A stretch of DNA of 64,000 nucleotides, from assembly GCA_934646815.1 (NCBI GenBank), contig CAKUEW010000002.1:296106-360105 (forward strand), in the 5' to 3' direction. A model generated the notes under the pieces. The model did not search any database, was not told where the DNA came from, and saw nothing but the letters and a program-made list of their open reading frames with translations. Positions 1 to 64,000 of this stretch are shown here, in pieces. Position 1 is the stretch's first letter; each line of letters opens with the position of its first letter. This DNA is from an uncultured Collinsella sp. (GTDB lineage: Bacteria > Actinomycetota > Coriobacteriia > Coriobacteriales > Coriobacteriaceae). A program made the translations under genes and the position numbers.

Positions 1-254
1 GGGGCGACACCGGGGCGAGCCGTCTGCGGCATCGGGGCAGCGCCAGGACGCTGCACACCCATGCCGGGCTGTGCAACCGGAGCTGCCAGCACGCCCGGAG
101 CTTGCGCGAGACGCTGCTGCTGGGCAGGCGTGCGAAGCGTCGCCGCGGCGGCAGCAGAAGCGCCACCGGGCATATACTTAGCGAGCTCCGAGCCGCACTT
201 TAGGCAAAACTTGCTGGTGTTGGGGTTATTGTATCCGCAGTGACCACAAAACAT
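1..254 (-). CDS. Zinc-ribbon protein, N-terminal part (runs off the window edge)
   Basis: The gene reads leftward and is cut by the window edge, so only about 84 N-terminal residues are seen. They begin MFCGHCGYNNPNTSKFCLKC, a zinc-ribbon with two CxxC knuckles (residues 3-6 and 17-20), followed by an Ala/Pro/Gln-rich linker. GGAAAGGA lies seven bases before the ATG and supports this start. It follows the zinc-ribbon/membrane gene upstream by 27 bp, so the two are probably co-transcribed. The ribbon resembles those on several other proteins of this locus. The rest of the protein, and so its function, cannot be judged. Confidence 0.75.
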   Translation of the reverse strand, partial: MFCGHCGYNNPNTSKFCLKCGSELAKYMPGGASAAAAATLRTPAQQQRLAQAPGVLAAPVAQPGMGVQRPGAAPMPQTARPGVA

Positions 255-281
255 GATGGGTCCTTTCCGGCGCTGGGCGCC

Positions 282-1880
282 TTAACGTGCGATCTTAACG
301 AGCTTGGGAGCGTCGGCCGAGGTGTCGAGCGCCCAAAGCGTAGATGCCTTGCCACTATTATCTGCCACAAACAGCGTCGTGCCGTTGAGCCACAGCGCCG
401 TTGTCGAGGGACTGAGGTCGACGCCGGCCTTATCCGCGACCTTGTCATAGTCGCTCGAAAGGCCCGAGCTCGCGTCGATCCAACCGAGCTCGCCGCTCGA
501 GAGCACCAGCGCACAACCGTGGCTGTTCGCCCACAGGCAACCCGCGTCGGCGTAAGCATCAAACGAGCTAAACGTACCACCCCCGGTGCAGCGCGAAAGC
601 GTGGTGTGCCCATCGGAGCCCGTCAACACGGCATAGAGCGTGCCCTCACTAAAGAAGGCATTTTTGAGCTGCTCGGAACCGGCGACATACGAGCCAAAGG
701 GCCCGTGTGTCTCCTGAGGGTGCTCGGTCTCAGCCTCGGCGTCTTCTTGCTCAAGCGCGATTTCCTGGGCAGAGGACACGTCGGCAAGCGTTGCCTCGCA
801 CACGGTCCAACCCGTATCGGTGGCAACAACCAAATCGCAGTGGCTGCTGTCACCAAACAGCCAGGCATTCGAAGCGGGTTGCGCCGCCACCAGATGCGCC
901 GCGTCCTTATCCAGACGCCACACGCAGGCCTTGCCGTCCTTGAGCGTCATGGCAGCGACGGTGCCGTCGCGCACGACCAGGCCGGAGACGTCGCCCTCGA
1001 GCGTCGCCACGGTCTTGGCCTTAGCCTTGCCGTTCGCTTCCTTGGCGCAGGTCGCGACATCCTCGATCTTCATGACGTTCGCGCCATCCGCATAATACAG
1101 ATCGCCATCGCAAACGTTCAGATGCCCCGCAGCGGTCTTTATGAGCACGGTTGCATCCACGGTCTTGGTGCCCGATGCCTTGCGTGCCAAAATATGCGAC
1201 CCGTCCGACCAGTACAGATACGAGCCGTCGCACACCATGTCGCCGCCGCCCAGGCCGGCCTTGGCCTGCGCCTTAACCTTGCGGTCGCCGCCCATAAGGT
1301 CGAGCTTACTTTCGGACTTTTTCTTTTGCTCCGAAACCTGCTGCGCCTCGCGCTTTAGATCCTGGTCGCCCTTCCAGGCCAGACCAACACCCGCGATAAT
1401 CGCGACGACCAGGACGGCAGCCACGGCAATGGCGATCTTCTTGACGAGCGGCTTGCGCACGGCAGCACGCGCGTTATCTAAATGGGGCAATGTGCGCGGC
1501 ACGGCGCTTTCTTTACCGGCAGAAGCGTTGGGGCTCACGCCCGTATCGCCATCCAGATTATCGAGCGAGAACAGCGCGTCCTCCCCCGTCGGGGCGGGTG
1601 CAGCAGACTCCGCAGCCGGTGCAGCAGCCTTCGCAAAACGGCGGCCAGGCCTATTCGCAGCGGCAGGCTCAGCGACAGGAGTCGCCTCGGCAGCAGAAGC
1701 CGCAGCCACCCCGCTCGCGGCAACACCAGCGCCAGCAGCATGCGACCCAACACCCGCAGCATGGCTCGGCGCTGGCGCATCCTCGCCCGCACTCAGCGGA
1801 GCCCCGCAAAACGGGCAGCAGCGCATTTCCTCATCGACCGGCTGTCCGCAAAACGGGCAAAGTGCCTGTTTGGAACCCAT
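282..1880 (-). CDS. Membrane-anchored double zinc-ribbon protein with a repeat-type extracytoplasmic domain
   Basis: The 532-residue protein starts with two CPFCG knuckles (about residues 8-25) forming a zinc ribbon. An Ala/Pro-rich linker follows, then one transmembrane helix near residues 148-170 (KIAIAVAAVLVVAIIAGVG). The remaining roughly 350 residues contain repeated aromatic segments such as YWSDG and LYYADG that resemble DUF5050-type beta-propeller blades. Topology should place the ribbon in the cytoplasm and the propeller-like part outside. AGGAAAGG precedes the ATG. The upstream surface-protein gene ends in a terminator lying in the 93-bp gap, so expression may depend on read-through. 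A role as a sensor or adaptor for the neighbouring kinases is inference from context. Confidence 0.8.
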   Translation of the reverse strand: MGSKQALCPFCGQPVDEEMRCCPFCGAPLSAGEDAPAPSHAAGVGSHAAGAGVAASGVAAASAAEATPVAEPAAANRPGRRFAKAAAPAAESAAPAPTGEDALFSLDNLDGDTGVSPNASAGKESAVPRTLPHLDNARAAVRKPLVKKIAIAVAAVLVVAIIAGVGLAWKGDQDLKREAQQVSEQKKKSESKLDLMGGDRKVKAQAKAGLGGGDMVCDGSYLYWSDGSHILARKASGTKTVDATVLIKTAAGHLNVCDGDLYYADGANVMKIEDVATCAKEANGKAKAKTVATLEGDVSGLVVRDGTVAAMTLKDGKACVWRLDKDAAHLVAAQPASNAWLFGDSSHCDLVVATDTGWTVCEATLADVSSAQEIALEQEDAEAETEHPQETHGPFGSYVAGSEQLKNAFFSEGTLYAVLTGSDGHTTLSRCTGGGTFSSFDAYADAGCLWANSHGCALVLSSGELGWIDASSGLSSDYDKVADKAGVDLSPSTTALWLNGTTLFVADNSGKASTLWALDTSADAPKLVKIAR

Positions 1881-1899
1881 CGATCAATCCTTTCCTAAC

Positions 1900-1938
1900 A
1901 AAAACGGCGCCCCGCCCAGCAGTGGGGCAAGGCGCCGT
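1900..1938 (-). terminator. Rho-independent terminator after the surface-protein gene
   Basis: On the minus strand ACGGCGCC and GGCGCCGT form an 8-bp stem around a GC-rich loop and are followed by a T run. It sits between the 1312-residue surface protein and the next gene, only about 20 bp before that gene's start, so it could act as an attenuator within the operon. Confidence 0.7.
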
Positions 1939-1973
1939 AAAGCTCACAGATGCACAAGCGTCTTGCGAAGAGC

Positions 1974-4900
1974 CTACTTCTCCTCGTTCTCCTTGCGCTT
2001 CTTGGCGACAACCATGTAGATACCGCCGGCGACAACGACGATCGCGACGATGGTGCCAACCATAAGCGGCAGGTTGTTCATCCACAGAACGAAGGAGTCG
2101 TTGGTGACGAGCACGCCCGTAGCCTTGAGCTCCTTGGACTTGTTGCCCGCGGCGTCCCAAGCGACAACGGAAACGTCCTGCTTGGAGGAGCTACCGTCGA
2201 GTACGAACTCGCGAATCGGGTTCTTCTCGAGCTGGTCAGCCGTAAAGGTAGCCACGGTCTTGCCGTTCACCTTGATCTGAGCCTTCGAAAGCTTCAGGTT
2301 GTCCTCGAAGCTCACCTTGGCCTTGTGCGAGGACTCCTCGTACTTACCGTTGGAAGCAAGGTCGACGAAGGAAGCGATGGGCGCGGTGTCGTCAACAGCG
2401 AAGTTGATCTCGGCCGCGGCGCCGGACTTCTTGGCGTTCTTGCCCTCCATGGTGTTCTCGGAGGAGTTGCCGGCGGCGTCCTCGCTGTGGAACAGCACAC
2501 GGTAAGCGCCGTCCTTGTCGTAGTTGGACTTGCTCACGGTGTAGTTGTACTCGCTCCAGCCGCTCGACGTGTCGGAGTCAGTGGTGTAGTTGTCACCGCT
2601 CTTGAGCGTCGTGTTCTTGGTATCGCGGGTCAGCTCGACGGAGGTCTTGTTGTCATCAAGGCCGGACGGGTTGATCTCGGTCACCTTAACATCGGTGGTC
2701 TTGGAGCTCTTGAGGTACTGATCGAGCATCTTGCCGGTGTTATCGGAGATGACGTAGGTCGAGCCAAAGCGGTTGACGGACCAGGTGACGGCCTCGGACT
2801 CGGTGTTGCCAGCAAGGTCGATAGCCTGAACGGTCAGCGTGTAGACGCCGTCGTTGCCCTTGGTCTTGGCCGGGTTGAGGTAGTTCACGGACTTGTCGGT
2901 AGCCGAGGTGTTGATCGCGGCGCCCGCATAGGGGTTCGGATCGTCCTTGGACAGCGGGTAGCTGATCTTGGAGACCTCGATGGTGGTGCCATCGGCAAGG
3001 TTGGTGTCGTGGACAGCGGCACTCGGAGCGACCTCGCCAGCATAAGCCGTGCGGTTGACGACATTCTGGATGTCGATCTTGGGCTTGATGGTGTCAATCA
3101 CGAACTCAGGCGAGGTGTAGGACTCGGACTTGTTGGAAGCCAGGTCCTCACCCGAGACGGAGAGTGTGTAGACGCCCTGGCCCGGGAAGGTCACCGTAGC
3201 GGTGTGGGTATCACCGTTGCTGGACCAGCCGCCGATCTGGGCAGGAGTAGCCTCGTCGCCGTTACCGGCAGAGACGGGAGCCTCGATCTTGAACAGGTTC
3301 GGATCGAAGTTGTGCTCCTCAACCGTAATGGTAGCCGTACGAGCAGCGTTGTAATACTTACCGTTCTGAGCAGCCTCGGTGTTCCAAGACACGTTCAGCT
3401 TAGGCGCGGTCTTGTCAATGGTGAAGGTGTCGCCAGAGAAGGTTTGGGCAGCAGTAGTACCAGCAAGATTTGCGTAGTTAACCGCAGAAACCTTGCAGTC
3501 CGCATCGCCCTTAGCGCCAAAGGTGTAGGAGAACGTATAAGTATCGTTACCCGCATCCGTGAGATCACCCGCAGTAACATTAAAAGTGTCGCTGCCATCG
3601 GTGATCGTGGTAATAACCTGACCGCGATCGTATGTCTGCACGTAGTCGCCGAAATGATCTGTCACCGTAATAGTAAAGGTACGGTTAGCATTGTAATAAC
3701 CGCGACCATTTGCCTCGCGCTGAACGTTGTTATTATCGAAACCAGCAGTAATCGTTGGTTCCGAAGCGTTTTGGATTAATTCGAGATCAGCAATCTTGGC
3801 CTTTGAATCTGCCTGAGTAACAGCCTTCTCCATTTTGTTGCCAGCAACATCGGATGCCTTCACATTAATGTTCTTGGCAAACACCTTCTGATCGGAAGCG
3901 TTGCTCGAAAGATCATAGGTAAAGATGTTGCCATCCGGCTTACCGACAGGATTACCAGAGCCCCCGGTCTCACTTCCGCTTGATTTAGCATTTTTACCGT
4001 ACACATATGAGATTTCCGGAGTGCCCGAAAGGCCTGAACCGTTATCTCCATTCGGATCGAGCACGCCAACCTTAAGACCAAGTTTTTTAGTAACAAACTT
4101 GGAATCGTTCGTCAGATCGTCATGGGTCTTCTCGTTGCGCGCATTGAAGTCAGAAATCAAGGCGGAACTCTTCAGCACGGGAGCAACAGTATCTCGACGA
4201 TAAGCAAGGTTGCTCGTTTGGGTAATCACACCATCCGCATCAATTGAGTAAAGATGGATATTGCCGTGATCGCCATCGATAGCTGTGTTGCCCGGATCGA
4301 CCTCTTTGTCCTTGTTTTTGCTCAGCTCGTCGGGGGTAATTGCAGTAGGATCATCAGCCGTCGTAAGCATGTGATCTTTCCAGCCGAAAGTAACCGGAGC
4401 AATCTTTCCATCCTTGCCGGTACCATTTAACCAGTAAGTCGCATTCTCCTCGTACTGCTTGGAAGTCATCTCTTTATTATTGCCACCGTTATCGGCATAC
4501 GCAACAATGCCCGTCTCAGCCCATTTCTTATCTGCGACAGGGGAGATAGTCACCGCGTCAGGAACCTTAATTTGGTAATTCGAGTAAGCATCATCCTTGA
4601 CGCCTTCCGCATCCTGGAAGGTGACGTTAGTGCTGCCACCCGCAACCGTCAATCCTTCAAAGGTGACACCACTAAAGTAATCAACATTGATATCATCGCC
4701 GTACTTCTCTTTGATTTGTTTTTTCACAGCTTCGTTGGCGCTGTTTTTGACAACCTCCTGCTGTTTCTCTTGGATGCGCGCGTCAAAGCTATCCTTCAGC
4801 TCAAGGTCGACCGGCGCTTTGGCGACGGGTTGCACAGTGACCTTTGTGGTCTTAGCGACGGTTTGGTCAGGATAGAGCCAATTGACATCAAAGCTAACGG

Positions 4901-5912
4901 GGTCAGCATGCTTCGAAGCCTTGACGGGGCTGACGGTTACCGTATAGGTGTCCGCATCAATCTTGGCAGTAAAGCACTTATCAGAATCCTGATAATTCTT
5001 CGGAAGATCGGGCACCAGGCCAGAAGTCACAGCACCGGTAGCAAAGGAGACCGACTTATCCTCGCCCTTGTAAATAAGACCCTCGATGGCCTTATCAGAC
5101 AGGTTGTCTACAACATTCGCCCAGATATCGGAGGAATTAACGTCGAGCACATAGCTCTTTGCATCAGTCGGGACATACTCCCCCTTCTGATCCGGGACAG
5201 GAGTGGGCACCTGTTGTTTCTTGCCAGTGTCCTTCTTTTCGTTTTCGTTCGTCGAACCTGCGTTCTCAGCACCAGCAGACTCGCCAGTACCGCTATCCTC
5301 CTTAGAGCCCTCGGAAGCCTGATCGGTATAGAAGTATGTAAACTTGTACTTCACCGAAGCAACGGGGACGTTAACCTTTGCACTGCACGCAGTTTTAGAG
5401 GTGATGGTAAGGTTTCCTTCCTTCATCTCAACGGCAACGCCAGCGTTATCAGAAGTCGGATTACCCGCCTCCGCATCAGTAATATCAGTGATCATGATAT
5501 CGGTGATTGAAGCACCCGGATGCGCAGCCTCTGCTTTAGCTTTTGCATCGTTAAGAATATTCTCGTAGCTACCCGTCTTATCGTGCAGCACCTCAATCTT
5601 AAGCTTGCCAACAAGCCACTCGGTAAGATCCTTCTTGGAGATGGAGCAAGAAGCCGTTCCATCAGTTCCGGCAGCGGGATGTGCGTCAAAGCCGAGCGAT
5701 ACGGTATTTGCCTTATCGAACCTGCCATACACCTCACCCTTATTCGCTGCCTTGGTAGTCTTAGCCGACTGCGTCGTCGTGCTCTCCGCATACGCGGCCG
5801 TCACGGCTTGGGCGATCGGGGTTGTGGGGATGGTCGATGTGGCCATCACGGTGGCGAGAATCACGGCTGCAGGCTTACGTGAATACGCCTTGAGTTTATC
5901 AAACACAGACAT
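1974..5912 (-). CDS. Large secreted, membrane-anchored surface protein with Ig-like repeats
   Basis: The 1312-residue protein begins MSVFDKLKAYSRKPAAVILA, a charged start and hydrophobic stretch ending near an AQA/AYA-type signal-peptidase site. The body contains several Ig-like/bacterial adhesin-type repeats, recognisable as recurring blocks around F-T-I-T-V-x-D-H-F and ending in S-Y-T or D-xAGN. The C-terminus has a transmembrane helix (MVGTIVAIVVVAGGIYMVVA) followed by KKRKENEEK, so the protein is anchored in the cell membrane. A longer reading from a TTG at 5939 overlaps the upstream stop; the ATG at 5912 has AGGGAAGGAAAA nine bases ahead and is preferred. It is the last gene before a terminator. 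A surface adhesin or ligand-presenting role is likely; the ligand is unknown. Confidence 0.88.
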   Translation of the reverse strand: MSVFDKLKAYSRKPAAVILATVMATSTIPTTPIAQAVTAAYAESTTTQSAKTTKAANKGEVYGRFDKANTVSLGFDAHPAAGTDGTASCSISKKDLTEWLVGKLKIEVLHDKTGSYENILNDAKAKAEAAHPGASITDIMITDITDAEAGNPTSDNAGVAVEMKEGNLTITSKTACSAKVNVPVASVKYKFTYFYTDQASEGSKEDSGTGESAGAENAGSTNENEKKDTGKKQQVPTPVPDQKGEYVPTDAKSYVLDVNSSDIWANVVDNLSDKAIEGLIYKGEDKSVSFATGAVTSGLVPDLPKNYQDSDKCFTAKIDADTYTVTVSPVKASKHADPVSFDVNWLYPDQTVAKTTKVTVQPVAKAPVDLELKDSFDARIQEKQQEVVKNSANEAVKKQIKEKYGDDINVDYFSGVTFEGLTVAGGSTNVTFQDAEGVKDDAYSNYQIKVPDAVTISPVADKKWAETGIVAYADNGGNNKEMTSKQYEENATYWLNGTGKDGKIAPVTFGWKDHMLTTADDPTAITPDELSKNKDKEVDPGNTAIDGDHGNIHLYSIDADGVITQTSNLAYRRDTVAPVLKSSALISDFNARNEKTHDDLTNDSKFVTKKLGLKVGVLDPNGDNGSGLSGTPEISYVYGKNAKSSGSETGGSGNPVGKPDGNIFTYDLSSNASDQKVFAKNINVKASDVAGNKMEKAVTQADSKAKIADLELIQNASEPTITAGFDNNNVQREANGRGYYNANRTFTITVTDHFGDYVQTYDRGQVITTITDGSDTFNVTAGDLTDAGNDTYTFSYTFGAKGDADCKVSAVNYANLAGTTAAQTFSGDTFTIDKTAPKLNVSWNTEAAQNGKYYNAARTATITVEEHNFDPNLFKIEAPVSAGNGDEATPAQIGGWSSNGDTHTATVTFPGQGVYTLSVSGEDLASNKSESYTSPEFVIDTIKPKIDIQNVVNRTAYAGEVAPSAAVHDTNLADGTTIEVSKISYPLSKDDPNPYAGAAINTSATDKSVNYLNPAKTKGNDGVYTLTVQAIDLAGNTESEAVTWSVNRFGSTYVISDNTGKMLDQYLKSSKTTDVKVTEINPSGLDDNKTSVELTRDTKNTTLKSGDNYTTDSDTSSGWSEYNYTVSKSNYDKDGAYRVLFHSEDAAGNSSENTMEGKNAKKSGAAAEINFAVDDTAPIASFVDLASNGKYEESSHKAKVSFEDNLKLSKAQIKVNGKTVATFTADQLEKNPIREFVLDGSSSKQDVSVVAWDAAGNKSKELKATGVLVTNDSFVLWMNNLPLMVGTIVAIVVVAGGIYMVVAKKRKENEEK

Positions 5913-5929
5913 CGTTCGATTTTCCTTCC

Positions 5930-6829
5930 CTAGTTGCAAACCCGATCGAGAGACTCGTCGGTATGAACTACGATCACATTCTGTTTGAGTATGAAGCGGA
6001 ATCCGTCATCCTCGTGTTGAGCAACACCTTCGGCATCGATGTTTTCATAAACATCGCCGCTGCTGAGTACGTCAGTCTCGGATTCAGACGCCTCGACGCC
6101 CTCGTCGAGCAGGCCGGTCTCCTGCTCGGAGTCCTCGTCGGCCTCGTCGAGCAGACCCGTCTCGCGCTCGGACTCCTCGTCCTCCTCCACGAGCAGACCC
6201 GTGGAGCGCTCGGACTCTTCGTCGTCCTCGACCAAGACACCCGTCGGACGCTCGGAATCCTCTTCGTCCTCGGTTAGCACGCCGGTCGGACGCTCGGAAT
6301 CCTCTTCGTCCTCAACCAGAACACCGGTGGGGCGCTCGGAATCTTCCTCGTCCTCCACGAGCACGCCGGTGGGTCGCTCGGTATCCAGATCATCCTCGGT
6401 CAGCACCTCGGTCGGGGTCTCGCTACCGGCAAAACCCTCGTCGTCGTTCTCGTCGCGAGCAGGCTTTTCAGCCTGCGCGGCGTGGGCGGCGCGGCGGGCC
6501 GAAGCGGGCTCGTCGCTGATGGGCGCGACCACCGTGGTCATGTTGTCGTCGCCCTCGGGACCCTCGTGCGCAATGTCGGTCACGCGGTCGTCGCCCTCGG
6601 GGCCACCCAGCACGGAGCGGGCGGGGTTGGACTTCTTAGCGCCGGCACCACGCGAGCCGCGCGTCGTACGGCGGCGCGCACCCTCACCAGAGGTGGGCAC
6701 GCGCTTGCCCTGGAGGAAGCGGATGGCATTGATGACATCCATCTTCACAAACACAACCACCGCGGCGACGGCGAGCACGGCCGCGAGAACAAACGCGGCG
6801 ATCGCTACGTAAAAGTAAACGTTTTCCAT
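5930..6829 (-). CDS. Membrane protein with an acidic T-x-V-L repeat array
   Basis: The 299-residue protein has an N-terminal transmembrane helix (about residues 5-28), then a basic Arg/Gly-rich segment and a long acidic C-terminal region. Between about residues 135 and 265 it carries a tandem repeat of roughly 14 residues with the core S-E-R-P-T-G-V-L followed by E/D residues. I count nine Thr-x-[Val/Leu]-Leu copies (TEVL, four TGVL, three TGLL, TDVL). Single threonines in an acidic context with hydrophobic residues at +2/+3 are typical of kinase substrates read by FHA domains. The gene is 12 bp downstream of the membrane kinase gene. The protein is probably a multivalent phosphorylation scaffold; this is inference. 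Confidence 0.8.
   Translation of the reverse strand: MENVYFYVAIAAFVLAAVLAVAAVVVFVKMDVINAIRFLQGKRVPTSGEGARRRTTRGSRGAGAKKSNPARSVLGGPEGDDRVTDIAHEGPEGDDNMTTVVAPISDEPASARRAAHAAQAEKPARDENDDEGFAGSETPTEVLTEDDLDTERPTGVLVEDEEDSERPTGVLVEDEEDSERPTGVLTEDEEDSERPTGVLVEDDEESERSTGLLVEEDEESERETGLLDEADEDSEQETGLLDEGVEASESETDVLSSGDVYENIDAEGVAQHEDDGFRFILKQNVIVVHTDESLDRVCN
6076..6415 (-). repeat. 42-bp coding tandem repeat (T-x-V-L array)
   Basis: Within the membrane-protein gene the DNA repeats at about 42 bp, each unit encoding one acidic 14-residue block around PTGVL. Units in the middle are nearly identical at the base level while the outer ones have diverged to TGLL or TDVL, which suggests recent expansion from the centre. 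Confidence 0.8.
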
Positions 6830-6841
6830 GTTCGCCCCTCC

Positions 6842-8590
6842 TTAATCCTCGGCGACGACGGCGTTGGAATACACCGTGGTGATCTTGCGCTGGACCTCGT
6901 TCTCCAGGCGCTGGATGGTCTCGTCGCGACGCTGCTCGGCATCGTCATCCTTGGGCGAGACGGACTTAAGACCCGAATCGACCTTCTTGTAGAGCTTCTC
7001 GGCCTGCGACTTCTTAATACCGGCGGCCTTGAACTTATCCATGTAGGTCTCCATGGCGTTGGAGATCAGCGCGTAGCTGTCCAGGCGCACCGTCTCGTTG
7101 GACTCGCTGGCGATCTCGTCGGCCAGGTCCTCCAGGTTGCCCCAGTACTCCTTGTACATAGAGTCGGAATCGTCGTCGGTCTTGACGGCGATGGCGATCT
7201 TGGTCGTGAACTGCGCAATGCCGTTGTAGATCTTGGCTTTGTCGCGGTTCTCGAACGACGGATCCTCCGCAGCGTTCTTAAAGTACTCGGCAGACGCCTT
7301 GATGCGCGTGGTGCGGTTGGCGTCCTCGTCGTCCTTGCTGCCGCCATAGGAGTAGAAGTACCAGTACAGACGGCCCATCTCGTAAGACAGCTCCGAGAAT
7401 CTGCTCGAATTCTCGAGCTCGGTCAGGTTCTGCTGATACACGTCGTCGAGCTGCGCCTTCTCCTTGGTGGTGAAGGTGCCGTCGGCCTTGTAGGCATCGA
7501 TGAGGCCCTCGTAGCCCTCGACGTCACCCGGACGATAGCCAATGGCGGCGAGGTAGGCCTTCTCGGCCTTCTCGGGAGCCGACTGGGTCTGGTCGCGGCC
7601 GAGCTTCATCTGGTAGTCGAACTTCTCGGTAATCGTGGACTCGCGCAGCGCCATGCTGCCAATGCCCACGACCAGGCACACCACGCATGCGATGACACAG
7701 CCAAAGAAGGTCTTGACCTTGCGGGCCTGCTTATCGCGGAACTCGCGGGTGAGCTCCTTGTAGATCTCCAGGTCGGCAGCCAGCTCGTCGCAGTCCTGGT
7801 AGCGGCGGGCACGTTCGAGCTCGCAGCACTTGGGGATGATGACGTCGGCAAAGCCCTCGCCCACGTTCTCGTTCTTGGTGTGAACGTTGGGCAGCGGGAA
7901 CTCGACCGGAGGCGCCTCGCCCACCAGCAGGTGCCACATGGTGGCGCCGATGCCGTAGATATCGGTACGGGCGTCGGTCTGGGCCTTGCCGTACTGCTCG
8001 GGCGCGGCGTAGCCCGTGGTACCAAAGGCGATGGTGTCCTTGCGGGCCTCGTCCTTGTACTCGCGCGCAACACCCAGGTCGATCAACTTAATGTAGCCAT
8101 CGGGGTGCAGCATGATGTTGGAGGGCTTCATGTCGCGGTAGACGATGGGCGGGTCCTGACGGTGCAGGTAGCCCAGGGCGTCGCACACCTGCAGCATCCA
8201 CTTTTGCACGTCCTCCTCGGACTGCGGGCCCTCGCGGCGCACCACGTCGGCCAGGGACGTACCCTCGACGTGGTCCATGATGACGTAGATAAAGTCCTCG
8301 GTCTTTTCGATATCGACGATGTCGACGATATTGGGGTGATCGAGCTTGGACAGCAGCTCGGCCTCACTTGCCAGCGACTGCTCGATGGGGCGGCCGGTGG
8401 GGTCAGTCGCGTTGCGGTCGACCTCTTTGACGGCCCACTGCTTGTTGGTGAGCTGCAGGTCGGCGGCCAGGTAGACACGGCTCATGCCGCCCTTGCCGAT
8501 CACCGACAGAATCTTGTAACGGCCCTTGATGACGTCGCCCACGCGCTTACGGCGCGCGTCGACCTCTCGCCTGCTTCTGGTAGACGGCAT
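6842..8590 (-). CDS. Transmembrane Ser/Thr protein kinase
   Basis: The 582-residue protein is a Hanks-type kinase. The glycine loop is IGKGGMSRVY (31-40), the ATP lysine is K55 in WAVKEV, the catalytic loop is YRDMKPSN (151-158, D153), the metal site is DLG (171-173) in place of DFG, and the activation loop ends TTGYAAPEQ (191-199). A transmembrane helix lies near 294-315. The C-terminal 260 residues are helical and TPR-like and should lie outside the cell. The gene begins 3 bp after the PP2C stop, so kinase and phosphatase are translated together. It is the most canonical of four kinases here and the best candidate to phosphorylate the T-x-V-L arrays next door. Confidence 0.93.
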   Translation of the reverse strand: MPSTRSRREVDARRKRVGDVIKGRYKILSVIGKGGMSRVYLAADLQLTNKQWAVKEVDRNATDPTGRPIEQSLASEAELLSKLDHPNIVDIVDIEKTEDFIYVIMDHVEGTSLADVVRREGPQSEEDVQKWMLQVCDALGYLHRQDPPIVYRDMKPSNIMLHPDGYIKLIDLGVAREYKDEARKDTIAFGTTGYAAPEQYGKAQTDARTDIYGIGATMWHLLVGEAPPVEFPLPNVHTKNENVGEGFADVIIPKCCELERARRYQDCDELAADLEIYKELTREFRDKQARKVKTFFGCVIACVVCLVVGIGSMALRESTITEKFDYQMKLGRDQTQSAPEKAEKAYLAAIGYRPGDVEGYEGLIDAYKADGTFTTKEKAQLDDVYQQNLTELENSSRFSELSYEMGRLYWYFYSYGGSKDDEDANRTTRIKASAEYFKNAAEDPSFENRDKAKIYNGIAQFTTKIAIAVKTDDDSDSMYKEYWGNLEDLADEIASESNETVRLDSYALISNAMETYMDKFKAAGIKKSQAEKLYKKVDSGLKSVSPKDDDAEQRRDETIQRLENEVQRKITTVYSNAVVAED

Positions 8591-8593
8591 GGG

Positions 8594-9481
8594 CTATCGA
8601 CCTCCCTGAGCCTGAACGCGCAGCACGAGCGCGGTGACGTTGTCGGCCTCTTTGCGATCCATGACGAGCTTGGCGGTGTCGGCGATGCGCTGCGTGACGC
8701 AACCGAACTCAAAGCCCTCCTGCTCCTCGCGGTCCAGGTCGGCGGCGGTGCAGGCGGCATAGGCGCCACGACGGCGCTCGGCGGCCCAGGCGTTGGCGTC
8801 CAGCGCATCGGGCCCCAAGCGACGGCGAAGCTCGGTATCGGTGAGCACGTGGCGGAAACCGTCGGAGCACAGCAGGTAGATGGCATCGCGATCGAGGTTG
8901 CCGTGGATTAGGTCGGGCACGACCTCCTTGGTGGAGCCCAGGCACTGCAGCAGCACGTTGCGGCGCGGGTGTGTGAGGGCCTCCTCGGGCGTGATGCGAC
9001 CGGCCTCGACCTCGCGGCGTACGAAGGTCTGATCGACCGTGAGCTGGTTGGTCGCCGACTCGGTGAGTTCGTAGGCACGCGTGTCACCCACGTGCACGAT
9101 GGAATAGCGGCCGCCGATGGCGAGCATGGCGGTGAGCGTGGTGCCCAGGTTCATGTGCTCGGCCATGCCATAGCGAATCAGCGCCATGTTCATGTCCTGA
9201 ACCAGGCCGCCCCACTGGCCGTCGACGAAGTTCTCAAAACCGCCGACGGAGCTCTCCATGGCCTCCAGGGCCACGGGCAGCTTGTTGTCGAACCAATCGG
9301 ACAGCATGTTGATGACGGCGGCAGAAGCGAGCTCGCCGCACTCAAGGCCACCCATGCCGTCGGCGACAGCGACCAGGGCGACATCGCCCACGGGGGTGGA
9401 GGCGACCTTGATCAGGTAGCTATCCTGGTTGGATTCGCGCGTTCGGCCGACATTGGAGTAACCGGCCCCTTCGAAAAGCAT
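8594..9481 (-). CDS. PP2C-family Ser/Thr protein phosphatase
   Basis: The 295-residue protein shows the PP2C (PPM) metal-binding motifs in order: RTRESNQD (13-20), DGMGG (41-45), VHVGDTRAY, an LCSDG motif in the middle of the protein, and the C-terminal DNVTALVL. There is no membrane segment, so it acts in the cytoplasm. It lies between an FHA gene and the kinase gene in the same transcription unit and should reverse phosphorylation by the local kinases. The length is close to that of a minimal PstP-type catalytic domain. Confidence 0.94.
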   Translation of the reverse strand: MLFEGAGYSNVGRTRESNQDSYLIKVASTPVGDVALVAVADGMGGLECGELASAAVINMLSDWFDNKLPVALEAMESSVGGFENFVDGQWGGLVQDMNMALIRYGMAEHMNLGTTLTAMLAIGGRYSIVHVGDTRAYELTESATNQLTVDQTFVRREVEAGRITPEEALTHPRRNVLLQCLGSTKEVVPDLIHGNLDRDAIYLLCSDGFRHVLTDTELRRRLGPDALDANAWAAERRRGAYAACTAADLDREEQEGFEFGCVTQRIADTAKLVMDRKEADNVTALVLRVQAQGGR

Positions 9482-9523
9482 CTGCGCTCCTTTCTCGAAT
9501 ATCTCAACGTGGGTCGCACGCCC

Positions 9524-10942
9524 TTAGGCGGGCTGGACCTCGAATGCAAAGTTCTCGTCACTCATGCGCACGGTGTCGCCGTCGACGAGCGCAACCGGGA
9601 AGCCCGGATCGATGCGCTCGTTGTTGACGAAGGTGCCGTTGCGCGAGTTGTCGTCCTCGATGGTGCAGGTGGCGCCGTCGGTAACGAAGATCGCATGGCT
9701 GCGCGAAACCGTCGTGGAGCCCTTGACCATAAACGAGCTATGCTTGGACTTACCGACCACAAAGCGACGGCCGCGGACCTCAAAGCGCTCGCCGGTAGCA
9801 ATGCGCGTGAGGTAGAAGCGCAGGTGACGCTCGGGAGCTGCGGGTACGGGCGCAGGAGCCGGCTCGGGCTTGGGAGCGGACTTGGGCTCAGGCGCGGGCG
9901 CCGGTGCGGGCTCGGGCTTGGGCTCGGGCTTGGCGGCGTGCGCATGAGCGCCGTGGCGCTCGACCGTGTCCTTGGAGAACAGCGACTCGTAGCCCTCGGC
10001 CACCTTAAAGTCGATGGGGTTGAGCACGCCGGTGCGGTCCTGGCGGGACTGGGCGATGGGTGCATCGGCCAGGTCGTCCTCATCCTGGGGCGCGGGTTCG
10101 GGCTCAGGCTCCGGTTCGGGCTCAGGCTCGGACTCCGGGGCCGGCTGCGGCGCAGGCGCGGGCTCCGGGGCCGGCTGCGGCGCAGGCACGGGCTCGGTAG
10201 AAGAGATCGGCTCGTCCTCCAGGTCGGAAAGGACCACCGTTCCCAGCACGGGATCGGGGGCAACGTCGCCCAGGTCCTCGCCGTCGTTGAGCACGGTGGT
10301 GCCGTGATCGTCGCCGCTATCGAGCACCGTGGTACCATGGTCATCGCCGTCGTCGAGCACCGTGGTGCCGGCGTCCATGAGCATGGCGCTCGCGCTCACC
10401 TGCTTAAGGTGGCGGGAGAAGCCCAGAATATCGAAGGGGCCGGGCTTCTTAAAGAACGCGGCAAACGACGTCATGGCGTTCTGGGCAATATCATCGGACG
10501 GCTTGACCGATGCGGCGACCTGCTCAAAGAACACGCGAACGGCGTCCAGATTGGGCGTAAGGCCCGTCATCGGCAAAAATACGAATCGGCAACCCGTACC
10601 GGAGGCATCCATAACTACCTCGTCGGCCGCAAAGCGCAGGTTCATAAGCGGCAGCTGCGAGGCGACCAGGGTATCGAAGGTGCTAGAGATGCTCTCGAGC
10701 AGCTCGCAGGTCTCGGCGCCGTCGAAGGGGCGCGCCAGGCGCTGCTCCAGGGTCTCGCCGATCAGGCGATAGCGCATCTCGAGCACGCCATCCGGGTAGC
10801 GCATGAGCGCACCGGGCAGCAGGCAGCCCACGTTGCCGGCGGTCACGGCTTCGTAGAGACGCTTGTCGAGCTGACGCTGGTCAGCAACTACGTAACCAAG
10901 CGCCATAGAACCGTCACGCTGTTGAATAACTCGTTTTTCCAT
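9524..10942 (-). CDS. FHA-domain protein with internal TTVL repeats
   Basis: The ATG start gives 472 residues; a TTG twelve bases upstream (10954) overlaps the preceding stop and is less likely. The N-terminal 180 residues are a domain I do not recognise. Three G-T-T-V-L copies in an acidic D/G context follow, with a fourth degenerate G-T-V-V-L, then a long Pro/Glu/Ala linker. The C-terminal 100 residues are an FHA domain with VGKSKHSSF, SRSHA and NGTFVNNE, the residues that bind phosphothreonine. The protein therefore carries both putative phosphoacceptor motifs and a reader domain, as in GarA-like proteins, where the phosphorylated tail binds its own FHA. It is 42 bp upstream of the PP2C gene. 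Confidence 0.9.
   Translation of the reverse strand: MEKRVIQQRDGSMALGYVVADQRQLDKRLYEAVTAGNVGCLLPGALMRYPDGVLEMRYRLIGETLEQRLARPFDGAETCELLESISSTFDTLVASQLPLMNLRFAADEVVMDASGTGCRFVFLPMTGLTPNLDAVRVFFEQVAASVKPSDDIAQNAMTSFAAFFKKPGPFDILGFSRHLKQVSASAMLMDAGTTVLDDGDDHGTTVLDSGDDHGTTVLNDGEDLGDVAPDPVLGTVVLSDLEDEPISSTEPVPAPQPAPEPAPAPQPAPESEPEPEPEPEPEPAPQDEDDLADAPIAQSRQDRTGVLNPIDFKVAEGYESLFSKDTVERHGAHAHAAKPEPKPEPAPAPAPEPKSAPKPEPAPAPVPAAPERHLRFYLTRIATGERFEVRGRRFVVGKSKHSSFMVKGSTTVSRSHAIFVTDGATCTIEDDNSRNGTFVNNERIDPGFPVALVDGDTVRMSDENFAFEVQPA
10225..10385 (-). repeat. GTTVL coding repeat in the FHA protein
   Basis: Three near-identical 27-30 bp units encode D-D-H-G-T-T-V-L-D and are followed by a degenerate copy. 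The Thr-x-V-L core matches that of the repeat array in the membrane protein encoded downstream. Confidence 0.75.
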
Positions 10943-10946
10943 TTCG

Positions 10947-11948
10947 CTAACCAATCGTCAGAACATGCGCGTCGCGCGCGCAAAACCAATAGGTACTCCG
11001 GCCGGCGAGCACAATGCGATCGCCAAACTCTAACGGGAACGTTCGCGGCCCGTCGCCTCCCCCGCTATCAAAGACGCAGACAAGGCCTCCGCCCGCATCG
11101 CGCAGGACGCGCGTGCCGTGGGTGCTGCCGCCATCTTCCAAATACCAGGTGTCGTCGAGCGTAAACACACGGCAGTGCAGGCGCGAGACCACCGGGTCGG
11201 CCTCGATCGCGTCGCAGCTGCTAAACCGCCCAATCGAGAAAGGCCGGTCCGCGTCCACGCACCACACGCCCAAAATGCACGGGTCGTCCCCGTCAGCCAC
11301 GCGCACCAGGCACGCGCCGTCTTGCGCCCACTCGTCGCCCGTATCGGGCGGATCCTGGAGCTCCTGGGGCGTACGGGAGCACAGCGTGCGGGCAAAGCGG
11401 TCGTCCAGGCAGCCAAAGGCCATGGTGCGAAAGCAGGCAGCCAAAAGCTCGGCAAGCGGGGCGTGCCCGCAGGCGGCCTGTTGCTCGCCCCAGCGCACGA
11501 CCTCGCGCGACTCGCATGCCATGCGCAGCGGATCGATCTCGCGGCCGGCGCGACGCTCGCTCTCCAGGCCACGCAGCAGCTCGGGCCACGACGTGTGGAG
11601 CACGTAATCGAACAGCCCCGCGTCGTCCAGGTCGGTCGCCTCGTGCAGTATCTCGATAAGCGAGGCCGCCGCCTGCGAAAACACCGAGCTGTCGTCGGCA
11701 TAGCCCTTGCGCATGTCGGCCGCATAGCGACTCGAGTGCATCAGACGCGACAGGGCAGCCGCGGTGCGCTTGCGCACGATGGGGTTGGTGTGGTTGATAT
11801 ACCTGCCGCGGGTACCCACGAGCGCGTAGATGTGCTTGTGGTTGCAGCCGCCGCACGTCAGGCCCCTGATGGTCTCGGCAAAGCGATAGAACGCACTGTC
11901 CCAGCCGTGCTCGTGGACGCAATCGCAAACCTGAGAGGAACTCGCCAT
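10947..11948 (-). CDS. FHA-domain protein with an N-terminal Cys-containing domain
   Basis: The 333-residue protein has an N-terminal 230-residue region I do not recognise, with CDCVHEHG and CGGCNHKH near the start that could bind a metal. The C-terminal 100 residues are an FHA domain: FSIGRFSSCDAIE, SRLHCRVF and STHGTRVL contain the expected GR, S-R-x-H and N/H-G positions (HG instead of NG). It is the first gene of the leftward FHA-PP2C-kinase unit, with its stop 4 bp before the next start. A TGTTG-CAACA palindrome lies about 60 bp upstream of the ATG. Confidence 0.85.
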   Translation of the reverse strand: MASSSQVCDCVHEHGWDSAFYRFAETIRGLTCGGCNHKHIYALVGTRGRYINHTNPIVRKRTAAALSRLMHSSRYAADMRKGYADDSSVFSQAAASLIEILHEATDLDDAGLFDYVLHTSWPELLRGLESERRAGREIDPLRMACESREVVRWGEQQAACGHAPLAELLAACFRTMAFGCLDDRFARTLCSRTPQELQDPPDTGDEWAQDGACLVRVADGDDPCILGVWCVDADRPFSIGRFSSCDAIEADPVVSRLHCRVFTLDDTWYLEDGGSTHGTRVLRDAGGGLVCVFDSGGGDGPRTFPLEFGDRIVLAGRSTYWFCARDAHVLTIG

Positions 11949-12008
11949 GAGGCCCCTTCCCTAACTCCCCCGGAAACCTCAACTCTAGAGGTCACCGTGT
12001 TCCCTTGC

Positions 12009-12020
12009 TGTTGCACAACA
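12009..12020. promoter_or_regulatory. TGTTG-NN-CAACA palindrome upstream of the FHA unit
   Basis: TGTTGCACAACA lies about 60 bp before the first FHA gene. It matches, with one central change, the TGTTGCGCAACA palindromes at 13200 and 14360 that stand before two other leftward genes of the locus. It is a candidate shared operator. Confidence 0.45.
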
Positions 12021-12067
12021 CCTTGGGAACAGTCCAGTAACTCAACGTTGCCGCCGGTCGACGGCCC

Positions 12068-13141
12068 CTACAGCAGCGTGACCGGTGTCACCACATCCAT
12101 CACGTGCCGATCTCCGATAAAGTCGCCTTTCAGCTGCACATGGCGACGGGCAAGGTCGTCAAACGCAGCGGCCGCCTGCGACGCCAGGGGTCGCGCCGCC
12201 GGGTCGTCCGACAGGCAGGCGCATATGGCGCCGCGCACATCGTCCGGAAGCTCCTCGTCCACCGCGATGGCACTCGTCCCCGCGCCCCGGCAGGCCTCGA
12301 AGAAGTCCTTCCAAGCATTGCCGCCGGCACCGGCTTGGGGGGCACCCGTCAAATACGGCAGGCTGCCGCAGAGCGCCTCGTGGGCAAGGACGCCCAGCGA
12401 GAACACATCGGAGGCTGGCTTGGCTCGACGGGTCTCGCCGTCGCCCATCAGCAGCTCGGGTGCCAGGTATCCCGGCGTCCCGCGCGGTCCGATCCAGTAG
12501 GCACCCTCCTCGTCCAAAAACGAATAGTCCAAGTCGATAAGGGCCGCCTGCGGAATCTCGCCCAACAGATCGGAAGCCATATCAAACGGATCGCTCTCGA
12601 ACACGATGTTGGAGGGCTTAAGGTCCTGATGGACAAACGTTCCGCCAAACGCCTCTTGCGCCTGCGCCAGCGCGCCAAAGCACGAAGACACCAGCAGCAG
12701 CGTCTGAGCAAACGACAGGCTGCGCACGCCCGTGGCGCAGGTGCGCACCACATCGGCAAACGACACACCCGGGACCATGACAGTCACCACGGCAAGCACG
12801 GTGTCGTCGCCGGGAAGGGCGACGAGCTCGTGAAAGAGCACGCGGGCCAAACCGTGCGAGGAGGGCGTAAGGGTGCCGCCGGCATCGGCCTGCACGTCCA
12901 AGACACGGCGGAAGAAATCTTCCTGGCGACGCAGATGAGCGATATCGCCGCGGATGAGCTTGAACGAGCACGAGGTGCCGCGCAGGCCATCTGCCGTGCA
13001 GGAACCGACAAAGACCTGCGAGCCGCCCGGCGCGCTCGTGACGAGCTTGAGCCCGTCGACGCCGGCCAGCCTGGCGATCATCCGAACCTTCGCGTCGACC
13101 GGAGCCGTCGCGATGTCCTTGTTCTCGGTCGTCTGATCCAT
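12068..13141 (-). CDS. Soluble Ser/Thr kinase-like protein with atypical motifs
   Basis: From the ATG at 13141 the protein has 357 residues; a GTG twelve bases upstream is the alternative start. It is a divergent Hanks kinase. The candidate ATP lysine is K61 (SFKLIRGD), the catalytic loop is HQDLKPSN (171-178, Arg replaced by Gln), DFG is replaced by DLD (203-205), and GTPGYLAPEL (221-230) closes the activation loop. No clear glycine loop and no transmembrane helix are visible. Catalytic Asp, Lys and Asn are kept, so activity is possible. Loss of the RD arginine suggests it does not need activation-loop phosphorylation. It lies alone between two copies of the TGTTGCGCAACA-type palindrome. Confidence 0.85.
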   Translation of the reverse strand: MDQTTENKDIATAPVDAKVRMIARLAGVDGLKLVTSAPGGSQVFVGSCTADGLRGTSCSFKLIRGDIAHLRRQEDFFRRVLDVQADAGGTLTPSSHGLARVLFHELVALPGDDTVLAVVTVMVPGVSFADVVRTCATGVRSLSFAQTLLLVSSCFGALAQAQEAFGGTFVHQDLKPSNIVFESDPFDMASDLLGEIPQAALIDLDYSFLDEEGAYWIGPRGTPGYLAPELLMGDGETRRAKPASDVFSLGVLAHEALCGSLPYLTGAPQAGAGGNAWKDFFEACRGAGTSAIAVDEELPDDVRGAICACLSDDPAARPLASQAAAAFDDLARRHVQLKGDFIGDRHVMDVVTPVTLL

Positions 13142-13199
13142 CTTGTTAAGCACCTACCTTTCTTTGCTAGCAATACCATGAAGGCAAAAACCTAAAAGT

Positions 13200-13211
13200 T
13201 GTTGCGCAACA
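13200..13211. promoter_or_regulatory. TGTTGCGCAACA palindrome upstream of the soluble kinase
   Basis: A perfect 12-bp palindrome about 59 bp before the kinase ATG, with a further GCGCAAC half-site 15 bp away. The same palindrome precedes the zinc-ribbon gene at 14274, and a one-base variant precedes the FHA gene at 11948. Confidence 0.5.
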
Positions 13212-13265
13212 TTGCCAAAAGGCGCAACTTTTTTGTTTTGCCTGTTGAGCGGGCGTGTGGCCGGC

Positions 13266-13300
13266 AAAGAAAAGCGGCCGGGAACGATGTCCGCGGCCGC
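13266..13300 (-). terminator. Terminator of the zinc-ribbon membrane-protein gene
   Basis: Minus-strand GCGGCCG and CGGCCGC form a 7-bp stem around a 13-base loop and are followed by TTTTCTTT. It is downstream of the stop at 13351 and upstream of the next palindromic operator site. Confidence 0.75.
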
Positions 13301-13350
13301 GCCGGGTTACCGCTATCGGGTTTTACGGGTCAAGCCCTTTTGCCGATCTT

Positions 13351-14274
13351 CTAGTGGGCCGCCGGGGCAGTCTGCTCGCGCAGCACAAAGGTGAGCGCGG
13401 CGGCGGCGATGGCGAACAGCGCCATAAAGACAGGAGTGCTGGTCGCAGAACCAATGGCGTTCATCATGTTGGCGTACAGCAGCTCAAAGGCCAAGACAGA
13501 CAGCGTCATGAGGCCACAGCCGGCGGGCAGCACAACTTTGAGGCCCTGGGTAAGGTAGAGCACGACGCCGGCGATCGTGGCGAGCATGCCAAGGCCCCAA
13601 AACGCGGTGACGGCCAAAGAGATAAAGGAGATGCCGCCAGAGGAGACCTTGCCGTAGTTGGGGTTGGTGATGCTCACGACATGGCCACGGCCCGAATCGG
13701 AATAGTCGTCGTAGTAGGAGCTGTAGGAATCGCTCAGCGAGCTGGCAAGATCGGAAGCCGAGTCGTACATGTCCTGGTAGGTGACGGCGACCTCACCGGC
13801 CTTGCCCAGGCTCCACACGTTATAGGTCTCGTCAAAGCCCAGGCTCGACGAATAGTCGGTGCTCTGACCGGCGAGCTGGCTTAAGAAATTGGCGCCCTGG
13901 CTCGCGTAGCTCGAGGCCTGCACCACCGTGGGCGAAATGCTAAACCAAGGCATAAACGAAAGCACGATAGCGATGATCGCGAGCACGCAGGGAATGATGC
14001 GGGTAATGGACAGTGCCGGGTGCACCGCAGAAGCGGGAGCCGGCGAGTGCATGGCGGGCGCTGTCGCAAAGACGGGCGCGGGCTGGGGTTGGGCGGCCGG
14101 CGCGGGCTGGGCCACAGGGGCGGACTGGGCCACGTGCTGGGGCTGGGCCACGTGCTGGAGCTGGGCCGGAGCGGCAGCGTGCGCGGGGGCAGCGGCCGCC
14201 TGCATCTGATGGCCGCAAACGGGGCAGAAACGAGCGCCGTCGTTAATCTTGGCGCCACAACCGGGGCAGAACAT
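13351..14274 (-). CDS. Zinc-ribbon protein with four transmembrane helices
   Basis: The ATG at 14274 is chosen because AAGGAGGT sits seven bases ahead; the longer in-frame reading is not supported. The 307-residue protein starts MFCPGCGAKINDGARFCPVC, a zinc ribbon. An Ala/Pro/Gln linker follows, then one helix near residues 125-148, an extracytoplasmic loop rich in Ser/Tyr/Asp, and three closely spaced helices at the C-terminus. The same ribbon-linker-membrane plan recurs in the gene at 282. It has its own terminator and a TGTTGCGCAACA palindrome 86 bp upstream, so it is probably a single-gene unit. The function is unknown. Confidence 0.85.
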   Translation of the reverse strand: MFCPGCGAKINDGARFCPVCGHQMQAAAAPAHAAAPAQLQHVAQPQHVAQSAPVAQPAPAAQPQPAPVFATAPAMHSPAPASAVHPALSITRIIPCVLAIIAIVLSFMPWFSISPTVVQASSYASQGANFLSQLAGQSTDYSSSLGFDETYNVWSLGKAGEVAVTYQDMYDSASDLASSLSDSYSSYYDDYSDSGRGHVVSITNPNYGKVSSGGISFISLAVTAFWGLGMLATIAGVVLYLTQGLKVVLPAGCGLMTLSVLAFELLYANMMNAIGSATSTPVFMALFAIAAAALTFVLREQTAPAAH

Positions 14275-14359
14275 ATCGGGTACCTCCTTGGGGTCAAACA
14301 ACAAGTCGTGCGAACCCTTGGGGTCCGCACGACCATGTTCACCGCTGTTGCCGCAAAGT

Positions 14360-14371
14360 TGTTGCGCAACA
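14360..14371. promoter_or_regulatory. TGTTGCGCAACA palindrome upstream of the zinc-ribbon membrane protein
   Basis: A perfect copy of the palindrome also found at 13200. It lies 86 bp before the ATG at 14274 and just downstream of the stop of the next leftward gene. Confidence 0.5.
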
Positions 14372-14428
14372 TGCAAAAGTTTTTGAGGTATCGCCCCGAC
14401 CGTCCCGGTCGAGCCCAAATTGAGTGGA

Positions 14429-14968
14429 TTAACCGAGCTTATGGCCGCAGTTCATACAAAAGGCGTTGCCCGGCTGAACGGCCGCGCCGCACGAAGGGCA
14501 CACGGCGGCACCGTCGGCAGGGACAACCTGGGCATCGACCGGCACAGGCGCGGCCTGGGCTTGGGCCTGGCGAGCCAGCTCGGCCTGAATCTCGGCCATG
14601 GACTTACCGCAGCCCGAGCAGAACATGGAGGACTGCTGCAGGCGGTTGTGGCAAAACGGGCAATCGACAAACGCAGAGGCATAGGCAGCCGCCTGGGCCT
14701 GGCGCTCGAACTCGTCGATCTGGGCCTGAAGCTGTGCGCGTTCGTTATCGATCGCGGCGATGCCATCATAGAGCTCCTCGCGGCCCTGGCGCAGCTCGGC
14801 GTTTGCCTTGGTGGCCTCGTACAGGCTGGCGCCCAACTGGCCGGCAAGCTGCTGACGACGCTTAAGGGCGTCGTTCATCTGGCTCTTGAGCCTATTCACC
14901 TGCAGGACACGGCTGGCATCGGCGGCCGTGCGGTCGAGCGATGCCTGCATTTCGTCAAGAAAACCCAT
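14429..14968 (-). CDS. Coiled-coil protein with C-terminal double zinc ribbon
   Basis: The start MGFLDEMQASLDRT at 14968 has AGAAAGGA eight bases ahead; the longer reading lacks support. The protein has 179 residues. Residues 1-100 are helical and coiled-coil-like (RLKSQMNDALKRRQQLAGQL and on). Two ribbons follow: CPFCHNRL...CSGCG and CPSCGAAV...CMNCGHKLG. There is no membrane helix, so it is cytoplasmic. It is the first leftward gene from the divergent region shared with the WG-repeat kinase. It may be an adaptor; no function is assigned. Confidence 0.85.
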   Translation of the reverse strand: MGFLDEMQASLDRTAADASRVLQVNRLKSQMNDALKRRQQLAGQLGASLYEATKANAELRQGREELYDGIAAIDNERAQLQAQIDEFERQAQAAAYASAFVDCPFCHNRLQQSSMFCSGCGKSMAEIQAELARQAQAQAAPVPVDAQVVPADGAAVCPSCGAAVQPGNAFCMNCGHKLG

Positions 14969-15062
14969 GGCGGGTCCTTTCTGTCTAGGTATAAGGGCAC
15001 GGCGGGCCCCTCTCAAATGCGCCCATCATCGCACAGCGATGGCACGCCCGCGCGCGAAACGG

Positions 15063-15074
15063 TGTTTTTCAACA
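15063..15074. promoter_or_regulatory. Weak TGTTG-CAACA-like site in the divergent promoter region
   Basis: TGTTTTTCAACA in the 227-bp gap between the divergent start codons at 14968 and 15196 matches the TGTT-N4-AACA part of the palindrome seen before three leftward genes. It is only a partial match. The gap must hold promoters in both directions, but I see no strong -35/-10 pair. Confidence 0.25.
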
Positions 15075-15195
15075 GTGGTGCAACCGCGATTGCGAGAAAC
15101 TAACCATATTATTGAATATTGCTCGCGGGGACAGATGGCAGGCACGCCGACGCCGCCCGCACGCCAACACGACCGACAGCCAAGGGGGGGCGAAG

Positions 15196-17826
15196 ATGGA
15201 CAATCAAGGACAGCAGGAGCTCATCGTGCTCGACACGTTTGAGCCCGCGGTTGCCTTTGATCCCGCCAAGCGCGACGAATCGCGCCGCCGTTTCTCGATG
15301 TTTCTCGTCCAAAGCGAGGCGGGCCAGGGCGGCACCGGTGTAGTCCAGCGCGCCACCAACACCGCCGGCGAGGTCTTCGCCATCAAGCGCTTGCACGTGA
15401 GCGACACCACCGACGAGCGCGTCGCCGCCGGCATGCGCGCCGTGCTGTTCGAAGAATATCGCAATCAGCTCACCGTCTCGCACCTTAAGGGCTTTCCGCG
15501 CGTATATGGCTACGGCACCAGCAACGGCGAGCCGCTCATCGTCATGGAATGGGTCGAGGGCTCCACGCTCAAGCACATCACCCCGCAGCTCCCCCACGAG
15601 GGCGCCGGCGTGCGCGGCGACGCAGTAGCGGCCATCGGCGTGGCCGTGCTCTCCATCCTCAATAACGTACGGCACCTGGATACGGGCGTTGCCCACCGCG
15701 ACATCTCGCCGCGCAACATTATGATCGCCACGAGCGACCGCTCGCTCCAAGACCAGCTCGCCGCGCTCGACTTTGACATTCGCCTGATCGACTTTGGCAG
15801 CTCCACGGCGCTCAACCCCATCGACCCCACGTTTACCGTGCGCGCCGACGTCTGGCGCGGCGGCACACCCGAGTACGCGCCGCCCGAGATGCTCACCCAC
15901 GATATCGCGGGCATCGAGACCAGACGCCTGAGCCCCACGGTCGACATCTACGCGCTCTCGAGCGTGCTCTACGAGCTGTATTGTGGACACACTCCGTTTA
16001 ACCTGCAGGCGCTGGGCACCGCATCGCCCTACCGCGTCAAAACCGAAACCGCCTTTGAAATGCCACGGGCCCGTACGGCCGCCGACGAGGCGCTCGTCAG
16101 CATTATCGTGGCGGGACTCGCCATCGATCAGGAGCAGCGTCCCTCTGTTAAGCAAATGCTCGACCTGTTGCGCCGCTGGCAATCGAGCGAGCTGGGCGAC
16201 TGGCCCACACCCGAGCCGTTCTGGGGCATTAAGGCCATGGACGCCCAGACATCGTATATCGGTCCGGGCGCAAGCATCGACGAACCCGTGCCGGCGACGT
16301 TTGATACCGCGCAGCCCGTCATGTTTCCGCTGACCGATGACGCCGAGGCCATGGGTGCCGAGCCCTATGGACAGGCGGCGGCCATGGACGCCGAGGCGAA
16401 CATGCCGGCCGAGGACCGGGATCGCCACCCGTCTTACCTGCCCGTGCCCGTTGTGATCGAGGCGCCCCGGGCGGCTTACGGCACCGATGCCGCGGCATCG
16501 GCCGCCGCGGCCTCCATGACGGCATCGCCCGCCGGGCCGACCGCTCCTGTCGCACCGCCGGCGCAGCCCGCTGGGCCGTCCATCGCCGGCGACGCTTCGC
16601 CCGTCGCACAAAACGCCATTTTTGGCGGCGCCGCTGCCACCCCGCCGGCACCCGGCACCCCTGCCGCCTATTCCGAGGCCGCGTCCTCGGCCGTACCCGC
16701 CGCTGCCACGGCGGCCAAGGCGGCAATCTCCGTCTCGCGCCGCGCATTTCTCGCCGCGGGCGGCCTTGCCCTCACGGCGCTTGCCGGCGGCGGGGCACTC
16801 CTGCTGTCGCGCGGCGCCAACAGCGGCAGCGATGCCGCGGTCGTACCGAACACCGGCAGCGACGGCTCGTCGAGCAGCAAAAAAGACAGCGATTCCGATT
16901 CCTCGGATGCTTCGGACACGTCCACGTCGTCGTCCAACACCATCAGCGTGGAAATGCGCTACGCCGCGCAAAGCGATGGCAAGTGGGGCCTTATCAGCGA
17001 CACCGGCGCGTGGAAGGTCAAGCCCGCCTACAGTGACATGCGACTCTACGGTGCCGGATTTGCCGCCGCCCTGGATTCGTCGACCGGCATGTGGGGCTAC
17101 ATCGACCAAGACGGCGCGTGGGCCATCGAACCCGCTTTCTCGGACACCCGGCCCTTCAACGACTACGGCGCCGTCGCCCAAGATGCGCAGACCGGTTTTT
17201 GGGGCGTGCTCAACCGCCAGGGCAAATGGATCGTCGACGCCAAGTACTACGCCATGGGCGATATGGTGCTGGGCAACTTTGTCCCCTATCGTTCCAGCAA
17301 CGAAGAGGACAGCTGGGGCTATATCTACATTAAGACCGGCAAGCGCAACGACGTGCCGCCGACCTTTAGGGGCCTGGGCGGCTGGGATTCGGCAAACGGG
17401 CTGGGCCCCGCCACGCAAGACGGCACCACCTGGGGCTACATTAACGGCTACGGCCAGTGGAAGATCGAGCCACAGTTTAAGGCCGCCCGCCGCTTTGCCA
17501 GCAACCGCGCCGCCGTTCAGCTCGACGACGGCTCGTGGGGCTACATCCTGCCCGACGGCACGCGCGCATTCTCGGCCACCTTTGCCGAGGCACGCGAGTT
17601 TGCCAACGGCTGGGCGCCCGCCAAAGATGCGGCGACCGGTCTTTGGGGCTGTTCCACAGTGAGCGGCGCCTGGCAAGTAGAGCCCAAGTTCCGCGCCATG
17701 GGCGACATCTTCTACACCTCGACCGACGTGTTTTTGCCCGTGCAGGACAACGACAGCGGCAAATGGGGCGTGCTCGACGATGCCGGCGACTGGCGCGTTA
17801 TGCCCAAGTTCGATGCGATTATCTAG
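15196..17826 (+). CDS. Transmembrane Ser/Thr kinase with extracytoplasmic WG repeats
   Basis: The start MDNQGQQELI is chosen because AAGGGGGG precedes it; this gives 876 residues. The kinase domain (about 30-330) has K64 (FAIKRL), HRDISPRN (167-174), a true DFG (199-201) and EYAPPEM (226-232), with no clear glycine loop. An Ala/Pro linker leads to SRRAFLAAGG (514-523) directly before a hydrophobic helix (517-538). After a Ser/Asp-rich stretch, residues 597-876 hold about six WG repeats (KWGLISDTG, WGYIDQDG, WGYINGYG and others) that should form a solenoid or propeller outside the cell. The SRRxFL motif resembles a twin-arginine signal. The WG domain is probably the sensor. Confidence 0.92.
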   Translation: MDNQGQQELIVLDTFEPAVAFDPAKRDESRRRFSMFLVQSEAGQGGTGVVQRATNTAGEVFAIKRLHVSDTTDERVAAGMRAVLFEEYRNQLTVSHLKGFPRVYGYGTSNGEPLIVMEWVEGSTLKHITPQLPHEGAGVRGDAVAAIGVAVLSILNNVRHLDTGVAHRDISPRNIMIATSDRSLQDQLAALDFDIRLIDFGSSTALNPIDPTFTVRADVWRGGTPEYAPPEMLTHDIAGIETRRLSPTVDIYALSSVLYELYCGHTPFNLQALGTASPYRVKTETAFEMPRARTAADEALVSIIVAGLAIDQEQRPSVKQMLDLLRRWQSSELGDWPTPEPFWGIKAMDAQTSYIGPGASIDEPVPATFDTAQPVMFPLTDDAEAMGAEPYGQAAAMDAEANMPAEDRDRHPSYLPVPVVIEAPRAAYGTDAAASAAAASMTASPAGPTAPVAPPAQPAGPSIAGDASPVAQNAIFGGAAATPPAPGTPAAYSEAASSAVPAAATAAKAAISVSRRAFLAAGGLALTALAGGGALLLSRGANSGSDAAVVPNTGSDGSSSSKKDSDSDSSDASDTSTSSSNTISVEMRYAAQSDGKWGLISDTGAWKVKPAYSDMRLYGAGFAAALDSSTGMWGYIDQDGAWAIEPAFSDTRPFNDYGAVAQDAQTGFWGVLNRQGKWIVDAKYYAMGDMVLGNFVPYRSSNEEDSWGYIYIKTGKRNDVPPTFRGLGGWDSANGLGPATQDGTTWGYINGYGQWKIEPQFKAARRFASNRAAVQLDDGSWGYILPDGTRAFSATFAEAREFANGWAPAKDAATGLWGCSTVSGAWQVEPKFRAMGDIFYTSTDVFLPVQDNDSGKWGVLDDAGDWRVMPKFDAII

Positions 17827-17944
17827 CGCGCGGATACCCATGTTAAGACTACGTGTTTTAGTCTGCGTAATCAGATATAGTGGACGATAATGGGCATTTG
17901 CACGTAGGGTCAATACGCATGTCGCACCCGCAAGGAGAGGACCA

Positions 17945-18907
17945 ATGGATCGAGAGACGCCGCGCTCCGTCATGTTTGACGACCTGCGCAAGTTCGGCGG
18001 AATCACCAATCGCGATACCGCTTGGATGCTGCTGCGCTCCACCCCTATGGCCGGTGGCAAAGCACCACGCGACCGCGTGGACGAGCGAACGTTCCTATCG
18101 CGCGAGGTTGTTCACGCCCCCGTCGAGCGTCCGCGCCCCGAGCTGTTTGCCGATATCACCCAGACGGCCCAAAACATCACCGCCCGCTTGATTTCCAACC
18201 TCGGTGGTAATGAGATGGCTCGTGCCATGGTGGCAGAGCACTATAGCGGCGAGGCTGCCGACGCCATGCGCGAGTCGCTGAGCGCCTACGGGCTCGACGA
18301 CCGCATCTACCGTAACGCCTGCGATCGCATCGCCGCGCCCGGCACCACGGCCGCCGATTGTGCACTACCGCTGGTCACGCTGTTTGTGGCGTGCGGTTGC
18401 CTATGCGATCCGCAAGCCGCCGTGCAGGTGACCGAGACGCTCATCGCCGACAAGATGGGCGGGCACTTCTCCACCACCGAGCTCAGCGTAGGCGAAGGCT
18501 TTACCGCCGCCGTCGAGCCCGAGGTCAAGCATGCCGAGCGCCTGGGCCTTATCCGCATTGTGGGTAACGCCGCCAAGCCTCCGCTGTACCCGCTCAACGA
18601 GGGCGAGGGCGGCACCGTAATCGGTTCACTCGCCACGGGCACCGGTGCCATCACCGATGTCGACCGCGATGTCTCGCGCCGACATGCACGCGTTTTTGCC
18701 AAGGACGGTTACTGGTACGTTCAGGGTCTGGGTTCCACCAACGGCACCGTGCTCATCTCGGGCGCGGATATGTCCCAGCACGTGGTCGAGCCGCCGCGCC
18801 ATACACGCAGACCCGGCGTCGAATACCCGCCCGTTCCCCTGTGGCACAGCGACACTATTTGTTTGGGTGCCACGACCCGTTTTTTGGTTATGAAACTCGC
18901 AATTTAG
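17945..18907 (+). CDS. FHA-domain protein
   Basis: The 320-residue protein starts at an ATG with AAGGAGAG seven bases ahead. Residues 1-210 are mostly helical and unrecognised. From about 213 an FHA domain follows with VIGSLATG, VSRRHARVF and STNGTVLI, so the Ser, Arg, His and Asn-Gly positions that bind phosphothreonine are kept. It lies between the two rightward kinases, 118 bp after the first and 96 bp before the second, and should read phosphorylation by one or both. No membrane helix is seen. Confidence 0.88.
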   Translation: MDRETPRSVMFDDLRKFGGITNRDTAWMLLRSTPMAGGKAPRDRVDERTFLSREVVHAPVERPRPELFADITQTAQNITARLISNLGGNEMARAMVAEHYSGEAADAMRESLSAYGLDDRIYRNACDRIAAPGTTAADCALPLVTLFVACGCLCDPQAAVQVTETLIADKMGGHFSTTELSVGEGFTAAVEPEVKHAERLGLIRIVGNAAKPPLYPLNEGEGGTVIGSLATGTGAITDVDRDVSRRHARVFAKDGYWYVQGLGSTNGTVLISGADMSQHVVEPPRHTRRPGVEYPPVPLWHSDTICLGATTRFLVMKLAI

Positions 18908-18909
18908 CA

Positions 18910-18945
18910 TTGTGCCCGGCGCCGTACGTGGCGTACCGGGCACAA
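18910..18945 (+). terminator. Hairpin after the FHA gene
   Basis: TTGTGCCCGG and CCGGGCACAA form a 10-bp stem just after the stop. A T run is lacking, so termination may be weak or the hairpin may only stabilise the message before the downstream kinase. Confidence 0.4.
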
Positions 18946-19003
18946 CGTCTATTTGGTAAGAAGCGGTGCGCCCGCGCCCGCGACACCACAAGGTAAGGTC
19001 ACC

Positions 19004-21103
19004 ATGGCAGATACCACCCCGCAGTCCGATTCGATGACAGTTCTCTTTCAGCTTGAATCGTTCGACACCGCCGCCCCCGTCAATCCCGCCGACGAGGAGC
19101 TCGCCAAGCGCCGCTTTATGACGCTCATCGTCACGGCCGATCGTTCGTCGCATGGCAACACGGGCCTTGTGCTGCCGGCGCATAACACCTCAAACGAGCG
19201 ATTCGCCGTCAAAGTGCTCGCGGACAACACGCTCGCGCGCGCGCTGAGCACCAACACGCCGTCGCGCACAGCGGACGAATCCGCTATGCACCTGGCAAAC
19301 ACCGCCGCGCTCTTTGAGGAATACCGAAACCTCTGCCGCGTGTCGCACTTGCGTGGGTTTCCCCGCGTCTATGGCTATGGCACGTGCCAGGGCGAACCGC
19401 TCATCCTTATGGAGTGGATCGAGGGCACGTCGCTCGACAAAGCAGTTAGTATGCTGCCACATGATGGCGAGGGCGTGACTTGTGCCGCCACTGCATCGGT
19501 AGGCTGCGCTGTGCTGGGTACGCTGTTGTCGACCCAAAACCTCGAGACGCCGCTTGTACACCGCGACCTGTCGCCCGCGAACATCATGTTCCGCACCAAC
19601 GAACTTGGCATCGACGAGCAAGTGCAGACGCTGGCGTTTAAGCCATGTCTGGTCGATATGGGCTCCTCGGTCCCGGCCCTGGGCGGCGACACGCTCACGC
19701 AGCGCGCCGACATTTGGCGCTATGCCACGCCGGCATACGCTGCGCCCGAAATGCTCACCCGCGATATTCCCAACATTGCCGAGCTGCGCCGCTCGTCCGC
19801 CGTCGACGTGTACGCCATCGCGAGCATCCTCTACGAGCTCTATAGTGGGCACACCCCCTTTAGGGCTGCCAGGCACCAAGCTCATGGGGTCTACTCATAC
19901 TACCTGCTCAAGACGCAAAACGAACCCGAGCCGCTCGTTGCCCACAAGGGTGACGACCAGGCTTTTGCCGACCTTATCATGTCGTGTCTCGCGACCGACC
20001 AGACATCGCGCCCCAGCGAGCGCGAGTTCTACGAGGGCTTGCTGGCATTCGCCCCCGACCTGGGCGAATCGGCCGTGAGCACGCCGGGGCTCTCCAACCA
20101 GCCCATCAACATCGACGCCGGTGCGCACCTTAAGGTCGATGTCGCTGGTGACCGTGCCCGGGCGCTTTTGGAGCAGGCCCGTCGCGATGCCATGACCCGT
20201 CGCCGGTTTATTATCGGCGGCATCGCTGCGGCCGGCGTGGCACTTGGCGTGGCAGGCGCGCTCACCCACGGCTTTGGCATCCCCGACCACCTCGACGGCA
20301 TCCGCGGGTCGCTTAACGACTACACCTGGGACCAGCTGCAGGAGATCTCACTTAAGATCAAGGCCGCGAATAACAAGGCCGCGGCGCGCGACATTGCCAA
20401 GCGGTATCACCTGCTCGACGACAACGGACATATCCCCTATCCGTGCACCAAGCGCGTGCAACTCACCAACGGACTCGAGGTTGGTGCCCAGCTTGTGGGC
20501 ATCCGTCACGACGAGCTTGTCGATGGAACGGGTTTTGCCGGCCTGTCGTTCATCTTCGACGCGGGCATTGCCGAGCGCGATGCCGCAGATGAGCCGCCCA
20601 GTGCCGGTTGGGCCGATTGCGAGCTGCGGGCATGGCTCTACACCGATGGCCTTAAGCTGCTACCCAACGATCTGCGCGCGATGATCAACTCCGTCAAGAA
20701 GACCTCGAACAACGTCGGCGCTGCCAGAAGCGCCTCGTGTCTGAGTGAGCTTCCCGCGACCCTCTGGCTGCCCGCCATGGTTGAGCTCTGCGGCGTGCAG
20801 CCGCCCGAGTCATTCTCCGAGGATTGCCATTATCTGGCCGACATCTACAACGGCGAAGGCAAGGAGTACCAGCTGTTCCGCGAGCTCAAGGTGAGTCCGT
20901 ACTCCACCAACTCGACCATGGTACGCCAGTGGAAGGGCAAGGACACCTGCTGGTGGGAGCGAACGGTGAGCCCCGATACGTCGGAAACCGAAGGCACGCT
21001 CTACATCAATCGCGTGGGCTACGACGGCGACGTCTTTATGTACGCCACGCCTGCAAGCAAGCCAAGCAAGCGGACCTGCGTGATCCCCGGGTTCTGTATT
21101 TAG
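19004..21103 (+). CDS. Transmembrane Ser/Thr kinase with C-terminal DUF6273-type domain
   Basis: The start MADTTPQSDS at 19004 has AAGGTAAGG ahead; the longer reading is not supported. The 699-residue protein is a close paralogue of the WG-repeat kinase in its N-terminal half: K70 (FAVKVL), HRDLSPAN (186-193), DMG (218-220) instead of DFG, and AYAAPEM (244-250). TRRRFIIGG (398-406) immediately precedes a hydrophobic helix, again a twin-arginine-like junction. The C-terminal 260 residues contain WADCELRAWLYTDGLKLLP and a Y-C-S/N-rich end typical of DUF6273 surface domains. The two paralogues thus share a kinase and differ in the outer domain. Confidence 0.9.
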   Translation: MADTTPQSDSMTVLFQLESFDTAAPVNPADEELAKRRFMTLIVTADRSSHGNTGLVLPAHNTSNERFAVKVLADNTLARALSTNTPSRTADESAMHLANTAALFEEYRNLCRVSHLRGFPRVYGYGTCQGEPLILMEWIEGTSLDKAVSMLPHDGEGVTCAATASVGCAVLGTLLSTQNLETPLVHRDLSPANIMFRTNELGIDEQVQTLAFKPCLVDMGSSVPALGGDTLTQRADIWRYATPAYAAPEMLTRDIPNIAELRRSSAVDVYAIASILYELYSGHTPFRAARHQAHGVYSYYLLKTQNEPEPLVAHKGDDQAFADLIMSCLATDQTSRPSEREFYEGLLAFAPDLGESAVSTPGLSNQPINIDAGAHLKVDVAGDRARALLEQARRDAMTRRRFIIGGIAAAGVALGVAGALTHGFGIPDHLDGIRGSLNDYTWDQLQEISLKIKAANNKAAARDIAKRYHLLDDNGHIPYPCTKRVQLTNGLEVGAQLVGIRHDELVDGTGFAGLSFIFDAGIAERDAADEPPSAGWADCELRAWLYTDGLKLLPNDLRAMINSVKKTSNNVGAARSASCLSELPATLWLPAMVELCGVQPPESFSEDCHYLADIYNGEGKEYQLFRELKVSPYSTNSTMVRQWKGKDTCWWERTVSPDTSETEGTLYINRVGYDGDVFMYATPASKPSKRTCVIPGFCI

Positions 21104-21150
21104 GGGACGGGAGCTGCGCGGGGCCGGGCTGGGTTGCCTGCCCCCGCGCT

Positions 21151-21530
21151 TGTCCTGATCTGTAACAAGTAGAGCTTATTTTCCCTGCTAGTTGTTACAG
21201 ATTGAGACGTTGAGGTTTCACCCGTTCGTTTGTCTCGATCTGTAACATCCAGAGTCCGAAAACAGGTCCAGATGTTACAGATCAGGACGTTTGAGCTGAC
21301 CCCGGATAGTTTGTCTCGATCTGTAACAAAAACTCGGCAAAACGGAACCTGGATGTTACAGATTGAGACGTTAAGTTGTGGCTCGACAGTTTGTCTCGAT
21401 CTGTAACATCTACTCGTCAAAACAGGGCCCAGTTGTTACAGATTGAGACATTGAGCTGCGGCTCGAAACGTTTGTCTTGATCTGTAACAACTAGGACCCG
21501 AAAACCCCGCTAGATGTTACAGATTGAGAT
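21151..21530. repeat. Palindrome array 1: five 58-bp units at 80-81 bp spacing
   Basis: This array fills most of the 580-bp gap between the kinase and copA. Units lie at 21151-21208, 21231-21288, 21312-21369, 21392-21449 and 21473-21530. Each has an 18-base left arm of the form TGTCTCGATCTGTAACA and a right arm of the form TGTTACAGATTGAGAC around a 24-25 base centre that often contains AAAAC. Gaps of 22-24 bases separate units. The rest of the gap holds the copA promoter. Confidence 0.95.
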
Positions 21531-21604
21531 GTTTGGCTGGGACGGTCCGCTGCCCCGGCAGCCGGCCCCTTCTGTAACGAAATGTCATACAATTCGATAC
21601 CCAC

Positions 21605-21635
21605 TGGACACCCCCAGGGGGTATGGGTGTATAGT
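21605..21635 (+). promoter_or_regulatory. copA promoter with CsoR-type operator in the spacer
   Basis: TGGACA (21605) and TATAGT (21630) form a -35/-10 pair with 19-bp spacing. The spacer contains ACCCCCAGGGGGTAT, a G/C-rich dyad typical of CsoR operators. A CsoR gene lies at the end of the same module, so copper-released repression of copA-copZ-csoR is likely. Confidence 0.65.
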
Positions 21636-21682
21636 ATCGGCAGGTTAACATTTCCGACATTACGTCACAGAAAGGGGAAGCC

Positions 21683-24025
21683 ATGGCTCAAGATAAGTTT
21701 GACGTGGGTGGCATGACGTGCGCCGCCTGCCAAGCACACGTTGACCGCGCCGTCAGCAAACTCGACGGCGTCCAAAGCGTCGCGGTCAACCTGCTCGCCG
21801 GCTCTATGCTGGTCGACTACGATCCCGCGCAGGTCACGCCCGACGACATCTGCACCGCCGTCGACCGCGCGGGTTACTCGGCATCGCCCGTCAGCGCGGG
21901 CACCGAAGCCGTCCCAGGCGGCAGCACGCAAGCCAGGTCCGGCGCCGCCCATATGGAGTCGCCCACCAAAAAGCTGGAGGTCGCTGCCTCCGCCATGCGC
22001 ACCCGCCTCATCATCTCAATCATCTTCCTCGTCCCGCTGTTCTACATAGGCATGGGGCACATGCTCGGCTGGCCGCTGCCCGGCATCTTCACCGACCACA
22101 CCCACAGCATGACGCTCGCGCTCACCGAGCTCGTCCTGCTCATCCCCATCGTCTACGTCAACGACGCATACTTTATCAATGGGTTTAAGTCGCTGGTCCA
22201 CGGCGCGCCCACCATGGACGCCCTCATCGCCGTCGGTGCCACGGCCTCCATCGCTTGGTCGCTCTACGCCATGTTTATCATGGCCGACCAGCTGGCCGCG
22301 GGACAGGTCCACGAGGCCATGATGACGAGTATGGACAACCTGTATTTTGAGAGCGCGGGCACCATTTTGGCGCTGGTCACCGTGGGCAAGTACCTCGAGA
22401 CGCGCAGCAAGTCTAAGACCGGCGGTGCGATCGAGGCGCTGATCGACCTGGCCCCCAAAACCGCGACCGTCGTGGCCGAGGACGGTACCGAGACCACCGT
22501 CGACGTCGATGCAATTGTCGCCGGGCAGACCGTGCGCGTGCGCCCCGGCGAGTCCATCCCCGTCGATGGCGTGGTGCTCGAGGGAAGCTCGGCTGTGGAT
22601 GAGAGCGCGCTGACCGGCGAGTCCATCCCCGTGGAAAAGGAGCCCGGCGCCACGGTGGGCGCGGGCACTATCAACCGCACCGGTTCGTTTACCTTCCGCG
22701 CCACGCGTGTGGGTACCGATACGTCGCTCGCCAAGATTATCCGGCTCGTCGAGGACGCCAACGCCACCAAGGCGCCCATCGCCCGCCTGGCCGACAAGGT
22801 CGCCGGCGTGTTTGTGCCCGTGGTGTTTGTGATCTCGGCCGTGACCTTTGCGGCGTGGATGGCGCTGACCGGAAGCGCGAGCGAGGCGCTCACCTCCGCC
22901 GTCGCCGTGCTGGTGATCAGCTGCCCGTGCGCGCTGGGGCTGGCCACGCCCGTCGCCATTATGGTGGGCACCGGCAAGGGCGCCGAGATGGGCATTCTGT
23001 TTAAGAGCGCCGAGGCGCTGGAGAACCTGCGCAGCGTGGGCACCGTGGTACTCGACAAGACGGGCACCGTCACCCGCGGCAAGCCGGCTGTGACCGATAT
23101 CGTGGTGGCGACGCGCGCCGACGGGACGCCCACCATGAGCGAGAAGGCGCTGCTCAAGCTTGCCGCCGCGCTGGAGCGCCAAAGTGAGCATCCGCTGGCC
23201 GAGGCGATTATGGACGAGTGCGAGACACGCGGAATCGTCGCGCGCATGGTCGAGGACTTTTCCGCCGTGCCCGGTCGCGGCGTTACGGCGCGCGAGGGGC
23301 AAAATGCCATCGCCGCCGGCAACGTGCGCCTGATGGACGAACTGGGGGTTACCGTACCTGCGGGCCTTGCCGAGCAATTTGCCGCCGAGGGCAAGACGCC
23401 GCTGTTCTTTGCCAAGAACGGCGAGCTTGCCGGCACCATCGCCGTGGCAGACGAGGTCAAGGAGACGAGTGCCGGAGCTATCGCCGCGCTGCGCTCGCTC
23501 GGCGTCGACGTGCGCATGCTCACCGGCGACAACCGCGTGACGGCCGAGGCCATCGCCCGCCGCGTGGGGCTGAGCCGCGAACAGGTTATCGCCGACGTTC
23601 TGCCCGCCGACAAAGAACGCCACGTGCGCGAGCTGCAGGAAGCGGGCAGCAAGGTCGCCATGGTGGGCGACGGCATCAACGACTCCCCCGCCCTGGCGCG
23701 CGCCGACGTGGGCCTTGCCATCGGCACCGGTGCCGATATCGCCAAGGAGGGTGCCGACGTGGTGCTCATGCGCAGCGACCTTATGGACGTCGCGCACGCC
23801 ATCGAGCTCTCGCGCGCCACGATCCGCAACATCAAGCAGGACCTGTTCTGGGCGCTGTTCTACAACGGCATCGGCATTCCGCTGGCAGCGGGCGTGTTCT
23901 TCCCCCTCACCGGGTGGCAGCTTTCGCCGATGTTCGGCGCCGCCGCCATGAGCCTGTCGAGCGTCTGCGTGGTGTCCAACGCCCTGCGCCTGCGCACCTT
24001 TAAGCCATCAGTTGCGGTGAAATAG
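21683..24025 (+). CDS. copA: Copper-exporting P1B-type ATPase
   Basis: The 780-residue protein exports Cu(I) across the membrane using ATP. It has one N-terminal HMA domain with MTCAAC (11-16), the membrane metal site CPC (414-416), the phosphorylated aspartate in DKTGT (458-462), TGDN, and the hinge GDGIND (about 662-667). Eight membrane helices are expected. AAAGGGGAAG precedes the ATG. The last codons and the stop lie inside a dispersed palindromic repeat (24010-24076), so the C-terminal SVAVK is repeat-derived. It is followed by copZ and csoR. The CPC motif and the neighbours favour Cu(I)/Ag(I) over Zn or Cd. Confidence 0.96.
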
Positions 24026-24076
24026 GGCGTAATATGCTGAGTTAAACCGTTATTTAGTCCGTATTCCACCGCAACT
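24010..24076. repeat. Dispersed hairpin, GTTGCGGTGAAATA family, copy 1
   Basis: Arms AGTTGCGGTGAAATAGGGCG and the near-complement ending CCACCGCAACT enclose about 27 bases. The left arm supplies the last codons and the TAG stop of copA. Related copies lie at 24346, 54142 and 63284. Confidence 0.9.
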
Positions 24077-24104
24077 TTAGGTATTCAACGTAAAGGAGAC
24101 CATC

Positions 24105-24326
24105 ATGAACTACACGATTCAGACTTCGGGGCTTATGTGCGGCCACTGCGACGCTACTGTTGAGACGGCGCTGCTCAACGTTGCCGGCGTGACCGATGCC
24201 GATGCCGATCACGAGACCCAGACCGTCCAGGTTGAGTGCGCCGATACCGTAACCGCCGACGAGCTCGCCGCCGCCGTCGAGGCCGCGGGCGAAAAGTTCC
24301 ACGCCCTGTCCGTGACCGCCGCGTAG
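24105..24326 (+). CDS. copZ: Copper chaperone, HMA domain
   Basis: The 73-residue protein is a single HMA domain with the Cu(I)-binding loop MCGHC (11-15). It should collect cytosolic copper and deliver it to CopA or to CsoR. AAAGGAGAC is placed correctly before the ATG. It lies between copA and csoR with hairpin repeats on both sides, which may set the relative expression of the three genes. Confidence 0.93.
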   Translation: MNYTIQTSGLMCGHCDATVETALLNVAGVTDADADHETQTVQVECADTVTADELAAAVEAAGEKFHALSVTAA

Positions 24327-24345
24327 TAGGCATCATTCAGCCAGC

Positions 24346-24430
24346 CCCTCCCTCAGTTGCGGTGAAATACGGACTGTTGGAAGGCTTAAAGCCACCAAAC
24401 AGTCCCTATTTCACCGCAACTGAGGGAGGG
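24346..24430. repeat. Dispersed hairpin, GTTGCGGTGAAATA family, copy 2
   Basis: Arms begin CCCTCCCTCAGTTGCGG and end with the complement; the match spans more than 30 bp with one bulge. It lies between copZ and csoR. Confidence 0.92.
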
Positions 24431-24463
24431 ATCCGGAAATTCGACCAGAAACGAGGACCCGCC

Positions 24464-24736
24464 ATGATGGCAGACCACAAATCGGTGACCCGCATGCTCA
24501 AGACCGCACGCGGCCAGATTGACGGCATCCTGAGGATGGTCGACGAGGACCGCTACTGCGTCGACATTTCCACACAGCTTATGGCCACACAGGCACTCAT
24601 CGCGCGCATTAACGCCGATGTGCTGAAGGCGCACATCGAGGGCTGCGTTGCCTCGGCCATCGAATCGGGCGACGAGGACCTCAAAGCCGCCAAAATCGCC
24701 GAAGTCGAGCGAATCGTCGACAAGCTTGTCAAGTAG
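24464..24736 (+). CDS. csoR: CsoR-family copper-sensing repressor
   Basis: The start MMADHKSVTRML gives 90 residues, the usual CsoR length. The Cu(I) ligands C32, H57 and C61 (C...H-x3-C) are present, and the helical fold with R-x-x-G-Q-I-D-G near residues 15-21 is typical. It should repress copA from the G/C dyad at 21610 and release on Cu(I) binding. A longer in-frame reading from 24236 crosses copZ and the hairpin and is rejected. Confidence 0.93.
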   Translation: MMADHKSVTRMLKTARGQIDGILRMVDEDRYCVDISTQLMATQALIARINADVLKAHIEGCVASAIESGDEDLKAAKIAEVERIVDKLVK

Positions 24737-24737
24737 C

Positions 24738-24802
24738 TGGTGCATTGGGGACAGGTTACTTTGCACCACGTTGGTGCGAATTAACCTGACACCCATGCAC
24801 CA
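24738..24802. repeat. 65-bp hairpin, TGGTGCA family
   Basis: TGGTGCATTGGGGACAGGTT on the left is matched by a right arm ending CCCATGCACCA, with an inner GCACCA/TGGTGC dyad at the centre. It follows csoR directly. A 65-bp copy of the same family lies at 38835-38899. Confidence 0.85.
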
Positions 24803-24848
24803 AATGGGGTATAAAGGCGTGCAACATATCGAACGAAAGGCTATTTGC

Positions 24849-25322
24849 ATGGATAACTTTATGAAGGGTCGCAACGGCGCCGACGAGCTCACCATCGTGT
24901 TGGGTTTCACAGGAATTATTTTCGCGATGATCGGATCGATGGCCCAAATCCAGTGGCTCAGCTGGATCGCCATCGCCGTTATCGTGCTCGGCGTGCTGCG
25001 CGGCCTGTCCAAAAACATCGACGCCCGCCGCAAGGAAAACGAGTCCTTTGTCGCCGCCACTGCTAACGTGCCCTGCCTGGGCAAGTTCGTCGCCAGCTTG
25101 GGCGGCGGCGCTGCAGCGGCCAACGCCTCGCGCGCGGCCGGTGCCAGCAAGGAAGACTTTGAGCGCGCCAAGCGCACGGCCAAAAAGATGTGGAAGGGCC
25201 GCAAGACCACGGCATACCTCAAGTGCCCCAACTGCGGCCAGATGCTGTCTGTCCCCAAAGGCAAGGGCAAGATCCGCGTCACCTGCCCCAAATGCCACGC
25301 CAAGATGGAAACCCGCTCCTAG
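24849..25322 (+). CDS. Small membrane protein with C-terminal zinc ribbon
   Basis: The start MDNFMKGRNG at 24849 has GAAAGG eight bases ahead; the longer reading is not supported. The 157-residue protein has two transmembrane helices (about residues 14-31 and 37-55), a cytoplasmic stretch, and a C-terminal ribbon CPNCGQML...CPKCHAKM. The protein is widespread in form but I assign no function. It is convergent with the amidohydrolase and shares a bidirectional terminator with it. Confidence 0.82.
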   Translation: MDNFMKGRNGADELTIVLGFTGIIFAMIGSMAQIQWLSWIAIAVIVLGVLRGLSKNIDARRKENESFVAATANVPCLGKFVASLGGGAAAANASRAAGASKEDFERAKRTAKKMWKGRKTTAYLKCPNCGQMLSVPKGKGKIRVTCPKCHAKMETRS

Positions 25323-25381
25323 CATCCCATGGAACAAAATCATCGGCAGTGTTTGTCCCAAATCTGAAGTATTTGTTCGAT

Positions 25382-25420
25382 AAAAAGGCCGAGGCCCTGC
25401 ACTGGGGCCTCGGCCTTTTT
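25382..25420. terminator. Bidirectional terminator
   Basis: AAAAAGGCCGAGGCCC and GGGGCCTCGGCCTTTTT form a strong stem with T runs on both strands. It stands between convergent genes ending at 25322 and 25470. Confidence 0.88.
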
Positions 25421-25436
25421 GCATGCGGCAACGGAA

Positions 25437-25465
25437 TGTGACAAAGGGACTGTCCCTTTGTCACA
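25437..25465. repeat. 29-bp perfect palindrome
   Basis: TGTGACAAAGGGA and TCCCTTTGTCACA are perfect inverted arms around three bases, directly before the amidohydrolase stop. It may be a small member of the dispersed hairpins. Confidence 0.7.
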
Positions 25466-25469
25466 TCTC

Positions 25470-26840
25470 CTACGCCACGCCGTCGCGGGCAAGCTCCTCG
25501 GCAAGAGACTCAGCAGGCATGGCCATAATCGCGTCGAGCTCGGCATCCACCTCGGGAATATGCTTCACCTGCAGCTTGCGCACCAGGGCGCCACGGCACA
25601 TAACGTGGACGGGTTTGCGCAGTGCCGCCAAATCCTCTAGCGGATTCTCGCATGTCACCAAGATATCAGCAGCCTTGTCGCACGCAATCGTGCCGGTCTC
25701 GCCGCCCAGGCCCAGCAGCTCGGCGTTAACCTGCGTCGCCGTGTGCAGCGCAAAGGCATTGCTCACGCCCACGTACTTGGCAAAGTAGGCCACCTCGCGC
25801 CACATGTCATACTGCGTCACAAACGGGCAACTCGAATCCGTGCCCAAACCCACCTTAACACCCGCCTCCAGCGCGGCGCGGGCGCTCTCGATGATGCCCG
25901 AGCACACAATGTCGCCGTTCTTCTTTTGCGTATCGGTCGAATGGGTCTTCTGGGGATCGAGCAGCACAAACGGCAGCGCGGGGCTAATGGTGCAGGTCAC
26001 GCTGGGCGCGCGGCCCTCGAGCTGCGTACCGGCGGCACCACGGTACAGCTCCAGGATCTCGGGCGTTAACGGAGCGCCGTGCTCGATCGTGTCGACGCCG
26101 GCCTGGAGCGCGACTCTCACGCCCTCGGTGCTCTCGACGTGGGCCATAACCGGTAGCCCCACTTCGTGTGCCGCCCTGCATGCCGCCGCGGCAACCTCCA
26201 CCGGCATGCGCAGCACACCCGGCTCGCCCACCTCGGTCGCGTCGAACACGCCACCCGTCACGAACAACTTAATGACGTCGGCACCACGCGCATACAGGTC
26301 GCGCACCTGCTCGGCTGCCTCGGCGGGACTGTTGGCTACCTGCGCGAACAGGCCCGCGCCATGGCCGCCCGGCACCGTAACGCCCGTTCCCGGCGCCACC
26401 AGGCGCGGGCCCTGATACTTGCCGGCGTCGATGGCGTCGCGTACGGCAATGTCGGCAAACAGCGGGTCGCCCGCACCGCGCACCGTGGTCACGCCGCTTG
26501 CCAGCTGCTGCTGGGCGCTGCCCTTGAGGATATGACGGACGATGGCGCGGCCCACGGGGTTGTCGAGCTTCTTCATGAGCGCGCCCGCATCGCCCGCCGA
26601 GACCGGCTTGCCCGAACCGCACAGATGCACGTGCATGTTGATGAGGCCCGGCATGAGATACGCGCCTGCCAGGTCGATGACCTCGGCACCCGCCGGCGCC
26701 TGTGCCACGGCACTCGGGCCAATCCAGGTGATGACGCCGCGCTCAACAGCCACGGCCATATCGGGCTGCGGCTCCATATGCTCCGAACCATCCAGAACGG
26801 TCGCATTGATAAACAACGTGGAACGATCGGCAGACGCCAT
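25470..26840 (-). CDS. Metal-dependent amidohydrolase, imidazolonepropionase-like
   Basis: The start MASADRSTLF at 26840 has GGAGGAG nine bases ahead and is preferred to the upstream start at 26873. The 456-residue protein belongs to the amidohydrolase superfamily: metal-binding HVH in LINMHVHLCG, later histidines in VMAHVE and IEHGAPL, and the metal aspartate in GLGTDSSCPF. Such enzymes hydrolyse cyclic amides, often prolidase-like or imidazolonepropionase-like. No histidine-degradation genes are nearby, so the substrate is open. There is no signal peptide; it is cytoplasmic. Confidence 0.88.
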   Translation of the reverse strand: MASADRSTLFINATVLDGSEHMEPQPDMAVAVERGVITWIGPSAVAQAPAGAEVIDLAGAYLMPGLINMHVHLCGSGKPVSAGDAGALMKKLDNPVGRAIVRHILKGSAQQQLASGVTTVRGAGDPLFADIAVRDAIDAGKYQGPRLVAPGTGVTVPGGHGAGLFAQVANSPAEAAEQVRDLYARGADVIKLFVTGGVFDATEVGEPGVLRMPVEVAAAACRAAHEVGLPVMAHVESTEGVRVALQAGVDTIEHGAPLTPEILELYRGAAGTQLEGRAPSVTCTISPALPFVLLDPQKTHSTDTQKKNGDIVCSGIIESARAALEAGVKVGLGTDSSCPFVTQYDMWREVAYFAKYVGVSNAFALHTATQVNAELLGLGGETGTIACDKAADILVTCENPLEDLAALRKPVHVMCRGALVRKLQVKHIPEVDAELDAIMAMPAESLAEELARDGVA

Positions 26841-26988
26841 ATCGGGCTCCTCCCCCTCAAAAAACTTCAACATTTGTCCATTATCACCTAATGTAGCGAA
26901 CTAAAGTCGAACATATCGGTTAACGGAGGAAAGACGGGCGCGAACCAGGCAGAGCCGAGCAGTTTCAGCGGCCCATGCGCCAGGCAAA

Positions 26989-27367
26989 TGTCTCGTTCTG
27001 TAACAGGCAGACAGCTCAAAGGCCCCTAAACGTTACAGATTGAGATCTTTCGACAGCAGGCCCACCCTTTGTCTCAATCTGTAACAACTACAGGACAAAA
27101 CAGCCTCTGGATGTTACAGATCGAGACATTTCCCAGCCCCGTCGTCAAACATCTCAATCTGTAACATCTAGACCGATTTTCGACCGCTACCTGTTACAGA
27201 TTGAGATATTCCCCCGCTCCGCTGCCAAACATCTCAATCTGTAACAGATAGGAGGCAAAACAGCCGCTAAATGTTACAGATCGAGACAAAACCGTGGCAC
27301 ACTACCGTTCGTCTCAGTCTGTAACAGTTACGCAGGTTTATGACAGCCAGATGTTACAGATCGAGAT
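26989..27367. repeat. Palindrome array 2: five 58-bp units
   Basis: Units lie at 26989-27046, 27070-27127, 27150-27207, 27230-27287 and 27310-27367, a period of 80-81 bp. Arms are TCTCAATCTGTAACA and its inverse. Centres alternate between AAAAC and TTTTC forms. The array fills the 570-bp gap between the amidohydrolase and the DUF559-like gene. Confidence 0.95.
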
Positions 27368-27410
27368 AAACCGTCGGCCGCAGCAATCACACCTATTTCA
27401 GCTGCACCCC

Positions 27411-28448
27411 TCAGCGTCCGCACCACTGACGCCTCCACTCCTCAGCCAATTCAGGCTGTTGAGGAATGCCCGCCAGCCTCATTTTCTTGACTAGCTTCCC
27501 GGGGTTCTTGAGTTCATCAAACGTAAACCGAAGCACCTTGTGGCCGAGCATCGTCAGATGCGATTCCCGCTGACGCTCCGCCACGAACGGGTCGACTGAC
27601 TCCCGACCTTCACCGTTCTGCAAGGTATACTTCCCCTTTCCGTCCAGCTCACCGATCACGCACGTCCCGTCCTCGAGCCGCCAAAAATAGTCGACCCGAA
27701 ACACCTGAGCCGGATCGAGCGGATCGCGAAACTCCACCTGCAGCTCCGGCACCGAAAACCCGTACGCAATAAAGAACGCCCGAAAGCGCGACTCACCGCC
27801 GTTCTCGGACAGTCCGTCCGCACGCGACGCAATCACCTGCGCCCTACGATACCCGCGCCTGCCCTCGCAATCGACACGAAGCCGCTCACACAGGTCCTCG
27901 CGCGGCGTGCCCTTCGCCCGCAGCGCCGAGTCCGCAATCGCCAGCCCATACGAAAAAGGCGCACGCAACAGACAATCTTCCACCGTCTGCCAAAACGATG
28001 TCACCCGCACACCGTCGACATTCTCAAGCGCACCCGCCGCCTGCGGGCGCAACAACCTACACCCACCGTTCAGCGCCACCGAGCAACTCGTTTTGACCAG
28101 GCAACGCGGCCCGATCAAATCATTCGGCACTTCCAAGCCCCATAGCAGCGCAGCGTCATAACCCCAAAACGCCCAATCGGGATGAAATTCGGCAAGCCCC
28201 TTAATGGTCCGCACCGCGCGCTCCGGCGGCGTCAGCGAATCCCAATCATGCTGAAAACAGAACAGGTGCGGCTCGGGTTCCGCAATATCGTCGGCACCCA
28301 CATGTCGTCGCAGCCACATGAGCTCGGCATTGTCGTGCGTTGCAAGCAGCGCTCCGCAATCTGCCGCATCCTTCAACCGAGCGAGCATCCTATTCCGCGC
28401 CAAGGTATTGCATGCGGAGTGCTTATGCTTGAAAACAGTATTGGACAT
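27411..28448 (-). CDS. AbiEi-like/DUF559-type protein with a Vsr-like nuclease fold
   Basis: The 345-residue protein has an N-terminal part that resembles the AbiEi-type antitoxin domains of actinobacteria (PPERAVRTIKGLAEFHPDWA, then FWGYDAALLWGLEVP). The C-terminal part looks like a DUF559/Vsr-type fold, with FRVDYFWRLED, VIGELDGKGKY and ERQRESHLTMLGHKVLRFT. The Asp, E-x-D and downstream Gln/Arg-Glu positions fit a PD-(D/E)xK-like site. No cognate toxin gene is adjacent. It is bracketed on both sides by palindrome arrays 2 and 3, and a hexanucleotide run lies upstream of its start. Function is uncertain: a solitary defence or DNA-transaction protein is possible. Confidence 0.75.
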   Translation of the reverse strand: MSNTVFKHKHSACNTLARNRMLARLKDAADCGALLATHDNAELMWLRRHVGADDIAEPEPHLFCFQHDWDSLTPPERAVRTIKGLAEFHPDWAFWGYDAALLWGLEVPNDLIGPRCLVKTSCSVALNGGCRLLRPQAAGALENVDGVRVTSFWQTVEDCLLRAPFSYGLAIADSALRAKGTPREDLCERLRVDCEGRRGYRRAQVIASRADGLSENGGESRFRAFFIAYGFSVPELQVEFRDPLDPAQVFRVDYFWRLEDGTCVIGELDGKGKYTLQNGEGRESVDPFVAERQRESHLTMLGHKVLRFTFDELKNPGKLVKKMRLAGIPQQPELAEEWRRQWCGR

Positions 28449-28481
28449 TTCATCACCACCACATCAGACAAACAAATCGTC

Positions 28482-28530
28482 ACCGCCACTGCCGCCGCCG
28501 CTGCCGCTGCCGCTGCCGCTGCCGCTGCCG
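28482..28530. repeat. Hexanucleotide microsatellite (CCGCTG)n
   Basis: Six or so CCGCTG units, preceded by degenerate CCGCCA/CCGCCG units, lie about 35-80 bp upstream of the DUF559-like start and next to array 3. Slippage here could alter promoter spacing. Confidence 0.85.
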
Positions 28531-28535
28531 GGAAT

Positions 28536-28835
28536 TATCTTGATCTGTAACAGGTAGACAGCTCGTAGGCCCCTAAACGTTACAGATCGAGATCTTTCGA
28601 CAGCAGGCCAGCTCTTTGTCTCAATCTGTAACAGGTAGACCGGTTTTTGACCGCTAGATGTTACAGATCGAGACATTCCCCAACCCCGTCGTCAAACATC
28701 TCAATCTGTAACAGCTACGGGACAAAACAGCCGTTAGATGTTACAGATCGAGATAAACCCGCGGCACACCTTCCGTTCGTCTCAATCTGTAACAGCCAGG
28801 GGCTCAAACGACCGCCAAACGTTACAGATCGAGAT
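28536..28835. repeat. Palindrome array 3: four 58-bp units
   Basis: Units lie at 28536-28593, 28617-28674, 28697-28754 and 28778-28835. Centres and gaps share long stretches with array 2 (for example GATCTTTCGACAGCAGGCC after the first unit of each), so the two arrays flanking the DUF559-like gene are related by duplication. The array fills the 427-bp gap together with the microsatellite. Confidence 0.95.
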
Positions 28836-28875
28836 AAAAGGCGGCACAGCGGCACCGCAACGGGCCAACTGCCCC

Positions 28876-29583
28876 CTACTTCCACTCCTGCTCGTAGATG
28901 TTAAGAGACTTCACGTAGCGTCCCTGGGCACCCATGGTGTCGCGGACCAGCCGCAAATAAAAGCTGAGCTGTCCAGTATCGAACCCATCATCCAGGTCCT
29001 CGGGATGCACGGAGCCCGGCCCGTCGACCGCCGTGTCGCACAGGCGCGCGATGTCGTACATATAGAGCTGTCCCACCGTCAGCCATACATCGTCCACGCA
29101 CGCGACGCGCACCGCGATGGCACCGTCGTTCCAATGATCTTTTTGCACGATATGCGGGTCGAAGAGGTCAAGCCGCCGATCGGTTCGCGTGTCGCGCAGC
29201 GCAACCATGCCGGTCGCGGGGTCTTTATCCAAAATGCCAAATCGCGAGAAGTAATGGGTGTCGCGCACCTGCTCGAGTCGTCCGAGCGATGCGGGCGAAA
29301 GCGAAGCCGGCGGTTCGTCGACGAACAGTTCCAGCAGCGTATGGCCACGGTAGTGGGGGCGCTCGAACAGCAGCCAGTCGGTAAACGCCATGTTGTAAGC
29401 CATGATTTCGTTTTGCGAGGGTTCTTCGCAATAGCTGAGCCACGGGTCGACGACAAGCTCAAACTGCTCGCGCGCCAACTCCAAAAATTGAAACTTCCGC
29501 AGCATCCAAAAGTGGGCCATGTCGGCAACATCCTTGCCGACGGCCTCGACCAGCCGTGCTCGGTCCAAAACGTGGTCAGTCAT
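28876..29583 (-). CDS. Protein of unknown function
   Basis: The 235-residue protein starts MTDHVLDRARLVEAVGKDVA with GAGGAGGAC before the ATG. It is soluble, acidic and rich in aromatic residues (FQFLELAREQFELVVDPW, WLLFERPHYRGHTLLELFV). I recognise no motif. It ends 40 bp from array 3 and no other gene is within 360 bp upstream, so it looks like a single-gene unit. Confidence 0.7.
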   Translation of the reverse strand: MTDHVLDRARLVEAVGKDVADMAHFWMLRKFQFLELAREQFELVVDPWLSYCEEPSQNEIMAYNMAFTDWLLFERPHYRGHTLLELFVDEPPASLSPASLGRLEQVRDTHYFSRFGILDKDPATGMVALRDTRTDRRLDLFDPHIVQKDHWNDGAIAVRVACVDDVWLTVGQLYMYDIARLCDTAVDGPGSVHPEDLDDGFDTGQLSFYLRLVRDTMGAQGRYVKSLNIYEQEWK

Positions 29584-29894
29584 GGCGTCCTCCTCGAATC
29601 GATTGACCTCAATTTGAGCTTACGAGGAGGGCAAACGATCGTGGCCAGCACGGGCAAAATGGGCCTCCGGCTGCAAACCAGATGCTGACCAAACACTTGA
29701 CGGCACACTTGACCGAATGAGCGCACTGCAAAGAAACCGCAGGTAGGCATAGACAGCGAACCCGCTCTTTTGAGCCGCACCACCCTGGCCACCACAGAAA
29801 TAGCAGAGCACCACAGGCGCAAACGTCAACAAATGAACGCTCACACGTCGACAAACGAACAGGCGCCCTGCAAAGAGTGTCCCCAACGACTAGA
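29584..29894. other. Gene-free stretch
   Basis: These 311 bp hold no convincing gene: the ORFs present lack ribosome binding sites and protein-like composition. The promoter of the 235-residue protein should lie at the left end. The gltBD terminator follows. Confidence 0.5.
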
Positions 29895-29937
29895 CAAAAA
29901 AGAACGTCCCCAATGACTAGTCGTTGGGGACGTTCTT
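29895..29937 (-). terminator. gltBD terminator
   Basis: Minus-strand AAGAACGTCCCCAA and TTGGGGACGTTCTT form a perfect 14-bp stem around a 10-base loop and are followed by a T run. It lies 11 bp after the gltD stop. Confidence 0.88.
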
Positions 29938-29948
29938 AAATGACTACT

Positions 29949-31430
<1,482 letters not shown>

Positions 31431-31435
31431 GGCAC

Positions 31436-34400
31436 TTACGCCTCCTTCTTGGTCGAAGCAACAGAGCTGGCAGCGGCGGCGGTCACAGCACCAGCGGCGC
31501 CACCCGCCACATCAAAGCGAGCGACATCGGCAGCGTCGGCACGACCGGTCACGATGTCAAACGCCAGCTCCTCGGCCTGCGCGTGCGTCTTGCCCGCCGC
31601 CTCGGCAGCAGAGACAATCGCCAACACGCGCTCGTACTCGGTCGGGATGACCTTCACAAAGTGCTTGCTCATCGAGTCGAAGCTGTAGAGCAGCTTAATG
31701 CCGCGCGGGCTCTGCGTCGCGTCCACGTGTTCCTGGATGAGCGCGCGGATCTGCGCCAACTCGTCGGCCGTCGGAGCCTTGAGCTCAACACTCTCGTGGT
31801 TCACGCGGGCATCGAGCGTGCCGTACTGGTCAAAGACGTAAGCCACGCCGCCCGTCATGCCGGCGGCGAAGTTCTGACCGACCTCGCCCAGAATGAGTGC
31901 CAGGCCGCCCGTCATGTACTCGCAGCCGTGGTTGCCGCAACCCTCGACCACCACGGTGGCGCCGGAGTTGCGCACGCCAAAGCGCTGGCCAGCAAGGCCG
32001 TTAATGAAGCCGCGGCCGCTCGTGGCGCCAAAGAACGCAACGTTGCCCACGATGATGTTCTCGTCGAACTTATACGTCGCACGCGGGTTGGGGCGCACCG
32101 AAACCTCGCCGCCCGAAAGGCCCTTGCCAAAGTAGTCGTTGGCGTCGCCGCACACGTTGAGCGTAACGCCGCGCGGCAGGAACGCGCCAAAGCTCTGACC
32201 GGCCGAGCCGTCGCAATCGATGGTGATGGAGCCGGCGGGCAGGCCCTCGGGATGCGCCTTGGTCACCGCATTACCCAGTATGGTGCCCACGCAGCGGTTG
32301 ACGTTGGCAATATCGGCATGGAAGCGAATCGGACGCAGGTGCGCACGCGCATCGGCCGTGTAGGGCACAAAGAGCGTGGAGTCGAGCGTCTTGTCGAGTT
32401 CGCTGTCCGCAGCCATCTGGGGCAGGAAGTGACGGCCGTCGGCGCCCGGAATGTGGGCACCGAACTCGCAGGTCGCGCTCGCCAGCACGGGCGAAAGATC
32501 CAGCAGGTTGGCCTTGCGGTTGCCCGGCACCTCGACCTGGCGCAGGCACTCGGGATGGCCGACCATCTCGTCGATGGTGCGGAAGCCCAGGCGTGCCATG
32601 ACCTCGCGCAGCTGCTCGGCAACAAAGAGCATAAAGTGCTCGACGTGCTCGGGCTTGCCGCGGAAGCCGTGACGCAGGCGGCAGTTTTGCGTGGCGATGC
32701 CGGCCGGGCAGGTGTCCTGCTGGCAGTCGCGCTGCATAAGGCAGCCCATGGAGATGAGCGGCATGGTCGCAAAGCCAAACTCCTCGGCACCCAGCAGGCA
32801 GGCGACGGCGACGTCGGTACCGTCCATGAGCTTGCCGTCGGCCTCGAGCACCACGCGCGAGCGCAGGCCGTTTTGTAGCAGCGTCTGCTGAGCCTCGGCA
32901 AGGCCGAGCTCCAGCGGCAGGCCGGCGTGCCAAATGGAATCGCGAGCAGCGGCACCGGAACCGCCGTTGTGGCCGCTGATCAAGATCTTGTCGGCAGCGC
33001 CCTTGGCAACACCGGTGGCGATGGTGCCGACGCCGGCCTCGCTGACCAGCTTGACCGACACGCGCGCGCCGGGATTGGCGTTCTTAAGGTCGAAGATGAG
33101 CTCTGCCAGGTCCTCGATGGAGTAGATGTCGTGGTGCGGCGGAGGCGAGATCAGGCCGATGCCGGGCGTGGACTGACGGACCTCGGCGATCCAGGGGTAG
33201 ACTTTCTTGCCGGGGAGGTGTCCGCCCTCGCCGGGCTTGGCACCCTGGGCCATCTTGATCTGGATCTCGAAGGCGCTGCACAGGTAGCGGCTCGTCACGC
33301 CAAAGCGTGCGCTTGCCACCTGCTTGATCGCGGAGTTCTTGGAGTCGCCGTTGGCCAGCGGGGTCTCGCGACGCGGGTCCTCGCCGCCCTCGCCGGAGTT
33401 GGAACGACCGTGCAGGCGGTTCATGGCGATGGCCATGCACTCGTGCGCTTCCTTGCTGATGGAACCGTACGACATGGCGCCGGTATTAAAGCGGCGGACG
33501 ATGTTGAGCGCGGGCTCGACCTCGTCGAGCGGTACCGGGGTGCGGCCGCTGTCGTCAAAGTCCAGCAGGTCGCGCAGGCGCACGGCGCGACCGGTGCGGT
33601 GCAGGCGGGCGCTGTACTCCTTAAAGGTGCCGTAGCTGTCCTCGCGGCAGGCGGTCTGCAGCAGGTAGACGGTCTGCGGATCGATAAGGTGATCCTCGCC
33701 GCCGAGCGGGCGCCACTTGGTCAGACCCAGCGTGGGCAGCTGCTCGGGCGCGGGGCTCTTAAGGATGGCGAGCGCGGCGTCGTAGCGCTCGTTCTGCTCG
33801 CGCTCGACGTCCTCGACACCCATACCGCCCACGCGGCTCACCGTGCCGGCAAAGTATTCGTCGACGAACTCCGTGGTAAAGCCCACGGCCTCGAAGATCT
33901 GCGCGGAGTGATAGCTTTGCACCGTGGAGATGCCCATCTTGGACATGATGGAGACGATGCCGGCGGTCGCTGCCTTGTTGTAGTTGTCGATACCCTGCTC
34001 GGCCGTCACGTCCAGGTCGCCGCGTGCCGCCAGATCGCGGATGCACGCGTGCGCGTTATACGGATAGATGCCGCTCGCGGAGTAGCCCACCAGCGCCGCG
34101 AAGTCGTGCGGGGACACGGCGTCGCCGCACTCCACCACGATATCGGCAAAGGTGCGCACGCCGGCGCGGATCAGGTGGTTGTGAACGCAGCCCACGGCGA
34201 GCAGCGACGGCACGGGCACCTCGCCCGCGGCGGCGCGGTCGCTCAGCACCACGATGTTCACACCATCGCGAACCGCGGCCTCGACGTCCTCGGCAAGCTG
34301 CTTGAGTGCGGCCTGCAGCGCGCCCTCGCCCGCGTCGCGGCGATACACGGCACGGAAGCGGCGGGTCTTAAAGCCCACACGATCGATCGCACAGATGCGG

Positions 34401-36136
34401 TCGAACTCTTCCTCGTTGAGCAACGGGCGCTCCAGGCGCACCAGCTGGCAAGCGGCGCGGGAGTCCTCGAGCAGGTTGCCGTGATTGCCCAGATAGAGCG
34501 TGGTCGAGGTGACCACATGCTCGCGCAGGGCATCGATCGGCGGGTTCGTGACCTGGGCGAACAGCTGATAGAAGTAGTCGTAGAACGAGCGCGTCTTCTT
34601 GGACAGGCAGGCCAGCGGCGCGTCAATGCCCATCGAGGCGAGCGGGGCCTTGCCCTGCTGGGCCATGGGGCGCACGACCTCGTCGACGTCGTCCCAGTGA
34701 TAGCCGAGCTTGGCCATGCGCACGGCGGCGGGCACCTCGGCGTCCTCGGCCGGCGTTGCCGCTGCGGGCTTGTCGAGCGCGTCGACCGTCAACGTCTCCT
34801 CGGCGATCCAGTCGCGGTAGGGCTTTTCCTTGGCGTAGCGGGCGCGCAGCTCGTCGTTGTAGATCACGCGGCCGCGGGCAAAGTCGACCTCGAGCATCTG
34901 GCCCGGTCCCAAGCAGCCGCTCGTCAGGATGTTCTCGGGGCGCACCTCGATGGTGCCCACCTCGCTCGCCAGCATAAAGCGACCATCACGCGTCACGTAG
35001 TAGCGGGCAGGGCGCAGGCCGTTGCGGTCGAGGGCGGCACCCAGGGTGCGGCCGTCGGTAAAGGCGATGGCGGCCGGACCGTCCCACGGCTCCATGAGCA
35101 TGGACTGGTAGGCGTCGTAGGCGCGGCGCTCCTCGCTCAGGCTGTCGTTGTGGTCCCACGGCTCGGGAAGCAGCATGGATGCGGCGCGCGTGAGCGGACG
35201 ACCGTTCATAACCAGGAACTCGAGCACGTTGTCCAGAATCGCGGAGTCGGAGCCCTCGCGGTTGATGATGGGCATCACGCGCTCAAGATCGTGCTGCAGC
35301 ACGGGGCTGTACAGGTTGGGTTCGCGGGCGCGGATCCAGTTGACGTTGCCCTTGAGGGTGTTGATCTCGCCGTTGTGGATGATAAAGCGGTTGGGGTGCG
35401 CGCGCTCCCAGCTGGGCGTGGTGTTGGTGGAGTAACGCGAGTGAACGAGCGCCACGGCCGTCTTGACGGCGGCGTCGTTGAGGTCGATGAAGAAGCGGCG
35501 CATCTGCGTGGCGACGAGCATGCCCTTGTACACGATGGTGCGCGAGCTCATGGAGCACACGTAGAAGATCTTGTCGCGCAGGGCGAACTCGGCGTCGGCC
35601 TTCTTCTCGATGGTGCGGCGGCACACATACAGGCGGCGCTCAAAGGCGTCACCGGCGGGCGTGTCGTCGGGGCGGCCCAGGAAGGCCTGCAGGATGGTGG
35701 GCATGCAGGCGCGTGCCGTCTCGCCCAGGTCGTGCGGGTCGACGGGCACCTCGCGCCAAAAGAGCAGCGGCACGCCGGCCTCGGCGCAGCCCTCCTCAAA
35801 CACGCGACGGGCATCCTCTACGCCCTTGTCGTCCTGCGGGAAGAACAGCATGGCCACGCCATAGTCGCCCTCTGCCGGCAGAATCTGGCCGCACTTTTGA
35901 GCCTCTTTGCGAAAAAAGTGATGCGGGACCTGGAACAGGATGCCGGCGCCGTCGCCGGTGTTCTTCTCGAGTCCGGTGCCGCCGCGGTGCTCCAAGTTGA
36001 CCAGAATGGACAGTGCGTCGTCCAGAATCTGGTGATGGCGCTCGCCGTTGATATCGGCAAGCGCGCCGATGCCACATGCATCGTGGTCAAATTCGGGGCG
36101 ATAAAGGCCCTGCTGCTGAGCGGAATCTGCCTGCAT
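31436..36136 (-). CDS. gltB: Glutamate synthase, large subunit
   Basis: The 1566-residue protein makes two glutamates from glutamine and 2-oxoglutarate. Residues 1-20 are a short propeptide before the glutaminase nucleophile C21 (HDACGIGAL). The FMN-binding synthase domain includes KPGEGGHLPGKKV and SGHNGGSGAAARDS. The 3Fe-4S cysteines are in CLMQRDCQQDTCPAGIA. The C-terminal beta-helix contains the GxGxG-type repeats. Length is typical. GGGGAGG lies before the ATG. Together with gltD it forms the nitrogen-assimilation unit of this window. Confidence 0.97.
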   Translation of the reverse strand: MQADSAQQQGLYRPEFDHDACGIGALADINGERHHQILDDALSILVNLEHRGGTGLEKNTGDGAGILFQVPHHFFRKEAQKCGQILPAEGDYGVAMLFFPQDDKGVEDARRVFEEGCAEAGVPLLFWREVPVDPHDLGETARACMPTILQAFLGRPDDTPAGDAFERRLYVCRRTIEKKADAEFALRDKIFYVCSMSSRTIVYKGMLVATQMRRFFIDLNDAAVKTAVALVHSRYSTNTTPSWERAHPNRFIIHNGEINTLKGNVNWIRAREPNLYSPVLQHDLERVMPIINREGSDSAILDNVLEFLVMNGRPLTRAASMLLPEPWDHNDSLSEERRAYDAYQSMLMEPWDGPAAIAFTDGRTLGAALDRNGLRPARYYVTRDGRFMLASEVGTIEVRPENILTSGCLGPGQMLEVDFARGRVIYNDELRARYAKEKPYRDWIAEETLTVDALDKPAAATPAEDAEVPAAVRMAKLGYHWDDVDEVVRPMAQQGKAPLASMGIDAPLACLSKKTRSFYDYFYQLFAQVTNPPIDALREHVVTSTTLYLGNHGNLLEDSRAACQLVRLERPLLNEEEFDRICAIDRVGFKTRRFRAVYRRDAGEGALQAALKQLAEDVEAAVRDGVNIVVLSDRAAAGEVPVPSLLAVGCVHNHLIRAGVRTFADIVVECGDAVSPHDFAALVGYSASGIYPYNAHACIRDLAARGDLDVTAEQGIDNYNKAATAGIVSIMSKMGISTVQSYHSAQIFEAVGFTTEFVDEYFAGTVSRVGGMGVEDVEREQNERYDAALAILKSPAPEQLPTLGLTKWRPLGGEDHLIDPQTVYLLQTACREDSYGTFKEYSARLHRTGRAVRLRDLLDFDDSGRTPVPLDEVEPALNIVRRFNTGAMSYGSISKEAHECMAIAMNRLHGRSNSGEGGEDPRRETPLANGDSKNSAIKQVASARFGVTSRYLCSAFEIQIKMAQGAKPGEGGHLPGKKVYPWIAEVRQSTPGIGLISPPPHHDIYSIEDLAELIFDLKNANPGARVSVKLVSEAGVGTIATGVAKGAADKILISGHNGGSGAAARDSIWHAGLPLELGLAEAQQTLLQNGLRSRVVLEADGKLMDGTDVAVACLLGAEEFGFATMPLISMGCLMQRDCQQDTCPAGIATQNCRLRHGFRGKPEHVEHFMLFVAEQLREVMARLGFRTIDEMVGHPECLRQVEVPGNRKANLLDLSPVLASATCEFGAHIPGADGRHFLPQMAADSELDKTLDSTLFVPYTADARAHLRPIRFHADIANVNRCVGTILGNAVTKAHPEGLPAGSITIDCDGSAGQSFGAFLPRGVTLNVCGDANDYFGKGLSGGEVSVRPNPRATYKFDENIIVGNVAFFGATSGRGFINGLAGQRFGVRNSGATVVVEGCGNHGCEYMTGGLALILGEVGQNFAAGMTGGVAYVFDQYGTLDARVNHESVELKAPTADELAQIRALIQEHVDATQSPRGIKLLYSFDSMSKHFVKVIPTEYERVLAIVSAAEAAGKTHAQAEELAFDIVTGRADAADVARFDVAGGAAGAVTAAAASSVASTKKEA

Positions 36137-36319
36137 CGCGATCCTCCCCTAGATATTAGACAGTCAGTTGAATAGGCATACTAGGAGCATCGCCGGCCCG
36201 TTGTGTTTCCCACCCGTTTCGAAACAATCGCGTAACGCACGTAACAAATGATCCGTTATCCGGCACTTGGGGACGTTCCTTTCCTGCCGGCAGTTTGGGA
36301 CACTCCTTTCACCAATCTG

Positions 36320-36384
36320 AAACGTGTACGTCAGCCTCCAAACATGTCGAAATTTGACATCTTTGGAGGCTGATGTACACGTTT
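36320..36384. repeat. 65-bp hairpin, GTGTACGTCAGCC family, copy 1
   Basis: AAACGTGTACGTCAGCCTCC and a near-perfect inverse surround ACATGTCGAAATTTGACAT. It lies in the 394-bp gap between divergent gltB and the arylsulfotransferase gene; the rest of that gap holds a CCGGCA/TGCCGG hairpin near 36257 and presumably both promoters, which I could not place. Confidence 0.88.
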
Positions 36385-36530
36385 TAGCGCGGGAACGGTC
36401 AGCGCGCATGTTCTGGCCCCAAGGGATCATTCTGAAAAAGCGATACCCGGGTAGCTCAATTCCATATATTCATACGCGTTTAGTAGGTTGTAGACTATCC
36501 AGAACCGAATCCTACAGACAGGAGTCACTC

Positions 36531-38048
36531 ATGGGCTATCCGAGCATTCATCCCACCGGCACCCTCATCTACGACAAAGAGCGTGCCTACAACGGCTACA
36601 CCATCTTCCCCACCCCGGGCGGCGCGCTGCTCATCGACATGAACGGCCGCGAAGTCAACCGCTGGGCGGGCCTGGGCGGCTTTCCCAACAAGCTGCTGCC
36701 GGGCGGCCAGGTCTTTGGCACCTCGGGCGCACGCGGCGGCGCGGCGGCCTACCAGGACCAGCTCGACCTGCTGCAGGTCGACTGGGACGGCAACATCGTC
36801 TGGAAGTGGGACCATACCGAGCTCGTCGCCGACGAGGGCAGGGACCCCGCCTGGCAGGCACGCCAGCACCACGACTACCAGCGCGAAGGCTCGCCCGTGG
36901 GCTACTACGCGCCTGGTCTGGAGCCACGCGCGGACGGCGGCAACACCATCATCCTCACGCACGAGAACAGCTATCACCCCCAGATCAGCGACAAGCTCCT
37001 GATCGACGATAAGGTCATCGAGGTCACCTGGGACGGCCAGATCGTCTGGGAGTGGCGCGCTGCCGATCATTTTGAGGAGTTCGGCTTTAACGAGGTGGCT
37101 AAAAAGTCGCTCTACAACAATCCCTCCATGCGCGGCGAGGCTGGCGGCGACTGGCTGCACATCAACTGCGTCTCGGAGCTCGGCCCCAACAAGTGGTACG
37201 ACCGCGGTGACGAGCGCTTTGCCCCCGAGAACCTCATCTTCGACTGCCGCAATGCCAATATTCTGGCCATCATCTCCAAAAAGACCGGCAAGATCGTCTG
37301 GAAGCTCGGCCCGCGCTTCGATGGCAGCGATGCCGAGAAAAAGATCGGCTGGATTATCGGCCAGCATCACTTCCATATGATTCCCAAGGGGCTGCCCGGC
37401 GAGGGCGACCTGCTCGTCTTCGATAACGGCGGCGCCGCGGGCTATGACGCCCCCAACGCCATCGCGCCCGACGGCACCAACGCCGTTCACCGCGACTACT
37501 CGCGCATTCTGCAGTTCAACCCCATCACGCTCGAGATCACGTGGCAGTACACTCCGCTCGAGGCCGGCTGGCTCCCCTTTGCCGACGGTAGCCGCTTCTA
37601 CTCGCCGTTCATTAGCTCGGCCCAGCGCCTGCCCAACGGCAACACGCTCATTACCGAGGGCTCCGACGGCCACCTGATCGAGGTCACGCCCGACCACGAA
37701 ATCGTTTGGGAGTACCTGAGCCCCTACTTTAAGGCGCCGGCCCCCGGCTTTAGCTCCAACATGGTCTACCGCGCCTACCGCGCGCCCTACGAGTGGGTGC
37801 CGCAGGTGGACCACGCGCCCGAGGTGTCGATCGAGCCCATCGACAACGCCACCTTCCGCGTGCCGGGTGCCTCGAGCGAAAAGCTCAACGTGACCGTGGT
37901 CGACGGCATCGACCCCTACCAGACCGCTCTGACCGGTATGAATGCCGAGGACGAGGAATCCGACGAGGGCCACGCAGACTTTTGCATGATGCGTCTGGAC
38001 ACCGCCGAGCTCAAGGGCGACACCAAGGCCCCCAAGTTCGGCCTGTAA
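36531..38048 (+). CDS. Arylsulfotransferase (ASST)-family protein
   Basis: The start MGYPSIHPTGTLIYD has ACAGGAG seven bases ahead. The 505-residue protein resembles the arylsulfotransferase superfamily of six-bladed propellers: repeated D-x-x-G-x-I-V-W-x-W/K blades (GNIVWKWDH, GQIVWEWRA, GKIVWKLG, HEIVWEY) and candidate catalytic histidines in RQHHDYQ and GQHHFHMIPKG. Family members move sulfate between phenolic compounds without PAPS. Bacterial AssT is usually exported, but no signal peptide is seen here, so this one may be cytoplasmic. A dispersed hairpin follows the stop. Confidence 0.82.
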   Translation: MGYPSIHPTGTLIYDKERAYNGYTIFPTPGGALLIDMNGREVNRWAGLGGFPNKLLPGGQVFGTSGARGGAAAYQDQLDLLQVDWDGNIVWKWDHTELVADEGRDPAWQARQHHDYQREGSPVGYYAPGLEPRADGGNTIILTHENSYHPQISDKLLIDDKVIEVTWDGQIVWEWRAADHFEEFGFNEVAKKSLYNNPSMRGEAGGDWLHINCVSELGPNKWYDRGDERFAPENLIFDCRNANILAIISKKTGKIVWKLGPRFDGSDAEKKIGWIIGQHHFHMIPKGLPGEGDLLVFDNGGAAGYDAPNAIAPDGTNAVHRDYSRILQFNPITLEITWQYTPLEAGWLPFADGSRFYSPFISSAQRLPNGNTLITEGSDGHLIEVTPDHEIVWEYLSPYFKAPAPGFSSNMVYRAYRAPYEWVPQVDHAPEVSIEPIDNATFRVPGASSEKLNVTVVDGIDPYQTALTGMNAEDEESDEGHADFCMMRLDTAELKGDTKAPKFGL

Positions 38049-38055
38049 TCCCGAT

Positions 38056-38088
38056 TGGTGCAAAGGTGTCAGGTTTCTTTGCACCAAC
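38056..38088. repeat. 33-bp hairpin after the arylsulfotransferase gene
   Basis: TTGGTGCAAA and TTTGCACCAA are inverted around GGTGTCAGGTTTC. It may help end transcription and resembles the TGGTGCA hairpin family. Confidence 0.65.
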
Positions 38089-38091
38089 TCA

Positions 38092-38156
38092 AAGGTGTAC
38101 GTCAGCCAGCAAACATGTCGTTTTTTGACATCTTTGGAGGCTGACGTACACCTTTT
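38092..38156. repeat. 65-bp hairpin, GTGTACGTCAGCC family, copy 2
   Basis: AAAGGTGTACGTCAGCC and its inverse enclose ACATGTCGTTTTTTGACAT. It has the same length and core as the copy at 36320, and the two copies lie on opposite sides of the arylsulfotransferase gene. Confidence 0.9.
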
Positions 38157-38174
38157 GGTGCAATGGGGACAGGT

Positions 38175-38509
38175 TCATACGCGCCAAATTGATCCCTTGG
38201 CGACGGCGTAGTGTATGGTCGCCGCCTCAAAAGAACCTAGGAACAGGTAGTACCAAAAGCCCTCGATCTGCATGTTCTCGTGGCACAAAAAGCCCAGGTA
38301 GACAAGCATATACGTGCCGATGGAAAACTGGACCGCATGGCGAGCGCCGTGCCAATGTAGGAAAAATTGCCCAGATAGAATATGTTGCCCGTGGTGCGCC
38401 ACAGCACGACGGCGACCACCTCAAAGACAATCCACAACAGCGCGGGAACCTTGTATTTTGCCAAGCCGTCCATCCGAGGGCCCTTCCACGTGTCAACCTT
38501 TGCTGCCAT
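38175..38509 (-). pseudogene. Frameshifted remnant of a membrane protein
   Basis: One frame reads MAAKVDTWKGPRMDGLAKYK and on through KVPALLWIVFEVVAVVLWRT and GNIFYLGNFSYIGTALA. Near 38341 the sensible reading jumps frame to VQFSIGTYMLVYLGFL, CHENMQIEGFWYYLFLGSF and EAATIHYAVAK. Together they make a continuous three-helix membrane protein, but the join requires a frameshift and the end is abrupt. The full-length relatives I have in mind continue into a 4Fe-4S-binding region that is missing here. No good ribosome binding site is seen. Confidence 0.65.
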
Positions 38510-38613
38510 TATGCGCGTACGCGGGCGCCACACGAAACCTGAGCCGGGCAATTCGGCATGTAAGGGTTTTGCAGACAGGGCGAACGCTCCGCCGGCGAGT
38601 CGTCCCAATCAAA

Positions 38614-38832
38614 AGTCTCAATCTGTAACAGATAGACCCGTTTTCGACGTCCAGATGTTACAGATCGAGATTATTTCGAGGGACTGCTCCGTTTGTCTCA
38701 ATCTGTAACATCTAGACCCGTTTTGAGCCGCTAGATGTTACAGATCGAGACATAACTGCAGGCCCGGTTCGGTTTGTCTCGATCTGTAACAGGTAGACTC
38801 AAATTCAGCCCCCAGTTGTTACAGATTGAGAG
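38614..38832. repeat. Palindrome array 4: three 58-bp units
   Basis: Units lie at 38614-38671, 38694-38751 and 38775-38832. Centres of the first two contain CCGTTTT, the third is degenerate. The second unit has a stem extended to TCTGTAACATCTAG. The array occupies the gap between the pseudogene and gpmA; a TGGTGCA hairpin and the gpmA promoter fill the rest. Confidence 0.94.
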
Positions 38833-38834
38833 AT

Positions 38835-38899
38835 TGGTGCAATGGGGCCAGGATATTCTGCACCAACTTGGTGCAAAGTAACCTAACCCCATTGCACCA
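38835..38899. repeat. 65-bp hairpin, TGGTGCA family, copy 2
   Basis: TGGTGCAATGGGG and CCCCATTGCACCA are perfect outer arms, with an inner GCACCAA/TTGGTGC dyad in the middle. It directly abuts the last unit of array 4. Confidence 0.88.
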
Positions 38900-38934
38900 T
38901 CACATGCCAAATACAACATTTTTGTTAGTCTTGG

Positions 38935-38963
38935 TTAACTTTTAAGCCTAAAACGGGTATCCT
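38935..38963 (+). promoter_or_regulatory. Possible gpmA promoter
   Basis: TTAACT (38935) and TATCCT (38958) are spaced by 17 bp, 52 bp before the gpmA start. Both boxes are only fair matches. Confidence 0.35.
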
Positions 38964-39015
38964 TTGCGGCGTCAAGAAAACGGCACGCATGCCGTGCCAC
39001 ATTAAGGAGGCCCCT

Positions 39016-39789
39016 ATGGCAAGCCAAACAGACCTGCAGACGATGCAACTCGTCCTAATCCGCCACGGAGAATCGGAATGGAACAAGCTCAACCTGTTCA
39101 CCGGCTGGACCGACGTTGAGCTCACCGACACGGGCCGCGAGGAGGCAGCTGCGGGCGGCCGCGCCCTCAAAGCGGCGGGCTTCGACTTCGACATCTGCTA
39201 CACCTCACGACTCAAGCGCGCAATCCACACCCTCAACATCGTGCTCGGACAGATGGACCGCGAGTGGCTGCCCGTCATCAAATCTTGGAAGCTCAACGAG
39301 CGTCACTACGGCGCGTTGCAGGGCCTCAACAAGGCCGATGCCGCAGCCGAGCACGGCGACGAGCAAGTGCTCATCTGGCGTCGATCCTTCGATATCTGCC
39401 CGCCGGCGCTCGAGCCGGGCGACAAGCGCGACCCCCACACGCAGGAGCAATACCGCGATGTCGCGCCCGACCAGCTGCCCTACACCGAGTGCCTCAAGGA
39501 CACCATCGCCCGCGCCTGGCCTTATTTTGAGGACGAGATCCGTCCCCAGATGCTCGCCGGCAAGCGTGTATTGATCGCCGCACACGGCAACTCGCTGCGT
39601 TCGCTCGTCATGAAATTCGAGCATCTTACGCCCGAGGAGATCCTCAAGGTCAACATTCCCACCGGCGTGCCGCTCGTCTACACCTTCGATGCCGATTTCA
39701 ACGTGCTCGACAAGCGCTACATCGGCGACCCGGCGACCATCGCCGCCAAGATCGACGCCGTGGCCAACCAGGGCAAGGCGCGCAAGTAG
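39016..39789 (+). CDS. gpmA: 2,3-bisphosphoglycerate-dependent phosphoglycerate mutase
   Basis: The start MASQTDLQTM at 39016 has AAGGAGGC seven bases ahead. The 257-residue protein interconverts 3- and 2-phosphoglycerate in glycolysis. The phosphohistidine motif is RHGESEWN (16-23) and the second histidine lies in IAAHGNSLR. WKLNERHYGALQG and LFTGWTDVELT are typical of the cofactor-dependent family. The NRAMP gene follows within 75 bp. Confidence 0.96.
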   Translation: MASQTDLQTMQLVLIRHGESEWNKLNLFTGWTDVELTDTGREEAAAGGRALKAAGFDFDICYTSRLKRAIHTLNIVLGQMDREWLPVIKSWKLNERHYGALQGLNKADAAAEHGDEQVLIWRRSFDICPPALEPGDKRDPHTQEQYRDVAPDQLPYTECLKDTIARAWPYFEDEIRPQMLAGKRVLIAAHGNSLRSLVMKFEHLTPEEILKVNIPTGVPLVYTFDADFNVLDKRYIGDPATIAAKIDAVANQGKARK

Positions 39790-39864
39790 CCCCAACCAAA
39801 ACCAAGCGCACGGCGCCGTGCAACCCAAGTGCGGCGCCGCGCCACCCGTATGCAGGACCCCACC

Positions 39865-41133
39865 ATGCTCAACCCCATGCTCAACCATCTCAAACAACGC
39901 TTTGGCTCCCCGCGTACCGGCGGTCACGGCGGACTCGACATCGCGCGGCACATCGGCCCCGGCTTGCTCGTGACCGTCGGCTTTATCGACCCGGGCAACT
40001 GGGCCTCCAACATGGCCGCCGGCTCGCAGTTTGGCTACACGCTGCTGTGGATCGTCACGCTGTCCACCATCATGCTCATCGTGCTGCAGCATAACGCAGC
40101 GCATCTGGGCATCGCCACGGGCACGTGTCTTGCCGAGGCCACGACGCGCTACCTCCCCCGCATCGTGGGGCGCGCAGTGCTCGGCAGCGCCTATCTCGCC
40201 ACGATCGCCACCGCCATGGCCGAGGTCCTGGGCGGCGCAATTGCGCTTCAGATGCTCTTTGGGCTGCCCGTGCGCGCAGGCTGCATCATCGTGGCTGCCG
40301 TATCGATGGCCATGCTCATGACAAGCTCTTACAAGCGCGCCGAGCGCTGGATCATCGCCTTCGTGGGCGTGGTAGGGCTCTCGTTTTTGGCCGAGCTTGC
40401 ACTGGTCAAGGTCGACTGGCCGCAAGCCGCCACCAGTTGGGTCACGCCCAGCATGCCCACCGGCTCGGCGGCGATTATCGTGAGCGTCCTGGGCGCGGTC
40501 GTCATGCCGCACAACCTCTTCCTGCACTCCGAGGTCATCCAGTCCATGCACTTCGAAGGCCAAGGCGAGCAGGTTATCGAGGAGCGTTTGCGTTACGAAC
40601 TTTTCGACACGCTCTTTTCGATGGGCGTTGGTTGGGCGATCAACTCGGCCATGGTCATTCTTGCCGCAACGACCTTCTTTTCGCACGGCATCGTCGTAGA
40701 CGACCTCGCCGTCGCGGCGGCCACGCTCTCCCCCATCCTGGGCCCGGCAAGCTCGATCATCTTTGCGGTGGCGCTGCTGTTCGCAGGTCTATCGAGCAGC
40801 GTGACGGCAGGCATGGCGGCCGGCACCATCACCGCCGGCATGTTCGACGAGGAATACGACATCCATGACCGGCACTCCTCGATCGGCGTGGCGCTCTGCT
40901 TTGTCAGCGCGGTGGTGGCCTGTCTGGTCGTGCCGAATCCTTTTGAGGGTCTGATCTGGAGCCAGACGCTGCTGTCACTTCAGTTGCCGATTACGGTCTT
41001 TGTGCTCATCCGACTCACCAGCTCGCGCCGCGTCATGGGCAAATACGCCAACTCACGCGCGCTCACCGCGCTACTCGTCGCGATCGGCGTCATCGTGACG
41101 GCCCTCGACGTCGTCCTATTGACGGGAATGTAA
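39865..41133 (+). CDS. mntH: NRAMP-family Mn(II)/Fe(II) transporter
   Basis: From the ATG at 39865, which has CAGGA seven bases ahead, the protein has 422 residues; ATG 39850 is an alternative. It is a divalent metal/proton symporter with the helix-1 motif DPGNWASNMAAGSQFGY and the helix-6 motif MPHNLFLHSEV. Ten or eleven membrane helices are visible. It probably imports manganese or iron. It follows gpmA closely, which may reflect the manganese needs of metabolism, but that is speculation. Confidence 0.93.
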   Translation: MLNPMLNHLKQRFGSPRTGGHGGLDIARHIGPGLLVTVGFIDPGNWASNMAAGSQFGYTLLWIVTLSTIMLIVLQHNAAHLGIATGTCLAEATTRYLPRIVGRAVLGSAYLATIATAMAEVLGGAIALQMLFGLPVRAGCIIVAAVSMAMLMTSSYKRAERWIIAFVGVVGLSFLAELALVKVDWPQAATSWVTPSMPTGSAAIIVSVLGAVVMPHNLFLHSEVIQSMHFEGQGEQVIEERLRYELFDTLFSMGVGWAINSAMVILAATTFFSHGIVVDDLAVAAATLSPILGPASSIIFAVALLFAGLSSSVTAGMAAGTITAGMFDEEYDIHDRHSSIGVALCFVSAVVACLVVPNPFEGLIWSQTLLSLQLPITVFVLIRLTSSRRVMGKYANSRALTALLVAIGVIVTALDVVLLTGM

Positions 41134-41159
41134 TGGGATGGCGCACCCACCTAGCCAAA

Positions 41160-41538
41160 CATCTCAATCTGTAACATCTAGGCCCGTTTTTGATTGATAG
41201 TTGTTACAGATCAAGAGATTGCCGCGGGTCCAACTCCGTTTGTCTCAATCTGTAACAGGAAGACCCGTTTTTGACAGCTAATTGTTACAGATCAAGACAA
41301 TCGAAATTCTTCAGTTGATTCATCTCGTTCTGTAACATCTAGGCCCTGTTTTAGCCGCTGGATATTACAGATCGAGATTATTCCGAAAAACAATTTCGAA
41401 CGTCTCAATCTGTAACAGATGGACCTGTTTTCGACGTCCAACTGTTACAGATCGAGATTTTCCGGCAGACGGTTTAGGTTTGTCTCGTTCTGTAACATCT
41501 AGACCCATTTTTGACGTCCAGATGTTACAGATTGAGAC
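41160..41538. repeat. Palindrome array 5: five 58-bp units
   Basis: Units lie at 41160-41217, 41241-41298, 41321-41378, 41401-41458 and 41481-41538, an 80-81 bp period. All five centres carry the TTTT-type core (CCGTTTTTGA and variants). The array fills the 436-bp gap between the convergent mntH and ABC-transporter genes and could separate the two transcription units. Confidence 0.95.
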
Positions 41539-41569
41539 ATCTCGCAGGTTGAGCCCACGACAAGAACGG

Positions 41570-42436
41570 TTAGCAGTAGCTGTACACAACCTCACCGTTG
41601 AGTTCCATCCGGGCAATCGACACGTCGAAGACTTGTTCGAGCACGCCTTGGTCGAGAATCTCAGCAGGCGTGCCCACGGCAACGATTCGCCCGCCGTCCA
41701 TGACGGCAAGTCGGTCGCAGAAGCGCAGGGCAAGCGGCAGGTCGTGGATAACCACGGCACCGGTCATCCCCTGCCCATGGACCAACCCGCGCGCCAGGCG
41801 CATCACGTCGAGCGCCGCGCGGGGATCCAAATAGGTCGTCGGCTCGTCGAGCAGCACCGTCCGCGCACGCTGGGCAAGCACCATCGCGATAAACGCCCGC
41901 TGCCGCTCGCCGCCCGAAAGCGCGCGGGCAGCCTTGTGTGCCAAATGCTCAACGCCGGCAACGCGCATAGACTCGGCAACGATCACCTGGTCCCGCTCAG
42001 ACAGTCCGCCAAACAACCCCATATGGGCATAACGCCCGCACGACACGAGCGCCTCCACCGTCATGGACGGCGTGCGATGAATCTGGGGCAGCAGCGCGAT
42101 GCGCTCAGCGCGTTCACGGGCAGACAGACTGCCGAGAGTATCGCCCTCAACGAGCACCTCGCCTGCCGCCGCCTCCAGCACGCCATCGACCACACGCAGC
42201 AGAGTCGACTTACCGCAGCCGTTGGGACCGACGATACCCGTCAGGCAACCCGTGGGCAGTGCGAGCGACAAGCTGTCCAGCACCGTATGCTCACCATAGG
42301 CAAAGCGAACACCGCGCAGCTCAACGGCAGCACCCACCGAGTCCGACACCAAGCCCACTGGAGAACCCGCGACGGCCACGCCTTCGGCAACCCCAACGGC
42401 ACCGGCACCCGCGCCCCGCACCTCGCGCTCATTCAT
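41570..42436 (-). CDS. ABC transporter ATPase, iron-siderophore/tetrapyrrole type
   Basis: The 288-residue protein has Walker A GPNGCGKSTLL, the signature LSGGERQRAF and Walker B VLLDEPTTYLD, the hallmark of the FecE/BtuD family. The start overlaps the permease stop by 8 bp. With the permease and lipoprotein upstream it forms a metal-chelate importer. It is the last gene of the long sulfur-assimilation unit. Confidence 0.92.
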   Translation of the reverse strand: MNEREVRGAGAGAVGVAEGVAVAGSPVGLVSDSVGAAVELRGVRFAYGEHTVLDSLSLALPTGCLTGIVGPNGCGKSTLLRVVDGVLEAAAGEVLVEGDTLGSLSARERAERIALLPQIHRTPSMTVEALVSCGRYAHMGLFGGLSERDQVIVAESMRVAGVEHLAHKAARALSGGERQRAFIAMVLAQRARTVLLDEPTTYLDPRAALDVMRLARGLVHGQGMTGAVVIHDLPLALRFCDRLAVMDGGRIVAVGTPAEILDQGVLEQVFDVSIARMELNGEVVYSYC

Positions 42437-43478
42437 CGCGAAACCCCTTTCGCGCCATAATCAGGTAGATAAAGAACGGCCCGCCCGCCAGCGACAGCAA
42501 AATGCCCACGGGCAGCTCGTAGGGCGCAAAGGCAGCGCGCGCCACGGTGTCGCACAGCACGGTAAACGCCGCGCCGCACACCGCACACAGGGGAATCACC
42601 AGCCGATTGTCATGGCCCGCGAGCCGGCGCACCGCATGGGGCACCATCAGGCCCACAAAGCCGATCAGGCCGCCAAAGCTCACCGCGCAGCCCGCCAGCA
42701 GCGCGGCAACGGCAAGCGCCGCCACGCGCACTGTCACCGTGCGCATCCCTAAGCCATGGGCCGCCTCGCGCCCCAGCGACAGCACGTTCAAATGGCTCGC
42801 CAGGCAGCACGCCGCCGCCAAACCGCACGTCACCAGCAGAGCCGGCAGCAGCAGGTTGCGCATCAGCACGCCCGAAAAGCCGCCGACCAAATACGCCGAC
42901 GACCCCACGTACACATTGGGCGTCACCAATAGCACGGTATTCATACCAGCGCCGGCCACGGCGTTGATTGCCACGCCCGAAAGCACCACCGTCAAACGTG
43001 ACACGCCCGCGCGCGCCGAAATGCCAAACACCAGCCCCGCCGCGACAAGCGCGCCCGTAAAGGCAACCAACGGCAGCAACTCGCGTGGCGGATTGTTGTA
43101 GAACAGCGGACAGGCCGAGACGGCAAGCACCGCCAGGCCCGCGCCCGAGTTGATGCCGATCACGCTGGGACTCGCCAGCGGATTATCGAGCACCGCCTGA
43201 ATCAGCGCGCCCGAAACAGAAAGCGCCGCGCCGGCGACCAGGCCGGCAACGACGCGAGGCATGCGGATATTCACGATTATGTTGGCGACAGTCGCGTCAA
43301 CGGGCGCACCGCTCAAATAGCGAACAATATCGCCCAGCGTGACAGAGCTCGCGCCCGTGCAAAACGAAACAACGACGGCAATAACCAGCACTGCGACAGA
43401 GCCTGCGATGAGGCGGGAGGGGCGTCGGCGCATCCGCGGCAGAGCGCCCCCCGCCCCGTTCGAACCCGTCTTACGCAT
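42429..43478 (-). CDS. ABC transporter permease, FecCD family
   Basis: The 349-residue protein has about nine membrane helices and the FecCD family features: LSGAPVDATVANIIVNIRMPR near the N-terminus, GAALSVSGALIQAVLDNPLA, and the coupling segment GLIGFVGLMVPHAVRRLAGH. It imports iron-siderophore, cobalamin or heme-like substrates with its partners. It begins 9 bp after the binding-protein stop. Confidence 0.93.
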   Translation of the reverse strand: MRKTGSNGAGGALPRMRRRPSRLIAGSVAVLVIAVVVSFCTGASSVTLGDIVRYLSGAPVDATVANIIVNIRMPRVVAGLVAGAALSVSGALIQAVLDNPLASPSVIGINSGAGLAVLAVSACPLFYNNPPRELLPLVAFTGALVAAGLVFGISARAGVSRLTVVLSGVAINAVAGAGMNTVLLVTPNVYVGSSAYLVGGFSGVLMRNLLLPALLVTCGLAAACCLASHLNVLSLGREAAHGLGMRTVTVRVAALAVAALLAGCAVSFGGLIGFVGLMVPHAVRRLAGHDNRLVIPLCAVCGAAFTVLCDTVARAAFAPYELPVGILLSLAGGPFFIYLIMARKGFRDE

Positions 43479-43487
43479 GCAAACCCC

Positions 43488-44570
43488 CTAGTTCATCTTG
43501 GCCAGTGCCTTGCCCAGAATCGTATAAGACTCATCCCACTTGGCATTGGGCTTCGACATAAAATGCGCGCTGTCGAGCACCTTAAAGTTGCTCGCCTTCA
43601 CGGCCGAAAGCCCACTCCATGCCGGATTGGACTCCACGGACTCCGTAAAGTTGCGCTCGGCAGCCTCCGTATCGGTGCCGACGGACAGCACAAAGATATA
43701 GTCGGGATCGAGCTCGGCGATCGACTCGATGCTAAAGTCCGTCAGTGCGCTCGGGTTCTCGTCGCACACGTTAACGGCACCCAGCTCCTTGACCATCGCG
43801 CCCGTCATGCCGGTGGAATCCTGCGCCGTAACGCCCTTGGAGTACGAGCTCATCACCAGCACGCGCGGCTTCTTGGCGGCAACGCTGTACTTTTTGACGG
43901 CCTTTGCAATCGAAGCCTGAACATCCAGACCGTTCTTTTGATACAGGTCGTCGCGGCCCGTGATGGCGGTAAAGATACGCAGCATGCGCAGATAATCGTC
44001 AAACGTGGTGACCTTAAAGAACGCGCAGGGGATCTCGGATGCGTCGAGGGCGCCCTGGAGATCGGACTGCGAAATGCCCGTAGAGTGCTTGCCGTCCGAA
44101 AGGCCCGTGGCGATCACAAAGTCGGGGTTCTGAGCCATGATGGACTCGAGCGACAGCGACGTGGAACGGCCCACCGACGCCACCTTATCGGCATCGACGC
44201 CGTAGTTCTCGTAGGCATCGTCGGTCGCAGCCGCCAGCTTGCCGCCCGCGAGCTCCCACGCGTTGGCAAAGCTGCCCATGCAGGCAACAACGTGCCGGGG
44301 ATCCTTGACGGTAACGGCGTTACCCAGGTCGTCGGTAAAGCTCACTGTGCCGTCCTTGGAGACCTTCAGGTCCACCGACTTGGCCACCTCGTCATCGGCG
44401 GATGCCGAGGATTTGGCAGAGCCCGAGGTCTGCACGGCAGAGCCCGCCGCAGAACCGTTACCGGTCGAGGAACCGCTGGTTCCGCAGGCGCTCAGGCCCA
44501 GGCTCAAAACAGCAGCAAGCGCAAGGGTGGCGCCGGCCATCATGGGTCGTACCAAATGGGTCTTCTTCAT
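43488..44570 (-). CDS. ABC transporter substrate-binding lipoprotein, FecB/BtuF type
   Basis: The start MKKTHLVRPMMAG gives 360 residues; longer readings are unsupported. The lipobox LSAC places the lipidated cysteine at C29. The mature part has the two-lobed helical-backbone fold: DPRHVVACMGSFANAWELAGG, ESIMAQNPDFVIATG, and ESIAELDPDYIFVLSVG. Such proteins bind ferric siderophores, heme or cobalamin. The neighbouring sirohydrochlorin chelatase suggests a tetrapyrrole or iron link. Confidence 0.92.
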   Translation of the reverse strand: MKKTHLVRPMMAGATLALAAVLSLGLSACGTSGSSTGNGSAAGSAVQTSGSAKSSASADDEVAKSVDLKVSKDGTVSFTDDLGNAVTVKDPRHVVACMGSFANAWELAGGKLAAATDDAYENYGVDADKVASVGRSTSLSLESIMAQNPDFVIATGLSDGKHSTGISQSDLQGALDASEIPCAFFKVTTFDDYLRMLRIFTAITGRDDLYQKNGLDVQASIAKAVKKYSVAAKKPRVLVMSSYSKGVTAQDSTGMTGAMVKELGAVNVCDENPSALTDFSIESIAELDPDYIFVLSVGTDTEAAERNFTESVESNPAWSGLSAVKASNFKVLDSAHFMSKPNAKWDESYTILGKALAKMN

Positions 44571-44598
44571 CGTTGTTCTTTCTGTTCTATCTTCTCTT

Positions 44599-45444
44599 CT
44601 ATTCGTTTTTAGCGCACAGCGCACGCGCATGGTGCGCAAACAGCTCTTGCACGGCAGACAGCTCGCCCAGGCCACGATCGCACAGCCGAGGAACATAGCC
44701 CGCGGCAGCAAGCGCGCTTGCCCACGAGCGCTCGTCGGCACCGCCCATGTTCTTGAGCACATGACGCCCGGCGGCAAGCATCAGCGGCACCAAACGCACC
44801 GTCGTGCCCGGCTCGGCAAGCCCGCGCGCGGCCCGCAACGCAGCGGCCGCACCATCCGACAAACACGCCACCGCCAAGTCATCGCGGCCGGCACGGGCAA
44901 ACGCAGCCCCGAGCGCCTCGTACGCACCAAAGGCATCCTGGTCGCGCTCGTAACCGCTGTCCGCCGGTCCGCCAATGCCGTGGCCCGCAAACAGCGTCAC
45001 GGCCCCCGGCTCGGGAGCCCATGCCTCCATGAGCGCCGCCGCCAGATACGCAACATCCGCAGCGTCCGCAAGCAGTGGAGCACCAACAGCGGCGCATTCC
45101 AAGCCCAAGCGCTCAGCCGCCGCACCCACGCGCTCGCACAGGTTGGCCTGAGCCCATCCGTCAACGATCATGCCGGACGCAACCGCCACTCGCCGCGTGC
45201 CGACAGCAGCCATGTGCTCCAGCACGCGCTCCAGCTCGGGTACGTCCTCACCACGGCGAGCCAGCAGCCGGCATACCGCCGGCCCGCAAAAAGCAAGCTC
45301 GCAGGGCACCTCAACAGCATCGGCAACGCGGCGGAACACCGGTTCAATCGCCGCACGCGCCCGCCCGCGCGTGGTGCCGTAAGCCGCAAACACGACGGCA
45401 TCCACGCGAGCACCAACCAACGCTCCCATCGCAGCGTCGTCCAC
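44599..45444 (-). CDS. CbiK-type sirohydrochlorin chelatase
   Basis: The 281-residue protein resembles anaerobic sirohydrochlorin cobaltochelatase CbiK: VVFAAYGTTRGRARAAIEPV at the N-terminus, AVASGMIVDG, LFAGHGIGG with a candidate metal histidine, and PLMLAAGRHVLKNMGG with the second. CbiK-type enzymes insert Co(II) or Fe(II) into sirohydrochlorin. No other cobalamin genes are present. In this unit, two bases after the JAMM gene and downstream of a siroheme sulfite reductase, ferrochelation to make siroheme is the more likely job. That choice is inference. Confidence 0.8.
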   Translation of the reverse strand: MDDAAMGALVGARVDAVVFAAYGTTRGRARAAIEPVFRRVADAVEVPCELAFCGPAVCRLLARRGEDVPELERVLEHMAAVGTRRVAVASGMIVDGWAQANLCERVGAAAERLGLECAAVGAPLLADAADVAYLAAALMEAWAPEPGAVTLFAGHGIGGPADSGYERDQDAFGAYEALGAAFARAGRDDLAVACLSDGAAAALRAARGLAEPGTTVRLVPLMLAAGRHVLKNMGGADERSWASALAAAGYVPRLCDRGLGELSAVQELFAHHARALCAKNE

Positions 45445-45446
45445 GC

Positions 45447-45893
45447 CTAGCCCTCGACAACCTCGAGCGGCACGCGGGCGACCTGCTTGTCGTGCTCAAC
45501 ATGGAAGGCGTTAAGCGCCAGCTGCTCGGGGTCCATCAGCGACAGGATCAGATACGCCGCCGTCGAGTCAAACGCCAGGCGCTTGTCCTCCTCGGAGGGA
45601 CGCGACGGGCTCTCGGGGTGCGAGTGCCAGTTGCCGAGCACCTCCCAGCCATGGGCACGCGCGTCCTTAACGGCCGCGAGCTGTTCGCGCGGATCCATCG
45701 AAAAATGCTCGTTGCTCTCGTCGATGTTAGTGAGCAGATACACGTGCTCAACGGTACCCACGGCGGCCTCGCCCTCGCCGGTCACGGTGCCGGCGATCAG
45801 GCCGCATGCCTCGTTGGGCAGGCCCTCCTGAGCGTGCGCGACGATGCGCTCGTAGTCGGCAGCCGCAAGCAGCAGCTTCTCCACGCGCGGCAT
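45447..45893 (-). CDS. JAMM/MPN+ metalloprotease, HcyD/Mec-like
   Basis: The start MPRVEKLLLAAADYERI at 45893 has GGGGGAG six bases ahead and gives 148 residues. The JAMM zinc motif is GNWHSHPESPSRPSEED (H-x-H-x10-D) with an upstream glutamate in PNEACG. Bacterial single-domain members trim the C-terminus of ThiS/MoaD-like carriers or release an amino acid from them (Mec+ on CysO-cysteine, HcyD on HcyS). The gene is 2 bp from the E1-like gene upstream and 2 bp from the chelatase gene downstream. Confidence 0.9.
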   Translation of the reverse strand: MPRVEKLLLAAADYERIVAHAQEGLPNEACGLIAGTVTGEGEAAVGTVEHVYLLTNIDESNEHFSMDPREQLAAVKDARAHGWEVLGNWHSHPESPSRPSEEDKRLAFDSTAAYLILSLMDPEQLALNAFHVEHDKQVARVPLEVVEG

Positions 45894-45895
45894 CG

Positions 45896-46732
45896 TTACT
45901 CCCCCGCCTTCAGGCTCGCACCGTGCACGGCGTCGGCGCACTCGGGCTGCTCGTAGTCGATGAGCTCGGTGATGGTGGGGTGCTCGCCGCAAATAGCGCA
46001 ATTGGGATCGGCCGGCGGCAACTTAATGGTGTGGAAGTCGCCCGCCAGCGCATCGTAGGTGAGCAGCTTGCCCGTCAGCAGGTTGCCGATGCCCAGAATG
46101 TACTTAATGGCCTCGAGCGCCTCCAGGCAGCCGATGACGCCCGCCATGGCGCCGATAACGCCGGCCTGCTTGCACGTGGGCACGGCATCCTTGGGCGGCA
46201 TGGTCTTAAAGACGCAGCGATAGCACGGGCCCTCGCCCGGCACATAGGTCATAAGCTGGCCCTTAAAGCGGATGATGCCCGCATGCACAAAGGGCTTCTT
46301 AGCCATGACGCAGGCGTCGTTGATAAGGAACTTCGTGGGGAAGTTATCCACGCCGTCGATCACAAAGTCGTAGTCGGCGATGAGGTCGGCGATGTTGGTG
46401 GAGTCGACAAACTCCTGGTAGGTGTTCACCGTGACGTCGGGGTTGATATCCTCCATCGTCTCCTTGGCGCTTTGCACCTTGGGCTCGCCGATGTTGGACG
46501 TAGCGTGGATCACCTGACGCTGCAGGTTAGAAAGATCGACCTCGTCGGCATCGACGATACCGATGGTACCCACGCCGGCCGCAGCCAGGTACAGGGCCGC
46601 CGGCGCGCCCAGGCCACCGGCACCAATAATGAGGACCTTGGCATTCAGAAGCCTCTTTTGCCCCTTAACGCCAACCTCCTTCAAGATAATGTGGCGCGAA
46701 TAGCGCTCAAGCTGTTCATTCGAAAAAGCCAT
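45896..46732 (-). CDS. E1-like adenylyltransferase (ThiF/MoeB/HcyF family)
   Basis: The 278-residue protein activates the C-terminal glycine of a ubiquitin-like sulfur carrier. It has RYSRHIILKEVG, the ATP site IIGAGGLGAPAALYLA, DADEVDLSNLQRQVIH and FVIDGVDNFPTK. The zinc cysteines are CYRC and CAIC. TCKQAG holds the cysteine position typical of MoeB. There is no rhodanese domain, so sulfide or a TusA/NifS-type donor must supply sulfur. Its carrier is probably the 68-residue protein encoded 196 bp upstream. Confidence 0.93.
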   Translation of the reverse strand: MAFSNEQLERYSRHIILKEVGVKGQKRLLNAKVLIIGAGGLGAPAALYLAAAGVGTIGIVDADEVDLSNLQRQVIHATSNIGEPKVQSAKETMEDINPDVTVNTYQEFVDSTNIADLIADYDFVIDGVDNFPTKFLINDACVMAKKPFVHAGIIRFKGQLMTYVPGEGPCYRCVFKTMPPKDAVPTCKQAGVIGAMAGVIGCLEALEAIKYILGIGNLLTGKLLTYDALAGDFHTIKLPPADPNCAICGEHPTITELIDYEQPECADAVHGASLKAGE

Positions 46733-46773
46733 GCGATAGCTCCCTTAACGCTGATAGAGAAACGGGGACCGGC

Positions 46774-46842
46774 TAAAAACGTTCCAAACTTGAAACCGTT
46801 CCAAATTCAAAACCGTTCCAAGGCTAAAAACGTTCCAGGTGC
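46774..46842. repeat. Four 17-bp direct repeats with CGTTCC cores
   Basis: CGTTCC cores start at 46780, 46797, 46814 and 46831, exactly 17 bp apart, each preceded by an A-rich tract. They lie between the carrier and E1-like genes and run into the hairpin at 46826. Confidence 0.8.
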
Positions 46843-46930
46843 CGCAGGTTGCCGCGAAAGAGGAGCGCCGCGTACTAAATGTACGCAAGCGACGGTTTGA
46901 GCGGCAAGATGCGGTGCCTGGGACGTTTTT
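46826..46930. repeat. 105-bp imperfect hairpin after the carrier gene
   Basis: AAAAACGTTCCAGGTGCCGC and a near-complement at the right end form a roughly 30-bp stem with a few mismatches, enclosing a small GCGTAC/GTACGC hairpin. Its right end overlaps the stop codon of the carrier gene. It could reduce downstream expression and so favour carrier over E1. Confidence 0.8.
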
Positions 46931-47135
46931 AACAGCCGCCGCCCATGAAGTAGAGGAACTCCACCGTGTCGCCGTCGTTGAGCACGTGACTGTCGAAGTC
47001 CTTGTGGTCCACAAACTCATCGTTGACCGACACGGTCACGTACTCGGGCGTCTCGACGTTCTCGGCCGCCACAAGCTGGGTCACGGTCAGGCCCTCGTCG
47101 TATTCTTTCTGCTTGCCACCGACATTGATCTTCAT
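46929..47135 (-). CDS. ThiS/MoaD-like sulfur carrier with a Gly-Gly-Gly-Cys end
   Basis: The start MKINVGGKQKEYDEG at 47135 has AGGAAGG nine bases ahead; an in-frame ATG 9 bases upstream touches the ribosome site and is rejected. The 68-residue beta-grasp protein ends FLYFMGGGC. Sulfur carriers function with a free C-terminal Gly-Gly, so the terminal residue(s) must be removed before adenylation, which the JAMM protease in the same unit could do. This matches the HcyS type rather than ordinary ThiS. With MetY and sulfite reductase upstream it is the likely sulfide carrier for homocysteine synthesis. Confidence 0.88.
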   Translation of the reverse strand: MKINVGGKQKEYDEGLTVTQLVAAENVETPEYVTVSVNDEFVDHKDFDSHVLNDGDTVEFLYFMGGGC

Positions 47136-47200
47136 GATTGGCATCCTTCCTACCAAGTAAATTCGTATCCGAGCCCCTGCGGGCCCATCCAAACAAGCAC

Positions 47201-47521
47201 TTAACCAAGCGCCTCGTCGACAAACTTCTCGAGCTCCGCGAGCGCCTTAAAGCCCACCGTGCGGCCGGCCTCCTTGCCGCCCTGGAACAGCACGAGCGTG
47301 GGCGCCGCCATAACGCCGTTGTCAACAGCCACCTGTGCGTCGAAGTTGATGTTGACCTTCACTACGTCGAGCTCGCCAGCACGGGCCTCCTCCAGCTTGG
47401 CAAGCTGCGGGTTTAAGCGCTTGCACGGAATGCAGGTGTCCGAGTAAAAGTCCACGAGCACCGGCTTGTCGGCCTTGAGCACACGCTCCTCAAACGAAGC
47501 GGCATCGATCCTATCTGCCAT
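47201..47521 (-). CDS. Thioredoxin-fold protein with CIPC active site
   Basis: The 106-residue protein has the thioredoxin fold with VLVDFYSDTCIPCKRLNPQL; the redox pair is C30-C33 with Ile-Pro between instead of the usual Gly-Pro. The cis-proline is in AAPTLVLFQGG. It lies between tusA and the carrier gene, 11 bp after tusA. The altered dipeptide should raise the redox potential, and a role in reducing persulfide or carrier intermediates is possible. Confidence 0.9.
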   Translation of the reverse strand: MADRIDAASFEERVLKADKPVLVDFYSDTCIPCKRLNPQLAKLEEARAGELDVVKVNINFDAQVAVDNGVMAAPTLVLFQGGKEAGRTVGFKALAELEKFVDEALG

Positions 47522-47532
47522 GGTCGATCTCC

Positions 47533-47787
47533 TTACTCGTCCACAAGTTTCTTAACGTACAGGTCAAACGTGCCCTCGTCGGACGGTGCCAGGCGCAGCA
47601 CCTGATGCCCATCGTCCTTAAGCGAGCGCGGCACATTTTGCATGGGCTCGCCCTCGTTGAGGTGCACCTTGAGCACCTGGCCAATCTCGAGCTCCTCGAT
47701 GGCGGCCTTCGCGCGCACAAACGTCATGGGACAGACGGCGTCGGTGATATCGACCTCGTCGTCAAATGCAATCTCTTCCTGGGCCAT
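47533..47787 (-). CDS. TusA/SirA-family sulfur-transfer protein
   Basis: The start MAQEEIAFDDEVDITDAVC at 47787 has AAGGAGGC six bases ahead and gives 84 residues. The fold and the VDITDAVCPMTFVRAK segment match TusA, whose cysteine (here C19) carries a persulfide. The usual CPxP motif is CPMT here, so the second proline is lost. Genomic context points to sulfur trafficking to the carrier/E1 pair or the sulfite reductase rather than tRNA thiolation. Confidence 0.88.
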   Translation of the reverse strand: MAQEEIAFDDEVDITDAVCPMTFVRAKAAIEELEIGQVLKVHLNEGEPMQNVPRSLKDDGHQVLRLAPSDEGTFDLYVKKLVDE

Positions 47788-47835
47788 GGCGGCCTCCTTC
47801 CTCAAGCGGCATGAGTTCGACCCATCCGCGTCGTA

Positions 47836-48750
47836 TTACTTATCGGTGCCGATCAGCGGCTTGATCGGCTCGCCCGGCTTGGGCGCGTGTTCGTTATAGG
47901 CGGCGGTCACGGCCTCGACCATGCCCTCCCAGCCCTCGCGCTCGAGCGTAAACTTAAAGCGGTCACCGGCCTTGGCGTGATCGTCGAACCATTGAATCGC
48001 GGCATCGGCCACGGCAATAAGCTGCTCGTCAGTGTCGATGGGCGGTAGGACCGCTTTGGCCTTGGTGATGTGGTTACCAAACAGGCCGCCAAAGCACACG
48101 TTGTAGACCGGGCGTGTCTCCCAGGCATCGACCGGACACTTTTGCGAACACTTGCCGCAGCTCGCGCACTTGTCGTAGTCCACCGTGAGCGTCTCGCCGT
48201 CGTCGCTGATGGCGCCAAAGCCGCACACCTTGGAGCAAATGCCGCAATGGATGCATGTGTCGGACACCCATTTGACCTTACGGCCGCCCTTAATGCCCAT
48301 GTCGTTTTCCTCGGCCTTAAGGCAGTTGTTTTGGCATCCGGTCACGCCAAACTTAAACTTGCCGGGCAAGTCGCGGCCAAAGTAGCGCTCATCGAGCTCG
48401 TTGGCCACGGCAAAGCTGTCGATGTTGCCCGAGGGACACGACACGCAGCCCTGGCAGCCCGTCACGGTACGCACGCGTGCGCCGCAGCAACCCGGTTCCA
48501 CGCCGCCCGCGGCGAGCACAGCCTTGACCTCCTCGGCATCCTCCACGTTGATCCAGGGAATCTCGACGGACTGGCGGCTCGTGTTGTGAATGTAGCCACG
48601 ACCGTACTTTTCGGCCACCGCAGCCACGGTACGCAGCTGCTCGGCCGTCATGTGGCCGGCCACCACGCGCAGACGAAGGCTGTAATAGCCCTTCTGCTTT
48701 TGGGCCATAAAGCCGCCCTTTTTGAGCGCGGCGTTGTTGATCTTTGCCAT
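47836..48750 (-). CDS. Siroheme sulfite reductase with inserted ferredoxin domain (AsrC-like)
   Basis: The 304-residue protein reduces sulfite to sulfide in the cytoplasm. The siroheme/4Fe-4S cysteines are C-x5-C in TGCQGCVSCPSG and C-x3-C in GCQNNCLKAEEN. Between this core and the C-terminus are two ferredoxin clusters, CIHCGICSKVC and CASCGKCSQKC. This small, ferredoxin-containing form resembles anaerobic sulfite reductase subunit C and Fsr-type domains. GAAGGGGAAA precedes the ATG. No AsrA/AsrB partner is present, so electrons may come from ferredoxin. Confidence 0.9.
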   Translation of the reverse strand: MAKINNAALKKGGFMAQKQKGYYSLRLRVVAGHMTAEQLRTVAAVAEKYGRGYIHNTSRQSVEIPWINVEDAEEVKAVLAAGGVEPGCCGARVRTVTGCQGCVSCPSGNIDSFAVANELDERYFGRDLPGKFKFGVTGCQNNCLKAEENDMGIKGGRKVKWVSDTCIHCGICSKVCGFGAISDDGETLTVDYDKCASCGKCSQKCPVDAWETRPVYNVCFGGLFGNHITKAKAVLPPIDTDEQLIAVADAAIQWFDDHAKAGDRFKFTLEREGWEGMVEAVTAAYNEHAPKPGEPIKPLIGTDK

Positions 48751-48762
48751 AGCTTTCCCCTT

Positions 48763-50037
48763 CTATGCTTGCTCGGAGGCGCTGAGCGACTGCTCAAAAT
48801 CCTCGATAAGGTCGGCGAGGTCCTCGATCCCGATCGATAGGCGAATCGTATCGGGCCACACACCTGCCGCCTGCTGCTCCTGTGGCGAATTGTCGGCGAA
48901 AACAGTCGTCGCAGGGTGCGTGATGAGCGTCTTGGTGTCGCCGATATTGCTTACGCGCAGCGGCAGCTTGACGCCGTTGATGACTTTAAACGCGCGCTCT
49001 TTGGAACCCACGCGAATCGACATGAGCGCACCAAAGCCGCGGCCGCCAAACTGGCGCTCGGCCAAGGCGTGGCCGGGATGCGAGGGCAGCCCCGGATAGT
49101 CGACCTCAACGTTATGCCCGCTCGAGGCAAACCATTCGGCAAGCCCCTGGGCGTTGGCGCAGGCGCGCTCCATGCGCAGGGCAAGCGTCTCGATGCCCGT
49201 GCAGTTGAGAAACGCGTTTTGCGGCGACAGGCACGCACCGGTATCGCGAAACAGGCCCTGGCGCAGCTTGACCGTATAGGCCATGTTGCGGAACTTGGCC
49301 CACTTGGCCATGGACGGATAGTGCGCCGGATCCCACGGGCCACGGCCCGAGTCGATGACCACGCCGCTGATGGCATTGCTATGGCCGTTGATGTACTTGC
49401 TCGAAGACTCAACGACCACATCGGCACCCAGATCGAGCGGCCGGCACAGATACGGCGTGGCCACGGTATTGTCGACCACCAGGCCAATGCCGTGCGCATG
49501 GGCGACCTCGGCGACGGCGGCAATATCGAGGACCTCGAGCTTGGGGTTCGAGATGGTCTCGGCAAAGACGAGCTTGGCGCGCTCGTCGATCGCCTGCTCC
49601 AGGGTTGCTGGCGTGAGCTCGGGAACGTAGACGGTCTCGATGCCAAAGTCGCGCAGGCTCTCAAAGAGCTCGAGCGTGCCGCCGTACAGGCATGCCCCCG
49701 CCACGATCTTGTCGCCCGCGCGCAGCACGTTGGACACGGCATTGAAGATCGCCGCCATACCCGAAGCGGTCGCGACGGCCGCAAAGCCGCCCTCCAGCGC
49801 CGCCATGCGCCGCTCAAACGCCGCGACGGTGGGATTGCCCAGGCGCGTGTACACGTAGCCCGGCGCGCGCCCACCAGCTACCGCGGCATGGCGTTCTTCC
49901 TCGTCAAAGGCGTACGCGCTCGTCTGGTAGATCGGCGGCGTCGTCGACTCCACGGCAAACGGCTCGCGACGGCGCGCGTGCAACAGCGCCGTCTCAAAAC
50001 GCATACCGTCGATGCGCTCGTCGATCGACTCGGTCAT
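48763..50037 (-). CDS. metY: O-acetylhomoserine sulfhydrylase, PLP-dependent
   Basis: The start MTESIDERIDGMRFET at 50037 has AAAGGAG eleven bases ahead; a TTG six bases upstream is the alternative. The 424-residue Cys/Met-metabolism enzyme has YVYTRLGNPTVAAFERRMA, SGMAAIFNAVSN and the PLP lysine in SSSKYINGHSN. MetY joins O-acetylhomoserine with sulfide or, in thiocarboxylate systems, with a carrier-COSH. It is 12 bp upstream of the sulfite reductase gene. A conserved 19-bp motif lies upstream at 50094. Confidence 0.93.
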   Translation of the reverse strand: MTESIDERIDGMRFETALLHARRREPFAVESTTPPIYQTSAYAFDEEERHAAVAGGRAPGYVYTRLGNPTVAAFERRMAALEGGFAAVATASGMAAIFNAVSNVLRAGDKIVAGACLYGGTLELFESLRDFGIETVYVPELTPATLEQAIDERAKLVFAETISNPKLEVLDIAAVAEVAHAHGIGLVVDNTVATPYLCRPLDLGADVVVESSSKYINGHSNAISGVVIDSGRGPWDPAHYPSMAKWAKFRNMAYTVKLRQGLFRDTGACLSPQNAFLNCTGIETLALRMERACANAQGLAEWFASSGHNVEVDYPGLPSHPGHALAERQFGGRGFGALMSIRVGSKERAFKVINGVKLPLRVSNIGDTKTLITHPATTVFADNSPQEQQAAGVWPDTIRLSIGIEDLADLIEDFEQSLSASEQA

Positions 50038-50093
50038 CCTCAATCGCTCCTTTACTCTCCAGGCGCTTTACTTGGCGCATCATTGTGCTACAA

Positions 50094-50112
50094 ATCCTAC
50101 CAACCGTATAGG
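50094..50112 (-). promoter_or_regulatory. ATCCTAC-N6-TATAGG motif before metY
   Basis: Both conserved halves and the exact 6-base spacing match the motif at 53028. It lies in the 75-bp gap between the transporter ATPase and metY, with a weak CACAAT -10 about 6 bp away. It probably marks an internal promoter under the same regulator. Confidence 0.55.
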
Positions 50113-50883
50113 TTAGATAACGTATTCGGGGCCCTTTTGTTTCGACTTGATGAAATGGTCGTACACGCGCTTCTTGTACCAGGCAAAATCGGCGCTGCCG
50201 CGATCGCGCGGACGGCCCAGCTGCACGTCGACGACCTCCTCAATCCTGCCGGGTCGGCTCGACATCACCACGATGCGGTCGGCCAGGTAGACGGCCTCCT
50301 CAATGTCGTGGGTCACCATGGCCATGGTGCCGCCCTGCTCGGCATGAATACGCAGCAGCTCCTCTTGCAGCTCCATCTTGGTAAACGCATCGAGTGCGCC
50401 AAAGGGCTCGTCGAGCAACAAAATCTCGGGGTTGGTCGCCAAGGCGCGGGCGATGGCGGCGCGCTGCGACATGCCGCCCGAAAGCTGGGCGGGGTACGCG
50501 TCGGCAAACTCCTCCAGGTCGACCGTTTTGAGCAAGCGACTCGAGATCTGAGCACGCTCGGAATCGGAGCGGCCGCGCAGGCCAAACTCCACGTTGTCGC
50601 GAATGCTCATCCAGGGAAACAGACGGTGCTCCTGAAAGATCATCGTGCGGTCGGGGGCGGGGCCGGTCACGGGTTTGCCATCGAGCATTACGGTGCCGGA
50701 CGTGGGATGCTCGAGTCCGGCGATAATCTTGAGCAGCGTGGATTTACCGCAGCCGGAGTGACCCACGATCACCAAAAACTCGCCGGTACGGATATCAAGG
50801 TCGATATGGTCAAGCACATGACGCGTCTCGCCCTGAATGGAAAAGTCCTTGTTGAGGTCTTTGATCGAAAGCTCGTTAGACAT
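50113..50883 (-). CDS. ssuB: ABC transporter ATPase, sulfonate/taurine type
   Basis: The 256-residue protein has Walker A GHSGCGKSTLL, signature LSGGMSQRAAIARAL and Walker B ILLLDEPFGALD, and the HDIEEAVYLADRI switch of the nitrate/sulfonate/taurine family. It starts 9 bp after the fused binding-protein/permease gene. Substrate specificity within the family (sulfonate, sulfate ester, nitrate) cannot be read from sequence; the sulfur genes downstream favour a sulfur compound. Confidence 0.88.
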   Translation of the reverse strand: MSNELSIKDLNKDFSIQGETRHVLDHIDLDIRTGEFLVIVGHSGCGKSTLLKIIAGLEHPTSGTVMLDGKPVTGPAPDRTMIFQEHRLFPWMSIRDNVEFGLRGRSDSERAQISSRLLKTVDLEEFADAYPAQLSGGMSQRAAIARALATNPEILLLDEPFGALDAFTKMELQEELLRIHAEQGGTMAMVTHDIEEAVYLADRIVVMSSRPGRIEEVVDVQLGRPRDRGSADFAWYKKRVYDHFIKSKQKGPEYVI

Positions 50884-50892
50884 GATGCCCTC

Positions 50893-52950
50893 CTAGTTCT
50901 TCTTCTGCTGCCAGGGCGTGGCGATCTTGGCGATCACGCCGAGCACCATGTCCATCACAACGCCGGCGACGGCGATAACAATGATGCCGGCAAAGACGAT
51001 GGAGTAATCCATGAGCGTACGGGCGTCGTTGATCCTAAAGCCGATGCCCGAGCTCGCGGCAATCATCTCGGAGCCAACCACGGCCATCCAGGCGATGCCG
51101 AGGGCAAGCTTAAGACCCACAAAGATTGAGGGCAGGGCGCTCGGCAGATAGATCTGGCGGAACATCTGCCAACCCGAGAGACGATACATGCGACCGACCT
51201 CGACGAGCTTGGGGTCGCAGCGCTCGATGCCGTCGATGGTGTTAACGAGCACGGGGAAGAAGCTCGCCAAGAAGATCACGGCGACCTTGGATTCCTCGCC
51301 AATGCCAAACCAAATCACCAGCAGCGGCACCCAGGCCATCATTGGAATCTGGCGCACGGCCTTAAAGGCGAGCGAGAAGAACTTGTGAGCCGAGGCGCTC
51401 ATGCCCATGACCACGCCAAAGAAGATGCCCGCGACCACGGCAATGGCATAGCCCTCGAGGATGCGGATGACGCTGATGGCAAGGTCGCCCTTAAAGGTGC
51501 CGGTCGTAAGCTGCTGCACGAGCGTCGATACGACCGAGGAGATCGTGGGCAGCACCACTGTCGAGAGCAGGCCCGTGCTGGTGGCCACATGCCAGGCGAC
51601 GAGCACCCACAGCGGCAGGATGAGGGCGAACAGGGTGTCGACAATGCGGACGGCAGGCGCCGGGTCGGCGGCGGAGCCGCTGGGGCCCAAGCGACGGCGC
51701 TGGCTGCGACGCGCGACAACAATGGCAACCGTAATGGCCGCCGCGGCAATGACTACCGGAAGCGCGCCGATCAGACCCTGGATAATCTCGGCCTGCTTGC
51801 GGGCCTCACGGTCTTCGGGGCTTGCCACGCTTGCGGCAATCGCGGCCGTCGCAAGCTTTGCGCCGTCCGCGCCCTTGCCATCCGATCCAAACTCCTCAAT
51901 CGCCTGCTTCAGGGCGCTCGAATCCGTCCACGCCTCGATATCGACCTCGCTTTGGATGATCTTGTTATCGAGCTCAAACTGCTGAACGTTTTTCATGGCA
52001 TCGAGCATGTCGTCCGAAAGCGATGCGGGGTGCAGCGTCGCCTGGTCGGCAACGTTTTGTGCCTTGACGACCTCGATGGGATTGCCCGATTTCTCGGAAG
52101 ACAGCTTTATAAAGCCCTCCGGGTCGGCGATGACATCGGCACGTGCCTTGAGCAGCGCCTTGAGAATTGCCACCGACACATCCTGGTGGTCTTTGGCATA
52201 TGCCGTGCGTCCGATCAAAACCGTGGGCTCAAAATACGTGGAAGAATCGGCCTTGGCGCCATCGTGCAGGACCTTGACCAGGCCCTCGTTGGCAAGCTGC
52301 GTCTCTTGTCCACCGCTCACCACCGCAGCGTCCACACCGCCCGAGGCGAGCGTCGAGAGACCGTCAGGAAGCGAGGCATTAACCGGCACAATGTCATCGA
52401 AGGTGAGCCCCGCCTCGGCAAGCACGCGCACCAGATACATCTGCGGCGTGGCACCACGCACATAGGCGACCTTCTTGCCCTTAAGGTCTTTGAGGCTCTT
52501 GATACCCGAGCTCGTAGAAACAGCCAGACGCCAGCTGGAGCCAAAATCCGTTACGGCAAGCAGCGTCGTGTCGATACCCTTCGACTTGCCGAGGACGCCG
52601 GCAAAGCCCGCGTAGTCGACGTAGTCGAGGTCCCCCGAGCTCAAGGCCTCGTGGAGCGCAGGCGCCGCACCAACAAAGCCGGTAATCTCCGCCTTGTATC
52701 CCAACGGCTCCAGATACTCATCAAGATAGCCTTTGGTGCTTGCCACGCCGAGCAAGCCGCTCGGGAAGTTATTTCCGGTCGAGGGAAAGCCGATGCGAAC
52801 CGTCCTGGTGGGCGCCTCGGCAGCCTTAGCCGGGGTGGGCAAAGCGGCAAAAGCCGTCGCTGCGACAGCCAGCACGAACAGGAACGCGCACATGCGGCGC
52901 CTCCAATCGACGCTGCGTACACCCCTTGCAATCGTGTCTTGCGATGTCAT
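50893..52950 (-). CDS. SsuA-SsuC fusion: substrate-binding protein joined to permease
   Basis: The start MTSQDTIARGVRSVDWRRR at 52950 has GAGGAAGGGG ahead and gives 685 residues. A signal sequence (about 18-43, ending PAKAAEA) leads to a periplasmic-type binding domain (TVRIGFPSTGNNFPSGLLG to about residue 360). A helix near 385-410 and an Arg-rich turn follow, then a five- or six-helix permease with the EAA motif GRMYRLSGWQMFRQIYLPSALP split around the cytoplasmic loop. In most bacteria SsuA and SsuC are separate genes, so this is a fusion that tethers the binding domain to its channel. It heads the sulfur unit. Confidence 0.9.
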   Translation of the reverse strand: MTSQDTIARGVRSVDWRRRMCAFLFVLAVAATAFAALPTPAKAAEAPTRTVRIGFPSTGNNFPSGLLGVASTKGYLDEYLEPLGYKAEITGFVGAAPALHEALSSGDLDYVDYAGFAGVLGKSKGIDTTLLAVTDFGSSWRLAVSTSSGIKSLKDLKGKKVAYVRGATPQMYLVRVLAEAGLTFDDIVPVNASLPDGLSTLASGGVDAAVVSGGQETQLANEGLVKVLHDGAKADSSTYFEPTVLIGRTAYAKDHQDVSVAILKALLKARADVIADPEGFIKLSSEKSGNPIEVVKAQNVADQATLHPASLSDDMLDAMKNVQQFELDNKIIQSEVDIEAWTDSSALKQAIEEFGSDGKGADGAKLATAAIAASVASPEDREARKQAEIIQGLIGALPVVIAAAAITVAIVVARRSQRRRLGPSGSAADPAPAVRIVDTLFALILPLWVLVAWHVATSTGLLSTVVLPTISSVVSTLVQQLTTGTFKGDLAISVIRILEGYAIAVVAGIFFGVVMGMSASAHKFFSLAFKAVRQIPMMAWVPLLVIWFGIGEESKVAVIFLASFFPVLVNTIDGIERCDPKLVEVGRMYRLSGWQMFRQIYLPSALPSIFVGLKLALGIAWMAVVGSEMIAASSGIGFRINDARTLMDYSIVFAGIIVIAVAGVVMDMVLGVIAKIATPWQQKKN

Positions 52951-53014
52951 AAGCAATGCCCCTTCCTCAGCACGGGCGCGGCGGACCCGCATTCCCTTCG
53001 TTGCTTAGGTTCGG

Positions 53015-53046
53015 CATTATATCCGTTTATCCTACTAGGTTTATAG
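53015..53046 (-). promoter_or_regulatory. Promoter and 19-bp operator of the sulfur unit
   Basis: Minus-strand TATAAT (53015-53020) is a perfect -10 about 65 bp before the fused transporter gene. ATCCTAC-N6-TATAGG (53028-53046, plus-strand reading) lies 7 bp upstream, over the -35 position, where no TTGACA-like box is seen. The same motif with equal spacing precedes metY. An activator or a repressor of the Rrf2/CymR kind could bind here; no regulator gene is in the window. Confidence 0.6.
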
Positions 53047-53117
53047 GGAATATAGCCTGACGCCCCTATCAGAACAGCGCGACCGGCTATCGCTTTTCCA
53101 GATATCCCAGCACACCA

Positions 53118-53205
53118 TTTGATCCCTTGGGGACGGAGGAAAACGGGTCACTTGGGGAGTAGCCAACCCAAGTGATCCGTTTTCCTCCGTCCCCAAGGGA
53201 TCAAA
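53118..53205. repeat. Long hairpin, GATCCCTTGGGGACGGAGG family, copy 1
   Basis: The arms TTTGATCCCTTGGGGACGG and their inverse continue for about 38 bp with few mismatches around a short loop. An 82-bp core copy lies at 60662. It stands between the rubredoxin terminator and the sulfur-unit promoter. Confidence 0.92.
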
Positions 53206-53238
53206 AAGGGCCCCAGCCGGATGTCCAACTGGGGCCCT
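53203..53238 (-). terminator. Rubredoxin terminator
   Basis: Minus-strand AGGGCCCCAG and CTGGGGCCCT form a 10-bp perfect stem followed by TTTTTG. It lies 42 bp after the rubredoxin stop and abuts the long hairpin. Confidence 0.85.
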
Positions 53239-53279
53239 GGGACAGAGCTATGTTCGGCTATTCGCCGCGCACCTGCAAG

Positions 53280-53423
53280 CTACTCCTCGACGAGCTCAAA
53301 CTGATCGGGGCCGACGCCGCACACCGGGCACACGTAGTCCTCGGGCAGCTCGGGCGTGTCGACCTCTACCTCGTAACCGCAAACGACGCAGACAAACTTA
53401 TAGGTCTTCTTCTCCTCAGCCAT
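53280..53423 (-). CDS. Rubredoxin
   Basis: A 47-residue protein, [20 protein letters not shown] to the end FELVEE, with two knuckles CVVCGY and CPVCGVG that bind a single iron. AGGAGAAC precedes the ATG. Rubredoxins carry single electrons in anaerobes, often to oxygen- or peroxide-reducing flavoproteins. The flavin reductase gene lies 90 bp upstream on the same strand; the pair resembles a split form of high-molecular-weight rubredoxin. Confidence 0.95.
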
Positions 53424-53467
53424 GATGTTCTCCTCTCGAACGTGGCTGTTGATGTACTTCGCTTATT

Positions 53468-53496
53468 AGTATAGGTTCTCGATAATATAATGCAAG
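53468..53496 (-). promoter_or_regulatory. Possible rubredoxin promoter
   Basis: Minus-strand TATACT (53468-53473) with a weak TTGCAT about 16 bp upstream lies 45 bp before the rubredoxin ATG, in an AT-rich stretch unlike the surroundings. Confidence 0.4.
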
Positions 53497-53513
53497 TTAT
53501 TTTAAAACATTTA

Positions 53514-54017
53514 CTACCCTTGATACGAAGATGCCTTCGGCGGTATCTTGCCCTTCAGGACCTTGTGGTAGTAATCATAGGTCAGCGGGGTTTCGTCGCT
53601 CAGATGCTCGGCATCTTCGACCTCACCGATAAAGAGCAGATGCGTGCCCACATCCACGGTGTCGATCAGACGGCAGCTAAACAGGGCCGCCGCATGTTCG
53701 GGCACATAGGGCATGCCCAGGGCGGTCTCGCGCATCTCATACTTGGCAAACTTGTCATAGTCGCTGCTCGTGCGGAACCCAAAGTTACCGATGTAGAGCA
53801 TATCGGCCGTCTGGTCGATCGCGGTCACCGCGAAGGCCTTGGCAGAGGCAATTACGCCAGCCGTGACGTTCTCTTTGTTCACGGCAACCGAAATACGCGG
53901 CGGCGCGGACGTCACCTGTACCGCCGTGTTGATAATGCAGCCGGCGCGCAGCCCATCGGCCGCGGCACTCACCACATACAGACCGCTCGACATGGAAAAG
54001 AACGCAGTTTTGTCCAT
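53514..54017 (-). CDS. Flavin reductase-domain protein (Hrb/flavoredoxin type)
   Basis: The start MDKTAFFSMSSGLYVVSAA at 54017 has GGGGAGCG ahead and gives 167 residues; the longer reading is unsupported. AFFSMSSGLYVVSA, GCIINTAVQVTSAPPRISVAVNK and FGFRTSSDYDKFA match the FMN-binding domain of high-molecular-weight rubredoxin and flavoredoxins. It should pass electrons from NAD(P)H or a reductase to the rubredoxin gene product downstream for oxygen or NO detoxification. Confidence 0.88.
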   Translation of the reverse strand: MDKTAFFSMSSGLYVVSAAADGLRAGCIINTAVQVTSAPPRISVAVNKENVTAGVIASAKAFAVTAIDQTADMLYIGNFGFRTSSDYDKFAKYEMRETALGMPYVPEHAAALFSCRLIDTVDVGTHLLFIGEVEDAEHLSDETPLTYDYYHKVLKGKIPPKASSYQG

Positions 54018-54067
54018 AACGATCGCTCCCCTAACCCGGGTTGGAACCTCATGGAAGTATGTACCCA

Positions 54068-54099
54068 CAAAAAAGGCGGCACCCATAACGGATGCCGCC
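54068..54099 (-). terminator. Terminator downstream of smpB
   Basis: Minus-strand GGCGGCATCC and GGTGCCGCC pair around a short loop and are followed by TTTTTTG. It ends the smpB unit just before the flavin reductase start. Confidence 0.82.
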
Positions 54100-54141
54100 T
54101 CAAACACATATGTGCCAAGATTGTAAGCTACCCAACTCCCC

Positions 54142-54225
54142 CCCCTCTAAGTTGCGGTGAAATAGGGCGTGAATTGCCTATATATGGGCCAAAACAGTCC
54201 GTATTCCACCGCAACTTATGAGGGG
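54142..54225. repeat. Dispersed hairpin, GTTGCGGTGAAATA family, copy 3
   Basis: CCCCTCTAAGTTGCGGTG and the inverse ending GCAACTTATGAGGGG enclose about 30 bases. It lies between smpB and its terminator. Confidence 0.9.
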
Positions 54226-54282
54226 CAGGTTCAATGTAGAGCGGGAGGATTGCAGATGCCCACCGCTCCATGGGTCGAGCGG

Positions 54283-54753
54283 TTAGCGGTTGCGCTCCTT
54301 GAGGGCGCGGTCGATCTCGCGCTGGACATCGCGCTTGGCCATGTCCTCGCGCTTGTCGTAGAGCTTCTTGCCGCGACCCAGACCCAACAGCAGCTTTACG
54401 CGGCCGTCGGTATTAAAGTAGAGCTCCAGCGGCACCAGCGCATAGCCGCGGTTACGCAGCTTGCCGTCGAGAAAATCGATCTCCTTGCGATGCAGCAGCA
54501 GGCGACGACGTCGATCGGGGTCGCGATTCCACACGCCACCGTGGCTGTAGGGATGAATATGCAGACCGACAAGCCAGCACTCCCCGCCACGAATCAGTGC
54601 AAACGTGTCGGTGATCTGGCAGGCGCGCTCGCGAATCGACTTGACTTCGGTGCCGCTCAGCTCAATACCGCACTCAAAGGTCTCGTCGATAAAGTACTCG
54701 TGATGCGCCGAGCGATTCTTGGAGATAAGCTTGCGCTCGCGCTTACTGGGCAT
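54283..54753 (-). CDS. smpB: tmRNA-binding protein SmpB
   Basis: The start MPSKRERKLISKNRSAHHEY at 54753 has AAGGAGGC six bases ahead and gives 156 residues, the usual length. It binds tmRNA to rescue stalled ribosomes. Family features are HHEYFIDETFECGIELSGTE, ALVPLELYFNTDGRVKLLLG, and the basic tail KLYDKREDMAKRDVQREI. The start overlaps the end of the TPR gene by 11 bp, implying coupled translation. No tmRNA gene is visible in the window. Confidence 0.96.
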   Translation of the reverse strand: MPSKRERKLISKNRSAHHEYFIDETFECGIELSGTEVKSIRERACQITDTFALIRGGECWLVGLHIHPYSHGGVWNRDPDRRRRLLLHRKEIDFLDGKLRNRGYALVPLELYFNTDGRVKLLLGLGRGKKLYDKREDMAKRDVQREIDRALKERNR

Positions 54754-55660
54754 CGCCGGCCTCCTTGGCGTTATCGGCACCCTTGTCCGCAGACTGGCGC
54801 TTTGCCTCGCGCTCGGCATTGAGCTCGGCATCGCTCTCGCGCACCAGTTTGATAATCGCCGCGCAGGCCTCCTCGCCCACCAGATCACGGGCACGAACCG
54901 TCAGGCGCGTCGCCTCCTGCTTGTCGCCGTCACTCGCCGCGTCGGTCGCGCACATAATCAGACAGATCGCAATCTCTGCCGAAGGCGAGGTCGGCACGCC
55001 CTGCAGGGTCAGCTCACCCATCACATGGTCGTCACTTTCGTCGGCGGCATCCGGGTAGGCGGTGTGAATCTTGTTGAGCAGGCGCGTCGTATGAACATCG
55101 TTGGGCGCCAGGCGCAACGCCAGCCGAGCGCAGCCCACGGCAGCCGAGACATTCTCGGTCTCGGGCTCCAAGAAATACTGGCCCAGGTTGGCATAGGCGC
55201 GGGCGGCGCACTTGCCATCGCTCGCACGCTCCAGCACCGAGAACGAAAGCGATGCCCACTCCTGCTTATCGTCCAGCGCGCGGAACAGCTCGGCCAAGTC
55301 CAGACGATAGTTGCAGTTCATAGGATCCCAGCGCACGGCCTGCATCAGGGCATTGCGAGCGCTCACGTAGTCCTGCTGGCGAATGTAGGCAAACGCCATG
55401 TCAGAATACAAGCGGTCAAAAGGAACTTCGACCTGCACCAGTTCGCGAGGATCCTTTTCCACGCGACGATAAGCCAGACGCTCAAACTTGCTGTCGAAGC
55501 TAAAGTACTGACGGTTTTCCTCCGTCTTGCACTCGGCATCGATATACTCCTCGGCAAGCTCCACCAAACGCTCCAGCAGCGGCGTGGCCGTGGCCAGGTC
55601 GCCCTGCGCCAGATAGTTCTCGGCATACGTGATGTCTTGCAAGCTGATGGGCAGGTCCAT
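54743..55660 (-). CDS. TPR-repeat protein
   Basis: The start MDLPISLQDITYAENYL at 55660 has AAGGAGTAG ahead and gives 305 residues. Several helix-turn-helix TPR-like units are visible: TYAENYLAQGDLATATPLLE, SDMAFAYIRQQDYVSARNAL, AYANLGQYFLEPETENVSAA. There is no signal or membrane helix. It is likely a protein-interaction scaffold. Its end overlaps smpB, but a functional link is not established. Confidence 0.82.
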   Translation of the reverse strand: MDLPISLQDITYAENYLAQGDLATATPLLERLVELAEEYIDAECKTEENRQYFSFDSKFERLAYRRVEKDPRELVQVEVPFDRLYSDMAFAYIRQQDYVSARNALMQAVRWDPMNCNYRLDLAELFRALDDKQEWASLSFSVLERASDGKCAARAYANLGQYFLEPETENVSAAVGCARLALRLAPNDVHTTRLLNKIHTAYPDAADESDDHVMGELTLQGVPTSPSAEIAICLIMCATDAASDGDKQEATRLTVRARDLVGEEACAAIIKLVRESDAELNAEREAKRQSADKGADNAKEAGDAQ

Positions 55661-55758
55661 GGCTACTCCTTGGTCCAAATGGCAGGCGCAAAGCGCCGTA
55701 TCATCGGTCGATACACAAAACCCGGGTCTCTTGCGAGGCCCGGGCGTTCATTTGTGGG

Positions 55759-55832
55759 TAGCCCGTACCAGATTCGAACTGGTGATCTCCGCCTTGAGAG
55801 GGCGGCGTCCTAAACCGCTAGACGAACGGGCC
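55759..55832 (-). tRNA. tRNA-Glu (CUC)
   Basis: The 74-base cloverleaf has an acceptor stem GGCCCGT/ACGGGCT (G1-U72 pair), anticodon loop CTCTCAA with anticodon CUC, a T-loop GTTCGAATC, and discriminator A. The CCA end is not encoded. Confidence 0.95.
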
Positions 55833-55852
55833 ATATGTAGCAAATGCAATGG

Positions 55853-55923
55853 CTGGGATGGAGGGAGTCGAACCCCCATTGACGGAACCAGAATCCGCTG
55901 TCCTGCCATTAGACGACATCCCA
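55853..55923 (-). tRNA. tRNA-Gln (CUG)
   Basis: The 71-base cloverleaf has acceptor TGGGATG/CATCCCA, anticodon loop TTCTGGT with anticodon CUG, T-loop GTTCGACTC and discriminator G. It lies 20 bp from tRNA-Glu on the same strand and is probably co-transcribed. Confidence 0.95.
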
Positions 55924-56197
55924 ATGACTGCATCGCTGCGCTCGGCTGTGCCTTTGCGCAAGAAAGAAATATACGGGAAGTGCCGCGATGGCGCAAGCCC
56001 TAATTTTGACTTTTTTGAATTTCGGCCAAATTGGCCCGATTTGGTCCGAGCCGTGAAGGACTTGTGAAGTGACGCCGATATTCGGAGCGTCAGCATCCGC
56101 AAATCATTCCACACGTGCCGCTGATAGATTGCCACGGCGCCACAAGGCCAGCAGGTGCCACAATCAGCGCATCAATTACCGCGGACATCGAGGCGCC

Positions 56198-56608
56198 ATG
56201 AACGAAGAGCTGGATTACCTATGGGAGACCCTCGGCCTCGAGATAACCGCTGGACCTTGGCCCGACCGCACCAAAATCCACCCCACACTGCGCCCCGCCA
56301 TCACCGTGATGCAGGCAAAATACCGCCGTGCATCCTTTTTGATCATGCGGACGTCATGGCACGCAGCGCTCCCCGACCTCAAGCGCATCCAAGCAAGTTT
56401 GGTCGAGCTTTCCGGCATGCCAACCGTCATATCCGAGGCACACCTGGAGCAACGCCAGCGTGACCGCCTGCAAGCGCAGCGGATCCCGTTTATCTGCCCC
56501 GGCGTTCAAGCGTACTTGCCCTTTATGGATGAGGAGTATTGGAGCGGCACGCCCAACAAACATGTCAAAGTCTACGACCCGCACGAGTGGGCCCAGCTGG
56601 AGGACTGA
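56198..56608 (+). CDS. Orphan N-terminal domain of a MarR-like regulator family
   Basis: The ATG at 56198 gives 136 residues; GAGG lies four bases ahead, which is weak. The sequence matches in outline the N-terminal domain that precedes a winged helix in many gut-bacterial MarR-type proteins (LPDLKRIQASLVELSGMPTV, then RDRLQAQRIPFICPGVQAYL). Here it stops at about residue 136 and no winged helix follows. It may be a truncated gene or a stand-alone domain. The assignment is from memory of the family and is moderate. Confidence 0.55.
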   Translation: MNEELDYLWETLGLEITAGPWPDRTKIHPTLRPAITVMQAKYRRASFLIMRTSWHAALPDLKRIQASLVELSGMPTVISEAHLEQRQRDRLQAQRIPFICPGVQAYLPFMDEEYWSGTPNKHVKVYDPHEWAQLED

Positions 56609-56644
56609 CCGGAGCAGGCCTCGCGCTCATCCCGCCTCGCCGGC

Positions 56645-57020
56645 GGAAAGCGCGTCCTAGAATTTGCGTCCAAACTGGGACACAGTTTCCCGCAGAGCCT
56701 CAACCGGAAAGCGCATCCCAGAATTCAAGCTCGTAACGGGACACAGTTTCCCCTAGAAGCGCTTTGGGAAAACGCATCCCACTCTGGACGCTCATTCCGG
56801 GACGCAGTTTCCGCCAGACGCTCATCCGGAAAGTCCATCCCAGTTTGAGGGCTCATTCCGGGATGCGTTTTCCCGTTGGGCTTCAAACGGAAAATGCATC
56901 CCAGTTTTAGGCCAGATAATGGGATACGTTTTCCCTTTGGGACCATTTGGGAAAATGCATCCCATTCCTCGGCTTGAAAATGGGATGCAGTTTCCCGTTG
57001 AGGGCCGGTTGGGAAAACTT
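56645..57020. repeat. Palindrome array 6: six 47-48 bp units at 60-61 bp spacing
   Basis: Units lie at 56645-56691, 56706-56752, 56766-56812, 56828-56874, 56889-56935 and 56949-56996, then a half unit at 57011. Arms are GGGAAAATGCATCCCA and TGGGATGCAGTTTCCC with variants; gaps are 12-15 bases. The array fills the 440-bp gap between the orphan domain and the VanZ-like gene. Arms differ entirely from arrays 1-5. Confidence 0.93.
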
Positions 57021-57048
57021 TCCGCGAACGTCCGCGCCGTCAAAACGC

Positions 57049-57648
57049 CTAGCTTCGCCTGGCATGGGCACCGATAGGGCGGGTCGCATGGCGCACCAAC
57101 GCCGCGGCTAGCAACACCAGCAGCATGGCGGTAACATAGCCCACGGCATCGAAGCCCAGGTCAATGATGTCGAAATGACGACCGGGCACAAAAATCTTGT
57201 GCACCTGGTCTCCAACAGAACACACGACGCAAAACAGCAGGATGGCTGCACAACAAATGTCCGATCGCCACGGGCGCCTGCGCAGGCACACCACAGCCGC
57301 CGAAGCAAACAGCCCCACAAAGAAGAACTCGACCGTATGGGCGACGCGGCGAATGTTCGAACCCATCCAAAGGCGGACCGGCGCGAGCGGGTCGGGGCGA
57401 ACGGCGGAAGCATCCGGCTCGGCATCTGTGGCGCTGCCGTCCGACGCTACGTCCGCAGTTCCGGCGCTATCCCCCGTCGCATCACCCGTCGACGCGTCCA
57501 CCGCCATACCCTCCACCACCTGCGCCGTGGACTCACTCAGCGACGACGTCTGCTCAACGGTCTGTTCCGTCAGCATCCAAATACTCGCCAGCGTAACGGC
57601 AAGCAGAGCAACCGAAATCCATCCGACTATGTGCCTAGTACGCGCCAA
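57049..57648 (-). CDS. VanZ-family membrane protein
   Basis: A TTG start at 57648 with GGAGG seven bases ahead gives 199 residues (LARTRHIVGWISVALLA); the longer ATG reading lacks a ribosome site and reads like non-coding. After the first helix a Ser/Thr/Asp/Ala-rich outer loop (about 45-105) is followed by RRVAHTVEFFFVGLFASA, two more helices and KIFVPGRHFDIIDLGFDAVG, the VanZ motif. VanZ proteins confer low teicoplanin resistance in enterococci; most homologues, this one included, have unknown roles. Confidence 0.78.
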   Translation of the reverse strand: MARTRHIVGWISVALLAVTLASIWMLTEQTVEQTSSLSESTAQVVEGMAVDASTGDATGDSAGTADVASDGSATDAEPDASAVRPDPLAPVRLWMGSNIRRVAHTVEFFFVGLFASAAVVCLRRRPWRSDICCAAILLFCVVCSVGDQVHKIFVPGRHFDIIDLGFDAVGYVTAMLLVLLAAALVRHATRPIGAHARRS

Positions 57649-57766
57649 AGGCCAACCTCCGTCTGTTTTTGAGCAGCAGCGAGTGTAACCCCAAATGCGA
57701 TCGAGACCGTAGCGAAATCCAAAATGTTCCAAACGAGGCGCCAAATGAGCGCGGCACGCCAAGCCC

Positions 57767-58372
57767 CTACCCAACTTCGCGCATCCATCGGTCGAACGTG
57801 CCCACGCACACACCCAGGCGCTTTGCCGCCTGGCTGCGCGTGATATCGCCCGCCTCATAGGTCGTCCGCACGAGCTCAAACTGCGGAGGACGCGGCTTGC
57901 GCGGCCGACCAAAACGCACGCCGCGGGCCTGCGCCGCCGCGATGCCCTCGGCCTGACGCTGATGAATGTTCTCGCGCTCCACCTGCGCCACGTAGCTCAA
58001 CAGCTGCAAAACGATATCCGCAATGAGCGTGTTGGTCACATCGGGCATCCCGTTATCCCTGGTACGAGTGTCGAGTAGAGGCATGTCGAGCACCACAATC
58101 GCCACGCCGCAACCTTTGGTGATGTGGCGCCACTCCTCAAGAATCTCGCTATAGTTGCGGCCCAGCCGGTCGATGGAAAGGACCACCAGCACGTCCCCGT
58201 CACCCAGCGTGCGTAACAGCTCGCGATAGCGCGGGCGGTCGAAGTCTTTGCCGCTCGCATGGTCGGCAAAGATGTTGGCCGGCTCCACGCCATAGGCGCC
58301 CAGCGCGTCCAGCTGCCGGTTGAGGTTTTGATCGCGCGAGCTCACCCGCGCATAGCCATACACAGTCGCCAT
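57767..58372 (-). CDS. Small serine recombinase (resolvase/invertase)
   Basis: The 201-residue protein has the catalytic serine S11 in YARVSSRDQ, LVVLSIDRLGRNYSEIL with the arginines of the active site, the long helix and a C-terminal helix-turn-helix (RSQAAKRLGVCVGTFDRWM). Proteins of this size invert or resolve DNA between short sites. No transposase or inverted promoter is next to it. It lies 770 bp from palindrome array 6, the only recombinase in the window, so an action on the arrays is worth testing. Confidence 0.9.
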   Translation of the reverse strand: MATVYGYARVSSRDQNLNRQLDALGAYGVEPANIFADHASGKDFDRPRYRELLRTLGDGDVLVVLSIDRLGRNYSEILEEWRHITKGCGVAIVVLDMPLLDTRTRDNGMPDVTNTLIADIVLQLLSYVAQVERENIHQRQAEGIAAAQARGVRFGRPRKPRPPQFELVRTTYEAGDITRSQAAKRLGVCVGTFDRWMREVG

Positions 58373-58478
58373 AGCATCCCCGCTTTCTTGAAAGGCTACC
58401 GTTCAAAAAGCGTATGCCGTGGCGACCCGCCAAAAAGGGACAGGTTTATTTTGGTAGGTTTTGGAGCGCCCGCCCGAG

Positions 58479-60614
58479 CTAATGGATGAGTTTAAAGTCC
58501 AAATGGCCGCGCGTGGTGTTGACGCGCGAGACCTCGATAATCACGCGCTGTCCCAACTCGTAGCGAGTGCCCGTGTCAGCACCTGTGAGTGTGAGCGCGT
58601 CCTCATCAAACTCAAACCACTCGTTACCCAAGCTCTTAATAGAGACTAAACCCTCAACCTGCGTTAGGTCCAGGCGCACAAAGAGTCCCATGCTGCTGAC
58701 CCACGAGATGGTTCCCGTGTATCGATCGCCCAGGCGGTCCTCATAGTACTGCGCGATCTTAATCTTTTGAGTCGCATGGCTGGCCGCATCGGCCGCACGC
58801 TCGGCATCGCTGCATGCGCGGCAGATCTGCGGCAGAATGCGCGGCAGTGACTCGCGGCCTTTACCGATCAGCCGCGAAGTGCGCACCAGGGCGTCTTTAC
58901 CGCCGAGCTGCTCGTAGGCAAGTTGCAGCTTGAGCACACGGTGCACCACCAAGTCCGGATAGCGACGGATAGGGCTCGTAAAGTGGCAGTAGCACGGCGC
59001 GGCAAGTGCAAAGTGGCCCTCGTTGCGAGGCTTGTACAGCGCGCGCTGCATACTGCGCAGCAGCAGCGTGTTGACGAGTGGCGCGCTGGCGGTGCCAGCA
59101 GCGGCATCGACCGCGGCCTGCAGCTCGTCAGGGCTTCCCAAGGCGATGCCGGTGGCGCGGCGGTCATCGATAATGCCCAGCTGCGCCAACGCCACGGCGG
59201 CACCGTGCAGGCTATCGGGGCTCGGGTCATCGTGCACGCGATAGCAGGCCTCGATATCGCGGTCGGCCAGCCATTCGGCCACGCACTCGTTGGCAAGCAG
59301 CATGGCTTCCTCGATAAGCGACGTCGCGCACGAGCGCTCGCGCGCCACGATCTGCACGGGCACGCCGTCCTGGTCCAGCAAGGCACGGATCTCGGCGGTG
59401 TCGAAGTCGACCGACCCACGCGCGCGACGAATGCGGCGGCGAAGCTCGGCAAGCTCGTTAGCCGCAACCAAAAAATCGCCCAGGTCGACGTTGCAGCCAC
59501 GAGCGGTCTCCTCACACGCAAGGCCACGCTCAAGCGCCTCCTCGCGCGATGTCTCGACCGCAGCGACATCCTCGGCGGCACCCTCCAGCACCCCATACTC
59601 AACCGCGCCGGCACGCACCAGCAACGCCTCGGCGCCGTCGTAGTCCATGCGCACGCGTGAGCGGATCACGCTGGGATACGGATCGTATTGGCGCACGCGG
59701 CCCTGCGCATCGAGCTCAATATCGACGGTAAATGCAAGGCGGTCCTCGTCGGGACGCAGCGAACACAGGTCATTGGACAGGCGCTCGGGCAGCATGGGCA
59801 GCACGCGATCGGCCAGGTAAACCGATGTCGTACGATGGCGAGCCTCCAAATCGATATGCCCGTCCCACGCCACATAGTGCGAGACATCGGCAATATGAAC
59901 GCCCAACTTGTAGCCGCCCTCGGGCGTACGCTCAAGCGAGATGGCATCGTCAAAGTCACGCGCGTCAACCGGATCGATCGTAATGATAAACCGGTCGCGC
60001 AGATCCCGACGCAGCGGATCCTTGAGCGCCGTTGCCACATCGAGCGAAAGTGCCTCGGCCTCGGCAAGCGCAGCCTCGGGATAGCTATCGGTATAGCCAT
60101 AGCGCGCCATCACATATTGAACGCCTAGGTCGGGAGCGTCATCGCCGCCAATGCGGCGCTCGATGGTCACCGTGCCCGATTCCAGGCGCGTCGGATAGGT
60201 CAAAATGCGCGCAACGACCGCATCGCCGGGATGCACGCCCAGGCGCTCGGCGGAGGTATCCTCGGGCAGAACAAAGAAGTCAGCCATAAGACGAGAATCG
60301 AGCGGTTCGATCACGCCGAGCGGCCCTGCCGTCTGATACGTACCCACCACACTGATGGCCGCGCGCTCCACGACGCCCTCGACCACGGCGCGTCGCTCGC
60401 CGCGCGGGCTATTCTTAATGCTCACGGCAACGGTATCGCCGTCCATAATCTCGCGCTTGCCGCGGCCCATCACCTTGTAGTCGCCGTTTTCGGTTATGAC
60501 GTAGGCGCTGTGCTCGTGGAGCTGCACGCGGCCGGTCAGGCTCGGACGGCGCTCGCTGCGCACCGGTCCGCGCTTATTGCGGGCATTGCGCTTATGTTTA
60601 TTATTGCGCCCCAT
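58479..60614 (-). CDS. rnr: Ribonuclease R
   Basis: The 711-residue 3'-5' exoribonuclease has a basic N-terminus, cold-shock domains, and the RNB catalytic core with metal-binding aspartates in DPVDARDFDDAISLER and the HTTS-type segment YLADRVLPMLPERLSN. A C-terminal S1 domain (YTGTISWVSSMGLFVRLD) follows. AAGGAGGC precedes the ATG. It degrades structured RNA and works with tmRNA/SmpB, whose gene lies 4 kb away. Confidence 0.95.
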   Translation of the reverse strand: MGRNNKHKRNARNKRGPVRSERRPSLTGRVQLHEHSAYVITENGDYKVMGRGKREIMDGDTVAVSIKNSPRGERRAVVEGVVERAAISVVGTYQTAGPLGVIEPLDSRLMADFFVLPEDTSAERLGVHPGDAVVARILTYPTRLESGTVTIERRIGGDDAPDLGVQYVMARYGYTDSYPEAALAEAEALSLDVATALKDPLRRDLRDRFIITIDPVDARDFDDAISLERTPEGGYKLGVHIADVSHYVAWDGHIDLEARHRTTSVYLADRVLPMLPERLSNDLCSLRPDEDRLAFTVDIELDAQGRVRQYDPYPSVIRSRVRMDYDGAEALLVRAGAVEYGVLEGAAEDVAAVETSREEALERGLACEETARGCNVDLGDFLVAANELAELRRRIRRARGSVDFDTAEIRALLDQDGVPVQIVARERSCATSLIEEAMLLANECVAEWLADRDIEACYRVHDDPSPDSLHGAAVALAQLGIIDDRRATGIALGSPDELQAAVDAAAGTASAPLVNTLLLRSMQRALYKPRNEGHFALAAPCYCHFTSPIRRYPDLVVHRVLKLQLAYEQLGGKDALVRTSRLIGKGRESLPRILPQICRACSDAERAADAASHATQKIKIAQYYEDRLGDRYTGTISWVSSMGLFVRLDLTQVEGLVSIKSLGNEWFEFDEDALTLTGADTGTRYELGQRVIIEVSRVNTTRGHLDFKLIH

Positions 60615-60661
60615 GGCGCCTCCTTACTATCGATTGCGAACTCCCAAGAGTCTACCCAAAT

Positions 60662-60743
60662 GATCCCTTAGGGACGGAGGAAAACGGATCATCTTGGGCG
60701 CGATGGAGCCCGATGATCCGTTTCCCTCCGTCCCCAAGAGATC
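60662..60743. repeat. Long hairpin, GATCCCTTGGGGACGGAGG family, copy 2
   Basis: GATCCCTTAGGGACGGAGG and its inverse pair over about 36 bp. It matches the copy at 53118 in sequence and core length (82 bp) and lies between rnr and the ftsX terminator. Confidence 0.92.
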
Positions 60744-60776
60744 AAAAAACGGGCCGCCCAAAAGGAACGACCCGTT
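60744..60776 (-). terminator. ftsX terminator
   Basis: Minus-strand AACGGG and CCCGTT flank a GC-rich loop and are followed by TTTT. It lies 25 bp after the ftsX stop. Confidence 0.7.
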
Positions 60777-60800
60777 GCAAGGAACGAATTCCAATCGCAC

Positions 60801-61721
60801 CTACACGCGCAGGTAGCGACGCATGGCGATGGCAGAACCAAAGAGACCGATCAGCACGCCGACCAGAATCAGCGCAGCATAGGTCACCAGGTAGTACTGC
60901 ATCGGCAGCGCAAACGACATCCAGCCGATGCTCTCCTGTAGGCGCGGAACCATCAGGTTGCGCAGTAGCTCCAGCACGCCGATGGAAAGCAGCGAGCCCA
61001 AAATGGCCTGCAGCACGCCCTCGGTAATAAACGGCCCGCGAATAAAGCCGTTACTGGCGCCCACCAGGCGCATGATCGCGATCTCGCGACGACGCGCCGT
61101 AATAGACAGGCGAATCGTGTTGTTGATAAAGATGAACGCGATAAAGGTCAGCAGACCGACGAGCACCACGGCGGCGATACGGATGTAGTTGGTCACCTGG
61201 AACAGGCGGCTCACTTCCTCCTGGCCGTACAGCACGCTCGCGTTGACGTCGCCGTCGTCCGCAATCTTCTGGAAGTCGGCGTTCTTCTTGAGCTTCTTAG
61301 CCGTGCTCTCGACCTGAGACGGATCGTCCATCTCAATCGCGAACGAAGCGGGCAGCGGGTTCTGGCCGTCGAGCGCGCTCATGGTGGCGTCGGCGTTACC
61401 CGACATCTTGCTCGTGTACTCGGCCAGCGCGTCGTCCTTGTCCTTATAGGTCACGGACTTCACGTTGCTCCAGGTCTTGAGCTCGGCCTCAAAGGCCTGA
61501 ACATCTGCCTGGTCGGCGTCATCGCTAATAAATGCGTTAATGACAACCTGATCCTCGACGGTGCCGATCACGGAGTTCAGCATCGCAGAACCCATAATGA
61601 ACAGGCCGATGATAAACAGCGAAAGGAAAATCGTGATGACGGCGCCGAGCGAGGTGGTCCAGTTACGGAAGAAGTGGCTGATTGCCTCTTTGAGCGAGTA
61701 TCCCACGTTAGTTGGTGCCAT
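60801..61721 (-). CDS. ftsX: Cell-division protein FtsX
   Basis: The 306-residue membrane protein has four helices: AVITIFLSLFIIGLFIMGS, IAAVVLVGLLTFIAFIFI, VLQAILGSLLSIGVLELL and YLVTYAALILVGVLIGLFG. A large outer loop (about 50-180) lies between helices 1 and 2; in other bacteria it binds the peptidoglycan hydrolase. It works with FtsE to activate cell-wall hydrolysis at division. Its ribosome site GGGGAGG lies inside the end of ftsE, which it overlaps by 14 bp. Confidence 0.94.
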   Translation of the reverse strand: MAPTNVGYSLKEAISHFFRNWTTSLGAVITIFLSLFIIGLFIMGSAMLNSVIGTVEDQVVINAFISDDADQADVQAFEAELKTWSNVKSVTYKDKDDALAEYTSKMSGNADATMSALDGQNPLPASFAIEMDDPSQVESTAKKLKKNADFQKIADDGDVNASVLYGQEEVSRLFQVTNYIRIAAVVLVGLLTFIAFIFINNTIRLSITARRREIAIMRLVGASNGFIRGPFITEGVLQAILGSLLSIGVLELLRNLMVPRLQESIGWMSFALPMQYYLVTYAALILVGVLIGLFGSAIAMRRYLRV

Positions 61722-62928
61722 AGTTGCCGTAACCTCCCCTCTCCTGGTCGCGGATGACGTGGCCGCCCTCGAGGGCGATCACGCGACGGTGCATGCTATC
61801 GACCATCTCGCGGTCGTGCGTAGCGACGATCACGGTGGTGCCGGTGCGGTTAATGCGCTCGAGCAGCTTCATAATGCCCAGCGAAATTGCCGGGTCGAGG
61901 TTGCCCGTGGGCTCGTCGCAAATCAGCAGCGGCGGGCGGTTGACCATGGCGCGGGCGACGGCCACGCGCTGCTGCTCGCCGCCAGAAAGCTGGTCGGGCA
62001 GCGAGTCCATCTGGTCGGCAAGACCGACCAGGCGCAGGACCTCGGGCACCTGGCTGCGAATGACGCCCTTGGGCTTGCCGATGCACTGCAGGGCAAACGC
62101 TACGTTTTCGTAGGCAGTCTTTTGCGGCAGGAGCTTAAAGTCCTGGAACACGGCGCCAATCTGGCGGCGCAGGAACGGAACCTTGCGGTTCTTGATCTTC
62201 ATAAGGTCCTGACCGGCAACCAGGATGCGGCCGCTCGTGGGCTTGACATCGCGGTTGAGCGTCGACAGCAGCGTGGTTTTACCCGAGCCGGAGTGGCCGA
62301 CCAAGAAGACAAACTCGCCCGGATAGATCTCGATGTTGATATCGTCGAGTGCGGGCTTGTTGGGCTGCGCCGGGTAGATCTTGGTGACGTGCTCCATAAG
62401 GATGACGGGCTCGACACCGGCCTGCTTGGCCATCTTTTTGCGGCTGGCCTGCGGGTCGATGGGCGCAAACACCGACGTAAAGTCGGGGTTGTTGAGCGCA
62501 TTGTCGAGGCTTGCGACCTCGGCGGCCTGATCGCGCTCGACCACCGGAGCAGCGGGCTGCGTGGGGTCGGGGATGCCGGCAAAAAGGCCGGACTGCTCAG
62601 GCTGCGGCGTGGGCGTCGCAGGCGCCATGGGGTCGGGAATGCCAGCCATGGTGGGCTGCGGCGCAACAGCGCTCGCCTGAGGCTGAGCCACGCGAGCGGT
62701 CACCGTCTGGACGGGCTCAAAGCCCGCCGTGCCGGAAAGCGCAACATCGCTGTTGGGGTTGTAGGCAAAGGGATCTGATGCCGGCTGTGCCTGATCTGCC
62801 GGCTGCGCGGGGATCTGCCCAAAAAGCTGATCCTCTGAATCCGGAGTGGCGAAACGGCTGCCCGCGACGCTCGGCTGCGTCTTGGGGGCGCCATCGCCCG
62901 CACCGGAGGTACGGAAGTGGTTACCCAC
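61708..62928 (-). CDS. ftsE: Cell-division ATPase FtsE with a long N-terminal extension
   Basis: A GTG start at 62928 with AAGGAG seven bases ahead gives 406 residues. Residues 175-406 are a normal FtsE: GHSGSGKTT (211-219), LSGGEQQRVAVARA, LLICDEPTGNLD and VIVATHDREMVD. Residues 1-174 are an Ala/Pro/Gln-rich, probably disordered segment with AGIPDP twice (95-100, 117-122). FtsE is usually about 230 residues, so this is an unusual extension. No internal start with a ribosome site is seen at the ABC domain. It is translationally coupled to ftsX. Confidence 0.94.
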   Translation of the reverse strand: MGNHFRTSGAGDGAPKTQPSVAGSRFATPDSEDQLFGQIPAQPADQAQPASDPFAYNPNSDVALSGTAGFEPVQTVTARVAQPQASAVAPQPTMAGIPDPMAPATPTPQPEQSGLFAGIPDPTQPAAPVVERDQAAEVASLDNALNNPDFTSVFAPIDPQASRKKMAKQAGVEPVILMEHVTKIYPAQPNKPALDDINIEIYPGEFVFLVGHSGSGKTTLLSTLNRDVKPTSGRILVAGQDLMKIKNRKVPFLRRQIGAVFQDFKLLPQKTAYENVAFALQCIGKPKGVIRSQVPEVLRLVGLADQMDSLPDQLSGGEQQRVAVARAMVNRPPLLICDEPTGNLDPAISLGIMKLLERINRTGTTVIVATHDREMVDSMHRRVIALEGGHVIRDQERGGYGNYGTN

Positions 62929-63029
62929 TGGTGCTCCTTATCGTCGTGCGTTTAAACTACATGAGCGCTTTGTATTTTAGCAGCATTGCCTTTGCTGCAC
63001 ATAAGAAGCATGGCGGGGTTTGTGATCCC

Positions 63030-63158
63030 GCAGGCCGGACACAGGGTTACCTCCCAAATCGTCCTCGGACATGTCGGAGCCCCCGCTGCGCACTTCGTGC
63101 GGCGGGGGCTCCTTCGTCCTGCTGAAAGACTTGGGAGGTAACCCTGTGTCCGGCCTGC
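63030..63158. repeat. Nested hairpin with perfect 28-bp outer arms
   Basis: CAGGCCGGACACAGGGTTAC and eight further bases are perfectly inverted at 63131-63158. Inside, at 63076-63112, GGAGCCCCCGC and GCGGGGGCTCC form a second strong hairpin. It lies upstream of ftsE in the 503-bp gap to the transketolase gene. Confidence 0.93.
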
Positions 63159-63283
63159 GGCTACTGTGGGGCCGGTGCGTCAACCTGAGGTGCTGCGCAT
63201 ACAAAGTTGGGAGGGTCTGAATTGCACTCTGTTGAAGTGGGCCCTTATCCCGATAGGGGCCTTTCTTGGCAGGGCCTCTTTAG

Positions 63284-63352
63284 AAGTTGCGGTGAAATAG
63301 GGACTGATTAGGCCTTTAACCTGGTAAAACAGTCCCTATTTCACCGCAACTT
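63284..63352. repeat. Dispersed hairpin, GTTGCGGTGAAATA family, copy 4
   Basis: AAGTTGCGGTGAAATAGGG plus four bases is a perfect 23-bp inverse of the right arm; the loop is 23 bases. It abuts the transketolase terminator. Confidence 0.94.
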
Positions 63353-63382
63353 AAAAGGGGCGCCCTGTTGGAGGACGCCCCT
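63353..63382 (-). terminator. Transketolase terminator
   Basis: Minus-strand AGGGGCG and CGCCCCT enclose 13 bases and are followed by TTTTAAG. It lies about 50 bp after the stop. Confidence 0.72.
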
Positions 63383-63431
63383 GTTAGGGTTTAGGTCAAG
63401 CTGCCGAGGCTGTGCCTTGGCTCGTCTTGCC

Positions 63432-64000
63432 TTAGGCCAAGAACTCCTTGGTGGTCGCCACGATGTTGGCGGCGTCCAGGCCGTACTTGTGCAGGAGCTC
63501 GGCGCCCGGGCCGGACTCGCCGAAGGTGTCGTTGACGCCGATCTTCTTGAGCGGCGTCGGGCACTGCTCGCACAGGACGTCGGCGACGGCGCTGCCCAGG
63601 CCGCCGATCACGGAGTGCTCCTCGACGGTCACGACGTGGCCGGTCTTGGCGGCGCTCTTGACGATCAGGTCGGCGTCGATGGGCTTGATGGTATGCATGT
63701 TGATGACCTCGGCATCGATGCCCTCGGCGGCGAGCTGCTCGGCGGCCTCGAGGGCCTCGCCGACCATCAGGCCGCAGGCGACGATGGTGACGTCGGCGCC
63801 CTCGCGCATGACGATGCCGCGGCCCAGCTCGAACTTGTAGGTCTCGGGGTCATTGATGACCGGCGAGGCCAGGCGGGCGAAGCGCATGTACACGGGGCCG
63901 TCGCACTCGTAGGCGGCACGCGTCACGGCGCGGGCCTCCACGTCGTCGGCGGGCACGATCACGGTCATGCCGGGGACGGTGCGCATGAGCGCGATGTCCT
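63432..64000 (-). CDS. Transketolase, C-terminal subunit (partial)
   Basis: The gene runs off the window; 189 C-terminal residues are seen, entering at ...DIALMRTVPGMTVIVPAD. They contain the Pyr-domain end (PVYMRFARLASPV) and the C-terminal transketolase domain (VTIVACGLMVGEALEAA, HTIKPIDADLIVKSA, TGHVVTVEEHSVIGGLGSAVAD). The spacing and early stop match the split transketolases of actinobacteria and Firmicutes, where two genes make up the enzyme. It serves the non-oxidative pentose phosphate pathway. Confidence 0.9.
   Translation of the reverse strand, partial: DIALMRTVPGMTVIVPADDVEARAVTRAAYECDGPVYMRFARLASPVINDPETYKFELGRGIVMREGADVTIVACGLMVGEALEAAEQLAAEGIDAEVINMHTIKPIDADLIVKSAAKTGHVVTVEEHSVIGGLGSAVADVLCEQCPTPLKKIGVNDTFGESGPGAELLHKYGLDAANIVATTKEFLA

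Follow-up and report, generated by a model that had tools for sequence, protein, structure and literature searches.

Organization of the dyad arrays

Several intergenic regions of this Collinsella DNA carry short palindromes in tandem at a near-constant spacing, which raises the question of what such arrays are and what keeps them. In the window, which here means the whole stretch of 64,000 nucleotides analyzed, an arm-pattern scan located 5 arrays with 22 units and 44 arms, confirming the five units of the first array and the four further arrays reported in the initial annotation. When as many as 3 mismatches were allowed, the arm pattern matched the window 45 times, including a stray arm at 3281, against 1.06 matches expected and a maximum of 4 in 100 shuffles. 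A unit is 58 to 59 bp long and consists of an arm with the consensus TGTCTCRATCTGTAACA, a 25-bp center, and the reverse complement of the arm; the gap between successive units is 21 to 22 bp. At the dyad, AAA and TTT are interchangeable. When oriented by this tract, the center reads roughly NNTAGACCCGTTTTTGNCNNCTANN and may lie in either orientation relative to the arms, the two orientations of this polar core being near equal in number. The arrays are as follows.

Array 1, 21151..21531, no strand: five 59-bp dyad units starting at 21151, 21231, 21312, 21392, and 21473, between the protein-kinase/DUF6273 gene 19004-21103 (+) and gene 21683-24025 (+)
Array 2, 26989..27368, no strand: five units, with the amidohydrolase gene 25470-26873 (-) and ORF 27411-28448 (-) on either side
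Array 3, 28536..28836, no strand: four units, on the far side of ORF 27411-28448 from array 2
Array 4, 38614..38833, no strand: three units, lying upstream of sequence that is homologous to the region ahead of Nramp in the complete chromosome G008
Array 5, 41160..41539, no strand: five units, directly downstream of the Nramp gene 39850-41133 (+)

Gene 21683-24025 has the start GGMTCAAC and may encode a heavy-metal ATPase, which this start resembles. By synteny and protein identity, the window was placed in the group of G008, whose chromosome (2,306,349 bp) holds 18 arrays with 44 units (88 arms) and a few solitary arms; those of the solitary arms that match perfectly belong to broken units next to array loci. 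The G008 ortholog of array 1 has 3 units (1078005-1078224), the place orthologous to array 2 has one unit, and the counterpart of array 3 has four units (1084838-1085137). Array 4 is the positional ortholog of G008 1092619-1092837 (3 units), and by eye the arms are kept between the two and the centers are scarcely similar. Elsewhere in the window, 42/84/126-bp tandem repeats occupy 6087-6415 within the predicted gene 5930-6829 (-).

The spacing of the arms is rigid. All 22 window units have an arm offset of exactly 40 bp and lie 80 or 81 bp from the next unit, in agreement with the fixed period and the alternation of arms about every 40 bp that had been described for them. In the first-fetched loci, with overlapping loci retained, the arm offset is 40 bp in 438 of 442 units, and the unit period is 80 bp in 156 and 81 bp in 113 of 279 cases. 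These units were first called within narrow offset limits (36 to 44 or 38 to 42 bp), and the spacing was therefore recounted on distinct sequences with limits of 10 to 75 bp and at most 2 mismatches per arm. The distance between facing arms across the center was then 40 bp in 452 of 457 cases (39 bp once and 41 bp four times), and that between neighboring arms across the gap was 40 or 41 bp in 288 of 297 (40 bp in 182 and 41 bp in 106). The persistence of the 40-bp peak led us to reject an ascertainment artifact of the narrow limits. The same scan counted six same-orientation neighbors 32 bp apart, and a 235-bp gap in one locus (L010) is an assembly gap of N.

Conservation and turnover between species

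Copies are conserved between species, mostly at the same loci, as the initial annotation had anticipated for a functional element. The 192 arrays with flanks (overlapping loci included) fell by single linkage into 21 syntenic groups, three of which are singletons. Mismatch was compared in orthologous pairs pooled over 12 loci, and the rates are descriptive, as the pairs are not independent. Arm positions 0 to 2 and 5 to 14 differ in 0 to 4% of comparisons and positions 3 and 4 in 16 to 19%; outside the arms, mismatch is 20% in centers and 21% in gaps, rates that include unit replacement, and 10% in flanks, taken as 350 bp of coding and noncoding sequence on each side. Because positions 3 and 4 vary freely inside an otherwise frozen arm, the arm appears to be kept by selection rather than by copying. 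Whole-arm mismatch is lower than that of the flanks in 9 and lower than that of the centers in 11 of the 12 loci; center mismatch exceeds flank mismatch in 8, and the pattern is thus not uniform across loci. The contrast between conserved arms and variable centers and gaps, first noted in the window, is borne out by this comparison.

Length is also constrained. Between orthologous arrays, indels number 0.12 per kb in arms, 0.29 in centers, 4.97 in gaps, and 5.02 in flanks, and gap indels are only 1 to 2 bp long; a center indel longer than 2 bp would remove a unit from its class in this count, and such units are uncommon in the wide spacing count. Of the indels that span several classes, 219 of 236 measure 79 to 81, 159 to 161, or 241 bp, so that arrays grow or shrink by entire units, in 80-bp steps that keep the register. 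Downstream of Nramp, 21 loci of array-bearing genomes (L251 to L271) comprise 13 with complete units, 7 with a single left arm, and 1 with nothing. A single arm is accordingly retained in 7 of the 8 array-free places there, and no clean empty site was found. The fetched Nramp locus of two array-free relatives (L272 and L273) contains no arm.

Distribution among genomes

An exact search of the genome collection returned at least 120 stretches, and among the 80 listed, 78 are from Collinsella and 2 are single matches elsewhere. Counted as exact matches with an arm-to-arm spacer of 20 to 30 bp, a procedure that misses diverged copies, 22 of 43 genomes of the genus have 17 to 44 units, one (G037) has one unit, and 20 have none. 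Among 296 genomes drawn from the class, 21 match, every one of them already in the genus list, and no exact unit occurs in the 259 genomes of other genera of the class that were searched. Within the C. aerofaciens group, the element is widespread. The one unit of G037 (C21:34745-34799; L288) is perfect and lies close to a contig end, next to a tRNA-like stretch; G029, which is otherwise without exact units, carries a degraded arm set with a 35-bp offset (C24:8114-8204; L287). Judging by these sequences, horizontal transfer of the stray units is possible. Three contigs of the viral collection have a match, and 601 bases of the first include two units that closely resemble those of the L047/L112 locus. 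No description of this repeat was found among the best-ranked matches of a literature search.

Genomic context and candidate partner genes

The arrays avoid genes. With a simple codon-usage gene model made for this analysis, the five window arrays are intergenic, as the initial annotation had stated, and so are all 18 arrays of G008; of 148 non-redundant arrays in the Collinsella loci analyzed, none shares more than 30 bp with a predicted gene. In G008, 7 of 18 arrays lie between convergent genes, compared with 12% of 548 intergenic regions of at least 200 bp (P = 0.004). When arrays are grouped by orthology, 8 groups are co-directional, 7 are convergent, and 6 are divergent, and the convergent preference is therefore moderate. 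About 1.4 kb of DNA whose inverted ends are GGCTTATAGGACA interrupts one G008 unit at 1828657-1830072, apparently with an 8-bp target duplication, GCAGCTAG; from its sequence, it looks like an insertion sequence inside the unit.

A clustering of arrays near the origin is striking by eye in G007 and G008 and was not upheld for the 80- to 81-bp family against the 548 G008 intergenic regions (P = 0.16); for this family merged with the second array family described below, the value in G008 is P = 0.045 (KS, 0.11). Near the GC-skew minimum of G008, an intergenic 131-bp tandem repeat (1728134-1728454) has 2.5 copies with a 98% match.

Control of a regulon was rejected, the flanking genes appearing functionally mixed both in the window and in G008, where they were judged from protein starts. 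No binder of the arrays was found, and the two array-adjacent ORFs considered do not co-distribute with them. ORF 27411-28448 (-) encodes 345 amino acids, has arrays on either side, and shows a weak C-terminal resemblance to DUF559 (E = 0.036, below the cutoff). Its close ortholog is absent from 3 of the 22 array-bearing genomes (G001, G007, and G010) and broken in G025, and it was discarded as a partner on account of the three genomes that keep arrays without it and of distant homologs in array-free genomes. ORF 28876-29583 was likewise discarded, its homologs being present in 41 of 43 genomes, array-free genomes included.

Competing explanations for the arrays

One role put forward at the outset was a multi-hairpin RNA, taken here as stacked stem-loops acting as a 3' untranslated stabilizer, an attenuator, or a terminator. 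It draws on the predicted RNA fold of array 1, which is strong relative to shuffles (z = -12.3), and on the short distance from the upstream stop codon to co-directional arrays (median, 51 bp in ++ and 55 bp in -- contexts). An inverted repeat would be expected to fold in this way, and the energy by itself therefore does not indicate a function. Across 164 non-redundant units, drawn from 438, the variable symmetric arm pairs have no excess pairing (pair 4/50, z = 0.25; the highest, 5/49, z = 1.7), and symmetric center positions are depleted of it (26/28, z = -8.4; 22/32, z = -5.6; 24/30, z = -4.7), which makes the center anti-complementary; the strongest dependencies are between neighboring positions, such as AAA/TTT at the dyad. 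In a separate count of the 22 window units, pairing was no better than shuffled. Compensatory arm changes, which the initial annotation had named as a sign of function, were thus absent from both sets, the invariant arm columns being uninformative on covariation and still able to pair. The combinations at pair 4/50 are, with one exception, purine-pyrimidine and could form a pair (as G-U) on one or the other strand, and in arrays 2 to 5 most mismatches read as A-C on the + strand and as G-U on the opposite strand. An RNA reading by this G-U polarity was rejected, the wobble strand being independent of gene direction over 148 non-redundant arrays (in ++ contexts, 9 arrays fit, 7 do not, and 7 are ties; in -- contexts, 5 fit, 12 do not, and 3 are ties). 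Rfam at the gathering score matched two tRNAs in the whole window and nothing in the arrays. A terminator-like hairpin precedes the array in 12 of 20 testable G008 genes reading into arrays, with 1.4 expected from base shuffles and 248 of 850 (29%) in control genes at array-free intergenic regions longer than 110 nt. The corresponding figure in the window is 0 of 5 testable genes, and some arrays may be transcribed. Inspection found no intrinsic terminator (a GC-rich stem and then a T run) in the units or the consensus, and the alternating arms and consensus-keeping center do not form a CRISPR layout; both explanations had also been dismissed initially. A hairpin would also have no need of the 80-bp register. 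A selected hairpin is therefore poorly supported, phased double-stranded DNA under selection would fit the sequence data, and a multi-hairpin RNA seems very improbable.

The arrays do recombine, and a site array for a recombinase had also been suggested. At sites of a dedicated recombinase, the 25-bp polar core between inverted arms could be inverted or exchanged, which would give variable array content or cassette exchange. Among 474 orthologous unit pairs with both neighbors matching, 423 have the same center, 41 another center, and 10 an inverted one, and an exact 25/25 center inversion with unchanged neighbors separates L266 (genome G015) from L103 and L268. In G001, G007, and G010, a single short array (2, 1, and 1 units) occupies the place of the array-ORF 27411-28448-array arrangement, and in G007 and G010 its left border is that of array 2 in G008 and its right border that of array 3 in G008. 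Between the window and G008, 3 of 4 length differences of at least 400 bp overlap an array or have an end no more than 5 bp from it, a second-family array being involved in one of the three, compared with 6 array-holding intergenic regions among 28 in the compared stretch (hypergeometric P of about 0.02, calculated by hand). Site-specific inversion sites, such as those of DNA invertases and tyrosine recombinases, have symmetric arms and an asymmetric core. The arrays share this design and show near-equal core orientations and one exact core inversion; they differ in their fixed period and in the restriction of inversion to one lineage, to which all 10 flipped pairs (6 distinct center pairs printed) trace. 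Template switching is a proposed route by which short inverted repeats flip their spacer, which counts against a dedicated enzyme, and swaps and deletions can arise from ordinary recombination between units. Nor does recombination at such sites require an 80- to 81-bp register between units. The comparisons show centers swapped or flipped, units lost or gained, and, between the window and G008, large gene-content differences that touch arrays; as a by-product of a platform role, the inverted arms appear to act as recombination substrates. Ordinary recombination or template switching would suffice. The inversion and the center replacements are evidence of recombination at the arms, a dedicated recombinase is not required for them, and we consider one improbable. 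Two window blocks, 41191-53203 (12.0 kb) and 36242-38608 (2.4 kb), correspond to 17 and 72 bp in G008, and each terminates within or next to an array.

REPIN clusters and BIMEs are the closest known elements. On their pattern, the arrays would be non-autonomous mobile repeats, with arms as transposase recognition ends and arrays as amplified copies that are now largely immobile. According to the cited sections, REPINs have two invariant inverted ends of about 16 bp and a spacer that is less conserved and constrained in length, are extragenic, and include some tandem clusters of few units (PMC3116915), and BIMEs are extragenic, regularly spaced inverted elements in alternating orientation (PMC2817692, PMC3733652); the arrays have all of these traits. 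Y1 transposases (PF01797) occur in 22 of 22 array-bearing genomes versus 14 of 20 array-free genomes (Fisher P = 0.007), a value that ignores common descent, which could produce such a difference; the difference may yet be meaningful. Some exchange is suggested by centers that are similar at different loci (a similarity of 19/25 links 139 of 181 arrays into one chain), by arrays 2 and 3, whose units and gaps are alike by eye, and by the single unit and degraded arms of the otherwise array-free G037 and G029. Against present dispersal within genomes speak the common syntenic loci across species. G008 has 44 units, below the more than 100 copies per genome usual for REP/BIME elements, its two Y1 genes have no arm (at most 3 mismatches) within the surrounding 6-kb stretches, one of the two is bordered by a different repeat, and no autonomous element ending in an arm was seen there. 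RAYT as a driver was rejected for this lack of linkage in G008, although Y1 transposases are commoner in array-bearing genomes. In the cited sections, compensatory changes are called common in REPINs, whose clusters adjoin RAYT genes and, where ordered, are called nearly identical repeats (PMC3116915); compensatory changes are also suggested for Stenotrophomonas REPs, whose inter-REP segments vary substantially in length (PMC2817692), and a REP is itself a palindrome of 20 to 40 bp (PMC3733652). Unlike these, as described there, the arrays lack compensation in 164 and 22 units and have an anti-complementary center, units that differ within one array, a 1-bp register running from unit to unit, inter-arm segments fixed within about 1 bp, and a single arm that on inspection is no clear palindrome. 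Binding of gyrase, IHF, and DNA polymerase I to BIMEs and REPs is reported in the same sources (PMC2817692, PMC3733652). A match to a known REP, IS, or terminator family, named in the initial annotation as a refuting result, was not found by sequence, although the layout resembles that of REPIN clusters and BIMEs. We do not file the arrays as REP/REPIN elements, with which they may share an origin, and a REPIN- or BIME-like mobile repeat appears unlikely. At G008 759496-760862, a Y1 transposase gene with its own GGGGACAGACT-type inverted repeats forms a REP/RAYT-like pair unrelated to the arrays.

A second array family with a different motif

A second family has a motif unrelated to TGTCTCRATCTGTAACA, a similar alternating-arm design, and a period of 61 to 62 bp. 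One of its arrays lies in the window, eight in 2.24 Mb of G008, and two in other loci.

Window, 56645..56995, no strand: 12 alternating arms GGGAYRCRNTTTCC, offsets 32 and 29 bp, period 61 bp
G008: 144456, 1162052, 1163696, 1224021, 1650097, 1947972, 2101086, and 2224073
Other loci: L069 at 6799 and L103 at 3668

In its 11 clusters, one arm offset is 32 bp in 32 of 32 neighboring pairs, and the other is 29 or 30 bp in 23 of 24. The combination of one exact offset and one loose by 1 base in an unrelated motif suggests a common kind of constraint.

A putative double-stranded-DNA platform

On balance, the sequence comparisons suggest that the arrays are probably double-stranded-DNA docking platforms for a putative clade-specific protein. 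Of the roles proposed initially, a tandem protein-binding platform has the best, though indirect, support in DNA features (arm conservation, rigid spacing, and the lack of covariation), and no binder was found among the genes considered. The putative protein would bind the two arms of a unit across the fixed 25-bp center and would stack from unit to unit along the array. Such a binder, presumably a dimer, may be cooperative, because the spacings within and between units are both held and because 40 and about 80.4 bp are near 4 and 8 helical turns (about 10.05 bp per turn), a phase argument that is arithmetic only. It may also wrap the array DNA. As the flanking genes appear functionally mixed and convergent intergenic regions are overrepresented, an architectural or insulating role at gene ends seems more plausible than control of a regulon. 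Plasmid centromeres and Tn7/Mu-type transposon ends contain phased repeats of asymmetric half-sites of roughly 20 bp. The arrays resemble them in these phased half-sites and differ from them in occupying about 18 chromosomal loci per genome, in their strictly alternating orientation, and in having no partner gene that we could find.

A broader proposal, which we offer tentatively and with more doubt than confidence, is that the two families belong to a new class of element, phased dyad arrays, which would be centromere- or insulator-like gene-boundary platforms for a protein that polymerizes with whole-turn phasing. Such arrays would have arisen at least twice with different motifs (80- to 81- and 61- to 62-bp periods), and their arms would be hot spots of gene gain and loss.

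A short palindrome between genes is generally classed as a REP-type repeat that forms a hairpin and is maintained by a transposase. The array data separate two ideas within this view, as inverted symmetry is conserved here without a sign of selected pairing. The distances are kept more strictly than the sequence that separates the arms, which points to a predicted dedicated DNA-binding protein that would have many chromosomal platforms in a group of bacteria common in the human gut. The array loci form a natural set for the study of tandem dyads and their influence on bacterial chromosomes and on gene turnover.
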